Positions 1 to 49,610 of a stretch of 49,610 bases of DNA are shown here, piece by piece. The stretch is from a bacterium (lineage in GTDB: Bacteria; Margulisbacteria; Marinamargulisbacteria; JAHFDA01). The position numbers were made by a program, and so were the translations under genes. The notes beneath the pieces were generated by a model. It made no database searches. It was not told where the DNA came from and saw only the letters and a list, made by a program, of their open reading frames with translations. The stretch is from assembly GCA_023249225.1 (NCBI GenBank), contig JAHFDA010000016.1, positions 1-49,610 on the forward strand, written 5' to 3'. The number at the start of each line of letters is the position of its first letter. The first letter of the stretch is position 1.

Positions 1-20
1 AATTGATAATATAAATTTAT

Positions 21-719
21 ATGATCACGCTGCGCAAATCTGACGAACGCGGGCATGCCGACCACGGTTGGCTCAACAGCCACTTTAGTTTTTCGTTTGC
101 AGACTACCATGACCCTAAACACATGGAATTCCGTAGTCTGCGCGTGATCAACGAAGATGTCGTTCAGCCCGGCCAGGGTTTTCCGACCCACCCGCACCGC
201 AACATGGAAATCTTTACCTACATCGTGTCTGGGGCGCTCGAACACAAAGACAGCACGGGCCATGGAGGCGTCATTCGGCGCGGTGACTTGCAGTGTATGA
301 GTGCCGGCAGCGGCATACTGCACAGCGAGTTTAATCCCTCGGATACGGAACCGGCGCATCTCTTGCAGATTTGGATTCAGCCCGAAAAACAGGGTCTGTC
401 TCCACGTTATGAGCAAAAGCGTGTCGATCTTGATCCCCAGTGCGGACCCCTCATATTGCTGGTGTCACGGCAGGCAGAAAACGATTCGCTGATGGTTTTT
501 CAAGACATTAAAATTTACAGCGGACTGTTGAAAGCAGGCGCCTCCTTTAGCTATAAAATTTCACCCTCCCGAGCGCTTTGGCTGCAAATGGTGCGCGGCC
601 GACTTAAATTGGATCAGCATCTTTTGCAAGCCGGCGATGGCGCTGCCATCGAAGCGCTGGACAAGATTGAGGGACATGCGTCTGAAACCGTTGAATTTTT
701 GTTGTTTGACCTGGCCTAG
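21..719 (+). CDS. Pirin family protein (YhhW-like, cupin-type)
   Basis: This 232-residue protein closely matches the pirin/YhhW family of bicupin proteins; E. coli YhhW is a quercetin 2,3-dioxygenase in vitro. The N-terminus (LRKSDERGHADHGWLNS, then SFADYHDP) and the core FPTHPHRNMEI and SAGSGILHSEFNP are family hallmarks. The predicted metal ligands H57, H59, H101 and E103 are all present and fall at the same positions as in YhhW. The length is full. The physiological substrate of such proteins is usually unknown. The start at 21 gives the normal family N-terminus, but no ribosome-binding site is visible in the 20 AT-rich bases before it. Confidence 0.93.
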   Translation: MITLRKSDERGHADHGWLNSHFSFSFADYHDPKHMEFRSLRVINEDVVQPGQGFPTHPHRNMEIFTYIVSGALEHKDSTGHGGVIRRGDLQCMSAGSGILHSEFNPSDTEPAHLLQIWIQPEKQGLSPRYEQKRVDLDPQCGPLILLVSRQAENDSLMVFQDIKIYSGLLKAGASFSYKISPSRALWLQMVRGRLKLDQHLLQAGDGAAIEALDKIEGHASETVEFLLFDLA

Positions 720-769
720 GATTGGCAGTGCGGTAGAATGGATTCAGTTAAAACTCTAGGGAGGATCTT

Positions 770-1096
770 ATGTATTGTGCAATCACATCGTTAGTTGTAC
801 TCATGGCTTGTGTGGCACTTGTTGCCGCCACTTTTTTAATGAGCTGGGCAAACAAGCAGGGCCTAAGTTCCCTGTGGATTAAAATAGTGGGTTATGGAAC
901 AGTGGGAGTGGCCGTTTTAGCCTTGGTTGGCACCTTGGTGTGCGTGGCATCCTGTCATCGCTGCGATAAAGGCTTTGGATATCATGGCAAAGACTGTGGC
1001 AAGTCTGCTTGTGGCAAATCGTCTTACCCCCAGTGCCCGGCTAAAGATGGCGCCATGGATCAGTCTTCTGAAGCCCCCGCTGTGTCCAACCCCTGA
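770..1096 (+). CDS. Small Cys-rich two-TM membrane protein
   Basis: Hypothetical protein of 108 residues. It shows two hydrophobic segments (about 5-27 and 38-61), then a hydrophilic tail with several Cys, including SCHRCDKG and later single Cys spaced by Gly, Lys and His. The tail could bind a metal or form disulfides, but no family was recognised. A good ribosome-binding site (GGGAGG) sits a few bases before the ATG. It is followed 3 nt later by a secreted protein gene and then a DmeF-like metal exporter. The three may be one transcript, so a role in metal handling is possible but only inferred from neighbours. Confidence 0.72.
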   Translation: MYCAITSLVVLMACVALVAATFLMSWANKQGLSSLWIKIVGYGTVGVAVLALVGTLVCVASCHRCDKGFGYHGKDCGKSACGKSSYPQCPAKDGAMDQSSEAPAVSNP

Positions 1097-1099
1097 CAC

Positions 1100-1534
1100 A
1101 TGCGCCACCGCGCATGGTTTTTATTTGCGTTGACACTGTTACTGCACGGTGTGACAACCTTGCCAAGCCAGGCCGAGAGCCTTAATGTGACCGAAATGGT
1201 GCCCGTCACTCTGGATGCACAGGCAACCCTTGTCACCCTGAACTTTGCGCAGATTCAAACCCTTTCAGAAACTTTTCAGCGCCTGGACAGCGCCCTGGCA
1301 AGCAGTAATCTAAAACAAGCCCAAAAAGAGTTTCGTTATCTAGGCACCCAAGGCCAAGCCCTGCTGACCGACCCCCAGGGGGTGCCTTATGAGCCTCTGC
1401 AAAAAATTTATGACATTGTTTTAAACGCCAAACTCTTGACCCTTGCTAGCATGCGCCAGTATGTAAGCGCCATGGCTCCGGCCATGCAGGCCCTGATAAA
1501 CTACCAAACCGATGTCACTACGGCTGCTCCATAA
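1100..1534 (+). CDS. Predicted secreted protein of unknown function
   Basis: Hypothetical protein of 144 residues. It has a clear Sec signal peptide: basic MRHR, a hydrophobic stretch FLFALTLLLHGV, and a likely cleavage after LPSQA near residue 25. The mature part of roughly 118 residues looks all-helical and contains no recognisable domain and no Cys. The start lies 3 nt after the previous stop, so translational coupling is likely. The end overlaps the longest reading of the downstream exporter gene. Together with the upstream Cys-rich membrane protein and the downstream DmeF-like transporter it may form a small metal-related operon (inference). Confidence 0.72.
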   Translation: MRHRAWFLFALTLLLHGVTTLPSQAESLNVTEMVPVTLDAQATLVTLNFAQIQTLSETFQRLDSALASSNLKQAQKEFRYLGTQGQALLTDPQGVPYEPLQKIYDIVLNAKLLTLASMRQYVSAMAPAMQALINYQTDVTTAAP

Positions 1535-1544
1535 AACGGTCGCC

Positions 1545-2432
1545 ATGAACACTGCCCACAACGCGCACAATTTTTTAGACGAACACAGCCGCCTGCACGC
1601 CCGCCGCAGCGCCTGGGTGGCAGGCATTACCACAGTGACCATGGTTGGCGAACTGGTGGCCGGATATCTGACACATTCCATGGCGCTCACGGCAGACGGC
1701 TGGCACATGGCCTCGCACGCCGCCGCCCTGGCCATTACGGTGTTTGGTTATGGGTATGCCGAACATCAAGCAAACAATCCCTCGTTTTCTTTTGGCACCG
1801 GCAAGGTCTCTTCACTGGCAGGTTTTACCAGCGCCCTGGCCTTATTGCCCATTGCCCTATACATGCTGATTGAATCTTGCGAACGTTTTATTTATCCCAA
1901 AAACATTTTATTTAACGAAGCCTTGTGGGTGGCTGCCGCCGGACTGGCCGTCAACCTGGTATGCGCATTGATCTTAAAACACGATCACCATCACAGCGAT
2001 CACAACATCCAGGGGGCTTACCTGCATGTGGTGACGGATGCCTTTACCAGCATCCTGGCCATTGCCGCCCTCACAGCGGGCAAGTTTGCCAACGCCGGTT
2101 GGCTGGATCCGGCCATGGGTGTCCTGGGTGCCGTGCTCATTCTGCGCTGGTCGCAAATACTGATCAAAGACTGCGCCCAGGTGTTATTGGATTATGAAAG
2201 CGATCAAACGTTGCGCGAACGGATCTGTGCCAGCCTAACCGCTTTGCATGATTGCCGCGTCACTGACCTGCACATCTGGCAGATTGCTCCGCACACCTAC
2301 ACATGCATCATTGCGCTAGAGGACGCCTCTCATTCCATCACCCCGCAGCAAGTCAAAAATTTGCTGCAAAGCCAGTTTAAAGACATCCAACATATCAGCG
2401 TGGAGATTAACCCGCCATTCACGACACCGTAA
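1545..2432 (+). CDS. dmeF: Cation diffusion facilitator, DmeF-type metal exporter
   Basis: Inner-membrane divalent metal/proton antiporter of the CDF family, closest by eye to DmeF proteins that export Co(II)/Ni(II). Numbered from the alternative start at 1512, the transport site is H65 and H69 in TM2 (ADGWHMASH) and H172 and D176 in TM5 (HVVTD). The HxxxH pair replaces the HxxxD of Zn exporters such as ZitB and is typical of DmeF. A His-rich cytoplasmic loop (KHDHHHSDH, 156-164) and a C-terminal CDF domain follow. The start at 1545 leaves a 10 nt gap to the previous gene. The ATG at 1512 would add 11 residues and overlap that gene. Neither has a clear ribosome-binding site. Confidence 0.88.
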   Translation: MNTAHNAHNFLDEHSRLHARRSAWVAGITTVTMVGELVAGYLTHSMALTADGWHMASHAAALAITVFGYGYAEHQANNPSFSFGTGKVSSLAGFTSALALLPIALYMLIESCERFIYPKNILFNEALWVAAAGLAVNLVCALILKHDHHHSDHNIQGAYLHVVTDAFTSILAIAALTAGKFANAGWLDPAMGVLGAVLILRWSQILIKDCAQVLLDYESDQTLRERICASLTALHDCRVTDLHIWQIAPHTYTCIIALEDASHSITPQQVKNLLQSQFKDIQHISVEINPPFTTP

Positions 2433-2452
2433 AGGCAGACTCGGTTGTGTCC

Positions 2453-5400
2453 TTAGGGTGACGGCACCGGCGTTTTTGTCTGGTAAAGGTGGTAGGAACC
2501 TGCCTTGTCGTTAACGGTCACAATGCGTTTGGTGACGGGGTCTATTTCAATGCTCGGCATCACCGCAGATCGATAGGGCGCAAACAGTTCCTCGATATCA
2601 AGCACCCGGGCATTCCAACGCGCTACATTTTCACCGCTGTATTTTCCGCCGGTTTTATTGGTAGAACAAGAAAAAGAAATCATCTGGGCATCATCAGAAA
2701 AATAAGGCCGCAGGCGTTCGAGAAACTTGTCTCCGATGTCGATCAGCTCAACCCTGTCACGTGGTTTGATGCCCTGTCTGTCCTCGGGCTTGTCTCCCAG
2801 CCACAAACCCCATCGTGAACCATGTCCGGCCTCGACGAAAATTTTAATCGGTCCCTGCATACCCGCCTTGCGAATAGCGCGGTAGTAACTTGGGTGAACC
2901 CAGGCACGATCATAAGCCACCTGATAAAGCTCAAAGCGGTAACCGGTATCGAGCAGAGGCTGCCAGAACTCGTCGGCTGCAGCCGCTGGCGAAAACGCGC
3001 CGTTATAGTCCGCAACCGCAAAAACTGCCATGACTACCGGCTGACCTTCTTTGTGTTTCGGGTCACGGACATTTTGGGCCAGCTCGGCAATGACACCCGG
3101 CGGAAACCAGGTCAAATCTGGTAAGTGATAACGCCGCATGACCTTGTCACCCAGATTGGCATACAGCCACAGCTCCTCGTTGCACTGGTGACGGCTTGCA
3201 TCTACAACAATGTCTCGACGACCCTGCGCGTGATACCGCGCCAGCGTCATACGCTCGGACACGGTAAGGCCCGCCGTGCGGGTGGCCACCAGCAAGGCCA
3301 ACAAGGCTTCGGCATCACGAGTCACGGGCAGTCCCTTTAACATGGCCCGCCATTCAACGCGTTGTGTCGCATTCCATTGTGCGATCGGTTCCAGTGCAGA
3401 CCAAAAAGACCGAATCTGGCCAATCAACGCAGTCTCAAGCTGTGGCATCTGCACCAGCAGGCCACGCAGATCCTGGCCATAAAGTTCATAAAGCGTGACA
3501 TCATCACTGCCCGCATGGGGCTGCACCTTGGCATCATCGAAATCAATCGCTTGTTCCTTGGTCCGGAATTCCAGGGCATAGGCACCATACAAAGACATCA
3601 CAAACTGCCGTTCAGCCACAGCTTCAAATTCAATTTTAAATGCCTCGTAGGGCAAGATCGCCCATGGTTTTAGGGCACAAAAAATTTCCCTGCTCACCCC
3701 GGGCAGGGTATCCGTCCATTCTTCGATACGCCGATACAAGGTTGCAATCTGGTCTGCCGTCCAACCCTTTAAAAAAAACTGCGCCAAAGTCACACGGCTG
3801 CCTTCGTCGTCTAGCAGCAGCGAAAAAGATGGACTGCTTCCGGGCGGTTCCTGGTCATAAAGCTGCTGTACATCGGCCAGCGCCTGCTCCGGAGAAACTT
3901 TTTCTTTAACAAAAGTCTGAAACAACAAAAGGGCACGTGTGAGCGATAAGCTGTCGGTGGCCCAGGGACCACGGCTCCATTGTGGATAAAAATTGGCTAA
4001 AAACGCCAAGACCAGCGGATCTTTAGGATATTCCAGATGCAGTAAGGCCGCAAAACAAGCCGCATCAATGGGCGCGCCATTGATTTGAAGCTCGGCCAGC
4101 TCGGGAAGCAATAGGTCGGGCGCGGGCATGGACACCTGTACCGTCTGAAAAGCCACCTCTCCAAAAAGATCTTGCAACAAGGCCTGATGACCCTGTTCTG
4201 CCACCTGGCGCAGACCCGACCAAAATCCTAAGGGCACCGCCATGCCCTTAAAATCCTGGGCGTGCAAATTGATGGCCAGCGGGGCACCCAACGCGGGGTA
4301 AGCCACGTTGAGGCAATAAGCAAAATCATTAAATACATTTGCCTGCACCCTCGCTTCTGGTATCACTGAAAACAAAGTCAGCATGACTTCCAGAGAAAGT
4401 TTTTGGCCGTCAAACTCGATATCAAACAACTCGCGAATGAGCGGGCTTCCGGTTCCAAGGTAGGTCCAGCGGTCTTTTAAGTAACTGGCAAACAAAAGCG
4501 TTGTGCGCTCATCCGCAAGGGCCGCATGCATAAACTGCAAGCCTCGCCGACTAAGGTCTTGCAAGCCCTCGCAAAGGGCCGGGAGATTAAGCAAAACCGT
4601 GGTGCCGTCCATGACCAACACTTCGTTTACCGTAGCCAAAAACTTAAGAAAATCTATGACTGCCCCGGCATGCAAAAGACCCAGCGCATTAAGTTGCGCC
4701 AGCGCCCCTTCAAGTTCCTGCCGATCATGGCACAGGGGAGCCAGAATCAACAAAAGACTCTGTCGGCTGCCTTCTGGGCAATCGGCCGGAAAGCGATCTT
4801 GCAAGGCTGCATCCCTCTGCCAGGCATGTACTTGAGCTTGAGCCAGAAAATGGTTAAGCGCCTCATCTGGGGTTCGCAAAGTTATCAGCGCCTTCCATTC
4901 GCCAGCCATTTTTTCTGCGTCAACCACACTTGCCATAGACAAGTTTTTGGCAAATTGATGAACCAACATAGAATCCGGAAGCGCCTGAGTCATGAATGGG
5001 GTGCCCCGTATGACAAGCGTTTCGAGTCCCGTCAACACGGCATCCACCGTCCATTGGGAAGCCGACAAATAGGTGTTTCTGATTTCATCGAGCAGATTAA
5101 AAAATCTGGCCAGCGCCGGCAGCACGGCCACATCTAAAACACCCGCCTGCTTTAAACGCCGCAAACACGTCCGTACATCGGCATGCAAAGAAACCATGGG
5201 CGCAAAAAAATGCAGGATATCGTACTGCAATGATTTGGGCGTGCCGGTCGGAAAATAATCCTGTACCCAAGCTTCATCGAGCCACGTTTGAGTCGCGACA
5301 TGCTGGGCCTTTAACTGTTTGATCTGGTCTGCCTGCGCGACGTAAGCCGACTGCTTGGAAAGCCAATCCAAGGTCTCCCACAATTTGACGGTATGATCTT

Positions 5401-5548
5401 TGTCTTGATCAAAATCCTGCACCCATTCCGGACTTTCCTTGTCTGTAATTTTTAAGTCGCCGTTAAGATCGCAGGCCTTAAAAAGCATGCGGTAATTGGC
5501 CGGAGTTATTGCCACCATGTCTATATCATCGAAGCAAAGCACCCACAT
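2453..5548 (-). CDS. Large EF-hand protein with a C-terminal caspase-like (clan CD) domain
   Basis: Large protein without a recognised full-length family. Numbering is from the longest reading (start 5635, 1060 residues). Two adjacent canonical EF-hand loops lie near the N-terminus: 56-67 (D56, N58, D60, I63, E67) and 76-87 (D76, D78, D80, V83, E87), suggesting Ca2+ binding. A long helical region of about 750 residues follows. The C-terminal part (about 868-1030) shows a hydrophobic strand ending in EAGHGS (H938) and, 52 residues later, a strand ending in SFSCST (C990). This is the His/Cys layout of clan CD peptidases such as caspases; the assignment is inference. The longest start, a GTG, lies inside tRNA-Leu, so the ATG at 5548 is preferred. 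No signal peptide is seen. Confidence 0.75.
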   Translation of the reverse strand: MWVLCFDDIDMVAITPANYRMLFKACDLNGDLKITDKESPEWVQDFDQDKDHTVKLWETLDWLSKQSAYVAQADQIKQLKAQHVATQTWLDEAWVQDYFPTGTPKSLQYDILHFFAPMVSLHADVRTCLRRLKQAGVLDVAVLPALARFFNLLDEIRNTYLSASQWTVDAVLTGLETLVIRGTPFMTQALPDSMLVHQFAKNLSMASVVDAEKMAGEWKALITLRTPDEALNHFLAQAQVHAWQRDAALQDRFPADCPEGSRQSLLLILAPLCHDRQELEGALAQLNALGLLHAGAVIDFLKFLATVNEVLVMDGTTVLLNLPALCEGLQDLSRRGLQFMHAALADERTTLLFASYLKDRWTYLGTGSPLIRELFDIEFDGQKLSLEVMLTLFSVIPEARVQANVFNDFAYCLNVAYPALGAPLAINLHAQDFKGMAVPLGFWSGLRQVAEQGHQALLQDLFGEVAFQTVQVSMPAPDLLLPELAELQINGAPIDAACFAALLHLEYPKDPLVLAFLANFYPQWSRGPWATDSLSLTRALLLFQTFVKEKVSPEQALADVQQLYDQEPPGSSPSFSLLLDDEGSRVTLAQFFLKGWTADQIATLYRRIEEWTDTLPGVSREIFCALKPWAILPYEAFKIEFEAVAERQFVMSLYGAYALEFRTKEQAIDFDDAKVQPHAGSDDVTLYELYGQDLRGLLVQMPQLETALIGQIRSFWSALEPIAQWNATQRVEWRAMLKGLPVTRDAEALLALLVATRTAGLTVSERMTLARYHAQGRRDIVVDASRHQCNEELWLYANLGDKVMRRYHLPDLTWFPPGVIAELAQNVRDPKHKEGQPVVMAVFAVADYNGAFSPAAAADEFWQPLLDTGYRFELYQVAYDRAWVHPSYYRAIRKAGMQGPIKIFVEAGHGSRWGLWLGDKPEDRQGIKPRDRVELIDIGDKFLERLRPYFSDDAQMISFSCSTNKTGGKYSGENVARWNARVLDIEELFAPYRSAVMPSIEIDPVTKRIVTVNDKAGSYHLYQTKTPVPSP

Positions 5549-5592
5549 CCATATTGGATTTTCCCGGATGCCTGAAATATCCCTCGGTTCGT

Positions 5593-5598
5593 TATAAT
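5593..5598 (+). promoter_or_regulatory. Putative -10 box of the tRNA-Leu promoter
   Basis: A perfect TATAAT lies 9 nt before the mature tRNA 5' end, a normal distance for a sigma-70-type tRNA promoter. No convincing -35 hexamer was found at 16-18 nt; the nearest sequence, around 5570-5577, is weak. Confidence 0.5.
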
Positions 5599-5607
5599 GA
5601 AGCCTGT

Positions 5608-5694
5608 GCCGACGTGGCGGAATTGGCAGACGCACTAGATTCAGAGTCTAGCGGGGGCAACTCCGTGGAGGTTCAAGTCCTCTCGTCGGCACCA
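5608..5694 (+). tRNA. tRNA-Leu (anticodon CAG)
   Basis: Full cloverleaf with a long variable arm. The acceptor stem GCCGACG (5608-5614) pairs with CGTCGGC (5684-5690), followed by discriminator A and an encoded CCA (5692-5694). The anticodon stem CTAGA/TCTAG (5635-5639 with 5647-5651) encloses the loop TTCAGAG, giving anticodon CAG at 5642-5644, which reads CUG Leu codons. The T arm contains GTTCAAGTC. The long variable region of a class II tRNA (GCGGGGGCAACTCCGT) supports Leu. The 3' end overlaps the antisense 3' end of purN by 22 nt. Confidence 0.97.
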
Positions 5695-6266
5695 AGGGCA
5701 GTTTTTTTCGCAAACATCTCTATTGCCTGGGCGTAACAGGTGTGTTCTTCCTTTAAGATCCGTTCGCTCAAGGTTTCTTCGGTATCACCGTCAAGCACGG
5801 GCACGATCTGTTGCAAAATAATGGGCCCGGTATCCACGCCTTCATCGACAAAATGCACGGTCAGACCGCTAACCTTGACCCCTGCTGCTAAGGCTTGGCG
5901 TTGCGGATGCAGGCCCCGGAACGCCGGCAGCAACGATGGGTGGATGTTAATAATGCGGTTCCTGAAGGCCTGGATAAAGGGCTTGCCGAGAATGGCCATA
6001 TAGCCGGCCAGAACGACCAGTTCCACATGATTCTGTTTTAAAAGTTCGAGCAGCTTGTGTTCGTATTCTGCCTTGCTTGAAAAATCTGGACGCAAGACGG
6101 CCATAGCATTTAAACCTTGCTTTTGAGCCCAGGCCAGGCCAGGAGCATCGGCGTTATTAGAGATCACAATGCAAATTTGGGCTTTTAAGCCGCCGGTCTG
6201 GATGTGTTGGTGCAGGGCCATTAAATTGGAACCGCGGCCACTGATCAGGATGCCAAGTTTTAACAC
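5673..6266 (-). CDS. purN: Phosphoribosylglycinamide formyltransferase (GART)
   Basis: Third step of de novo purine synthesis: transfers a formyl group from 10-formyl-THF to GAR in the cytosol. The 197-residue length is normal. Visible motifs are the phosphate-binding GRGSN (10-14), the catalytic NIHPSLLP with N107 and H109, and TVHFVDEGVDTGP with D145. These match the E. coli N106/H108/D144 triad. The start is a GTG 15 nt after the purM stop; TAGGAG overlapping that stop can act as its ribosome-binding site. It forms a purM-purN operon. Its 3' end runs 22 nt into the opposite-strand tRNA-Leu gene. Confidence 0.96.
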   Translation of the reverse strand: MLKLGILISGRGSNLMALHQHIQTGGLKAQICIVISNNADAPGLAWAQKQGLNAMAVLRPDFSSKAEYEHKLLELLKQNHVELVVLAGYMAILGKPFIQAFRNRIINIHPSLLPAFRGLHPQRQALAAGVKVSGLTVHFVDEGVDTGPIILQQIVPVLDGDTEETLSERILKEEHTCYAQAIEMFAKKTALGADERT

Positions 6267-6281
6267 GTGGCAGCGCCGCTC

Positions 6282-7280
6282 CTACAGGATTTTGACCTTG
6301 GATCCATCGCTGCTGGATTCAATCTGGCCCACGCGCAACCATTCTGCGCCGGCTTGTTGGGGTGCTTGAACCCCCTGGGGCAAGACCGCCACCATCCCCA
6401 AGCCCATGTTAAAGGTCTTAAACATTTCTTCGCGGGCAATATGACCGGCCAGTTGCAGGCGCTGAAAGATGTCGGGCGTGTCCCAGTGCTTGCTGTGAAA
6501 CACGGCCTGCAGACCATCTGGAATGATGCGTCCGACTTTCTCGGGCAAGCCGCCACCGGTGATATGCGCCAAACCGTGTACTTTCACTTGCTTGGTCAGG
6601 TCGAGTACTTCACGCACGTAGATGCGCGTGGGCACAAGCAAGAGGTGTCCAATATCTTGCAGGTTCCATTCGGCTTGCTTCACAATTGTGCGCACCAGAC
6701 TAAAACCGTTGCTGTGCAGGCCCGAAGAAGGCAGTGCCCACAAGTTGTTTCCGGCCTGTATCTGCTTGCCGGTAATCAACTGATCCCGCTCGGCGATGCC
6801 CACCACAAAGCCTGCCAGGTCGTAATCGCCTTCGCGGTACAAGTCGTTCATTTCGGCGGTTTCGCCACCCACCAGAGCGCAACCTGCCTGCTGACAGCCT
6901 TCGGCGATGCCCGCCAAGACCCGTTCGGCCTGGGAGGGCTTGAGTTTATGACAGGCAAAGTAATCTAAAAAAAACAGCGGTTTGGCGCCACAGCATACGA
7001 TGTCGTTGACGCACATGGCCACGCAGTCGATACCGATGGTATGGTGAATATTAAGTTCAATGGCCAGCTTGATCTTGGTGCCGACGCCATCGGTGCCACT
7101 GACAAGCACCGGGTTTTGGTAGCCGCTTAAATCGGGCGCAAAAAAACCGCCAAAGGCGCCAATGTCTCCCAGCACCCCAGGAATGCGGGTGCGGGCCACC
7201 AGTTTTTTAATGCGCTCGACCGTTTCGTAACCGGCTTCAATGTCTACCCCAGAATCCTTATAGGTCAGGCTAAATGGCAC
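6282..7280 (-). CDS. purM: Phosphoribosylformylglycinamidine cyclo-ligase (AIR synthetase)
   Basis: ATP-dependent ring closure of FGAM to AIR in purine synthesis. The 332-residue protein starts with the family hallmark YKDSGVDIEAG and contains SGTDGVGTKIKLA, MCVNDIVCCGAKPLFFLDY and GGETAEM, as in PurM. The length is slightly shorter than the usual 340-345. The start is GTG at 7280; no other start lies before the conserved N-terminus, and no strong ribosome-binding site is visible. It is followed closely by purN, while purH lies 9 kb away on the other strand. Confidence 0.96.
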   Translation of the reverse strand: MPFSLTYKDSGVDIEAGYETVERIKKLVARTRIPGVLGDIGAFGGFFAPDLSGYQNPVLVSGTDGVGTKIKLAIELNIHHTIGIDCVAMCVNDIVCCGAKPLFFLDYFACHKLKPSQAERVLAGIAEGCQQAGCALVGGETAEMNDLYREGDYDLAGFVVGIAERDQLITGKQIQAGNNLWALPSSGLHSNGFSLVRTIVKQAEWNLQDIGHLLLVPTRIYVREVLDLTKQVKVHGLAHITGGGLPEKVGRIIPDGLQAVFHSKHWDTPDIFQRLQLAGHIAREEMFKTFNMGLGMVAVLPQGVQAPQQAGAEWLRVGQIESSSDGSKVKIL

Positions 7281-7289
7281 GATGAAAGT

Positions 7290-7360
7290 ATAAAGTTAAA
7301 AGTTGAAAGTTGAAAGTGGAAAGGGCTGCACCTTTTAACTTTTCACGTTCAACTTTAAAC
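7290..7360. repeat. Heptamer repeat forming an imperfect inverted repeat
   Basis: Between the divergent purM and zinc-ribbon genes lie four head-to-tail heptamers, AAGTTAA, AAGTTGA, AAGTTGA and AAGTGGA (7293-7320). A GC-containing centre (AAGGGCTGCACC) follows, then a right arm (7331-7358) whose reverse complement again contains AAGTTGA and AAAAGTTAAAAGG. The two arms can form a long imperfect hairpin in the only spacer that could hold the two promoters. It may be a regulatory hairpin, a termination structure or a dispersed intergenic repeat. Confidence 0.6.
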
Positions 7361-7367
7361 TCTTACT

Positions 7368-7715
7368 GTGCGCGTTGAATTCCGATGCCGACAATGCCGC
7401 AAGGCGATTGCCTACGATCCTTCTAAACCTTACCGTTGTCCGCATTGCGGCGAGTCTTATGCCGGGGACATGACCTACGCTTCGGCTTCTCCCGAAGTGA
7501 CCCAGTGTGCCTTGTGTCGTGCGGAGAATCTCGCAAGGCAGAAATGGTCCCAACGCTACCTAGGTCCCAGTACTTATATTTTTTTGTTTGTGCTGGTGAT
7601 TCCATCGCGGGGCATGTCGTTGCTGCTGCCTTTTTTAGCCAAATATCTGCTGGATTACCTGTTGCCTCACCGCATGCTGTGCAGGCAGTGCGGAGCGGTG
7701 CATAGCAGGGGGTAG
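7368..7715 (+). CDS. Zinc-ribbon protein with one membrane segment
   Basis: Hypothetical protein of 115 residues with four CxxC pairs: C7/C10, C24/C27, C47/C50 and C105/C108. The first two pairs make a typical zinc ribbon (FRCRQC and YRCPHCGESY). A hydrophobic stretch (about 68-98) suggests one membrane-associated segment between the second and third ribbon parts. The start is GTG at 7368. The stop codon directly abuts the stop codon of the convergent kinase gene (TAG at 7713-7715, the other at 7716-7718). No function could be assigned. Confidence 0.7.
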   Translation: MRVEFRCRQCRKAIAYDPSKPYRCPHCGESYAGDMTYASASPEVTQCALCRAENLARQKWSQRYLGPSTYIFLFVLVIPSRGMSLLLPFLAKYLLDYLLPHRMLCRQCGAVHSRG

Positions 7716-9029
7716 TTAATGAGTATTCTGTTCTGTGGGTTCAACAGGTGGATCTTGAAAAATTTGTGGATTCCAGTTGTGCTGCAAAAACCAAAGTGCC
7801 AGCACTATGGCTGGAACGGCCAATACAGCGCTAAGCAAGCATATAGACACGGCCAAAAACGTCAGGATTATTTTTAAATTTGCGGTTTTTACGGTACTTG
7901 CGGACTGCCTACCCACGTTGAGGGCCATGCCAAGGGTGCGGTCGATCGAACGGCCCACCCGGTTGCCAGGCGTTATTGGCACGGCGCTGGCAGGGCGGGG
8001 CGGCGCAAGCTCTTGCCGCACCCATGTGGTTTCGTCAGGTACTGCCCGTGTGGCCGCTAATAAGGGTGCTTGAATTTCGGAGGCATGCAGCAGGGGGGCG
8101 GGGGAGCTGGAAAGTTCAAAAGCAGTTTCTAGCGCGGCAATCAGTTCGCCCGCGCTTTGAAAACGATCGGTGATGGTGGCGGCCAAGGCATGGTCGATCA
8201 CGGCTTGCTGGGCGCTGGATAAGCCTTGCAAGGGTGGGTAAGCCATGGCCATTTTTAGTTTGTATATTTTTGCGAACGAATCGCTTTCGGCACAAGGACC
8301 CTGTCCGCGATTTAAGATTTGATAGAGGATGATCCCAAAGGCGTAAATATCGTTGGCCGGGTGCAGCGAGTTTTCTTCGGAGAAGGCTTCGGGCGCAATG
8401 TACAGCGGAGAACCGGGAACCATGTTGGCGCTGGTCAGGCCGGTCTGTTCCTCGTCGAGCAAGTCCAGGGCGGCCTGGGTATATTCTTTGGCAATGCCCA
8501 GGTCGGCAATTTTGGGAATCAGGCGTCCGTCAGCGCGCTTAAGCAAAATGTTGGCCGGTTTAATGTCACGGTGCACAAAGCCGTGCGCGTGGATATGCTC
8601 AAGGCCGCGCAGGGCGGCGATAAGCACCTGTATTTTTTCAGGAATGGGTGACTGTGTTTTAAGCAGGTCGACAAAAGTACCATCAGGTACCAGTTCCTGA
8701 ACCATGCAGGGGCAGCGGTAGATCTGGGGGCTGTCCTGCTCACGGTATTCAAACCGATCATAGTAAGCAAAAACTTTAACCACATTGGGATGGTCGAGCA
8801 GAGTGCCGATGCGCGCTTCTTTAGAAAAACGTTCCAGCTCGCGGCCCACGCTGGCAGCAGAAAGATCCGCACGAATGTATTTAAGCGCCACCGGGCGGCC
8901 CGTGGCGGTATCTTCGGCTTTCACCACCGTGCCCATGCCACCCTCGGCGATTTTGCCTAAAATGCGAAAAGATTGGGTGCCGCTAAGGGTTGCATTTCGA
9001 AAAGCGACGGATTTATAGACAAGTAACAT
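7716..9029 (-). CDS. Membrane-anchored Ser/Thr protein kinase (PknB-type)
   Basis: Eukaryotic-type protein kinase of 437 residues with an intact catalytic core: glycine loop GKIAEGGMGTV (25-35), catalytic K50, E71, HRDIKPAN (153-160, D155 and N160), DLG in place of DFG (176-178, common in bacterial PknB-type kinases), and an APE motif at 212-214. A hydrophobic segment near 386-415 anchors the protein; the short C-terminal tail is Pro-rich with no extracellular sensor domain. The start at 9029 (ATG preceded by AAGGGA) is preferred over a TTG at 9047. The substrate is unknown. It is transcribed alone and converges on the zinc-ribbon gene without any gap. Confidence 0.92.
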   Translation of the reverse strand: MLLVYKSVAFRNATLSGTQSFRILGKIAEGGMGTVVKAEDTATGRPVALKYIRADLSAASVGRELERFSKEARIGTLLDHPNVVKVFAYYDRFEYREQDSPQIYRCPCMVQELVPDGTFVDLLKTQSPIPEKIQVLIAALRGLEHIHAHGFVHRDIKPANILLKRADGRLIPKIADLGIAKEYTQAALDLLDEEQTGLTSANMVPGSPLYIAPEAFSEENSLHPANDIYAFGIILYQILNRGQGPCAESDSFAKIYKLKMAMAYPPLQGLSSAQQAVIDHALAATITDRFQSAGELIAALETAFELSSSPAPLLHASEIQAPLLAATRAVPDETTWVRQELAPPRPASAVPITPGNRVGRSIDRTLGMALNVGRQSASTVKTANLKIILTFLAVSICLLSAVLAVPAIVLALWFLQHNWNPQIFQDPPVEPTEQNTH

Positions 9030-9067
9030 AGATTCCCTTATAGACAAAAATCCAAGGATCTATCGCA

Positions 9068-9088
9068 ATACAACGCTGTTTGTTGTAT
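9068..9088. promoter_or_regulatory. Inverted repeat upstream of the kinase gene
   Basis: A perfect 7-bp palindrome, ATACAAC and GTTGTAT, separated by 7 nt, lies about 40-60 nt before the kinase start codon. This is operator-like in size and position. It is not followed by a T-run on either strand, so a factor-independent terminator is less likely. It could still affect the 3' end of the aquaporin transcript. Confidence 0.35.
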
Positions 9089-9154
9089 AGGCTGTATTCG
9101 AAGTATGGACGAGATGAATCACGTTTCTATATGAATAATCCGGGGATAGGGCGC

Positions 9155-9820
9155 TTATTTTTCCTCAAGCAGATTACTGTAAAGCAAGCCTGCCAGGCCG
9201 GCACCTACCAAGGGCCCAACCCAGTATAAGCCGATATTTTCTAGCCCACCGCCCAGCAGGGCAGGTCCCAGGTGCCGGGCGGGATTCATGGCTGCGCCGC
9301 TGATTGGGCCACCCATGAGAATATCCAGTGCCACAGTCAGCCCGATAAACAGACCACCTATTTTCGGGGCCCTTTTATCGATGGCGGTACCGTACACCAC
9401 AAAAGCTAAAAAGAAGGTCAGCACAATTTCGGTGATCAGGCCTTGAGTGAGGGATATACCTGCTCCCAGGGCCGGGGTGCCCATACCGATGGCGTTTAAC
9501 GTTTCGGCTGGAACCGCCATCTGCACCATAACGGCTGCGGCAATGGCGCCAGCGCATTGGGCCAGCACATAGCCGATTGCATTTGTAAAATCAATTTTAC
9601 GTCCAAGCAAAGCCCCAAAAGTCACGGCCGGATTAAGGTGTCCGCCGCTGATGGCTCCCGTGGCGCTGACCATGACGGCAATGGTCAATCCGTGTGCCAG
9701 GGCAATGCCCGCCAAACCCGAATGTCCCCCAGTGACATGGTCGGCAGCAATGGCACCCACACCGATAAAAACCAGCGCAAAGGTACCGATAAATTCGGCA
9801 ATCAAAGCTTTAATGTTCAT
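9155..9820 (-). CDS. MIP family channel (aquaporin) with TIP-like pore residues
   Basis: Six-helix inner-membrane channel of 221 residues with both NPA loops: GGHLNPAVT (N63-A65) and AAMNPARHLGPA (N179-A181). Hand alignment with AqpZ gives the aromatic/arginine filter as H43, I167, A176 and R182. E. coli AqpZ has F, H, T and R. The H-I-A-R combination resembles plant tonoplast aquaporins, which can pass water and also small solutes such as ammonia or H2O2. GAGGTG precedes the ATG. It lies 29 nt after the cysteine dioxygenase gene and is probably the last gene of the sulfur operon. Confidence 0.93.
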   Translation of the reverse strand: MNIKALIAEFIGTFALVFIGVGAIAADHVTGGHSGLAGIALAHGLTIAVMVSATGAISGGHLNPAVTFGALLGRKIDFTNAIGYVLAQCAGAIAAAVMVQMAVPAETLNAIGMGTPALGAGISLTQGLITEIVLTFFLAFVVYGTAIDKRAPKIGGLFIGLTVALDILMGGPISGAAMNPARHLGPALLGGGLENIGLYWVGPLVGAGLAGLLYSNLLEEK

Positions 9821-9849
9821 GTATGCACCTCACCATTATCAGGGTTTGA

Positions 9850-10431
9850 TCAGCGTACGTCTACAGGTTCGTAGTTCAGTTGCCAGGGCAGACAGGAGCA
9901 GTCCTCTAGTTTGTATTGGTTGCAGTCGGTGAGTTGTTTTCCGTAAACATGCAGTGTGATAGTCACCTGGTCGGTGTTGTTTTCTAACAGGTGAATTTCA
10001 TCGTTGGGCGGCAGAACATAAAGCACTGTGCCGGCGGGTGCCAGCATCGAGCTGGTCTCGCGCAGGTCGGCATGCCTGGGGCGCTGACCATCATCGAGCC
10101 GGTCGTAGTTGACGATGTGTAACTCGCCCTTAAGAATTCCGGCCACACCCCAGATGGTATGGTCGTGAATGGGCGTCCCCTGCCCCGCCCCCCACACGAT
10201 GCTGACCACCACAAAGCGGCCGTTGGCATCCTGATGGAGCAGATAACGGGCGTAATGCGCGGTGTTGGGCGTTTTGGCGCGTTCGTTTAAGGCGCTGTAA
10301 AAATCTCCGCTCGATATCAGCAGTTTCATCTTGCGCTGGATTTTGCGGATTTTGTCCTCGTCAGTAGAGCCGACCGAGGTAATAAGTTCAAGGTCTGAAA
10401 TAAAATCTTTAAATTGATAACTGGTGTTCAT
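9850..10431 (-). CDS. Cysteine dioxygenase type I family protein
   Basis: Non-heme Fe(II) cupin of 193 residues that oxidises a thiol, most likely cysteine to cysteine sulfinate. The Fe ligands are visible as H89 and H91 (PIHDHTIWGV) and H147 (DEIHLLEN). Y163 and H161 in LHVYGK match the catalytic Tyr/His pair of mammalian CDO. R62 (HYARYLL) fits the carboxylate-binding Arg; mercaptopropionate dioxygenases have Gln there, so cysteine is the favoured substrate (inference). V96 replaces the crosslinking Cys, as is normal for bacteria. An AAGGAG precedes the ATG. It follows cysA by 21 nt in the sulfate transport operon. Confidence 0.92.
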   Translation of the reverse strand: MNTSYQFKDFISDLELITSVGSTDEDKIRKIQRKMKLLISSGDFYSALNERAKTPNTAHYARYLLHQDANGRFVVVSIVWGAGQGTPIHDHTIWGVAGILKGELHIVNYDRLDDGQRPRHADLRETSSMLAPAGTVLYVLPPNDEIHLLENNTDQVTITLHVYGKQLTDCNQYKLEDCSCLPWQLNYEPVDVR

Positions 10432-10452
10432 GGGCTTGTGCTCCTTTTTATT

Positions 10453-11520
10453 TTACGCTGTGGGTGCTTCGTCGTCTTCATCGACAAAAATACGCAGCTG
10501 GCGGGGCACCACGTAGACCTCCTCGCCCGGCTGGAGCTTAAGTTCCTGGTAACGTTCGCGTCCAAGATAAGCCTGCACGGTGGTGTGGCCATCGCGCAGC
10601 AGCAGCTCTACCTTGACGGTGGCTCCGGCGGTGTTCACATGGCGCACCTTGGCAGGCAGGCTGCGTTCGTCACGCGGGGTGCGGTCGATGTCGAGCTCGT
10701 GCGGACGGGCATAGGCGCGCACGGCCTTGGTTTCGGTAACACTGGGGGCAACCGCTGCGGGGTCGTGGTGGATGACCGTCTGACCCTGCTCCACCCGGCC
10801 ATGAAAAATATTCACATCGCCTAAAAAGCTCATCACAAAGGGGGTTTTGGGATGTTCAAAAAGATCCTCGGGCGTGCCTTCCTGCTCCACGCGGCCATGA
10901 TTCATCACCACAATGCGGTCGGCCAGTTCAAGCGCTTCTTCCTGGTCGTGGGTGACAAACAGGCTGGTGATGGACATCTCTTGATGCAGGCGCCGCAACC
11001 ACTGGCGCAGTTCCTGACGTACCTTGGCATCGAGGGCGCCAAAGGGTTCGTCGAGCAGCATCACTTTGGGTTTGGCGGCCAGGGCCCGCGCAAGCGCCAC
11101 GCGCTGACGCTGCCCGCCCGAAAGCTGCGAGGGATAGCGCTGGCCAAAACCCTCGAGCCGCACGAGTTTTAAAAGATCATTCACCAGCGCGCGCTGTTCT
11201 TCGACCGAACGTTTGCGCACCTTGAGCGGAAAGGCAATGTTGTCAAACACAGTCATGTGCTTGAAGAGCGCGTAATGCTGGAACACAAAACCAATATTGC
11301 GCAGGCGCGCGGGTGTGTGGGTGACGTCTACGCCATTCATAGAGACAGCGCCTTCGTCGGGCACTTCCAGACCGGCAATCACACGCAGCAAGGTGGTTTT
11401 TCCAGAACCAGATGGCCCTAGCAAGGCCACCAGCTTGCCATCGGGTATGGTAAGGCTGACGCGGTCAACAGCCACATAGCCGTTAAATCGTTTGGTGATG
11501 GATTCAATGGTGATGGTCAT
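10453..11520 (-). CDS. cysA: Sulfate/thiosulfate ABC transporter ATPase
   Basis: ATP-binding subunit of a sulfate-type importer. From the ATG at 11520 it has 355 residues: Walker [10 protein letters not shown] (35-43), Q-loop Q81, signature LSGGQ (133-137), Walker B VMLLDEP (153-159), H-loop H191 and a C-terminal TOBE-like part. A longer reading to 11571 exists, but the ATG at 11520 overlaps the cysW stop codon as ATGA and gives the normal [12 protein letters not shown] start. Its partners CysT, CysW and Sbp are directly upstream. Molybdate or thiosulfate as alternative substrate cannot be excluded. Confidence 0.95.
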
Positions 11521-12365
11521 ACCGATTCCGGGGCATGCTTGATTTCTGTCAGGGCACGTCTCAAACGCCATTCTACCGCCGATTTGGCCACCAGCGTCAG
11601 CAAGGCAATCACGAGCAGTGCCGATGCCACCGCAAAGGCCGCCTGACTCTGGTATTCCTGATACAGTTTTTCAACATGCAGGCTTAGGGTGTTGGTTTCC
11701 ATGGCAATACGTCCCGAGACGACCGCTACCGCGCCAAACTCGCCAAAGGCACGGGCGGTACACAAAATTACGCCATACAGTAGGCCCCATTTGATGCCGG
11801 GCAGGGTGATCAGCCAAAACGTCTGCCAGCCGCTGGCGCCCAAAGTCAACGCTGCTTCTTCCTCTTCTGTGCCCATGGCTTCCATGACGGGCAACACTTC
11901 GCGCGCCACAAACGGAAAGGTGACAAATACCGTGGCAATAACAATGGCCGGCAGGGCGTAAAGAATTTGAATGTGCTGCGCCGCAAGCCAGGTTCCTGCC
12001 AGGGTCTGGCCGCCAAACAGCAGCACAAATACGAGGCCCGCAATAACGGGTGAAACCGAAAAAGGCAGGTCAATGAGCGACAACAGCAGGGTCTTGCCGC
12101 GGAACTGATACTTGGCAATGGCCCATGCTGCCGCCAGACCGAAAACCAGATTGATCGCCACCGACCACAAGGCCGCGATTAACGTGAGATAAAAGGCGTG
12201 CACGCTTTCGGGATCTGCGAGCGCCGACAGGTAGCTGCCCCAGCCGTTTGCAAACGCGCCATAAACCACGGTGGACACAGGCAAAAGGATCCATAGGCCC
12301 ACCCACGCCAGCGCCAACAGCAACAGCAGGTAGCGCACCCAAAACGGAGTATGAGCGCTATGCAT
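11517..12365 (-). CDS. cysW: Sulfate ABC transporter permease CysW
   Basis: Second permease subunit of the CysTWA importer, 282 residues from the ATG at 12365. The first hydrophobic helix follows the start directly ([19 protein letters not shown]). The coupling helix region reads AAATLGA-like ([18 protein letters not shown]), and [11 protein letters not shown] is the conserved family stretch. A longer open frame extends upstream to 12554 inside cysT, but those 63 residues are Arg/Pro/Trp-rich and antitypical. The gene overlaps cysT by 8 nt and cysA by 4 nt, so the three are translationally coupled. Confidence 0.95.
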
Positions 12366-13182
12366 GTCTGCGGCTCCAGCGTGCCAATAGATTAATGGCA
12401 CCGTTGACCATGAACGAGGCGAGCAGCATGACCACGGCCACGGACGCGGCCTCGGCAAAATGGTAGCTCTCCAAATGCCCAAGAATGACGAGCGGAATAA
12501 TTTCGGTGCGGTACGGAATGTTACCGGAAACAAATACAACCGAACCGTACTCACCTACTGCGCGCGCAAATGCCAGGGCCATGCCGGTCAGCAGTGCCGG
12601 CAACAGTTGCGGTGCCAGCACCCACGCAAAAGTCTGCCAGCGCGATGCGCCCAAACTGGCGGCCGCCTGATCGGCTTCGGTGCCCAGGTCTTCGATGACC
12701 GGTTGCAGCGTGCGCACCACAAAGGGGAGCGACACGTACGTGAGCACCACCCAAATGGCCAGCCGGTTGTTTGCGGCATGGATCCCAAGCAGCGCCAGCC
12801 CGCGGCCCAGCCAGCCGTTGGCGCTGCACAATGTAGCAAAAGCCAAGCCGGCCACCGCCGTGGGCAAGGCAAAAGGTATGTCGAGCATGGCGTCGACCAC
12901 ATTCCGTCCCGGAAAAGGATGGCGCACCAGCACCCAGGCCAGCAAAAAGCCGCCCACGCCATTTGCAAGTGCCGCCAAGAGCGCGACGCCAAAGGTAAGT
13001 TTGTAGGCTGCCACCGCCCGCGGGCTGGTCACCACTTGCCAAAAAGTACTGGCATCAAGTTGCGCTGCCGTCCAAAACAAAGTGGCCAGCGGAATCAGCA
13101 CCAAGATGGCCAGCCACAGCAGTGTGGCAGTCAGGGTAGGGGTAAAACCGGGTAACGTGCGGCGCTTGGACAGGGAGTTCAT
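12358..13182 (-). CDS. cysT: Sulfate ABC transporter permease CysT (CysU)
   Basis: First permease subunit of the importer, 274 residues. It shows several hydrophobic helices, LDIPFALPTAVAGL, the EAA-type loop (DQAAASLGASRWQTF) and ARAVGEYGSVVFVSGN, all characteristic of CysT. The start codon overlaps the stop of the binding-protein gene as ATGA (4 nt), and the end overlaps cysW by 8 nt. With CysW it forms the membrane channel that receives the ligand from the periplasmic binding protein. Confidence 0.95.
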   Translation of the reverse strand: MNSLSKRRTLPGFTPTLTATLLWLAILVLIPLATLFWTAAQLDASTFWQVVTSPRAVAAYKLTFGVALLAALANGVGGFLLAWVLVRHPFPGRNVVDAMLDIPFALPTAVAGLAFATLCSANGWLGRGLALLGIHAANNRLAIWVVLTYVSLPFVVRTLQPVIEDLGTEADQAAASLGASRWQTFAWVLAPQLLPALLTGMALAFARAVGEYGSVVFVSGNIPYRTEIIPLVILGHLESYHFAEAASVAVVMLLASFMVNGAINLLARWSRRHA

Positions 13183-14234
13183 CTGTGCACGGGCTCGTAA
13201 ATACGGTCGAACACACCGCCATCATCGAAGAATTTAACCTGCGCTGCCTTCCATGACGATGCCACATCACGCAACGTAAACGGCTTGCGGACAGGGGGCA
13301 GATGGCTGCGGAACTTTTCCAGGATGGCAGCGTTGCTTGGCCGGTAACCCGAACGGACCATAACGATTTGTGCCGTATCACTATAGAGGAAGCGGATAAA
13401 AGCTTCTGCGGCTGCACGTGTGCCATGTTCATCGACATTGCGATCCACCACGGCCACCGGTGGCTCGGCCAGAAGGGTGTCGTCGGGGTAGACCAACTCG
13501 ATACCGGCACCATTTTCATGCAAGGCCAAAAGGGCTTCGTTCTCCCAGGCAATCAAAACATCGCCGATATTTTTCTGTACAAAAGTGAGGGTGGCGCCGC
13601 GCGCTCCGGTATCAAGCACAGGAACATTGTGATACAAGCGGCGCATAAAGTCTTCGGCCTGCGCCGTGCTGCCGCCACTTTGGGTCACGTGGCCCCAGGC
13701 CGCCAAAAAGTTCCAGCGTGCGCCGCCAGAGGTTTTGGGGCTGGGCGTAATTACTTCTACACCGGGACGCACCAAATCATCCCAGCCACGGATGCGTTTG
13801 GGGTTGCCCTTACGTACCAAGAAAACAATGACAGAAGAATACGGGCAACTGTGATTCGCAAAACGCTCCTGCCAGTTGGCGCTGACCAGGCCCTGGGCCG
13901 CCAACGCGTCGATATCGTATGCAAGCGCAAGCGAAACCACGTCGGCCTTCAAGCCTCCCAACACTGCGCGGGCCTGCGCGGCCGATCCGCCGTGTGAAGA
14001 TTTGACGGTGACTTTTCCGCCAGTTTTGGACAAATAGTTGGCGGAAAATTCTTTGGAAATCTGGCGGTACAGTTCACGGGTGGGGTCGTAAGAAACGTTA
14101 AGCAGTTCTGTAGCGCCCTTATTCGATCCGGACTTGGCTTCAAGTGTCTGCTGCAGTGTTATGCCAACTCCAAGTGCTGTCGCAATCAGTACAGCCATTC
14201 CAATTATTTTTACGTTACGGTTTACTAAACTCAT
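13179..14234 (-). CDS. sbp: Periplasmic sulfate-binding protein
   Basis: Solute-binding protein of the CysTWA importer, 351 residues from the ATG at 14234, preceded by AAGGGAG at good spacing; a longer reading to 14306 has no such site. An N-terminal hydrophobic segment (KIIGMAVLIATALGVGI) serves as signal peptide or anchor. Family motifs include LLNVSYDPTRELY, SHGGSAAQARAV, KADVVSLALAYDIDAL and SPKTSGGARW. Sbp and the thiosulfate-binding CysP are hard to separate by eye, so thiosulfate is possible. It is the first gene of a probable six-gene operon that ends with a cysteine dioxygenase and an aquaporin. Confidence 0.94.
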   Translation of the reverse strand: MSLVNRNVKIIGMAVLIATALGVGITLQQTLEAKSGSNKGATELLNVSYDPTRELYRQISKEFSANYLSKTGGKVTVKSSHGGSAAQARAVLGGLKADVVSLALAYDIDALAAQGLVSANWQERFANHSCPYSSVIVFLVRKGNPKRIRGWDDLVRPGVEVITPSPKTSGGARWNFLAAWGHVTQSGGSTAQAEDFMRRLYHNVPVLDTGARGATLTFVQKNIGDVLIAWENEALLALHENGAGIELVYPDDTLLAEPPVAVVDRNVDEHGTRAAAEAFIRFLYSDTAQIVMVRSGYRPSNAAILEKFRSHLPPVRKPFTLRDVASSWKAAQVKFFDDGGVFDRIYEPVHR

Positions 14235-14342
14235 CGCAGACTCCCTTTCATTGTAAGGGGGATGCGAGAGAAGCTTAAGAACGAATGCGACCCTGATCCC
14301 CGCCACGGACTCCCGGTGTACAGCAACAACAGTTTGGCGGTG

Positions 14343-15536
14343 TTATGCACTCTGCCCCGCCGCCCAGCCCGACGACCAGGCCCACTGAAAGTTATAGCCT
14401 CCCAGCCAGCCGGTGACGTCGACCACTTCGCCAATGAAATATAAGCCAGGAACTTTCCGGCATTCCATGGTTTGAGGAGAAAGCGCGTCGCAGTCCACGC
14501 CGCCCACAGTGACTTCGGCAGTACGATAGCCTTCGGTGCCAGCCGGAATGATGGTCCACTCCTGCAACTGTTTTCCGATCTGGCAAATTTGCCTGGCCGA
14601 AAATGACTTGAGCCGCTGTCGACCCACGTTCTCTCCGACCAACATCGGAACAAGACGCTTTGGCAGCGTTTCGCCTACCCAGGTTTTGAATTCCTGTTCC
14701 GGACGAGTCCGCTGCGCCATGGCAAAAAATTCTTCAAATTCCGTGCCAGGCAACCAGTTGACACTGATCGCCTCACCAGCTTGCCAGTACGACGAAAGCT
14801 GCAAGATGGCCGGGCCACTCAAGCCGCGGTGCGTCAGCAACAGATTTTCGGCAAACATCTGCCGGGCGGTGGAAACTTCGCAGGCGGCCGACACGCCGGA
14901 CAGCAAGGCAAACCGTTGCAAGTCCGTGGGCGTCAACGTGAATGGCACCAGGCCTGCCCGCGTGGGCTGGAGGCCAACGCCAAACTGCCGCGCAAGATCG
15001 TAACCGAGCGCACTGATGCCTATCGTCGGAACGCTCAAGCCTCCGGTAGCAACAACGACAGACTGGGCCGTAAAGGTTCCGCCGGAACTTTGCACCACAA
15101 AATGGCGGACGCCTTCGGAACGGATCAACTGAACACGTTCACCAAGTTGTATCCGCACGCCAACCTTCTGGCACTCTGCAAGCAACAGATCGACAATCTG
15201 CCGGGCGCTGCCGTCGCAAAAGAGCTGGCCCAGTTTTTTTTCATGAAAGGCGACGCCATGCTTTTGAAGCAGCGCAATAAAATCCGCCGCCGTGTAACGG
15301 CTAAGTGCTGATTTGCAAAAGTGCGGGTTGGCCGAAAGGTAACATTCGGGTCGGACATTCAGGTTGGTAAAATTACAGCGTCCACCGCCGGAAATCAGAA
15401 TTTTTTTTCCGGGTTTGTCGTTGAGCTCAAGCACCCGCACGCGTCGTCCGCGTCGGCCCGCCTCGAGGGCGCACATCAGCCCCGCTGCGCCGGCGCCGAG
15501 GACAATAACATTGGTACCTGTTTCTGCCTGCGTCAC
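14343..15536 (-). CDS. NAD(P)/FAD-dependent oxidoreductase (HI0933/BaiN family)
   Basis: Flavoprotein of 397 residues. It has a Rossmann FAD-binding start (VIVLGAGAAGLMCA), the family-specific GKKILISGGGRCNFTN near 43-58, VVVATGGLSVP, and a C-terminal IGEVVDVTGWLGGYNFQWA closing the FAD site. These define the HI0933/YhiN/BaiN family, whose physiological substrate is mostly unknown. The start is GTG at 15536. It lies 108 nt upstream of sbp on the same strand; that spacer holds the sbp ribosome-binding site and no other gene. Membership in the sulfur operon is possible but not shown. Confidence 0.92.
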   Translation of the reverse strand: MTQAETGTNVIVLGAGAAGLMCALEAGRRGRRVRVLELNDKPGKKILISGGGRCNFTNLNVRPECYLSANPHFCKSALSRYTAADFIALLQKHGVAFHEKKLGQLFCDGSARQIVDLLLAECQKVGVRIQLGERVQLIRSEGVRHFVVQSSGGTFTAQSVVVATGGLSVPTIGISALGYDLARQFGVGLQPTRAGLVPFTLTPTDLQRFALLSGVSAACEVSTARQMFAENLLLTHRGLSGPAILQLSSYWQAGEAISVNWLPGTEFEEFFAMAQRTRPEQEFKTWVGETLPKRLVPMLVGENVGRQRLKSFSARQICQIGKQLQEWTIIPAGTEGYRTAEVTVGGVDCDALSPQTMECRKVPGLYFIGEVVDVTGWLGGYNFQWAWSSGWAAGQSA

Positions 15537-15567
15537 GGACGCTACTCCTCGTCTACCATTTGGGATT

Positions 15568-15607
15568 GCTGAAAAAGTCCGTCATTCCCGCCCCGCCTGC
15601 AGGGAAT
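15568..15607. repeat. REP-like palindromic intergenic element
   Basis: In the 82 nt spacer between the YCII-like and flavoprotein genes, GCTGAAAAAGTCCGTC is followed by ATTCCC, a 12 nt GC-rich loop and GGGAAT (15584-15589 pairing with 15602-15607). A run of T follows on the + strand. The arrangement resembles dispersed palindromic repeats found in many proteobacterial genomes, which is from memory and unverified. On the + strand it would also look like a terminator, but no + strand gene ends here. Confidence 0.5.
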
Positions 15608-15618
15608 TTTTTCCGTCT

Positions 15619-15933
15619 TTACATTTTCATGTCCATGGCTTCGCCGACGTCTATTGTGCCAAATTTTAAATGCGGACATTTTTTTGCCATTTTGACTGCG
15701 TCTTGAAAATTCTTGGCTTCGATCACCGAATATCCGGTTAAACGATTTGATCCGCCACTATCTTTAACGCCTTTAAAGCTCACAGTCTTGGTCGCCTTTA
15801 AAGGCACTCCAGGGTTGACCATGACCTTGCCCAGCAATTTCATCCACGCACCCCACTCTGCCATATGCTTTTTTCCGTCATCGGGATTTTTAAATTTCGG
15901 TTCTCCGTAATAGGCAAATACGTACTGTTTCAT
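15619..15933 (-). CDS. YCII-related domain protein
   Basis: Small protein of 104 residues resembling the YCII/DGPF family (dimeric alpha-beta barrel). It starts MKQYVFAYYGEP, contains EWGAWMKLLG, and ends with the typical IEAKNFQDAVKMAKKCPHL segment. Such proteins have mostly unknown roles. A very strong ribosome-binding site (AGGAGG) stands in front of the ATG. The gene is followed on the same strand by the BaiN-like flavoprotein after 82 nt. Confidence 0.85.
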   Translation of the reverse strand: MKQYVFAYYGEPKFKNPDDGKKHMAEWGAWMKLLGKVMVNPGVPLKATKTVSFKGVKDSGGSNRLTGYSVIEAKNFQDAVKMAKKCPHLKFGTIDVGEAMDMKM

Positions 15934-16046
15934 TTTATTTTCCTCCTACTTAAGTTGAATCAGTTTGTCAAAAAACGACCCGGGCACGGGGCCACTAGGG
16001 TGATTTTTTTCATGTGCACTTCTGTGGAGTCTGCTAGAACAAGTGC

Positions 16047-16130
16047 TTAGCTTTTACGCGCATACACCGCCGCGCCAGCACCAAGGACGATGACATCGGT
16101 GTCTTCGGTTCCGCCGGATCTGGAAAGCAT
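16047..16130 (-). pseudogene. Remnant of a flavoprotein N-terminus
   Basis: A 27-codon open frame from ATG at 16130 to TAA at 16047 encodes a Rossmann-type FAD-binding start: TDVIVLGAGAAV followed by YARKS and a stop. It resembles the first residues of the neighbouring HI0933-type flavoprotein (TNVIVLGAGAAGL), but the rest of the enzyme is missing. The DNA is similar to, not identical with, the neighbour's start. A deleted flavoenzyme paralog is the simplest reading. There is no clear ribosome-binding site. Confidence 0.55.
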
Positions 16131-16145
16131 CAAAACTACTTAAAT

Positions 16146-16253
16146 TTAGTAGCTTCGACTATTTCTCTTTTCTACTTTGGCAGCCCGCTTTTCTTTGGCT
16201 GTTTTTTGTGGCTTTTTCTTGGCTTCTTTTTTAACATCGCCTGATTTACCCAT
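16146..16253 (-). CDS. 35-residue Lys-rich basic microprotein
   Basis: A short gene: MGKSGDVKKEAKKKPQK at the start, then TAKEKRAAKVEKRNSRSY and a TAA stop. About a third of the residues are Lys or Arg, with no hydrophobic segment, so it may bind nucleic acid or another acidic partner. GGGGGA stands before the ATG at a normal distance. No other gene occupies these bases; the overlapping + strand frame is rich in Phe, Cys and Ser and is not credible. No function is known to me. Confidence 0.65.
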   Translation of the reverse strand: MGKSGDVKKEAKKKPQKTAKEKRAAKVEKRNSRSY

Positions 16254-16363
16254 GGTTGATTCCCCCTTTTGTATCTGCCTGGTCTGTGAGTATTTTATAA
16301 CTTATTGGGGTGACACGGGCAAGCTAATTTTAATCTGGCTAGCATTAAATTTTGGATACTTCG

Positions 16364-17953
16364 ATGGCGAGACAAATCACGCTTCACGAGTTAAACTCCC
16401 AAAGCATGCGCGTACTCATCTCCGTCTCCGACAAAACCGGCATCGTGGATTTTGCACGGGTGCTTCATACCGAATTTAAGGCCGATATCATTAGTTCAGG
16501 CGGCACCTACAAGACACTTAAAGAAGCGGGCGTGCCTGTAACCGAGGTGTCGCAGTACACCGGCTTTCCAGAAATGCTGGATGGGCGCGTTAAAACCCTG
16601 CACCCCAAGATCCACGGCGGCCTTTTGGGTCTGCGTGACAATCCGCAGCATGTGGCCACCATGCAAAAACATGGCATCGAAGCCATTGACATGGTGGTGG
16701 TTAATTTATATCCCTTTCGTAAGACCATCGAAAAAGCGCACGTGGAGCTGGAGGAAGCCATTGAAAACATCGATATCGGCGGCCCCTCCATGGTGCGCAG
16801 CGCTTCTAAAAACTACCGCAGCGTGGCCATTGTGGTAAACCCGGAGCGATACCCGGCCATCGTCGCAGAATTACGCCAAAACACCGGAACCCTTGCGCTG
16901 CACACCCGCGAACAACTGGCGCTGGAAGCCTTTACGCACACCGCCGAATACGATGCCACCATTTCGGGTTACCTTAAAAAAGTGTTCTCTCCCAACGGCA
17001 AAGCAGTCAGCCTGCCCGCCCAGTTAACCTTGAGCGCCGTTAAAGTTCAGGACTGTCGCTACGGTGAAAATCCGCATCAGGCCGCCGCCTTTTACCGCCT
17101 GGCCGGTCAGTCTGGCCTGGCCGATGCAGTGCAACTGCAAGGCAAGGAACTTTCGTTTAACAATCTGCTCGACATGCAGGCGGCCTGGCGTATTGTGCGC
17201 GAGTTTGAAGCTTTGCCAACCGCCGTGGTGATCAAACACACCAACCCCTGCGGCCTGGCCTGTAGCAGCAACCTGCACGAGGCTTATCTGCGTGCTTACC
17301 AAGGCGACGAAAAATCGGCCTTCGGCGGCATCGTTGGCCTTAGCCGCATGTGCGATCGCGCCACTGCCGAAAAAATTTGCGAGACGTTTATGGAAGTGAT
17401 CCTTGGCCCTGATTTTAGTCCAGAATCGTTGAGTGTTTTTGCGGCCAAAAAAAATCTGCGGGTGGTTAAAATTCCAAACTTTTTTTCGGCTCCGCAAAAC
17501 CTCGACATCCGCTCGGTCGATGGCGGTCTGCTGGTGCAGGCGCAGGATCTGTCCGTACTTGATCAAAGCCAACTACAGTTTGTAACCCAACGTGCGCCAT
17601 CTGAAAAAGAGTTGGCCAGTTTGTTGTTTGCCTGGAAAGTGGTTAAACACGTTAAATCCAACGCCATTGTCATTGCCAGGGATCAACAGGTGCTGGGCGT
17701 GGGTTGTGGTCATACCAGCCGCATAGAAGCAGTAGACACGGCCATCCGCAAGGCCGGTCTGCGGGTTAAAGGCGCCGTATTGGCCAGCGATGCTTTTTTT
17801 CCGTTTTCGGATAGCATTGAAAAAGCCCATAAGGTGGGGCTGTCAGCGGTCATTCAACCCGGCGGAAGCCTGCGCGACCAGGAATCGATTGATGCCTGCA
17901 ACCGTTATGAGATTGCGATGGCTTTAACAGGAATCCGGCATTTTAAACACTGA
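16364..17953 (+). CDS. purH: Bifunctional AICAR transformylase/IMP cyclohydrolase
   Basis: Last two steps of de novo IMP synthesis. The N-terminal IMP cyclohydrolase domain starts with RVLISVSDKTGI and contains SSGGTYKTLKEAG, GRVKTLHPKIHGG, NLYPF and ENIDIGGPSMVRSA. The C-terminal AICAR transformylase domain contains GENPHQAAAFY, the catalytic KHTNPCG, and the closing PGGSLRDQESIDACN. The chosen ATG at 16364 gives 529 residues. A TTG at 16352 or an ATG at 16406 (right before the conserved VLISVSDK) are alternatives, and none has a convincing ribosome-binding site. It stands apart from purM-purN. Confidence 0.96.
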   Translation: MARQITLHELNSQSMRVLISVSDKTGIVDFARVLHTEFKADIISSGGTYKTLKEAGVPVTEVSQYTGFPEMLDGRVKTLHPKIHGGLLGLRDNPQHVATMQKHGIEAIDMVVVNLYPFRKTIEKAHVELEEAIENIDIGGPSMVRSASKNYRSVAIVVNPERYPAIVAELRQNTGTLALHTREQLALEAFTHTAEYDATISGYLKKVFSPNGKAVSLPAQLTLSAVKVQDCRYGENPHQAAAFYRLAGQSGLADAVQLQGKELSFNNLLDMQAAWRIVREFEALPTAVVIKHTNPCGLACSSNLHEAYLRAYQGDEKSAFGGIVGLSRMCDRATAEKICETFMEVILGPDFSPESLSVFAAKKNLRVVKIPNFFSAPQNLDIRSVDGGLLVQAQDLSVLDQSQLQFVTQRAPSEKELASLLFAWKVVKHVKSNAIVIARDQQVLGVGCGHTSRIEAVDTAIRKAGLRVKGAVLASDAFFPFSDSIEKAHKVGLSAVIQPGGSLRDQESIDACNRYEIAMALTGIRHFKH

Positions 17954-18040
17954 TCGCAATACGGGATAGACGATTCCGCTAAATTTTCGTAAAATAACTG
18001 TCTACATAAGTATTATGCTTAATGTCCTTGGAGGCGCGTC

Positions 18041-19495
18041 ATGTCTGAAGATGTTATGGAAGGTACCCGTATTGGCGGGGGATCATTATTTGAATTTAAA
18101 AAACAAGGTGAAGTCGGCGACCCATCAAAGCTGACTGCCACCCGTATCGGTGTCCTGGATGACTTCGAAAAAAGCCTGGGTTTAGACAAGCCCGAGTACG
18201 TTGCGGCCGACACCCCAGTCATTGAAGAAGTTCATACCTCGGCCCATGCACGCAGCAACCGCTACACCGAAGCCCCTGATAGCCGGGTCAACAAACCCTC
18301 CCGGCCTAAAAAACAAGCCCTGCCCGAAAATCCAACTATGGACGATGCGCTCACCGCGCTGCAAACCCTGGAGGTGGGCGATATCGTCGAGGGTGTGGTC
18401 ACACGCATCGAAAATGGCGGCGTGTTTATCGACTTCAATTACAAAAGCGAGGGCTTTATTCCCATGACTGAACTGACCGCCGGTGAGGAAATCGAAGTCG
18501 GCGGATCGATCACTGGCATGATTGGTTTTTTGGAATCAAGCGAAGGTTATGCCATTTTAAGCAAACGCCGGGCCGATGAAGAGCTGGCTTGGCGCAATCT
18601 GCAAAAAGCCTATAAACGCAAAGAGGCTGTCGAGGTCAAGGTGATTAGCGCTGTATCAGGCGGCCTGGTGGTTGAATATTCATGTGTGCGCGGTTTTGTG
18701 CCCGCCAGCCATGTCCTTAAAGACGGCAGTGACACCCTGGACGGATTTATCACCACGTCCATCCCCGTCAAGGTAATCCAGATCGACAAAAAACGCCGCA
18801 AATGCGTCATGTCGCACAAAATGGCAACCCATGTGCCTGGTGCCAGCAAAGAAGCGATTGCCACGCTTCAAAAAATTGAAATCGGCCAGGTTCTAAGCGG
18901 CCGCGTCAGCAGTCTTAAAGACTTTGGCGCTTTCGTGGATCTGGGCGGCATCGAGGGTCTGGTGCACATTTCGGAGATGGCTTGGAGCCGTATTGAACAT
19001 CCGTCCGAACTGCTGCAGGTTGGACAGACTGTCAATGTGTTTGTGCTGGGTATCGATCAGGAATCCAAAAAAATCAGTCTGGGCCTTAAGCAATTGCAAC
19101 CGGATCCCTGGGTAAGCATTGCCGAAAAATATAAGGCCGGAAATATTGTCAAAGGCACCGTCAGCCGTCTGGTATCGTTCGGCGCTTTCGTTAAACTTGA
19201 CGACAATATCGAAGGCCTGGTGCATATCAGCGAGCTCTCCAATACCCATGTGAAAGCGGTCAAAGATGTGGTGCAACCCGGAATGGTGGTCGAAGCCAAA
19301 GTGCTGCGTGTGATTCCCGAAGAACAAAAAATCGGGCTTTCCATTAAGCAGGCAGCCGAAACTCCCGCCGCAGAGCCTCCCCGCCCAAGTGCGCCCGATG
19401 CTTACGAAAAAACCCCGGCGGCATCCAACACCCAGATGGCGGATGCTTTTAAACAGGCCCACGAAAAATCGCAGGTCGATAGTCCGTCGGTATAG
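18041..19495 (+). CDS. S1 domain RNA-binding protein (ribosomal protein S1-like)
   Basis: Cytosolic RNA-binding protein of 484 residues. A hydrophilic N-terminal region without clear domain (1-110) precedes four S1 OB-fold repeats at about 112-176, 195-260, 281-350 and 366-436. The last two are the most typical (DFGAFVDLGGIEGLVHISE and SFGAFVKLDDNIEGLVHISE). A Pro/Ala-rich tail follows. Ribosomal protein S1 of E. coli has six repeats and no such leader, so this is either a short S1 or a related translation/RNA-decay factor. GGAGG precedes the ATG. It lies directly upstream of der. Confidence 0.9.
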   Translation: MSEDVMEGTRIGGGSLFEFKKQGEVGDPSKLTATRIGVLDDFEKSLGLDKPEYVAADTPVIEEVHTSAHARSNRYTEAPDSRVNKPSRPKKQALPENPTMDDALTALQTLEVGDIVEGVVTRIENGGVFIDFNYKSEGFIPMTELTAGEEIEVGGSITGMIGFLESSEGYAILSKRRADEELAWRNLQKAYKRKEAVEVKVISAVSGGLVVEYSCVRGFVPASHVLKDGSDTLDGFITTSIPVKVIQIDKKRRKCVMSHKMATHVPGASKEAIATLQKIEIGQVLSGRVSSLKDFGAFVDLGGIEGLVHISEMAWSRIEHPSELLQVGQTVNVFVLGIDQESKKISLGLKQLQPDPWVSIAEKYKAGNIVKGTVSRLVSFGAFVKLDDNIEGLVHISELSNTHVKAVKDVVQPGMVVEAKVLRVIPEEQKIGLSIKQAAETPAAEPPRPSAPDAYEKTPAASNTQMADAFKQAHEKSQVDSPSV

Positions 19496-19530
19496 TTCCG
19501 GCGCGCCTGTCCAAGACGATTGGTCATTCC

Positions 19531-20856
19531 ATGACAGGTCTTCCGGTAGTGGCCATTGTCGGGCGGCCCAATGTCGGTAAATCCACTTTGTTCAACCGCT
19601 TGAGCGGCGCTGGGCGTCAGGCCATTGTGCATGACACTCCCGGCGTCACCCGGGATCGCTGCCTGGCCCAGGTGCAGTGGCTATCCCGCCAGGTGATCCT
19701 GGCCGATACCGGTGGAATTACCACCCTGGATACCCGCAAAGCTCTCTCTGATCCACAACGCGCACTGGCGCAGTCGGTCGAGCAACAAAGCCTGCTGGCC
19801 ATTGAATCGTCCGATTATGTGTGGCTGCTTACCAGCGGACAGGATGGCCTGCATCCGCTGGACAGCGCCATTGCCAAACTGCTGCGCAAGCATGAAAAAC
19901 CCTTTGCCCTGGTTATTAATAAAGTCGACCTGCCCATGCATGAGTCGAGCAGCCGTTCAGAGTTTTACCGCCTGGGCGTGGCATCCATGTTTTCGGTCAG
20001 TGCCGAACACAAACGGGGATTAGAGGATCTGGTGGAGCACACGCTTAAACAGTTGCCTGATCGGGCCGATGGCCCCCCGCCGGAACCAGCCCATTTTACT
20101 CTGGCCATCGTGGGTCGGCCCAATGCCGGAAAATCGTCGTTATTAAATGCCTTGTGCCAGAAAACCCGTTCGGTCGTTAGTGCAGTGCCCGGTACCACCC
20201 GCGACACCGTCACAGAAATATTCTCCTTTGAAAACAAACAGATCCGCCTGGCAGATACGGCCGGCCTGCGCCGCAAATCAAGAGTGGCTGGCGCCGTAGA
20301 ATATTACAGCCAATTACGTGCCATCCAGGCCATTGAAGCGTCTGATGTCTGCGCCTTGTTACTTGATCCCACCCAGGACACGGCCGACCATGAACGCCAT
20401 ATGGCACGCCTGGCCTGGGACAGCGGCAAGGCCCTGATGCTGGTAATTGCCAAACAAGATGTATTTGAAGATGAAGGCCAGCAGGAGGCCCATCGCCAGG
20501 CGGTTAAATCATTTTTTAATTTTTTACCTGATGTTCCGTTTGTCAGCATCAGTAGTCTGGAGAGCCAGGGTCTTAAAGGCCTGCTTAAAGCGGCTTGTGC
20601 ACTGGCCGAAAACCGTGTTCGGCAGCTGCGTACCCGTGACCTGACAGAGTTCGCCCAAGCTTTGACAAGCGATGCTGGCAAATTTACCTATGCCTCGCAA
20701 ACCCGCCATGTTTTACCCCCCTCGTTTGTGTTTTTTTCACGCCAGCCCGAGCACTGGCGCAAACCCCAAAAAAAACGGTTCTTAGAAAACGAGTTGCGCA
20801 AAGCCTTTAGTGGTTTTGAGGGTATCCCGCTTAAGATCCTGGTTCAACAAAAATGA
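19531..20856 (+). CDS. der: Ribosome-assembly GTPase Der (EngA)
   Basis: Double GTPase needed for 50S subunit maturation, 441 residues. GTPase domain 1: GRPNVGKS (11-18), DTGG (59-62), NKVD (130-133). GTPase domain 2: GRPNAGKS (195-202), DTAG (242-245). A C-terminal KH-like domain ends with the usual FEGIPLKILVQ. In domain 2 the guanine-recognition motif reads AKQD (307-310) instead of NKxD, losing the usual Asn; this is a real codon (GCC), not an obvious frameshift. The ATG at 19531 lies 35 nt after the S1 gene. Confidence 0.95.
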   Translation: MTGLPVVAIVGRPNVGKSTLFNRLSGAGRQAIVHDTPGVTRDRCLAQVQWLSRQVILADTGGITTLDTRKALSDPQRALAQSVEQQSLLAIESSDYVWLLTSGQDGLHPLDSAIAKLLRKHEKPFALVINKVDLPMHESSSRSEFYRLGVASMFSVSAEHKRGLEDLVEHTLKQLPDRADGPPPEPAHFTLAIVGRPNAGKSSLLNALCQKTRSVVSAVPGTTRDTVTEIFSFENKQIRLADTAGLRRKSRVAGAVEYYSQLRAIQAIEASDVCALLLDPTQDTADHERHMARLAWDSGKALMLVIAKQDVFEDEGQQEAHRQAVKSFFNFLPDVPFVSISSLESQGLKGLLKAACALAENRVRQLRTRDLTEFAQALTSDAGKFTYASQTRHVLPPSFVFFSRQPEHWRKPQKKRFLENELRKAFSGFEGIPLKILVQQK

Positions 20857-20897
20857 TAAAATAATATTTTCATTCCAAAGTAAAGGCAGGAACCCCC

Positions 20898-23261
20898 ATG
20901 CAATATGGCTATTTCGATGACGACCATGCCGAATACGTCATCACGCGACCCGACACACCCACGCCTTGGATCAATTACCTGGGCTTTGGCAAGTTTGGCA
21001 GCATCATCAGCCAGTGTGCCGGTGGTTACTGTTTTGATCGCGACCCCCGCAACCGGCGTGTCACCCGCTATCGTTACAACGCCGTGCCGGTGGACCAACC
21101 CGGACGCTACCTGTATTTACGCGACAAACACAGCGGCGCGTACTGGTCTGCCAGCTGGCAACCTGTTAAAGCGTCTTTGGATCATTTTGAGTGCCGCCAT
21201 GGCCTGGGCTATACCCGCATCCAAGCCCGCAAAAATGGCGTTGAATCTGAAGTTTGTTTTTTTGTGCCCGACGGCGCGGCAGCAGAACTATGGAACCTGA
21301 AACTGCGTTGTGACCGCCCATGTACACTGCAGGTTTTTACCTATGTAGAATTCTGCCACTACGATGCGGTACAGGATCAGGAAGATGTGGACTGGGTGCA
21401 ACAGATTGGCCAGGGACGTTTTAAAGACCAGACCATCTTGTTCTACAACCCCATGGAAAACGGCTTTAGTTATTTTTGGACCGACAGTCTGGTCAAAAGC
21501 TTTGACACCGGCCGCGACAATTTTGTGGGCCCTTACCGGGACCTGGGTAACCCGATTGCATTGGAACGCGGAACGTGCAGCAACCAGGAAACTTACCGCG
21601 GAAACACGGTGGGATGTTTTGAAATTGAAGTGAACTTGCTTCCCGGCCAGGACTGCGAAATCAATTTTATGTTAGGTGTGGAAGACAAAAAAACCACTAT
21701 TTCCAAAAGCATCCGCCGTTTTGGCAACCCCAAAGGCCGTACAGAGGCTTGGAAAGCGCTGAATGATTATTGGACCGGGTTTCGCAGCAATCAAATTGTG
21801 CATACGCCTGATGCGGACATGAACCGCATGCTGAACATTTGGAATCAATACCAGTGCAAATGCACCTTTAACTGGTCGCGCTTTGTGTCCTTGTATCAGC
21901 TGGGTATCCGCCGCGGCATGGGTACCCGCGACAGCGCACAAGACTGCCTGGGTGTGATGCATACCATGGCCCCGGACACCCGGTTTTTAATGGTAAATTT
22001 ACTTAAATGCCAGTTCCCCGAAGGCGACGCCCACCACCAGTATTATCCGCTCACTGGCCAGGGCGATAGTCATGGTTATTCAGACGACCACCTGTGGATT
22101 ATTCTGTCGGTATGCCAATATCTTAAAGAAACCGGTGACTTTAGCTTTTTAAAGGAAAAAATCACTTATGCCAAACGACCCCCTGATGCCACGCTTAAGG
22201 GTGTCCCCAGAGGCAAAAAGACCAGCGACACCGTGCTGGGTCATCTGGAGCAGGCCATTGCATTTTCATTGAAGAATGTAGGCCCCCACGGTATTACCAA
22301 GGCTGGTTTTGCCGATTGGAACGACACCATTAACTTAGATCAGGGCAAAGGCAAGGCCGAATCGGTGTTTTCGGCCATGTTGCTTGGGGCCGTTATTTTA
22401 GAACTCATCGGTTTATATGAATTTATCAAAAAATCCAGGCAAGCTTCCGCCCTGCGCGCGCAGCATCGTAAATTATCGGCCACCATCAACAAACACTGCT
22501 GGGACGGAGCCTGGTACGTGCGCGCCTGGGATGATACCGGCCGCGTGCTGGGGTCTAAGAAATCAGAAAAAGGAAAAATTTTTATCAACACCCAAAGTTG
22601 GGCTGTGTTGGGTGCCACAGCCTCCACAGAACGCGGTCGCCAGGCTTTGCAATCGGCCCATGACCAGTGCAATACCCAGGAAGGCGTCCTGCTGTGTTAC
22701 CCAAGTTATACCGAATTCGACCCAAGCAAAGGCGGCGTCAGCACCTACCCGCCCGGGGCAAAAGAAAACGGCGGAATCTTTTTACACAGCAACCCCTGGC
22801 TCATGATCGCCCATACCCAATTGGGAGATGGTGACCGGGCTTACCAGTATTACCGGCAAATTCTCCCCTGCCACCGCAACGCCGACCGCTACGAAGTAGA
22901 GCCCTACGTGTATTGCCAAAATATCCTGGGCAAGGAACATCCGCAACACGGTCTGGGACGCAACAGCTGGCTAACGGGCACCGCCGCCTGGAACTACGTG
23001 GCCGCCACCCAGTACATCCTTGGCATTCGCCCGGGCTATGCTGGCTTGCAAGTAAAGCCGGTGCTTCCGAGCGCCTGGAACGGTTTTGACATTGAACGCG
23101 TCTATCGCGGCACCCGCTATGTGATTTCGGTCCGCAAACCGGCCGGAAAGTCTGCCCAGCGTGTCGCCAATATGCGGGTAGACGGAAAGCTTATTTCGGG
23201 CACAGTGATTCCGCCTTCTAAAAAGAAGCGCGTGCAGGTCGATGTGGATTTGGCAGAATAA
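20898..23261 (+). CDS. GH94 family disaccharide phosphorylase
   Basis: Inverting phosphorylase of 787 residues that splits a beta-linked glucose or GlcNAc disaccharide with phosphate (cellobiose or N,N'-diacetylchitobiose phosphorylase group). The N-terminal beta-sandwich (1-260) and the alpha/alpha barrel are both present. Motifs: GIRRGMGTRDSAQD (R344, D345), GDSHGYSDDHLW (D397, D398) and GFADWNDTINL with D473 as the likely general acid by analogy to the family. The length is normal. Exact substrate specificity cannot be read by eye. GGCAGG precedes the ATG. No sugar transporter or partner enzyme is nearby. Confidence 0.9.
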   Translation: MQYGYFDDDHAEYVITRPDTPTPWINYLGFGKFGSIISQCAGGYCFDRDPRNRRVTRYRYNAVPVDQPGRYLYLRDKHSGAYWSASWQPVKASLDHFECRHGLGYTRIQARKNGVESEVCFFVPDGAAAELWNLKLRCDRPCTLQVFTYVEFCHYDAVQDQEDVDWVQQIGQGRFKDQTILFYNPMENGFSYFWTDSLVKSFDTGRDNFVGPYRDLGNPIALERGTCSNQETYRGNTVGCFEIEVNLLPGQDCEINFMLGVEDKKTTISKSIRRFGNPKGRTEAWKALNDYWTGFRSNQIVHTPDADMNRMLNIWNQYQCKCTFNWSRFVSLYQLGIRRGMGTRDSAQDCLGVMHTMAPDTRFLMVNLLKCQFPEGDAHHQYYPLTGQGDSHGYSDDHLWIILSVCQYLKETGDFSFLKEKITYAKRPPDATLKGVPRGKKTSDTVLGHLEQAIAFSLKNVGPHGITKAGFADWNDTINLDQGKGKAESVFSAMLLGAVILELIGLYEFIKKSRQASALRAQHRKLSATINKHCWDGAWYVRAWDDTGRVLGSKKSEKGKIFINTQSWAVLGATASTERGRQALQSAHDQCNTQEGVLLCYPSYTEFDPSKGGVSTYPPGAKENGGIFLHSNPWLMIAHTQLGDGDRAYQYYRQILPCHRNADRYEVEPYVYCQNILGKEHPQHGLGRNSWLTGTAAWNYVAATQYILGIRPGYAGLQVKPVLPSAWNGFDIERVYRGTRYVISVRKPAGKSAQRVANMRVDGKLISGTVIPPSKKKRVQVDVDLAE

Positions 23262-23267
23262 AGGGGC

Positions 23268-24113
23268 TTATTGAACCGGCTGCTGCGTGGCTTGATTCAT
23301 TTCTTTTAAAAGCCGTAAATCACGGTTACGGTATTTAAGGCTGCGCTCCAGCTTGAGACGCTCTTTGGCCTTTTGCAGGGCGAAAATAAGTTCATCAAGG
23401 TCGATGGGTTTTTTAAGGTAGTCGCAGGCCCCGCCACGCAGCGCCTCGATGGCCACATTTTGATCTCCGTGTCCGGTGACCAAAATCACCTCGACATCGG
23501 CATTCGTGCGCTTAACCTTGTACAGCACTTCCATACCACTCATGCCCGGCATTTTGATATCGGTTACAATGATGTCGATCTTTTCACGGTCAAATATTTT
23601 TATGCCGTCTTCGCCATTTCCGGCCGTCACGACCGAATACCCCTCGTCCTCAAGTAAACGTTGCAGAAACTGACGCTGGGTATCCTCGTCGTCGAGCAGC
23701 AAGACCCGATAGGACGGAAAAAAATTCTTACGGACAGCGCGCCGTTCACGAAAACGGCCAATGGCTCCCAGGAGGTCGTCAATGTCGATCGGTTTTTTAA
23801 GATAGTCGAACGCATTGCTACGTAAGGCATCGATGGCCATATCGTAGTCGCCGTAAGCGGTGACCATAATCACTTCCACGCCGGGACGCATTTCTTTGAT
23901 GTTTCTTAATATGCTCATTCCGTCCATGCCCGGCATTTTGATGTCAGTTAACACCAGCTCGATATTGGCATCTTCGCGCAGCTTTGCCAGACCCTCGGTG
24001 CCACTGTGAACTTCGACAACCTCGAAGCCATCTTTTTCAAGGATGTTACGCAGAGCCCCTACCGTGCCCGGGTCGTCGTCTATGATCAGTATTTTACTTG
24101 TTGCTTCAACCAT
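23268..24113 (-). CDS. Double receiver-domain response regulator without output domain
   Basis: 281 residues: two complete receiver domains and a short C-terminal helix. REC1 (about 6-122) has acidic residues at 12-14, phospho-Asp D57 (LVLTDIKMPG), T85 and K106/K107. REC2 (about 135-250) has D141/D142, D185 (IIVTDIKMPG), T213 and K234/K235. Both look phosphorylatable. The tail (about 250-275) is helical and charged. There is no DNA-binding or enzymatic domain, so it probably acts as a phosphoacceptor or through protein contacts. It is the last gene of the operon, 12 nt behind the histidine kinase. Confidence 0.93.
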   Translation of the reverse strand: MVEATSKILIIDDDPGTVGALRNILEKDGFEVVEVHSGTEGLAKLREDANIELVLTDIKMPGMDGMSILRNIKEMRPGVEVIMVTAYGDYDMAIDALRSNAFDYLKKPIDIDDLLGAIGRFRERRAVRKNFFPSYRVLLLDDEDTQRQFLQRLLEDEGYSVVTAGNGEDGIKIFDREKIDIIVTDIKMPGMSGMEVLYKVKRTNADVEVILVTGHGDQNVAIEALRGGACDYLKKPIDLDELIFALQKAKERLKLERSLKYRNRDLRLLKEMNQATQQPVQ

Positions 24114-24125
24114 ACGTTTATCCTG

Positions 24126-24914
24126 CTATTTTTTATTGTAAGTCTTGATAGGGAGCTGTATCAAGAAGGTAGTTCCCACCCCCTCCTGGACTTTAAACGT
24201 CAGGCTGCCCCCATTGCTCTTGACAATGCCCCAACTGGCCGAAAGACCCATGCCGGTGCCTTTATCCACCGCTTTTGTAGAAAAAAAGGGTTGAAAAATT
24301 TTTTCCCGTATGGGGGCCGGAATCCCCCCCCCGGTATCCTCGACTTCGACCTGAATATGCTCCGCCACAGCCCGCGTTCGTAAAACCAGCCGTTTGACCG
24401 GAACCTTGTTCTCCAGCAGGGCATCCTTGGCGTTATGAAAGAGATTGAGAAATACCTGTTCCATCTGGGAACGGTTGATGAAAACCTGGGGCAAGTCGGG
24501 CGCATATTCTTTTTGGATGTCAATTTGTTCAAAGCGCAGGAGGGCAGCAATAAACTCGAGCGCACCGTCAATCACCCCATGAATGTCGGTGGGCTCGGGC
24601 GGATCCTGAACCTTTTGCACCGAAAACTGCCGCAGGTGTTCGATGGTGGTGCTCATCCGGTTAATTTGGGCAATCATGATGTCAAGTTCTTCATGCAGTT
24701 TGGGCAAATCCAAGGCCCGTTGTTTTTTGATATTGCGGATGACAGACTGCGCAATTACCTTGATGTTATTGAGTGGTTGATTTAATTCATGCGCCAGACC
24801 GGTGGCCATTTCTCCCAGAGTAGTCAGTTTGGCGGTATGTAAAAACTGGGCCTGGCTTGCAGCGGATTGCGGGCTGTGCGTTTGTTCCAGGGCCTGTTCA
24901 ATGGGTGGCTTCAT
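24126..24914 (-). CDS. Soluble histidine kinase without sensor domain
   Basis: 262 residues from the ATG at 24914, which is preceded by GAGGAG inside the end of the upstream kinase gene and overlaps that gene by 17 nt; a longer reading to 24932 has no such site. Order: short N-terminal region, HisKA with H42 (ATGLAHELNQPLNN), then HATPase_c with N161 (FHNAKDAL), DTGGGI (193-198), PFFSTK and GTGMGLS (219-225). No transmembrane segment or PAS domain, so it needs a partner to sense anything. The HELNQPLNN type of H-box matches the upstream membrane kinase (HEINQPLNF), suggesting that the two arose from related sequences. Confidence 0.93.
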   Translation of the reverse strand: MKPPIEQALEQTHSPQSAASQAQFLHTAKLTTLGEMATGLAHELNQPLNNIKVIAQSVIRNIKKQRALDLPKLHEELDIMIAQINRMSTTIEHLRQFSVQKVQDPPEPTDIHGVIDGALEFIAALLRFEQIDIQKEYAPDLPQVFINRSQMEQVFLNLFHNAKDALLENKVPVKRLVLRTRAVAEHIQVEVEDTGGGIPAPIREKIFQPFFSTKAVDKGTGMGLSASWGIVKSNGGSLTFKVQEGVGTTFLIQLPIKTYNKK

Positions 24915-26673
24915 AGACCCGCTCCTCGGCATGCATCTGCCGCGACATCCTGGTCAGCATATTTACGTCGGAATCAGCTTTAGGCATCACTTTAAACGCC
25001 ACCACAAACACGGTGCCCACGCCGATCTGGGTTCGGAATGAAATCTGGCCGCCAAAATCTTCGATGATTTTTTTAACAATGCCCATCCCAAGGCCAGTGC
25101 CCTTGTCGGCAGTCTTGGTGGTAAAAAAGGCGTCAAAAATGCGTGGCTGCACATCTTCGGGTATGCCACAGCCATTGTCTTCAATTTCGGTATACGCCCA
25201 TTCTTCCTTTTGGTATACACGCACGGTAATCTGTCCGTGTCCTTTAGCGCTGCGTTCATCGATGGCATCGCGGGCATTGCTCAATAAATTGACAAACACC
25301 TGCTGCAAGCGGTTGACGCCCGCCATAATGGGCCCGGTGCTGGGGTCAAATTCCTTGACCACTTTAATCTGGTGCATGCGCAGCTGTTCGCCCACCAGCT
25401 TAAGTACACCGTCGAGCGCTTCGCTTAGCACCATGGGTTCACGGGTAGAGCGGTCTGATTTACGGCTGAATTTGCGCATTTCGTTCACCAGATCGGCCAG
25501 GCGCACCACGTAGTTTTCCACCTCGATCATGTCGTTGGGCAAATCTTCAAATTTATAACGGCCTTTAGAAATATTGCGGCGTATGCCCTGGGACATGATC
25601 TTTAAAAAATTAAGCGGCTGGTTAATTTCATGGATCAGCCCGGCCGCCATTTCGCCGATGCTGGCCAGTTTTTCTGATTGCACCAGCTGGGTGTCTTTGG
25701 CTTCGATTTCACGTTTAAAACTGGCTTGCAATTGTTCACTCTTGCGACTGATGGTGGTCTGGGCTTCGCGCAAGCGATCGACCATGCGTTTAAAAGCATT
25801 CTGCAGATCGACCAGTTCATCTCCTTCGCCCAGTTCTTCGGTCGAAGACAGATCACCCTCGGCCACTTTTTGAATGCGTTGGGATAAAAGTTCGATGGGC
25901 TTAAACAGGTGCCACAGCGAAAACCATATCCCCACTGCAAAGCTCAATAAAAAACTGACGACAATAAAGACGGCCAAGACCTGCGTGGTGCGCTCTTGAT
26001 GTTCTTTAAGCGTGGCGATGGCTTGTGAAACTTCTAAGGTGACTGTCTCACTAAGCTTGACCAAAGCCGTTTCAAGCTTGCCTTCGGATACATCGAGCGC
26101 CGCGCGTCCCGCCGCATCAGGCCGCTCGAAGTATTGCGCCGCTAAAAGCTGATAATGGTTATAGAGCACATCGGCCTCTGCCGCAGTATGTGAAACCCGA
26201 TGCCATGATTTGTCTATCTTAAGCGTTTTGTCGTAACCCAGGTCATGCCAAATGCGATAGTAACGCCCGTCCTCAAGCATGCGAAAGGCCTGGGTTTCAC
26301 TGCCCCATACCAGTGTTTTTAAAAAAGTCTGCAGGCGTTCTCCATGGGCTATAAATTCTTTTTGGCGGGTGGGGTTGGCACCCTGTTGCAGCACTTGTTC
26401 CACGGCATGGCGTTGCGAAGCCCTTTCGAGTTCAACCACATCGGCCACCTTGATGATGGGCAGGCTACGGTCTACGGCGGTCTCCATCAGTATCCGAATC
26501 GAAGATACGGTGTAAAGACTGTAAATGCCAAGTACAAGCACAAAAGTGGCGTTAAAAAAAAGCAACGTTAAGATTTTAAGCAGCAGCGATGTGGACGATT
26601 TGGGAACAATCAGCCTGGCACCGGTCGGGCGCGGCAATAACAGCCATTTACGTACTTGTGTTTCTTCGGCCAT
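24898..26673 (-). CDS. Membrane histidine kinase with HAMP domain
   Basis: 591 residues. TM1 (about 30-55), a periplasmic helical sensor of about 175 residues (56-230), TM2 (about 231-255), HAMP (254-307), then a coiled coil. HisKA has H348 (AGLIHEINQPLNFLK); HATPase_c has N466 (LLSNARDAID), DNGCGI (499-504), FFTTK (516-520) and GTGLGMGI (525-532). All catalytic motifs are intact. The ligand of the sensor is unknown; the helical type resembles four-helix-bundle sensors. ATG start at 26673 with a GGAG about 13 nt before. It overlaps the next kinase by 17 nt and lies 26 nt after the membrane stalk protein gene. Confidence 0.93.
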   Translation of the reverse strand: MAEETQVRKWLLLPRPTGARLIVPKSSTSLLLKILTLLFFNATFVLVLGIYSLYTVSSIRILMETAVDRSLPIIKVADVVELERASQRHAVEQVLQQGANPTRQKEFIAHGERLQTFLKTLVWGSETQAFRMLEDGRYYRIWHDLGYDKTLKIDKSWHRVSHTAAEADVLYNHYQLLAAQYFERPDAAGRAALDVSEGKLETALVKLSETVTLEVSQAIATLKEHQERTTQVLAVFIVVSFLLSFAVGIWFSLWHLFKPIELLSQRIQKVAEGDLSSTEELGEGDELVDLQNAFKRMVDRLREAQTTISRKSEQLQASFKREIEAKDTQLVQSEKLASIGEMAAGLIHEINQPLNFLKIMSQGIRRNISKGRYKFEDLPNDMIEVENYVVRLADLVNEMRKFSRKSDRSTREPMVLSEALDGVLKLVGEQLRMHQIKVVKEFDPSTGPIMAGVNRLQQVFVNLLSNARDAIDERSAKGHGQITVRVYQKEEWAYTEIEDNGCGIPEDVQPRIFDAFFTTKTADKGTGLGMGIVKKIIEDFGGQISFRTQIGVGTVFVVAFKVMPKADSDVNMLTRMSRQMHAEERVYEATH

Positions 26674-26699
26674 GGCCCGTGATACTCCAGGCGCGCCTG

Positions 26700-29201
26700 T
26701 TAGCTGCCCTGAAATTGCAGGGGACCAAAACTTTCGGTTCCCAGGTGCACTTCAACCTGGTCTTTGTTGACCAGGCGCACCGAAGCCAGCGGACCACCGG
26801 GCACAATCGGAAAACCGTTGATGGACACCACACATTCACCCTTGGGCTTGACACGGCATTCGCCATATTTACCTGGATAAACATAGCTCACCACCCGGCC
26901 AAAACCGCCCAGCCCCAGGCCGCCATCACGCTTTAAAGTCACTGGCAACTGTGAGCCCCACAAAAATTGGCGTGGCCGCAGCATATGCGGGGTTTGACCC
27001 ACCACCAGGGATGAACGCGGAAAGAATTTGGGTAAACGGCTTAAACGATAGATGAGTCCCACAATGAGCAGGACAATCACGCCCGGCAGGGTAAAGAAAA
27101 AGGCCAGCGTCGAAAGCAAGAGCTGCACAGTCCAGCCCATCAGCCAAAACACATTTTTCAGGCCGCCACGCACCGCCGATACGGACTGGCCTATTTCGGG
27201 CGCTGGAACTTCTACAATCACAGCTTCTTTTTTAGGCGCTGCTTGAACCTGTACTGGTGGAAGCGCCTCCATCACCGTAAGCGGCACTTCCTTGGGCGGG
27301 GCCAAAACAACGCCTTGGGCATCGGTCATGGCTGCTGCCGGTTTTTCGCTGCTGGGGGGCGCAGCCAGATTGAGTGCTAACTTGGGTTCACGTTCATTTT
27401 CAAGCGCAATAGTCTGTTGACTTGACTGGGCTGCCAGGCCAAGCAAGGCCGATTCGGCTTCAGCCGAAGTTGCTGTATCCTTTTTGGCCGCTTTAAGCGT
27501 TGCGGCCTGCAATTTACTTTCTTCAGCCTTTTGAGTGGCTTCAGCTAATTTTGCTTCTTCTGCCAATTTAGCCGTAGCCAGTTTGGCTTCTTCGGCTTGT
27601 TTGGCTTCAGCTAATTTTGCCTCTTCAGCCGCTTTAGATACCGCCGCCATACGGGCCATCGCTTCTTTGGCGGCAGTGATTCTGGCTTCTTCGGCTTTCT
27701 TTGTTTCGGCCAGTTTGGCCGCCGCTGCCGTTGCTTTTTGAGCTTCGGCAAGCTTGGCTTGTTCTGCTGCGGCTGCGATAGCCAAACGTGCTTCCTCGGC
27801 TTTTTTAGCTTCCGCCGCTAACCTGGCCTCTTCGGCTTTTTTGGCCTCGGCCTGTTTGACCGCCTCTACCTTTTGGGCTTCGACGAGCCTTGCGTCTTGA
27901 GCCAATGCCAATGCAATCGGATCTGCTTCTGTCACCGTCTTTTTAGCATCCACCAGCGCTGCCGCGGGGACCACGCCCTCTGGCTTAGGCGCTCCCATCA
28001 TTTTAGCCATCATGTCTGCCAACGATGGGGCCGGAGGAGCGGCTTTGGGTGTTTCAGCAAGGGGTGCTGTTTCCACTGCCTTAGCAGTCGTCAATTTGGC
28101 CGCCTCGGCCTTTTGAGCTTCGGCAAGTTTGGCTTCTTCAGCTTTTTTGGCTTCGGCTAATTTTGCTTCTGCAGCAGCCAACTTTGCGTCTTCAAGTTTT
28201 TTTGCTTCAGCTAATTTGGCCGCCTCGGCTTTTTGGGCTTCTTCAGCCGCCGCCTTGGCAAAGGGATCTTCTGCCACTGCTGGCTTTTGAACTTCAGCCG
28301 CCTTCACTGCATCTGGCTTGGGAGCCCCAGCCATCATCTTGGCCATCATATCCGACAACGAGGGAGCTGCCTTGGGCATTTCGGCCACTTTGGCCAGCTC
28401 GGCTTTTGGGGGTTCAGCGGTTTTTGGAGTTTCGGCTTGCGCTTTTACGGCAGGCGCCTCGACCTCTGCTTGAGGCGCTTCAGCTTGCGCGGCTACCGCA
28501 GCCACAGGCGCAGCCGGATTACGCAATTTGGCCAGCGTCGAAGCATCCAGAACACCACTTAAGCTGCCCTTGGCCCGGCCAAGATTAATTTCCTGAAAAC
28601 GGGCAATAGCATCGGCCATGACTTGATTGTATTGGCCCGGCTCAAGCTGGCTTTTAAGTACCAATGGCGCACCCGCCGCATCTTTGGCTTTTAATAACAG
28701 GTTTTGAAGTTCGGTAACCATTTCGGCCGGGTATAGATCGGCCGCATGCGGGTCAAAAACCACCGTGCCTTTTTCAATATCGCCCCAATCGATGGCATCG
28801 TCTACCATGCTCCATGCAAAATCATTGTCCTGGATAAGGGCGTAAGCAATGATCATTTTGGCCGTATCGGCGTCGACCACTCCCAGATTAACCGTCTTGT
28901 CTGGCAAAAAGTATTTTTGTACCCGTTCCACTGCCGAACGCATTCCGTAGTTATATACGCCGGGCTTTAACTCGGTCAGCCGCACCAACGGTTTTTCGCT
29001 GCCATCCTTTAAAGCCAGCATCATCATTTGAATCTGACGCACCGTATCACCATCAAAACGGTTATCAATCGCCAGCTTACCGTCAACCACCTGGCGGATT
29101 TCTTCTTTAACCGCAAATTCGTCGGCATCGCCCGGCACAGGCAGCAGCAATGCCGCCATCACCATGAAAGCCAGTATTTTTCTGATCTGAAAGTTACGCA
29201 T
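26700..29201 (-). CDS. Large membrane protein with Lys/Ala/Glu-rich stalk
   Basis: 833 residues. A signal peptide or N-terminal anchor (1-26, VMAALLLPVPGDA) is followed by two related modules (about 80-120 and 187-226). They share an L.PG.YN..M..A..R.Q....G.LDA.T pattern reminiscent of peptidoglycan-binding type 1 domains (moderate confidence). A TolA-like EAKKAEEAKLAEA-type stalk of about 340 residues comes next, then a strongly hydrophobic region (about 684-720) and a beta-rich C-terminal domain (724-833) that could be FHA-like (VSINGFPIVPGGPL, VNKDQVEVHLG). Topology is open: one long or two membrane passes. The start overlaps the end of the tubulin-like gene by 8 nt. Function unknown; it likely links the cell wall to the cytoplasmic partners. 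Confidence 0.82.
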   Translation of the reverse strand: MRNFQIRKILAFMVMAALLLPVPGDADEFAVKEEIRQVVDGKLAIDNRFDGDTVRQIQMMMLALKDGSEKPLVRLTELKPGVYNYGMRSAVERVQKYFLPDKTVNLGVVDADTAKMIIAYALIQDNDFAWSMVDDAIDWGDIEKGTVVFDPHAADLYPAEMVTELQNLLLKAKDAAGAPLVLKSQLEPGQYNQVMADAIARFQEINLGRAKGSLSGVLDASTLAKLRNPAAPVAAVAAQAEAPQAEVEAPAVKAQAETPKTAEPPKAELAKVAEMPKAAPSLSDMMAKMMAGAPKPDAVKAAEVQKPAVAEDPFAKAAAEEAQKAEAAKLAEAKKLEDAKLAAAEAKLAEAKKAEEAKLAEAQKAEAAKLTTAKAVETAPLAETPKAAPPAPSLADMMAKMMGAPKPEGVVPAAALVDAKKTVTEADPIALALAQDARLVEAQKVEAVKQAEAKKAEEARLAAEAKKAEEARLAIAAAAEQAKLAEAQKATAAAAKLAETKKAEEARITAAKEAMARMAAVSKAAEEAKLAEAKQAEEAKLATAKLAEEAKLAEATQKAEESKLQAATLKAAKKDTATSAEAESALLGLAAQSSQQTIALENEREPKLALNLAAPPSSEKPAAAMTDAQGVVLAPPKEVPLTVMEALPPVQVQAAPKKEAVIVEVPAPEIGQSVSAVRGGLKNVFWLMGWTVQLLLSTLAFFFTLPGVIVLLIVGLIYRLSRLPKFFPRSSLVVGQTPHMLRPRQFLWGSQLPVTLKRDGGLGLGGFGRVVSYVYPGKYGECRVKPKGECVVSINGFPIVPGGPLASVRLVNKDQVEVHLGTESFGPLQFQGS
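27460..28470 (-). repeat. Low-complexity coding repeat (Lys/Ala/Glu stalk)
   Basis: The part of the membrane protein gene coding for its stalk is built of irregular near-copies of a motif for AEAKKAEEAKLA with varying linkers. It also contains two copies of a Pro-rich SLADMMAKMMG-type segment. Such DNA is prone to length variation by slippage or recombination. Confidence 0.75.
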
Positions 29202-31725
29202 GGGTCACCGACTTTCTTTGATTCATAAAATTTTGGATATTTTCAACTTCTTTTTGAATTTGTTCACGCACCGGCGCGGGCATAAGGTCGTCGGACGACA
29301 GGCGTTTTTGCATGTCCTGGCAATACTGCTCAAGATAAATCAGGGTATCTGACTCATTCTCTCCCAGCCGTGCCTCAAGTTCCTGCTGCACCAGCGCCAG
29401 AAAATTACGTTCCTTGGCAAAGGCTTTTAAGGCATCGGTGCGATAACAACCCAGCTCCACATCTTGATCACCCTGCCAATGCCAGGTAGGCAGTTCTTTT
29501 TTATTGATCTTTCCAAACGCCACGCCCAGAGCAAAATAAAGCGGGGCCTCGTCGAAGATGTCCGGAAATAAATCGGCCATATAGACCCGTTCGAATTCAT
29601 TGACAAAGAAGGGCAAACGGTCATCGAGCCGTGCCAGGGCACCTTTCATCTGATCGATTTGTTGCGGAATCTGGTGCAAGGCAAAATCGTACTGCACGCG
29701 CAACACATGCAGGGCTCCCATGTCATCGCTGGGCACTGTCCAGATTTGCTCCTTGCCACCCGCTTTTTGCGCTTTGCTTAGAAAAAGTTTATGTCCACCC
29801 AGCACCAGCAAGCCTTGACCGGCTTTAAGACCTAAAGGTACCGTAAAGGCACCCTTTACTTTTTCAAGATCCAGCTCGGTCATGGCAACAATTTGCTCTA
29901 AGAAGCCCCGCAGGTTGGCGCGCAAACCCGCTACCATGCTGTCGGCATACTGAATGGCATCGTAATATTCGAGACCATACCATTGACCCACTTCGCCCTT
30001 GACGGCCTGAATACGCGTATCCAGATCGTTGCCCAGTTCGGAACGCAGCAGCGCATCGGCCGTCAGCATCTTGAACACAAAATTCGGGTTTGCCTTTAAC
30101 TCGCCGTCGAGCCGGTCGCCCTCGCGCTTGAGGCGATCCTTAAGTCCGTTAAGCGTGCCCAGAAAAACCCCAAAATGCGTTTTTTCAATGTCTACGATAC
30201 GGGCCAGCTGTTCATAAAATACAATCGTGGCTTCGTCGATGATGACGCGCTCGTCGGCCAGTATTTTTCGACCGGTACGGGTCAGCACATCCTGAACATA
30301 GGCCGGGTGGGCCAGCCAAGGTACCCAGGTATATTTGGTCTGAAACGGAATGGCAAAGATGGCCTCATATTGCTGGTCGGCCTGTTCTTTGAGCTTTACG
30401 TTTTTAGCCATTTGAGACAGGGCTTCTTGTTTGCGTTTTTCACAGGCCTCTTTAAGCTTGGCCATAAACTGCTCAATATCCGGCAATGGCAGGCGTTTTT
30501 CAGCAATACATAAATTGACCCGTTCGCTAAGACGCCCAGAGAACAATACCGAAAGTTTTTCGAGCACCTGTTCTACGTTGCGGCGATGATCGCGCGCCAC
30601 CTGGTCGGCGTAACCCGGCAGGGCCTGCAACTTTTCGCGCACGGGATGGCCCAAGGTCACGCGGTCAGCAAATTCTTCTAAAAACTGCTGACGGGCAGGC
30701 GGGAGTATCCGGCGCTGGGTCTCTTCGCTTAACTTCAGCGTATCCAGCACCTGCTCAATTTCTTTGTCGACCGTGGTGCTGGCCGTTTGAAACATAAAAA
30801 AGCCCTTGTCCACGACCGTAAACGCCAGGCGCGCCGCAAGCATTTCAAGTAGTTTGTCCCACGGCAGCGCAAACCGCTTGAGTGAATAAGCCCCATAACG
30901 GGTTGAACGCTTGACCGGAGTCGCACCTGCCTGCATAAAACGCGGCAAGATATGTTCGTCTTCAAACGCAAAGCGCTTGCGAAAAACGATTTTTTCAGCA
31001 GTGGCTTCAATGTGCCCCTGAAAAGAATTGACATCGTTCTGTTCAAGGTAGACAAAATCAAAGGGAGCCTTGCGCACCTGAACGCTGCCCATCAGGTATT
31101 TGGCCTGATATTGCTGGTTCCGCATGGCATGTTCAATTTCGCACAAGGAGGCGTAGGCGTTTCCGACACCCCGGTCATCTGCCGCTGCCTGGGGAGGCAA
31201 ACTTAAGTAAGCCACCATACGCAGCGGGCGTTCTGTTCCCACCGCCGCATGAATAAGGTAGGCCACATCAAGCAACAAGGCGCTGCCCGTGTTTCCACAC
31301 AGCGAAGACACCAAAATGACTTCGAGCATATCGTCAATGTCCTTGTGACCGCGATGATCGTTAATCAGTTCCTGCACCTTGCTGATCAAAACCTGGCTGA
31401 TCTGTTTAAAATTCCAATACAGATGCATGCGTGTCTGCGCTCGGCTAGGGTAGCGCTGAAACATCTCTTGATTAATATCTGATCTGATCCATGCTTTAAG
31501 TTCCGGCCGCTGCAAACCCAGATCACGCATTTTAGACAGTGAAACCATTTGGCTGGGATGCAGACCTGGAACCGTTTCGGGCTTGTCCTGCTCAAGGTCA
31601 AGGGCTGTAACCGTACGCAGCAATCCTTCTGGCGCCGGATCACGCCGTGACACGGTCACCAAGGTTTGAGCACCCATGTTTCCCAGTCCGATTAACCATT
31701 GTTGCCGTTTACCTGTATTGCGCAT
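29194..31725 (-). CDS. Tubulin/FtsZ-like GTPase superfamily protein
   Basis: 843 residues, far larger than FtsZ (about 350-400). The N-terminus has a Rossmann start WLIGLGNMGAQTL (nucleotide loop 13-18). About 130 residues later VILVSSLCGNTGSALLLDVAYL (signature 144-149) corresponds to the GGGTGSG loop of tubulins. NAYASLCEIEHAM near 189-201 is typical of the large bacterial tubulin-like family. The signature is degenerate (GNTGSA instead of GGTGSG), so nucleotide hydrolysis may be weak or lost. The rest is mostly helical with a coiled-coil stretch (about 400-460) and no known domain. GGGTGAG precedes the ATG. It follows the pseudo-receiver gene by 17 nt. Confidence 0.85.
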   Translation of the reverse strand: MRNTGKRQQWLIGLGNMGAQTLVTVSRRDPAPEGLLRTVTALDLEQDKPETVPGLHPSQMVSLSKMRDLGLQRPELKAWIRSDINQEMFQRYPSRAQTRMHLYWNFKQISQVLISKVQELINDHRGHKDIDDMLEVILVSSLCGNTGSALLLDVAYLIHAAVGTERPLRMVAYLSLPPQAAADDRGVGNAYASLCEIEHAMRNQQYQAKYLMGSVQVRKAPFDFVYLEQNDVNSFQGHIEATAEKIVFRKRFAFEDEHILPRFMQAGATPVKRSTRYGAYSLKRFALPWDKLLEMLAARLAFTVVDKGFFMFQTASTTVDKEIEQVLDTLKLSEETQRRILPPARQQFLEEFADRVTLGHPVREKLQALPGYADQVARDHRRNVEQVLEKLSVLFSGRLSERVNLCIAEKRLPLPDIEQFMAKLKEACEKRKQEALSQMAKNVKLKEQADQQYEAIFAIPFQTKYTWVPWLAHPAYVQDVLTRTGRKILADERVIIDEATIVFYEQLARIVDIEKTHFGVFLGTLNGLKDRLKREGDRLDGELKANPNFVFKMLTADALLRSELGNDLDTRIQAVKGEVGQWYGLEYYDAIQYADSMVAGLRANLRGFLEQIVAMTELDLEKVKGAFTVPLGLKAGQGLLVLGGHKLFLSKAQKAGGKEQIWTVPSDDMGALHVLRVQYDFALHQIPQQIDQMKGALARLDDRLPFFVNEFERVYMADLFPDIFDEAPLYFALGVAFGKINKKELPTWHWQGDQDVELGCYRTDALKAFAKERNFLALVQQELEARLGENESDTLIYLEQYCQDMQKRLSSDDLMPAPVREQIQKEVENIQNFMNQRKSVTHA

Positions 31726-31742
31726 GTGCTCACCCGCCTTTC

Positions 31743-33053
31743 TTAATAAATACTTACGTTATCGTTGACGCGTACCAGGCGCCGGTATATTTCCGACGCC
31801 GGCGCGCCCTGCTTGGCCAGTTCAAAATGGCACGCCAGATTAAGCACTTTAATCTGGTTAAGCGCCACCGTCTCTTCGGAGATTAGATTAAAATAGCCAC
31901 GTGCGGCTTCGCTTTCGCCACGGTGTAAAAAATATTCCGCAAGCGTAATCCAAAATTCGTCCTTGCCAGCGCAAGCCTGTGGCTCCGAGGCAAGAAAGCG
32001 AGCCACTTCTGAGGTTCCACCAAACAAAATGTGTAGGCGCAAATACAATTCTGGAAAGCGTTGTTCCTTGAAGCATTGTTCAAGCAACTGAACCAGCAAA
32101 TGGGCTGCTTTGGCATATTCACCGACCGAATGCCAAGCCTTGAGCAACTTATAAGACTCGTCCAAACTCAATTTAACGTGCAGGTTTAAGGCCTCAAACA
32201 CAGACGCCATACCCCGAAAGTCTCCGGAACTTTCGTAAAAGTCTGCCAGCTGCAGCCCCAGCTTACGGCGCGCCGCCATGTCATTTTGTTTAACGGCAAT
32301 CTCAATCAGCTGTTCATAAGCTTTAGGTTTCCACGCCAGGTCTTTTTGGGCCAAAGTCTGAAGCAGCTGTTTGGCCACTTCCCACTGCCCCATCGAGACG
32401 CAAGCCAGTGCTCCATCCCACAATTCGGCCGGCTCCACACCTGCCAGCATGTCCAGTTGACGGATGTTATCCACCAACAACTGGGCCAGCCGCACTGAGC
32501 CCGGATCCGCCTTTAACTGGCCCAAAATCATGGGGTGGACATCGCGACGCAAACTGACCGATCTTGGGTGCAACAAAAGCAGATGCTCCACCTGATCTGC
32601 AAAAGTGTCTCCTGAAAATTGGGACACATTGTGTTTGAATTCTGAAAAAAGGCGATTCGCCCGCGCAATCAGTGCATGCCGCAATTGTTCAGAAAAGATG
32701 TCGGTGCGGGGACGCTGTGCATCCAAAATGCTTTGCACCCGCGCCTCACGGGCCACCACCGGACGCGTCGTTTCGATGGCATGCGAAAACAAAATCACCG
32801 GTGTTTGATCGGGCAAGTTCTGCCAGAATGCGCTCTGCACAAGCATGCGTGCATCAATCGAAACCGCCACGGCGTCACATTCCAGATCTACCAGAGCCTC
32901 ATGGGCTGTTTCTGCGTCTGGGCACTCGACGGGAACAAAGCCGGGAAAATCTCGCGAAATGACCCCGCGTACCACCCGCGCCCAGTTATTATCGTTTCCG
33001 ACAATAAGCAACACGCGTTTTAGAACTTGTCGCGTAACGGTTTGTAGACTCAT
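31743..33053 (-). CDS. Pseudo-receiver protein with helical (TPR-like) repeats
   Basis: 436 residues. The N-terminal part (about 12-125) folds like a receiver (VLLIVGNDN, then CDAVAVSIDARM, then TPVILFSHA), but the expected phospho-Asp after the third strand is Ser (S65 by alignment), so it is probably not phosphorylated. The rest is a series of paired helices of TPR type (for example DFYESSGDFRGMASVFEALN and AEYFLHRGESEAARGYFNLI), suited to protein binding. The start ATG at 33053 has AGAGGA in front. It is the first gene of the operon with the tubulin-like protein, and 29 nt separate it from a divergent sensor gene. Confidence 0.82.
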   Translation of the reverse strand: MSLQTVTRQVLKRVLLIVGNDNNWARVVRGVISRDFPGFVPVECPDAETAHEALVDLECDAVAVSIDARMLVQSAFWQNLPDQTPVILFSHAIETTRPVVAREARVQSILDAQRPRTDIFSEQLRHALIARANRLFSEFKHNVSQFSGDTFADQVEHLLLLHPRSVSLRRDVHPMILGQLKADPGSVRLAQLLVDNIRQLDMLAGVEPAELWDGALACVSMGQWEVAKQLLQTLAQKDLAWKPKAYEQLIEIAVKQNDMAARRKLGLQLADFYESSGDFRGMASVFEALNLHVKLSLDESYKLLKAWHSVGEYAKAAHLLVQLLEQCFKEQRFPELYLRLHILFGGTSEVARFLASEPQACAGKDEFWITLAEYFLHRGESEAARGYFNLISEETVALNQIKVLNLACHFELAKQGAPASEIYRRLVRVNDNVSIY

Positions 33054-33082
33054 GCTTTCCTCTCTTGTTACACTTTTGCTAG

Positions 33083-33736
33083 ATGAGACGCGTCCCTTTT
33101 GTCTATCTCATCACTGCTGCGGTATCTATTTCCACCTTGATCCTAGGTTCGTACTTTATTCAAAAAGAACTGCGCCTAAAACAAGATGCCCTGCTATTCC
33201 GTGCCCAGTTTTTAATTACCCAATTCACCGGACAAGTCAGCTATGCCATTGCCCAAAGCAACGCCCAGCAGCTTGAACAAATTGGAAAAGTCTTTATTCA
33301 AGATCCAGACCTTGCATTGCTTACGGTGGTTAATTCCCGTGGGCAATTGCTCTTAAACCTTGAAAAAAATCGAAAAACCGGTCAGATTTATGAACTAGAA
33401 GAAAAAGGGCTGTTAAAAGCCTTAAGTAAGCACAAATTAGACACCCCTTATTATTTTTATTCCCAGCTATCCCAAAATAAACACTTATTTTTAGCCACCC
33501 GGCTTTCGAGCTACTGGAGCAACCTGTTTCAAAAGGAATACCACGTAGAGTTAAAGGAAAAAGCCACCGAACATTCTGAAGATTTTGGCTATGTGGTCAT
33601 GGGTTTTGACTTGGAAAACTTCAATAAAGGCCAAATAACCAACGCAGCCGCCAATTTCTTTATTATTTTATTTGCAATCACGTTCAATCTTTTGCTGGCG
33701 CTTAAGTACCAAAGCCAACAGGATCAAAAAGGTTAG
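33083..33736 (+). CDS. Two-TM membrane protein with a Cache-like extracytoplasmic domain
   Basis: 217 residues: TM1 (about 6-27), an extracytoplasmic domain of about 160 residues with a PAS/Cache-like core (LALLTVVNSRGQLLLNLEK), and TM2 (about 188-207) followed by a short tail (KYQSQQDQKG). It has the shape of a sensor input domain but no kinase, methyl-accepting or cyclase output. It may pass its signal to one of the neighbouring kinases; this is inference. The gene is visibly richer in A+T than its neighbours. It starts 29 nt from the divergent operon, so the promoters of both units overlap. Confidence 0.72.
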   Translation: MRRVPFVYLITAAVSISTLILGSYFIQKELRLKQDALLFRAQFLITQFTGQVSYAIAQSNAQQLEQIGKVFIQDPDLALLTVVNSRGQLLLNLEKNRKTGQIYELEEKGLLKALSKHKLDTPYYFYSQLSQNKHLFLATRLSSYWSNLFQKEYHVELKEKATEHSEDFGYVVMGFDLENFNKGQITNAAANFFIILFAITFNLLLALKYQSQQDQKG

Positions 33737-33761
33737 TAAAATTTACGGGTTGGGATAACGG

Positions 33762-35039
33762 TTAGCTGTGTACCACCCACCAAGCCTCGGCATAAGACCG
33801 AAAATGTTTGCCCATTTCAAGCATACCCAGTAAAGCAGCTGTAATGGCCATCCCATCGTGGGTACCGCGGCCACGCAACAACAACTCTTTGTAAATTTTT
33901 TCAAAATCAGGGTTTTTGACACTCCCTTGGATGCTTAAAATAGCCGCCGCCAAGGCCGTTGCATCGTAAGACCCCCGACGTTCTTTGATAGCGCTCACCT
34001 GCGCAAAATGAGTGCCAAATGCAGTCAAGGCAGCTGCTCCGCCCAGCGTCAAAACAGCCGCCGTAATATTATCTCCGTCTTCGGTGCCAATCTGCTGCTT
34101 AACTTCAAGAACGCTCTGCTTGGCAGCCTGAAATTGTTTGGCAGGACCAGAGCCCTGGGTTGCTAAAATGGCAGCCGCCAGCACCAAACCATCGTAACTA
34201 CCTTCTTTGGCGGGTAGCTGCTCAAAAGTCTGATCCAAAAATGTTTGCAAGGCCTGCTCGCCCGCAGAAGCCAGAATGGCCGCCGCAACACCGTGCCCGT
34301 CGGCCGAACCCATGCGCTGTTTGGCCGCCAGCACCACATCAAAAAAACGCGGAAAGCATTCCAAGGCCTGCTGGCCACCCACCGCAACCAAGGCTGCGGT
34401 CACCAGATCTCCCCCGTCGCTGCCTTCTTTGCGCTTACAGTTCATCACCACCGATACAGCAGCATCCAAACGTCCCAGCGCCTCCACTCCCCCCTGCAGC
34501 ACGGTGGCTGCCGCAATAAACATGCTGTCATCTGGCGCATGCCGCCCCGCCAACCACTGCGCTTTTTGCAGCGCCGGTTCGTAGGCCTCGCGCAGCGACC
34601 CGAAGGACAAGCCCTTATCCCACGAAGCGTCCGTTAAAAATCGATCCAGAATTTTTTTGTTCTGTTGTTGCAGATGCCGGGCGTGGATGCCCCGCTGAAT
34701 GACTTCGAGCAGTTCTTCGAGCTTAAAAGGCTTGACTAAAAAATCAAAGGCACCAAATTTAATGGCCTCCAATGTATTTTTGGTAGAAGGATAAGCCGAT
34801 GCCAAAACCACGCAGACATCCGGCTGAAGCTGTTTGGCCTGTTGAAGCACATCCGTGCCAGAAATACCGGGCATTTTATAGTCAGAGATCAGCACATCCA
34901 CCGATTGCTGCCGCAACACGGCCAAGCCTTCTTCACCCGACCGGGCTGGAATCACCCGGTAACCCCGCCGACTCAAGATGGCAGTGATCGAGTTAAGAAA
35001 GTCTTCCTCGTCATCAATATACAAAATGGTCTCGCTCAT
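33762..35039 (-). CDS. Receiver domain fused to seven copies of an unknown repeat
   Basis: 425 residues. The receiver (about 3-120) has D9/D10, phospho-Asp D53 (VLISDYKMPG), S81 and K103, all intact. From residue 168 to the end, seven tandem repeats of 36-39 residues (the last 33) follow: 168-206, 207-244, 245-280, 281-318, 319-356, 357-392 and 393-425. The consensus starts S-x-D-G, then (I/L/V)-(A/T)-A-A-(I/L)-L, then a helix with F and a K-x-x-x-G end. The alpha-helical pattern suggests a solenoid, but I know no named family for it. No DNA-binding domain. It lies 15 nt downstream of a receiver-histidine kinase gene. Confidence 0.85.
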   Translation of the reverse strand: MSETILYIDDEEDFLNSITAILSRRGYRVIPARSGEEGLAVLRQQSVDVLISDYKMPGISGTDVLQQAKQLQPDVCVVLASAYPSTKNTLEAIKFGAFDFLVKPFKLEELLEVIQRGIHARHLQQQNKKILDRFLTDASWDKGLSFGSLREAYEPALQKAQWLAGRHAPDDSMFIAAATVLQGGVEALGRLDAAVSVVMNCKRKEGSDGGDLVTAALVAVGGQQALECFPRFFDVVLAAKQRMGSADGHGVAAAILASAGEQALQTFLDQTFEQLPAKEGSYDGLVLAAAILATQGSGPAKQFQAAKQSVLEVKQQIGTEDGDNITAAVLTLGGAAALTAFGTHFAQVSAIKERRGSYDATALAAAILSIQGSVKNPDFEKIYKELLLRGRGTHDGMAITAALLGMLEMGKHFRSYAEAWWVVHS

Positions 35040-35054
35040 GGCCGCCCTGCTGAT

Positions 35055-36257
35055 TTATATCTTTACGGTTTGCGGGGCGCTTGGCAACCATAACGTAAAC
35101 GTGGCACCTTGGCCTGCTTCGCTGGCCACGTCGATGCGCCCACCCGCCCGCGCCAGCGCCACATAAGCCAGCGAAAGCCCCAGACCTGTACCCTGTCCCG
35201 GCGCCTTGGTGGTAAAAAAAGGGTTGAAAATATCTTTCATGTGTTGCGGCATAATACCCGGACCGCTGTCGCTCACGCTGATAAACACTGCGCCTGCACT
35301 GCTGCCAACTTCCACATTAAGACGTCGGTCTTTCTGCGGCGCCAACGCTTGAACCGCATTAAGCATGATGTTAAGCAAAGCCTGTTTTAAGCTGTCCGGA
35401 TCGGCCTTGATGGGCGGAAGCGCATCTTGAAACTTGGCAGAAAACATAATGCCATGCGTCTTGATCTCATGTTCAAGCAACTGCTGGGTCAGCGTGACCA
35501 AATTGCGCACGTCGATGATTTCAGTGCCTTCGCTGCCATAACGGCTAAAGTCAAGCAACTGCTGGATAATCTTTTTAGCTCGCTGCACCTGCCGGTCAAT
35601 GCGTTCCAGACCCGCTGCCAATTCTGGAGAGGCCCCTGTGCCCAATCGATCCTGAAGATCCAGGCGTGAATTTTCGATAATCCCAAGCGGATTACGCAGT
35701 TCATGGGCCACGCCCGCCAGCATCTGGCCCACCGCTGCCATTTTTTCCTGACGGATCAGCATATCCTGATGCTTGTGCAGGTTATCCAGGGCTTGTTGCA
35801 ATTCACGAGTGCGCTCCTGCACCCTGGCTTCAAGGTCCTGGTTGGCCTGTTTAAGACTTTCGAGCAAACGTTGCCGCTCCACTACCATGGTCTGCTTCTC
35901 AAGCGCACGGTCGATCAGGTGGTCGATCTGGGCCGTACCTTCAAAAGGTTTGGTGACCACTTCATAGGCCTCGACCCGCACCGCATCCATGACGGCATCC
36001 AAGGTGGCGTAGGCGGTCATGAGCACCACCTCGCAGTGAAAAGGCATTGCTTTAACAGCTCGCAGCACTTCGATACCGCTGATCCCCGGCATCTTTAAGT
36101 CGCTGATGACAACGTGGGGTTGTTCTGTGCGCGCCAACTCAATACCGCTTTCGCCGTCGGGCGCTGTCAGCAAGGTCTCTTCACGAAAACGAAAAAGGGT
36201 CTCAAAAATACGGCGGATGGATGTCTCGTCGTCAATGACGAGCACTTTGGTAGTCAT
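35055..36257 (-). CDS. Receiver-histidine kinase hybrid (cytosolic)
   Basis: 400 residues with the receiver at the N-terminus: D9/D10, phospho-Asp D53 (VVISDLKMPG), T81, K103. A coiled coil (about 125-165) leads into HisKA with H185 (LAGVAHELRNPLGII) and HATPase_c with N300, DSGPGI (330-335), FFTTK (347-351) and GQGTGLGLS. No transmembrane segment. REC-first kinases of this type usually receive phosphate from another kinase or link two pathways. The ATG at 36257 lacks an obvious ribosome-binding site. It probably forms a pair with the downstream receiver-repeat protein and follows the giant gene after 76 nt. Confidence 0.93.
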   Translation of the reverse strand: MTTKVLVIDDETSIRRIFETLFRFREETLLTAPDGESGIELARTEQPHVVISDLKMPGISGIEVLRAVKAMPFHCEVVLMTAYATLDAVMDAVRVEAYEVVTKPFEGTAQIDHLIDRALEKQTMVVERQRLLESLKQANQDLEARVQERTRELQQALDNLHKHQDMLIRQEKMAAVGQMLAGVAHELRNPLGIIENSRLDLQDRLGTGASPELAAGLERIDRQVQRAKKIIQQLLDFSRYGSEGTEIIDVRNLVTLTQQLLEHEIKTHGIMFSAKFQDALPPIKADPDSLKQALLNIMLNAVQALAPQKDRRLNVEVGSSAGAVFISVSDSGPGIMPQHMKDIFNPFFTTKAPGQGTGLGLSLAYVALARAGGRIDVASEAGQGATFTLWLPSAPQTVKI

Positions 36258-36333
36258 AAGCCCACACGATTCATGTTAAGTGGCAGCAGGCTTCCGTATG
36301 TCATCATCGGCTTCATATCCGTGCATCCTCGGG

Positions 36334-39300
36334 TTAGTGCACCACACCAATCAGGCGCACCTTCTTGTTGTCTTCACCACTCACTGCGGCCTGAATCACA
36401 CAGATATAACCACCCTTGGCCACGTTGACGCCAATATCGTTTTTACCATCCCACTTGACTTCATTGGTACCGGCCCGGCCACCCGCGATGCCTGAATCGA
36501 TTTCTTTTTTCCATACCTTGTGACCAAACGGATCGTAGATGGTAATGGTGATGGCCGTGTCCTGGTTAAGGAAGTACGTCAGTGTGGTGTCTTCTTTACG
36601 GCTGTCGAAAGGATTCGGATAGTTGCTAACGTTGGAGATCACCTTGTTCGTTAAAATGCTGGTAACGCCATCGGGATGGGTGGCAAAACTGCTGTAGGCC
36701 AACGCACCGTTCTGTGAACGCATACGGTAGAAATAGGTTGTATCGGCCTGGCGTTCGGTCAAGGTTAAGGTAATCTGGCTCTGGACGATATCCTGGGTCA
36801 CCTCGCGTTCCACGGCCCACTTGGGATTGACGCCGGTACGGTATTGGATCTCGTAAGCCTGTACGTCTGACTCTGCGTCGGTAGACCGCAACCACGAAAT
36901 CACATGGGCCAGGTCAGTGGCCGCAGTGCCAATACCGGTTGTCTCGACTGTCTGGGCCGATATCTGCAAGATCTGCGGGGCCGAAGGTTCGGTAAGATCC
37001 GTATGGAAGGTATACACCGTTTCTTCACCCCAGAAACCATCGGATGACAGCGGCCAAATGGTGACATAGTAGGTGGTATGGTGCGACAGGCTCAAACGCG
37101 TCACCTGCAGCATATTAGATGATGCCTGCACCTGCATCTGGCCCTGGACATTATCAAGATACGGACTTGTGCCAATCATGTAATTGTAAGTAGCCACACG
37201 GTTGACCGCATCGCTGGTCACACGCAGGACAATTTGGATACTGTTGCTGATGTAATACGAATCCGCCGTGACCACGGTCTTATGTGGGCTACGATAGTCT
37301 ACCGCCAAAAGCGTGCTGGTGCTGATCGGAAGATCATCGGTTTCCATCTGGCACAGCGGATGAATATCTACAAAAGACAGCGTCGGAATGGCAAAGCCCA
37401 CGGTCTGGGACGGGATGGCATCGCGGTCGAGATCGGCCACCACAAAGTACAGGTTGGGCGTCACGCCAATACGCGGCACGATGTCAACGGTGGTGATATT
37501 GATGGTCACCGTATTGGCCGTAACAAAAGTGTCTGTTCCGGAACTCATCAGGTAATCGGTACTGGGATTAAACAGTTCGTCGCCCTGATCCTTGTATATC
37601 CGGATAGCCGATACCTGCGAGGTGGCTGCAGTCTCTAATTTGGTGAGCGCCAAGCCGTTAAAGGTGCCCGTGCGGTCGCCCAAGGTGCCCATGGTAAAGC
37701 GATAGAACACGTTATGGGTCGAGTTTTGGAAGATCACCTTGGTATCCAGCGTATTAATCAGCGAATAGAAGTTGGCAGACAGCACTTCTACCGCATCAAT
37801 GTTAAGCGTCACCGCCCCGTTAAAGGTGGTCGTATTGTTCAGGGCATTATCGGTAACGCTCACACTAAAGGTACCCACGCCATCACCGACGGTATGATCA
37901 ACGCTAAAGATACCGTACCAATTGCGGAAGGTCATATCGGCCGTCAGGGCAATGGTGGTGGTGTACAGATCAGCCGAAGCCACAAATTGCAGCAGCGGAC
38001 TGTTGCTAATCGCTTCGGAGACTTCGACTGTCACCTGGTACGAGCCCGCAATGGCCCGCGTGACGGTACCGTCAAAGCGGATGGTCTGCGATGGCGGCGT
38101 CATGTCAAGAATGATGCTCCTGGACACTGGGGATGCAAAATTGAAGCTGTCGTCTGCCAACCAGAAGTACAACCATAAGTCGCCTTCGGCTGTGCTGTTG
38201 GCAATGTTATATGTTTGTATCGCGCTGCTTTGCAGCAGGGTCGTCGGGATAGATCCAGTATTTTCGGTGACATAGTAGTACGCCACAAGGCCACCACCGA
38301 CATCTTCGCCCGTCAGGTTGATGCTGACCAGACGCGCGTTGGTGTATTCGGTATCGCCGCTCGACAGGTCGAGTACTTGCGCAGTAACAATATACGGCGC
38401 CCAAATATCCGAGCCTTCAATGTAAAAGACGTTCGGTGAGATCGGGTTTTCGGCCAGATCGACCACCGACAGATCTACTGTCACGGTGTAGGTCACTCTG
38501 TTTTGAGTAATGGTCTCCATCAGGTAGTTGACGTCCGATGTCAGATAACGGTCAATCGACACAATCGTGAGGCCCTGGTCGACCACATACAAATTAGTGG
38601 TGGCATTGAGCACTGGTTCGTTGAACTTAATGAGTATCTGGTTAAACGTGACGTGCTCGGCAATGGTCGGCAGGCGCGGCCCAGTCATGTCCAGAGTGAT
38701 CACCTGCGAGACGCTCACAGTCGATATATTGAGCTGATAGTCCATCATCCAGATGTTAATGGTCACACGGCCCTCGGACGCGGTAATGGCAAAGGTGGAC
38801 GGAGTGGCCGTGACGCTGAAATCACCCACCGCCGGCACCGTGGCATTTTCGGTAACCAGGTAATACGCCACACCATCGCCATCGTCGGTGGCCAGCATAT
38901 TGACGCTAACCACACGCTCGTTGGTATAGAGCTCGCTGCCGCTTGACGCGTCTTTAACATTGAAACTGTTGACCACGGGCGGTATCTCGTCGCGGCCATC
39001 GATATAGAACACGTTGGCTGTGACCGCATTACCAAAGGCATCGGTCACATCGTTGACGCTCACCGTGTATACGCGCGTACGCTGTGGAGAGGTCAACAAG
39101 ACAAAGTTGCGATTATCGGTGGTGGTGATATTCAAGAGCGTCAAGCCATCTGACAAGCCATAGTTGATCGTCAAAGTGGCCGCCGATGCCACCCATTCGC
39201 TGTAGCGGATCTGAACGGTATTAATTGACACACGGTCGGCCGTCACCGATAAGGTTGGGAACACCGTATCAATGGCCACATTGACACTGGTAAAGTTGCT

Positions 39301-42300
39301 GGTGTTTATGGCCAGATCCATGGCATGGACACGGATGTTGCTGGTGCCATCGGCAAAGCTGCCTGTCCAGCTCCATGTTGGCGCCCATGAGAGGTAGGTG
39401 GCGTTGGTGGTGCTGCTGTTTACAAAGATATAATCTGCGCCACCGGTGACCGTACCTTCAAGCACCTGCACGCTGCTGCTGCTGCGGTAGTCGATGCCGC
39501 TGTTGGGCGTGGTGATGACCGGCGTCGAAGGCGGCGTGGTATCAACCACAATAAAGTTAGTCGTCACCAGGCTTGAATTGCGGGCCTTGTCACGGACATA
39601 TAGATCTATGTTCTTGGTACCGTCGGTACTATGGTACAAGGCCACCGAAGCGTTGTAAGTCACCCATTGGAAGGTGTCATTGCCGCTCATGACATCGCCA
39701 CTGACATACTGTTCAATCACCCCGCTGATATCGTCACTGGCCGTAAAGGTGATGTTTACGGTGGGATTGTTGGTCAATGTTTCGCCGTTGTTGATCGCAT
39801 AAGTATTGACCGTGGGTCGGCTGGCATCCACTTGCAGCGAGAAGGTGACATTGGTGAAATCGAGCAGATCACCCGAAGGTATCGAGTAATTTACCGTGGA
39901 GACCTCGTTCTTCATCAGCACCTGGAAGGTGTAGGTGCCTGCGGCTGAATCCGCAACCATATAGATATCCATGGTGGCGCCTGTGCCGATGGCGGCGGCT
40001 GTCACCAATGACTCATTGCCAAAACGCTTGACCTCAATGCTGTAGTCGCTGGATGGCATAAATACGTTGTTGGTGCCCTGATACGCGCCCTTGAGACCCA
40101 CCAAATTGATTGATTCTCCGGACTGCACCCAGTTGCTGTCTCCCTCTGAACGCAAGCCATTGATATCGCCGGATACTGTCATCGAACCGGTCAGTTCGCG
40201 GTCGTTTTCGAACCTGAACGTACGCGACATATAGCTATAGACCGCATTGGCCACAGCCGTTCCAGCGGGTGAATTGGCCCAGGCCAGAGGCACGGGTACT
40301 GTCTTATCGTAGGCATCTACGCCGATACTGACGGTGTTGCTTTCGGACCAGGCATAACTGATCGTAAAGTTATAGGTGACACGCAAGGTAAAATCATCCA
40401 GGTTCTGTTCGGAATAGACACCGGACAAGATCACCTCGGAACCTTGAATGATGGTGTTATCGGCAAAACTAAGGTTGCCCGTGGCCGAACCGCTGTCAGC
40501 CGCCGAGATCTTAAAGTCGATGGTCGAGTTAGCCTGGTTGTTGGACACCATGTCGTAGTTCACAATGCGTAAGAACAGTTTCTCCATGTCGTAGTAGTAA
40601 TCGCCGTCATAGTAATCCACCACAATGGTGTGCGAGTAACCCCCATAGAAATTGTCAAACGTGGCCACCACATTCAGGTCACCAGTCACCTGTGGTGTAG
40701 CGTTAATAGCGCCCACATGCGACAGGTTCCAACTGACATAACCACGATTGCCTATGTTGTCGACCACATAGAACAAGTAGTAAGCCTCGGTGTTCTTGGT
40801 CGTTAAGCCGTTCATGGTGACACGCTGGCTAGTGGGTAACTGACCCGCCGTCGGTTCTGTGGTAAAGGCATCCAGGTAATAAGTTGCCACGCCCGAACCA
40901 GGTTCATCCACGTTAATGATTTCCACGGTATATGGCGTGTACGCTGGCAGAGACTCGGACACATCCGTGCGGTAACTGGTAGGCGCAATGCTGTCCAGGG
41001 TAAAGCCCACCGAAAAGCTGGTCACGTGGCTCACGTTATCTGTGACGGTTACGTTTAAGGTCACCATGCCGTCTACGTTAGCGGTCACAAAGCTGGCGGG
41101 AACTGCAAAGACACCGTCCTTATCGGAATCGACATTATACGAAGTGTTAAAGTTCCCAGAAACGTGCTGCCAGTACCAGCCCACTTCGCGCAAACCGCTA
41201 AAGGAGCTGGTGCTCTTGTTCATGTTGAGCGTGACTTCAAAACCGTTGACACTGACATGCCCAAAGATCTGCTGGTAGTAATTACCGATAAAGTCGTTTT
41301 CGTTTCCGGTGGCATCGTAGTCCGGATTGGTCACATCTATAATCGTGATCGACGGAATAAAGGCATCCACTTTGACCGTAAACGTAACCGCATTGCTGTC
41401 AATCGGGTTGTTCCCCTCGGTAGGCTTGTTGACAATGCTGATGGTATGCATGTCAGAGGAGTCAGTCTGATCGTTGGCCGTGGTACTCAAGGTGAATATT
41501 TCACCCTGGAACGGATCGTAATCCACGCAATAGTTCATGCTGGTGAGGCCAGTGTCGGTCTCATCGTCATTACACAGGCGTATGTTGTAATCGCTGGCTG
41601 GTACCGAAATATTGGTTGTTCCCTGATAGAACACCTGCAGGTTGCCAAATTCTAATACCTCGCGCTCACGCACCCAGGCACCGTTGGCAAGCACGCCTTG
41701 GATACTGCCCGTGACAATCAGATTACCGGTGATATCCATATCATTTTCGTAGGTAAAGCCTTTATTGGTATACAAGGGTCCCACAGTTTCGCGGACATCA
41801 TCGACACGCACACCCAGCTCGACCGTACTGGTTTCCTTCCACGTGTACTTAAGTTTGATACTCCACGTTACTGTCATGCTGTCACCCGCACCGGTGTATT
41901 GGTAGATGGCTTTTTCAACATATGAACTGCCTTGAGCAATGCTGGCACTGCCGTCTGCCGTCACGCCCGCTTCGGTAATTTGCAAGACAATATCCACAAA
42001 ACCATCATCACCCAAATTGCTGTCGAGCGTGATGTCACCGGCATGGTCAACGTACAAGTAGACATCGGTCAGGTTGTCGTAACCATCGCGGTCGTTGTAA
42101 GACACCACAAAGTCGTAGGTAATGCCCGCATACAGATACAGGTTGGTGGTGGTGGGATACTGAATACTGCTGGTATTCACTGAGGGCACATTGTTGACGG
42201 CAAACCAGTAGTAGTAGTTCTCGTTATTACCCGCCTTATCATAGATATTGATCGTAATATTCATAGTCGACCCATCCGGCATATCGGGTGTCGGATTATA

Positions 42301-45300
42301 GGTATACCGCGTGGTGTTATTGCCTAGATTAATCGTAGTCACATCGGCATTGTTGGACGCAGAGGCATTCTCTAAAATGGTCACGCCATTGACCGACCAA
42401 ACCACGCGGTCAAAGCTCACGCCTGAAGTAACATCATATAGTTCAAACTGAATATTGCTGGCGCGATCCACGCCCACTTCGGTACCGGTTGGTGTGCGTG
42501 CGGTCATGCTGGGGCTGACCGTATCATAAACCATCGTGACTGTGTTTACCGATGAATTACGGTTACCGGCCAGGTCCTGTACCCACAGATAAACCACGCG
42601 GTTACCCTGGGTGACGCCTTCGAGCAAGTAGATGCTTGGCGTAGCCAATTCGGCCGAGAAATTTCCGGTGGCGTTGTAGGTCGGCTGGTACGGCACGTTC
42701 TCTGACATAAGGTAGCTGACACCTTCGGTGATGGTTCCGGAAATAAAGGTGATATCCACCGTGTTAGCGTTGGTGTAACGGGTGTTGAAAATATCTTGAT
42801 CCGAGAGCACAAAACCCGGATTGCCAATGCTGTTGTCGGCATAGATCGTATTGGTATACGTGTTGCCGGTATTGCGCACATCGTCACCCACAAACACCGA
42901 CGGAGTAACCGTCATATCCACGTTGGACACGTTGACGCTGTTCACGTACCAGGTGGCGATGCCTGTCGCAGTATCGTAGGTGTCAGGTTGGATCTCGGAA
43001 CCAAATCCGAACGCTGTAAAGTTGGCGTAGATATCGCCGGTAGTAATGTCAGTCGAATCAAACGCAGCCGTCACCGTTAGATAGTCGCCATCCTTGACCA
43101 GATAGTATTTGCTGGTGGTGTTGTTATAGAAGTTATACGACGTCACTTGCGGCGCGGTGTTATCCGCCGTAATTGACGTTGCCTCGGCATCTGCGCGCTG
43201 ACCCACACGATCCGTAAGATTGACGGTGACAGACACCACACCATCGCTTGGGTTGGTGGTGACAACTGTAAAGTTCCAGGTGGCAATACGCAGCCCCTGG
43301 TTATACAGATTTGGCGTCACGCCCGCGCCGCCGCCCAGCACGGTAAAGTCGATGGTAATCTGGCTAACGTCTTCGATGGAGGCATCGCTGATCACTGCAG
43401 TCACGATAATGGAGTCGCCGTTTTTAACCTTGCTGTAGATATCCACCATGCTGTTGTAAACCGTGATGCTTAACACATCTGGCGTGGTGTTATCGGCCCG
43501 GATACTGTCATAAATATTACTCGTGTTAAACACCACGTCAGACACAGTAATCGTAACCACGGTGGTGCCATCACGCGGTGCGGTACTGCCAACGGTATAG
43601 TTCCACGTGGCAATGCGGCCATCAAAAGAATCTGGATTGACAGCGCTGCCGCCGCCAAAGACCACCAAATTGGCAAAGACATTGCTGGTGGCAATAAACT
43701 GATCATCGATATCCACCGTCAGCACAATGGCATCCGTATCCTTGACAAAGGAACTGATCGCATAGGAATCGTTCCAGATTGTGAGTAGGTTCATGGTGGG
43801 CGCGGCGTTGTCGGCATAGATCGTATCGATCACCTGCGTGTTGTTACTGACACGGTCAAACACGTTTAAGGTAATCGTCACAGTACCGTTGGTGGGCGTG
43901 GTGGTCACCACATTGATGTTAAACGTGGCAATGGTGGTCACAGGGTCATACGCATCCACGCTTTGAGATACGCCACCGCCAAGCTGGCTTAGATCGGCCC
44001 ACATATCCCAGGTATCCACACCTGCCAGATCAGAAATACTAACGGTGATCACCGCCGTCTGGCTGTTGGCAATGACATCAAAATTGTAATCGCTGATGTC
44101 CATGTTATAGACCGCCAGGTTAGTTACGGTAGGCGGCACTTCGTCGAGCAAGATGGTGTCGGTATTAAGGGTAGCGCGGTTTCCGGCCACGTCAAAGGCG
44201 TAGACCGTGACGGTGGTGTTGTAATTGTTGGTTGCAATCGGGTTAACCACAAAGCGCCACTCGGCCTTGTTACCGCTAAACACTTCGGAGCTGACCACTG
44301 AAGCATCTGACGAAGCGATATCCGAAAGATCGGCATAAACACTCCAGATATTGACCGTGCTGTTTTCAATGATATCCGCAGTCACCAAAATGGTATTGCC
44401 GGGCCGCGTGTAAATGTCACGGTTCACCAGGGTATCCGATATATGCACCAGGTTAATGGTGGGCGCCAAATTGTCCGCAATGATGGAGGTGGGCACTGCC
44501 GTCGAAATATTCTTGACGCGATCCTCGACCGTAACCACCACCGAAATTTCGGCTGAAACTGCCACACTGACCGTCATCACGTTCCATGTGGCCATGCCCG
44601 TGCCCGCCGAAATCCATTCGAACAGATCGGCCGTCACCACAGTGGCCTTGCCAAAGGCTGACAAATCGGCCACCACATTGGCAGTGACAAAATCTTGCTT
44701 GAGCGCGCTGATGCGGGCTGTCACAACAATGGTGTCACCATTCTTGACATGGCTCATGATGTTTTCTGACAGGTTAAAGAGATCCACTTCAATGATGGAC
44801 GGCGGCAGGTTATCAGATTCAATCACCGCTGAATTGCTGGGATTCTCGTTGCCTACCCGATCATACGCAGTAACCAATATGTTGACGGAACCATTGGCCG
44901 GCGTCAGCGTCACCGAAGCAATCGTCCAACTGGCGATATTGGTCACCAGCGAGTAGCTGTCCGCAGTCACCAATGAACCGCCACCCAAATTAGACAGATC
45001 TGCCGCAATATCGGTGGTCACAGCGCCGCCACCGCCGTCATCGGTAATTAAGGCAGTAACTGTAAGGCTGTCGCCATTCTTGACGATATCACGCCAGCCT
45101 ACCGAATTGTTTTGGAACGACACCACCGACACCGACACCGGCGTATTGTCCGCCAACATGGAATCGGTCAGCGTGACCGAATTGCCCGCATCGTCACGGA
45201 AATTCACCGTCAAAACAAAGGTGCCATCACGTGGTGCAGTATTGGCCGACACGATATTCCATGTGGCAATTTGCGTTGCCGTGTCGAACGAATCAGGCGA

Positions 45301-48300
45301 CACAATACTGACCGTGCTGTCGAGTGGGCTAAGATCGATCCAGATGTCATGGCTGGTCACGTAACTCACCAGGTTTTCGCTGAATTGTGCCGTGATCACC
45401 ACCGACTGGCCGTTACGCACCGTGTCGTAGATGCCCTTGGCCAGGTTGAAGATGCTTAGATCAAGCACCGTCGGCGTGGTGTTGTCGCCGATGAACGTTT
45501 CGGTCATGGCGTTGCCCGTGTTGCCCGCATCGTCCACCGGCGCCTGGAAGATAATGGTCTGCTGACCCTCGGTAACCGCCACTGACGTAAGGTTCCACGA
45601 AATCACCCGGCTTAAGCTGTCGAATTCATTGGGCGAGGTGGGCGGACTGCTGCCCAGCACACGCACATCTATCGCCAAATTGCGGGTCACAAACAGATGC
45701 AGGTTGGCATCGCTCAACACTGCCGTCACCACCACCGTGTCGCCGTTCTTGACCGATATGGGTGTATCCGCCGTCTGGTTAAAGAAGTTAACCGTCACGA
45801 TCTCGGGTGCCGTATTATCACCGGTGACCACATCGGCATTGGGCGTGCTTAAATTTTCGGCAGCATCAAACGCGTTTACTGTCACCGTGACCACGCCTTC
45901 GTTAACAGTGACATTAGCAATGGCCCATGACGCAATGCCGGTTCCGGTGTTGTAAGTATCGGGCGACACCACCGCTGCTTTTCCAAGTTCGGACAAGTCT
46001 GCCCAGATATCGTTGACGTCAATATGCAACTGGTATGTGTCGGCAATACTGGCCGTCAGCGTCAGGTTGGAATCTGTGCGCACCGTAAAGTACGTATCGC
46101 GTGAATTATTGTAAATGGTCACCACCTGCACCTGCGGGCTGGTGACGTCGGCCACAATGGAATCCACGGTGGTGGCACCCAGGTTATAGGCCGCATCCTG
46201 AATATCAAGGGTTACAGCAATCTCCACATCACTGGCGCTTAATGTGACTGCTGTAATGTTCCAGGTGGCCACACCCGTAAGCGCATCAAAGCTGGTCGGA
46301 TTGATGGCTGTACTGGAACCCAATACGCCCAAATCCATTGTCACGCGCGCTCCCGTCATGGAGGCCAGATAATTATCCGAAATACTGGCAGTAATAATGA
46401 TATTGTCGCCTTGTTTAACATAGGTGGTGCGATAACGGTCATCGCCCAGGCTGTTATTAAAGATATTGAGCGTAACCACCGACGGCACCGTATTATCGGC
46501 ATGGATCGAACCAGTGACTTCGGTGGCCAAATTACCAGCCACGTCTACCACCGACACCGTTACTACCAAGAGGCCTTCACGCGTGGCACTGGTCGAGGCC
46601 AGGGTCCACTGGGCAATGCCAGTGACCTGACTGTAAATATCCGCACTGACCACGGTGCCGTATCCCAGCGGACGGAAGTCAGCAGTCACGTCTGTATTGA
46701 CCATCTTGTTGCGGTTGGCATCTGATACCAGTGCCGTCACCACCACTGTGCTGCCATCCTTGACCGTAAAATAGTGCGCAGCCGTCTGGTTGTAGACACT
46801 GACCGTTAATATTTCGGGGTTGGTGTTGTCGCCGATGATACTGCCGGTCAGGACAGTGCCCATGTTACCGGCGTCATCGGCAATACCCACAGTCACAACC
46901 AGCAAACCTTCGTTAGGCATGGCAATATTACTAAATGTCCACTGGGCAACCGCTGTACCCTGGTTGTAGGTATCCGCGCTAACCACGGTGCCATAACCAA
47001 AGGGTCTGAAATCACCGGTCACGTTAAAGGTCTCTATCACACGGCTGTTGGTATCTACAATGAGCGCCGTCACCACGATCGTGTCGGTATTTTTAACTGC
47101 AAAGTAATTACTGCGCGTCAAGTTAAACACATTGACCGTGCTCAACACCGGCACCGTGTTGTCTCCGATAATGGTTCCGCTGTTCTCTGTCCCCACGTTG
47201 CGTGCCGTATCCTGTGCCGCCACTGTAACCCTTAAAGTTGTCTCACTGGTGAGGCTGACCGAGCTTAAAGTCCAGCTCGCCACGCCGCTTGATTGCACAT
47301 ACGCGCTCGAAGATACCACCGTGGCGTAACCTAACGGACGGAAGTCGCCCGTAATCCGGAATGTCTCGATCATGCCCTTGTTGGTATCCACCACCAGCGC
47401 TGTCACCACAATCGTGTCACTGTTGCGGATCGTATGGTAGGTATCTTCGCTGCTGTTAAAGACGCTAACCGTACTGATATACGGGCTGGTATTGTCACCT
47501 ATAATCGTGCCTGTATTTTGCGTGCTCTGGTTTGCCGCCGTATCCTGGGCCGCCACTGTAATCGTTAAGGTTGCCTCGCTGGTGACACTTACAATTGCCA
47601 AGGTCCAGCTTGCCACGCCACTTGATTGAACATACGCACTGGCGGACACCACCGTCCCGTAACCCAGCGGACGGAAGTCACCCGTGATGCGGCTGATGGT
47701 GATGACACCCTTGTTTGTATCCGCCAAGAGGGCCGTCACCACAATCTGGTCGCCGTTGCGGATTGTAAAGTAATTATCCTCGCTGTAGTTATATACGCTG
47801 ACCGTATTAAAGTACGGGCTGGTGTTGTCACCAATGATTGTGCCGGTGTTCTCTGTGCCCACATTGCGCGCCGTATCCTGCGCCGCCACTGTGATCGTTA
47901 AGCTCGCCTGGCTCGTCACACTCACCGCGCTTAAGGTCCAGCTCGCAACACCTGAAGACTGCACGTAGGCACTAGCGCTCACCGCTGTCGCGTAACCGAG
48001 CGGACGAAAGTCGCCGGTGATCCGGAAGGTCTCGATGACACCCTTGTTCGTATCTACAAGCAGCGCCGTCACCACAATCGTGTCGCCGTTGCGGATCGTA
48101 AAGTAATGATCTTCGCTGGCGTTAAATACACTCACCGTATTGATATACGGACTGGTGTTGTCTCCAATGATCGTCCCGGTATTTTGTGTACCCATATTAT
48201 CCGCACGATCGTAAGCCGATATCGTAATCGTCAGTGTCGTCTCACTGGTGACACTCACCGCGCTCAAAGTCCAGCTGGCCACACCCGAAGCCTGCACATA

Positions 48301-49610
48301 CGCGCTGGCGCTCACCACCGTCCCGTATCCCAGCGGACGGTAGTCGCCTGTGACCATTTCTTTTTCGATAGCATCCTTGTTCTGGTCAATCACCAGCGCC
48401 GTCACCACAATCTGGTCGCCATTGCGGATCGTAAAATAATTATCTTCGCTGCTGTTAAAGACACTGATTGTGTTGATGTACGGCAAAACATTGTCACCCT
48501 TGATTGTGCCCGTGTTCTGCGTGCTCTTGTTGGCGGCTGTATCCGACAAGGCTACCGTTACCGTTAAGGCCGCTTCGCTGGTGACACTGACACTGGCCAA
48601 AGTCCAGCTCGCTATACCCGAAGACTGTACGTAAGCACTGGCGGTTACCACTGTACCGTAACCCAGCGGACGGAAGTCACCCGTAATCCGGAACGTGTCG
48701 ATGACACCCTTATTGGTATCGACCACCACCGCAGTCACAATAATTTGATGTCCATTTTTAATACTATGGTAGGTATCCATGGTGTCGTTAAATACGCTCA
48801 CCGTGCTGATATACGGCGCCGTGTTGTCACCAATGATCGTGCCCGTAAGCTGCGTTGACTGGTTGTCTGCCACGTCTCTGGCCGCCACCGTTACCGTCAG
48901 CGTACCTTCGGCCGTCAGGCTGACCGTGCTCAAGGTCCAGCTCGCGATACCGTTCGACTGTATGTAACCGTCGGAGCTGACCACCGTCCCATACCCGAGC
49001 GGACGGAAGTCGCCGGTCACATCGACCGTGGTCATCTTGTTGCGGTTGCCATCCGAAATCAGCGCCGTCACCACAATGGTGTCGCCGCTGCGGATTGTAA
49101 AGTAATTGTCTTCGCTAAAGTTGTATACGCTCACCGTCAACACTTCGGGCGGCGTGTTATCACCAATAATTGATCCCGTATTCTCGGTGCCTGTGTTGCC
49201 GGCATCATCCTGTGCCCCAATGGTCACTACCAGAGTGCCATCGGCCGTGATCGATACCGAAGCCAAGGTCCAGCTTGCAATACCCGAAGCCTGAACATAG
49301 GCACTGGCCGAAACAACCGTCCCATAACCCATCGGACGGAAGTCGCCCGTGATCATGCTCGTATCCATCACGCCCTTGTTGGTATCCACCACCAGCGTCG
49401 TGACAATGATCTGCTGCGTGTCCTTCACCACAAAGTAGTTACCAACTGAGTTGTTAAATACGCTCACCGTTGCCATGTACGGCGCCGTATTGTCACCAAT
49501 GATCGTCCCCGTGTTCTCTGTCCCTACGTTCCGCGCCGTGTCTTGCGCCGCCACCGTAATCGTGAGCGTGGCCTGGCTCGTCACGCTGATCGAGCTTAAG
49601 GTCCAGCTCG
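36334..49610 (-). CDS. Giant Ig-repeat surface protein, N-terminus beyond window
   Basis: At least 4,424 residues, open at the right window edge. Numbered from 49584: nine Ig-like repeats of exactly 111 residues (31-1029), eleven diverged relatives (1030-2249), other Ig-like domains, two copies of a larger beta-rich module (about 2460-2745 and 2958-3260), a duplicated SbsA-type/Ig pair (about 3430-3830), fibronectin-type III-like domains (about 4195-4315) and a C-terminal FlgD-like domain (about 4319-4416) starting with SNYPNPFDSRKED and containing WDGKND. Repeat units join at D-N-T-x-P hinges, as in bacterial Ig-like domains. No Cys-rich or enzymatic part seen. It is most likely a secreted, fibrous adhesin or surface layer component; the export signal would be in the missing N-terminus. 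Confidence 0.9.
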   Translation of the reverse strand, partial: SWTLSSISVTSQATLTITVAAQDTARNVGTENTGTIIGDNTAPYMATVSVFNNSVGNYFVVKDTQQIIVTTLVVDTNKGVMDTSMITGDFRPMGYGTVVSASAYVQASGIASWTLASVSITADGTLVVTIGAQDDAGNTGTENTGSIIGDNTPPEVLTVSVYNFSEDNYFTIRSGDTIVVTALISDGNRNKMTTVDVTGDFRPLGYGTVVSSDGYIQSNGIASWTLSTVSLTAEGTLTVTVAARDVADNQSTQLTGTIIGDNTAPYISTVSVFNDTMDTYHSIKNGHQIIVTAVVVDTNKGVIDTFRITGDFRPLGYGTVVTASAYVQSSGIASWTLASVSVTSEAALTVTVALSDTAANKSTQNTGTIKGDNVLPYINTISVFNSSEDNYFTIRNGDQIVVTALVIDQNKDAIEKEMVTGDYRPLGYGTVVSASAYVQASGVASWTLSAVSVTSETTLTITISAYDRADNMGTQNTGTIIGDNTSPYINTVSVFNASEDHYFTIRNGDTIVVTALLVDTNKGVIETFRITGDFRPLGYATAVSASAYVQSSGVASWTLSAVSVTSQASLTITVAAQDTARNVGTENTGTIIGDNTSPYFNTVSVYNYSEDNYFTIRNGDQIVVTALLADTNKGVITISRITGDFRPLGYGTVVSASAYVQSSGVASWTLAIVSVTSEATLTITVAAQDTAANQSTQNTGTIIGDNTSPYISTVSVFNSSEDTYHTIRNSDTIVVTALVVDTNKGMIETFRITGDFRPLGYATVVSSSAYVQSSGVASWTLSSVSLTSETTLRVTVAAQDTARNVGTENSGTIIGDNTVPVLSTVNVFNLTRSNYFAVKNTDTIVVTALIVDTNSRVIETFNVTGDFRPFGYGTVVSADTYNQGTAVAQWTFSNIAMPNEGLLVVTVGIADDAGNMGTVLTGSIIGDNTNPEILTVSVYNQTAAHYFTVKDGSTVVVTALVSDANRNKMVNTDVTADFRPLGYGTVVSADIYSQVTGIAQWTLASTSATREGLLVVTVSVVDVAGNLATEVTGSIHADNTVPSVVTLNIFNNSLGDDRYRTTYVKQGDNIIITASISDNYLASMTGARVTMDLGVLGSSTAINPTSFDALTGVATWNITAVTLSASDVEIAVTLDIQDAAYNLGATTVDSIVADVTSPQVQVVTIYNNSRDTYFTVRTDSNLTLTASIADTYQLHIDVNDIWADLSELGKAAVVSPDTYNTGTGIASWAIANVTVNEGVVTVTVNAFDAAENLSTPNADVVTGDNTAPEIVTVNFFNQTADTPISVKNGDTVVVTAVLSDANLHLFVTRNLAIDVRVLGSSPPTSPNEFDSLSRVISWNLTSVAVTEGQQTIIFQAPVDDAGNTGNAMTETFIGDNTTPTVLDLSIFNLAKGIYDTVRNGQSVVITAQFSENLVSYVTSHDIWIDLSPLDSTVSIVSPDSFDTATQIATWNIVSANTAPRDGTFVLTVNFRDDAGNSVTLTDSMLADNTPVSVSVVSFQNNSVGWRDIVKNGDSLTVTALITDDGGGGAVTTDIAADLSNLGGGSLVTADSYSLVTNIASWTIASVTLTPANGSVNILVTAYDRVGNENPSNSAVIESDNLPPSIIEVDLFNLSENIMSHVKNGDTIVVTARISALKQDFVTANVVADLSAFGKATVVTADLFEWISAGTGMATWNVMTVSVAVSAEISVVVTVEDRVKNISTAVPTSIIADNLAPTINLVHISDTLVNRDIYTRPGNTILVTADIIENSTVNIWSVYADLSDIASSDASVVSSEVFSGNKAEWRFVVNPIATNNYNTTVTVYAFDVAGNRATLNTDTILLDEVPPTVTNLAVYNMDISDYNFDVIANSQTAVITVSISDLAGVDTWDMWADLSQLGGGVSQSVDAYDPVTTIATFNINVVTTTPTNGTVTITLNVFDRVSNNTQVIDTIYADNAAPTMNLLTIWNDSYAISSFVKDTDAIVLTVDIDDQFIATSNVFANLVVFGGGSAVNPDSFDGRIATWNYTVGSTAPRDGTTVVTITVSDVVFNTSNIYDSIRADNTTPDVLSITVYNSMVDIYSKVKNGDSIIVTAVISDASIEDVSQITIDFTVLGGGAGVTPNLYNQGLRIATWNFTVVTTNPSDGVVSVTVNLTDRVGQRADAEATSITADNTAPQVTSYNFYNNTTSKYYLVKDGDYLTVTAAFDSTDITTGDIYANFTAFGFGSEIQPDTYDTATGIATWYVNSVNVSNVDMTVTPSVFVGDDVRNTGNTYTNTIYADNSIGNPGFVLSDQDIFNTRYTNANTVDITFISGTITEGVSYLMSENVPYQPTYNATGNFSAELATPSIYLLEGVTQGNRVVYLWVQDLAGNRNSSVNTVTMVYDTVSPSMTARTPTGTEVGVDRASNIQFELYDVTSGVSFDRVVWSVNGVTILENASASNNADVTTINLGNNTTRYTYNPTPDMPDGSTMNITINIYDKAGNNENYYYWFAVNNVPSVNTSSIQYPTTTNLYLYAGITYDFVVSYNDRDGYDNLTDVYLYVDHAGDITLDSNLGDDGFVDIVLQITEAGVTADGSASIAQGSSYVEKAIYQYTGAGDSMTVTWSIKLKYTWKETSTVELGVRVDDVRETVGPLYTNKGFTYENDMDITGNLIVTGSIQGVLANGAWVREREVLEFGNLQVFYQGTTNISVPASDYNIRLCNDDETDTGLTSMNYCVDYDPFQGEIFTLSTTANDQTDSSDMHTISIVNKPTEGNNPIDSNAVTFTVKVDAFIPSITIIDVTNPDYDATGNENDFIGNYYQQIFGHVSVNGFEVTLNMNKSTSSFSGLREVGWYWQHVSGNFNTSYNVDSDKDGVFAVPASFVTANVDGMVTLNVTVTDNVSHVTSFSVGFTLDSIAPTSYRTDVSESLPAYTPYTVEIINVDEPGSGVATYYLDAFTTEPTAGQLPTSQRVTMNGLTTKNTEAYYLFYVVDNIGNRGYVSWNLSHVGAINATPQVTGDLNVVATFDNFYGGYSHTIVVDYYDGDYYYDMEKLFLRIVNYDMVSNNQANSTIDFKISAADSGSATGNLSFADNTIIQGSEVILSGVYSEQNLDDFTLRVTYNFTISYAWSESNTVSIGVDAYDKTVPVPLAWANSPAGTAVANAVYSYMSRTFRFENDRELTGSMTVSGDINGLRSEGDSNWVQSGESINLVGLKGAYQGTNNVFMPSSDYSIEVKRFGNESLVTAAAIGTGATMDIYMVADSAAGTYTFQVLMKNEVSTVNYSIPSGDLLDFTNVTFSLQVDASRPTVNTYAINNGETLTNNPTVNITFTASDDISGVIEQYVSGDVMSGNDTFQWVTYNASVALYHSTDGTKNIDLYVRDKARNSSLVTTNFIVVDTTPPSTPVITTPNSGIDYRSSSSVQVLEGTVTGGADYIFVNSSTTNATYLSWAPTWSWTGSFADGTSNIRVHAMDLAINTSNFTSVNVAIDTVFPTLSVTADRVSINTVQIRYSEWVASAATLTINYGLSDGLTLLNITTTDNRNFVLLTSPQRTRVYTVSVNDVTDAFGNAVTANVFYIDGRDEIPPVVNSFNVKDASSGSELYTNERVVSVNMLATDDGDGVAYYLVTENATVPAVGDFSVTATPSTFAITASEGRVTINIWMMDYQLNISTVSVSQVITLDMTGPRLPTIAEHVTFNQILIKFNEPVLNATTNLYVVDQGLTIVSIDRYLTSDVNYLMETITQNRVTYTVTVDLSVVDLAENPISPNVFYIEGSDIWAPYIVTAQVLDLSSGDTEYTNARLVSINLTGEDVGGGLVAYYYVTENTGSIPTTLLQSSAIQTYNIANSTAEGDLWLYFWLADDSFNFASPVSRSIILDMTPPSQTIRFDGTVTRAIAGSYQVTVEVSEAISNSPLLQFVASADLYTTTIALTADMTFRNWYGIFSVDHTVGDGVGTFSVSVTDNALNNTTTFNGAVTLNIDAVEVLSANFYSLINTLDTKVIFQNSTHNVFYRFTMGTLGDRTGTFNGLALTKLETAATSQVSAIRIYKDQGDELFNPSTDYLMSSGTDTFVTANTVTINITTVDIVPRIGVTPNLYFVVADLDRDAIPSQTVGFAIPTLSFVDIHPLCQMETDDLPISTSTLLAVDYRSPHKTVVTADSYYISNSIQIVLRVTSDAVNRVATYNYMIGTSPYLDNVQGQMQVQASSNMLQVTRLSLSHHTTYYVTIWPLSSDGFWGEETVYTFHTDLTEPSAPQILQISAQTVETTGIGTAATDLAHVISWLRSTDAESDVQAYEIQYRTGVNPKWAVEREVTQDIVQSQITLTLTERQADTTYFYRMRSQNGALAYSSFATHPDGVTSILTNKVISNVSNYPNPFDSRKEDTTLTYFLNQDTAITITIYDPFGHKVWKKEIDSGIAGGRAGTNEVKWDGKNDIGVNVAKGGYICVIQAAVSGEDNKKVRLIGVVH
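39780..42200 (-). repeat. Two copies of a large beta-rich module in the giant gene
   Basis: Two stretches of about 290-300 residues (approximately 41340-42200 and 39780-40715) share the same order of motifs: a start with PSV or PQV, a YND/YYDGD strand, an 'IAQGSSYVEKAIY' or 'IIQGSEVILSGVY' strand, a KYTWKETSTVELGV or SYAWSESNTVSIGV strand, then FENDxxxTG and 'YQGTxN' with a final VDAFIP or VDASRP hinge. The identity is moderate, so the duplication is old. Confidence 0.75.
42832..46491 (-). repeat. Eleven diverged Ig-like repeats of the giant gene
   Basis: Eleven further units with the same hinge (D-N-x-x-P) but only weak similarity to each other. They vary slightly in length, averaging 111 residues over residues 1030-2249. 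They retain a strand with VTA and IATWN or IASW near the end of each unit. They look like old copies compared with the near-identical N-terminal array. Confidence 0.85.
46492..49610 (-). repeat. Nine exact 333-bp tandem coding repeats plus a partial unit
   Basis: The D-N hinge codons recur at 46492, 46825, 47158, 47491, 47824, 48157, 48490, 48823, 49156 and 49489: nine intervals of exactly 333 bp (111 codons) without any indel. Sequence identity between units is high, with shared stretches such as TGDFRPLGYGTVVSA and ASWTLS. The array continues beyond the window edge. Confidence 0.93.

Follow-up and report, generated by a model that had tools for sequence, protein, structure and literature searches.

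Results and Discussion

Gene organization

A compact row of six genes occupies positions 23268-33053 on the minus strand of the window, the 49,610-nucleotide stretch of DNA that was analyzed (Table 1). From the start of the row to its end, the genes encode a TPR protein, a tubulin-like protein, a membrane protein here called the stalk protein, two histidine kinases (HK1 and HK2), and a double receiver. All six open reading frames of the initial annotation were confirmed at its coordinates, and its description of six leftward, tightly packed genes was borne out. The junctions, from the start of the row to its end, are +17, -8, +26, -17 or -35, and +12 nt, where the fourth value is set by the HK2 start that is chosen. 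This spacing makes it likely that the six genes are co-transcribed. A convergent glycoside hydrolase gene lies at the end of the row. Only 29 nt separate the start of the row from that of a divergent gene, so that a promoter does not fit neatly in between. A scan for promoter consensus sequences was uninformative, with 8 found and 11.1 expected.

Table 1. Features of the six-gene row and its surroundings (window coordinates)
Feature	Position	Strand	Description
TPR protein gene	31743-33053	-	436 aa, soluble
Tubulin-like gene	29194-31725	-	843 aa; Tubulin_2/FtsZl1
T1 loop (residues 13-18)	31672-31689	-	GLGNMG; consensus GLGGTG; G16->N (alignments)
T4 loop (residues 143-149)	31279-31299	-	CGNTGSA; consensus [CA]GGTG[SA]G; G145->N, G149->A (alignments)
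Stalk gene	26700-29201	-	833 aa, membrane
HK1 gene	24898-26673	-	membrane histidine kinase
HK2 gene	24126-24932 (alternative start 24914)	-	soluble histidine kinase
Double receiver gene	23268-24113	-	tandem receivers, no output domain
Ser/Thr protein kinase gene	7716-9047		about 14 kb past the row end
Glycoside hydrolase gene	20898-23261	+	convergent with the row
Divergent gene	33083-33736	+	small protein with two transmembrane segments
Upstream two-component genes	33762-36257	-	receiver-repeat protein and receiver-histidine kinase (Pfam)
Receiver-repeat protein	33762-35039	-	receiver fused to a C-terminal repeat array
Long open frame	36334-49584		4416 aa, repeated domains

The contig that holds the row, C82, belongs to a draft genome of 2.83 Mb, and the nearest relatives that were compared share only its class. 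Three Omp85 matches are encoded in the genome, so an outer membrane is likely. The G+C content is uniform across the six genes (0.50-0.54), and recent acquisition judged by base composition was rejected because there is no break within them. The divergent gene has a G+C content of 0.41 in a window of 0.53. The receiver-repeat protein upstream of the row ends in an array of repeats of about 37 residues (motif approximately DG..AAAIL) that belongs to no Pfam family. Farther upstream, the long open frame encodes an apparently cell-surface protein whose C-terminal end looks FlgD-like by eye.

The tubulin-like protein

Sequence comparison places the 843-aa protein in the FtsZl1 (Tubulin_2) family, as a full-length but highly divergent homolog. 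It matches Pfam Tubulin_2 (PF13809) with an E-value of 1.5e-22 and 80.8 bits (cut-off 27). A hidden Markov model of homologs, built without this protein, gives it a score of 153 bits and covers residues 11-572 and 655-835. This coverage, like an alignment that spans the entire protein, indicates homology to FtsZl1 over the full length. The protein consists of a tubulin-like domain (residues 1 to about 305), a coiled-coil or helical middle, and a C-terminal domain. An AlphaFold2 model made from an alignment of 24 sequences contains long helices and has a mean pLDDT of 71.5 and a pTM of 0.61. The best Foldseek matches in the PDB are TubZ and CetZ, both with probability 1.00 and with modest TM-scores (about 0.2 when normalized by query length and 0.35-0.44 when normalized by target length), and they correspond to the N-terminal domain. 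TubZ and CetZ, tubulin-family filaments of solved structure, have intact GTP-binding loops and are not known to carry a helical extension of about 500 residues, unlike the tubulin-like protein. A sequence search of the PDB with the tubulin profile gave nothing meaningful.

The FtsZl1 family was described in 2010 by Makarova & Koonin (PMC2875224). That paper and the Tubulin_2 match agree with the initial annotation, which had recognized a large bacterial tubulin-like family suspected of membrane remodeling. The open-access literature searched held no functional study of FtsZl1 tubulins. The protein resembles described FtsZl1 members (PMC2875224) in its full-length homology, its three-part architecture, the presence of a conventional FtsZ in the same genome, and a neighboring membrane protein or putative peptidoglycan (PG)-binding protein. 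The conventional FtsZ is encoded on another contig (PF00091, E=1.8e-51). Unlike those members, the protein has degenerate T1, T4, and GA..R..GRL motifs; its row has histidine kinases and receivers and lacks vWA, GTPase, and Ser/Thr kinase genes. The vWA gene is the usual though not universal FtsZl1 partner, and its absence from the row was determined with Pfam. Ser/Thr protein kinases are reported neighbors of FtsZl1 genes in other genomes (PMC2875224), and the window contains one such gene (Table 1). In a tree with its homologs the protein sits on the longest branch and groups with no sister at good support.

The degenerate nucleotide loops were missed by the initial annotation, as was the lack of the usual vWA partner, and the loops alter what control of assembly could mean. 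Besides the substitutions in T1 and T4 (Table 1), the GA..R..GRL motif is altered (G92Y, A93P, G98T), and the signature of T4 GGGTG(S/T)G plus T1 GxGGxG is absent. With the tubulin-like protein left out of the definition, conservation among 23 homologs reaches 90% or more in 41 columns. The protein departs from 19 of them, compared with 0-9 in the 23 relatives (0-2 in 20 of these, and 3, 5, and 9 in the other three); picking the homologs by conserved peptides and setting the columns without the protein both favor this contrast, yet the gap is large. In a relaxed motif census of 73 homologs, both motifs were missed only by the protein of the row, L062_2 (a badly called ORF), and L125_7. The tubulin-like protein may thus be a weakened GTPase or a pseudo-GTPase scaffold. 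Alternatively, the loop changes could reflect rapid evolution of a protein that has kept its ability to bind GTP. A member without these nucleotide-binding glycines but with the full architecture would allow scaffold function to be told apart from GTP-driven dynamics.

Divergence and altered N-terminal loops are also found in the second FtsZl1 paralogs of Chloroflexota and Acidobacteriota and in the two-tubulin loci of Firmicutes (PMC7159879). The second paralogs differ in that they adjoin a canonical copy and many of them have transmembrane segments, whereas the host of the row has a single Tubulin_2 gene. The tubulin-like protein scores 153 bits against a profile of the canonical copies and 9 against a profile of the second paralogs.

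The stalk protein and the TPR protein

The genes on either side of the tubulin-like gene encode a membrane protein and a soluble repeat protein. Hydropathy and Pfam place in the stalk protein a signal peptide, a PG-binding-like region, a transmembrane segment at residues 699-717, and a predicted cytoplasmic tail of about 115 aa. The signal peptide and the one transmembrane segment support its original designation as a membrane stalk. The match to PG_binding_1 (E=7e-4, 20.2 bits) is under the cut-off of 23, and a second PG-binding-like repeat can be seen by eye. A TolA-like region of about 400 aa is rich in Ala, Glu, and Lys (32% A, 14% E, 13% K). TolA-like envelope-spanning proteins have a long periplasmic Ala/Glu/Lys-rich region, as the stalk probably does. 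The order in the stalk is the opposite of theirs, with the signal peptide and PG-binding-like region first and the transmembrane segment near the C-terminus. A PDB sequence search with the stalk N-terminus returned nothing meaningful.

OmpA proteins or membrane vWA proteins recur as neighbors of FtsZl1 genes (also reported in PMC2875224), and the stalk suggests a specific way in which FtsZl1 proteins could be tied to the envelope. A tail shared by the stalk and the membrane proteins that accompany other FtsZl1 proteins was considered and rejected, as the whole set aligned over only 8 columns. Against two FHA-like tails, the stalk tail scored no better than shuffled sequences.

The label of pseudo-receiver and TPR protein given to the first gene of the row is supported in part. 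A TPR solenoid is supported by structure prediction: a single-sequence AlphaFold2 model contains a helical repeat at about residues 148-418 with pLDDT mostly 70-94, and its best Foldseek matches in the PDB are TPR proteins. Pfam TPR_14 falls just below its cut-off (E=1.4e-4, 22.6 bits, cut-off 23.5), and a PDB sequence search with the protein found nothing meaningful. The pseudo-receiver has no statistical support. Pfam PF00072 is silent on the protein, the N-terminal 130 aa or so are modeled as a low-confidence alpha/beta pattern with pLDDT mostly below 60, and hhalign aligns this region with receivers in register but insignificantly (probability 1.3%, E=0.04).

The two-component genes and conservation of the gene set

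In the last three genes of the row, duplication may have produced parallel pairs of kinase and receiver. HK1 has two transmembrane segments (hydropathy) and HAMP, HisKA, and HATPase_c domains (Pfam), with the H-box HEINQP, while HK2 has HisKA and HATPase_c (Pfam). The phospho-acceptor His of such kinases is present. The two are 34-35% identical, and each is the other's closest relative in the genome, closer than the upstream kinase. The double receiver contains two Response_reg stretches (Pfam), both full domains, which are 42% identical; D12, D13, D57, and K107 are invariant in the alignment of receivers (A9). The kinases are thus sisters and so are the receivers, suggesting a joint duplication. 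An HPt domain was not found in the row. Pfam confirms the initial observation that the kinases and receivers have no DNA-binding domain.

The tubulin-like gene and its five partners had been proposed to form one system. Among the distant homologs that were sampled, this proposal fails the refuting condition set for it: apart from two-component genes at one locus, they do not have these neighbors. The tubulin, stalk, and TPR genes are absent from every other one of the 74 phylum genomes scanned, and one relative there carries a pair of canonical FtsZl1 genes together with a vWA gene. No close ortholog of the tubulin-like protein was found in genome contigs scanned with this protein alone, viral contigs, the 74 phylum genomes, 396 Acidobacteriota, or plasmids. 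A contig scan recovered 60 homologous loci from many phyla; its conserved peptides were chosen on an alignment with two artificial extra rows, and every locus was confirmed by tblastn against the real tubulin-like protein. Further loci came from the Acidobacteriota search, and two loci from other genomes, with their flanks, were included. The neighborhood count covered the 66 loci in which a tubulin ORF could be called and the 405 ORFs within four genes of it. The homologs in this count are all distant, none exceeding 25% identity across the domain in the alignment used for the tree, and about half are from Caldilineaceae. Two-component genes occur in one of the 66 loci (2 of the 405 ORFs, both in L120), and BLAST found no match to the stalk or TPR protein among the 405 at 1e-3. 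In a Pfam annotation of 121 neighbors from 28 representative loci, vWA was present in 9, and the 25 most frequent families include neither a kinase nor a receiver family. An association of the tubulin with two-component genes is therefore not enriched among the sampled, distant homologs. No ortholog of the tubulin, stalk, or TPR gene turned up in the collections searched, so no conservation backs the set.

The exceptional locus (L120:3538-10672, genome G426) encodes a 1497-aa FtsZl1 protein, followed 224 nt downstream on the same strand by a GAF-PAS-HK-receiver hybrid and a lone receiver. The similar locus L122 lacks two-component genes at the corresponding place.

These counts make it a substantial possibility that the six genes are chance neighbors, a tubulin-TPR-stalk module beside an independent three-gene two-component system that regulates something else. 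The signaling genes would then perhaps work with the two upstream two-component genes, which lie within 3.5 kb in the same orientation. The genome has about 19 kinase matches. The gap of merely 26 nt between the stalk gene and HK1 argues against this explanation, as does the fact that HK1 and HK2 are nearest to each other and not to the upstream kinase.

The initial annotation had proposed phosphorylation-controlled assembly, which can be framed as phosphorelay-controlled polymerization: the N-terminus of the TPR protein would be a pseudo-receiver that reads the phosphorelay and gates assembly of the tubulin on the stalk. This model now appears unlikely. It draws on the operon-like gene order, on receivers that have no DNA-binding output alongside, and on the insignificant in-register alignment of the TPR N-terminus. 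The association is unconserved in the 66 loci, Pfam, hhalign, and the structural model leave the receiver fold of the TPR N-terminus unsupported, and the degenerate nucleotide loops do not fit ordinary GTP-driven polymerization. A variant in which the stalk anchors a pseudo-GTPase scaffold to the wall, and a dedicated relay of two kinases and two receivers switches assembly of the scaffold through proteins rather than through transcription, is quite improbable too. Direct phosphorylation control of assembly is speculation. If the signaling link is real, it would be a new way of controlling a tubulin-family protein.

Proposed function

Our tentatively preferred interpretation is that the row encodes a tubulin-like scaffold that is tethered to the membrane and makes weakened use of nucleotide. 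It would be connected to the wall through the stalk and to partners through the TPR protein, and would be distinct from the FtsZ of cell division. The stalk would span the inner membrane, with a periplasmic PG-binding-like region and a cytoplasmic tail, and it could tie the tubulin-like assembly to the wall in place of the usual membrane vWA protein. Nucleotide binding or hydrolysis by the tubulin would be weakened, making assembly dependent on partners, and the TPR protein may be an adaptor. The signaling genes are probably co-transcribed with the scaffold and would either act on it, for example through the TPR protein, or share only its operon and stimulus. What is new is an unreported gene context and degenerate loops in a member of a known family, in one genome. 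No described system with this gene set was found in the open-access literature; subscription papers were mostly outside the search.

A role in biological conflict has been proposed for tubulin-bearing loci of Firmicutes and Actinobacteria (PMC7159879), and on plasmids of Thermus and Meiothermus some relatives adjoin BrxL, HEPN, and DUF1156 genes. It is very unlikely that the row is part of such an anti-phage system. Tubulin-bearing conflict systems have linked GAP1/GTPase, vWA, or effector genes (PMC7159879), and in the row Pfam finds none for a GTPase, a vWA protein, or an effector. In addition, PADLOC matches it through generic receiver domains only, and the annotated surroundings are mostly housekeeping.

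Gene order at related loci

Several arrangements recur or stand out among the relatives. In Chloroflexota and Acidobacteriota, FtsZl1 often has a membrane vWA gene before it and a divergent Tubulin_2-like paralog after it. These second paralogs, many with transmembrane segments, match the HMM with E-values down to 1.5e-19, and the two genes are candidate pairs of canonical and degenerate tubulins. Loci with such pairs include L018:12277-15177, L070:12154-15195, L067:6459-9377, L016:5206-8418, and L040:6486-9677. On plasmids of Meiothermus, Thermus, and Allomeiothermus (L010, L011, and L012), triads of vWA, FtsZl1, and a hypothetical gene adjoin BrxL and further defense-type genes (Swt1-HEPN, DUF1156, and helicases). 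On a plasmid of Deinococcus sp. QL22 (L015:7565-15324), FtsZl1 is followed by MotA/TolQ/ExbB-type, OmpA-type, and leucine-rich-variant repeat genes.
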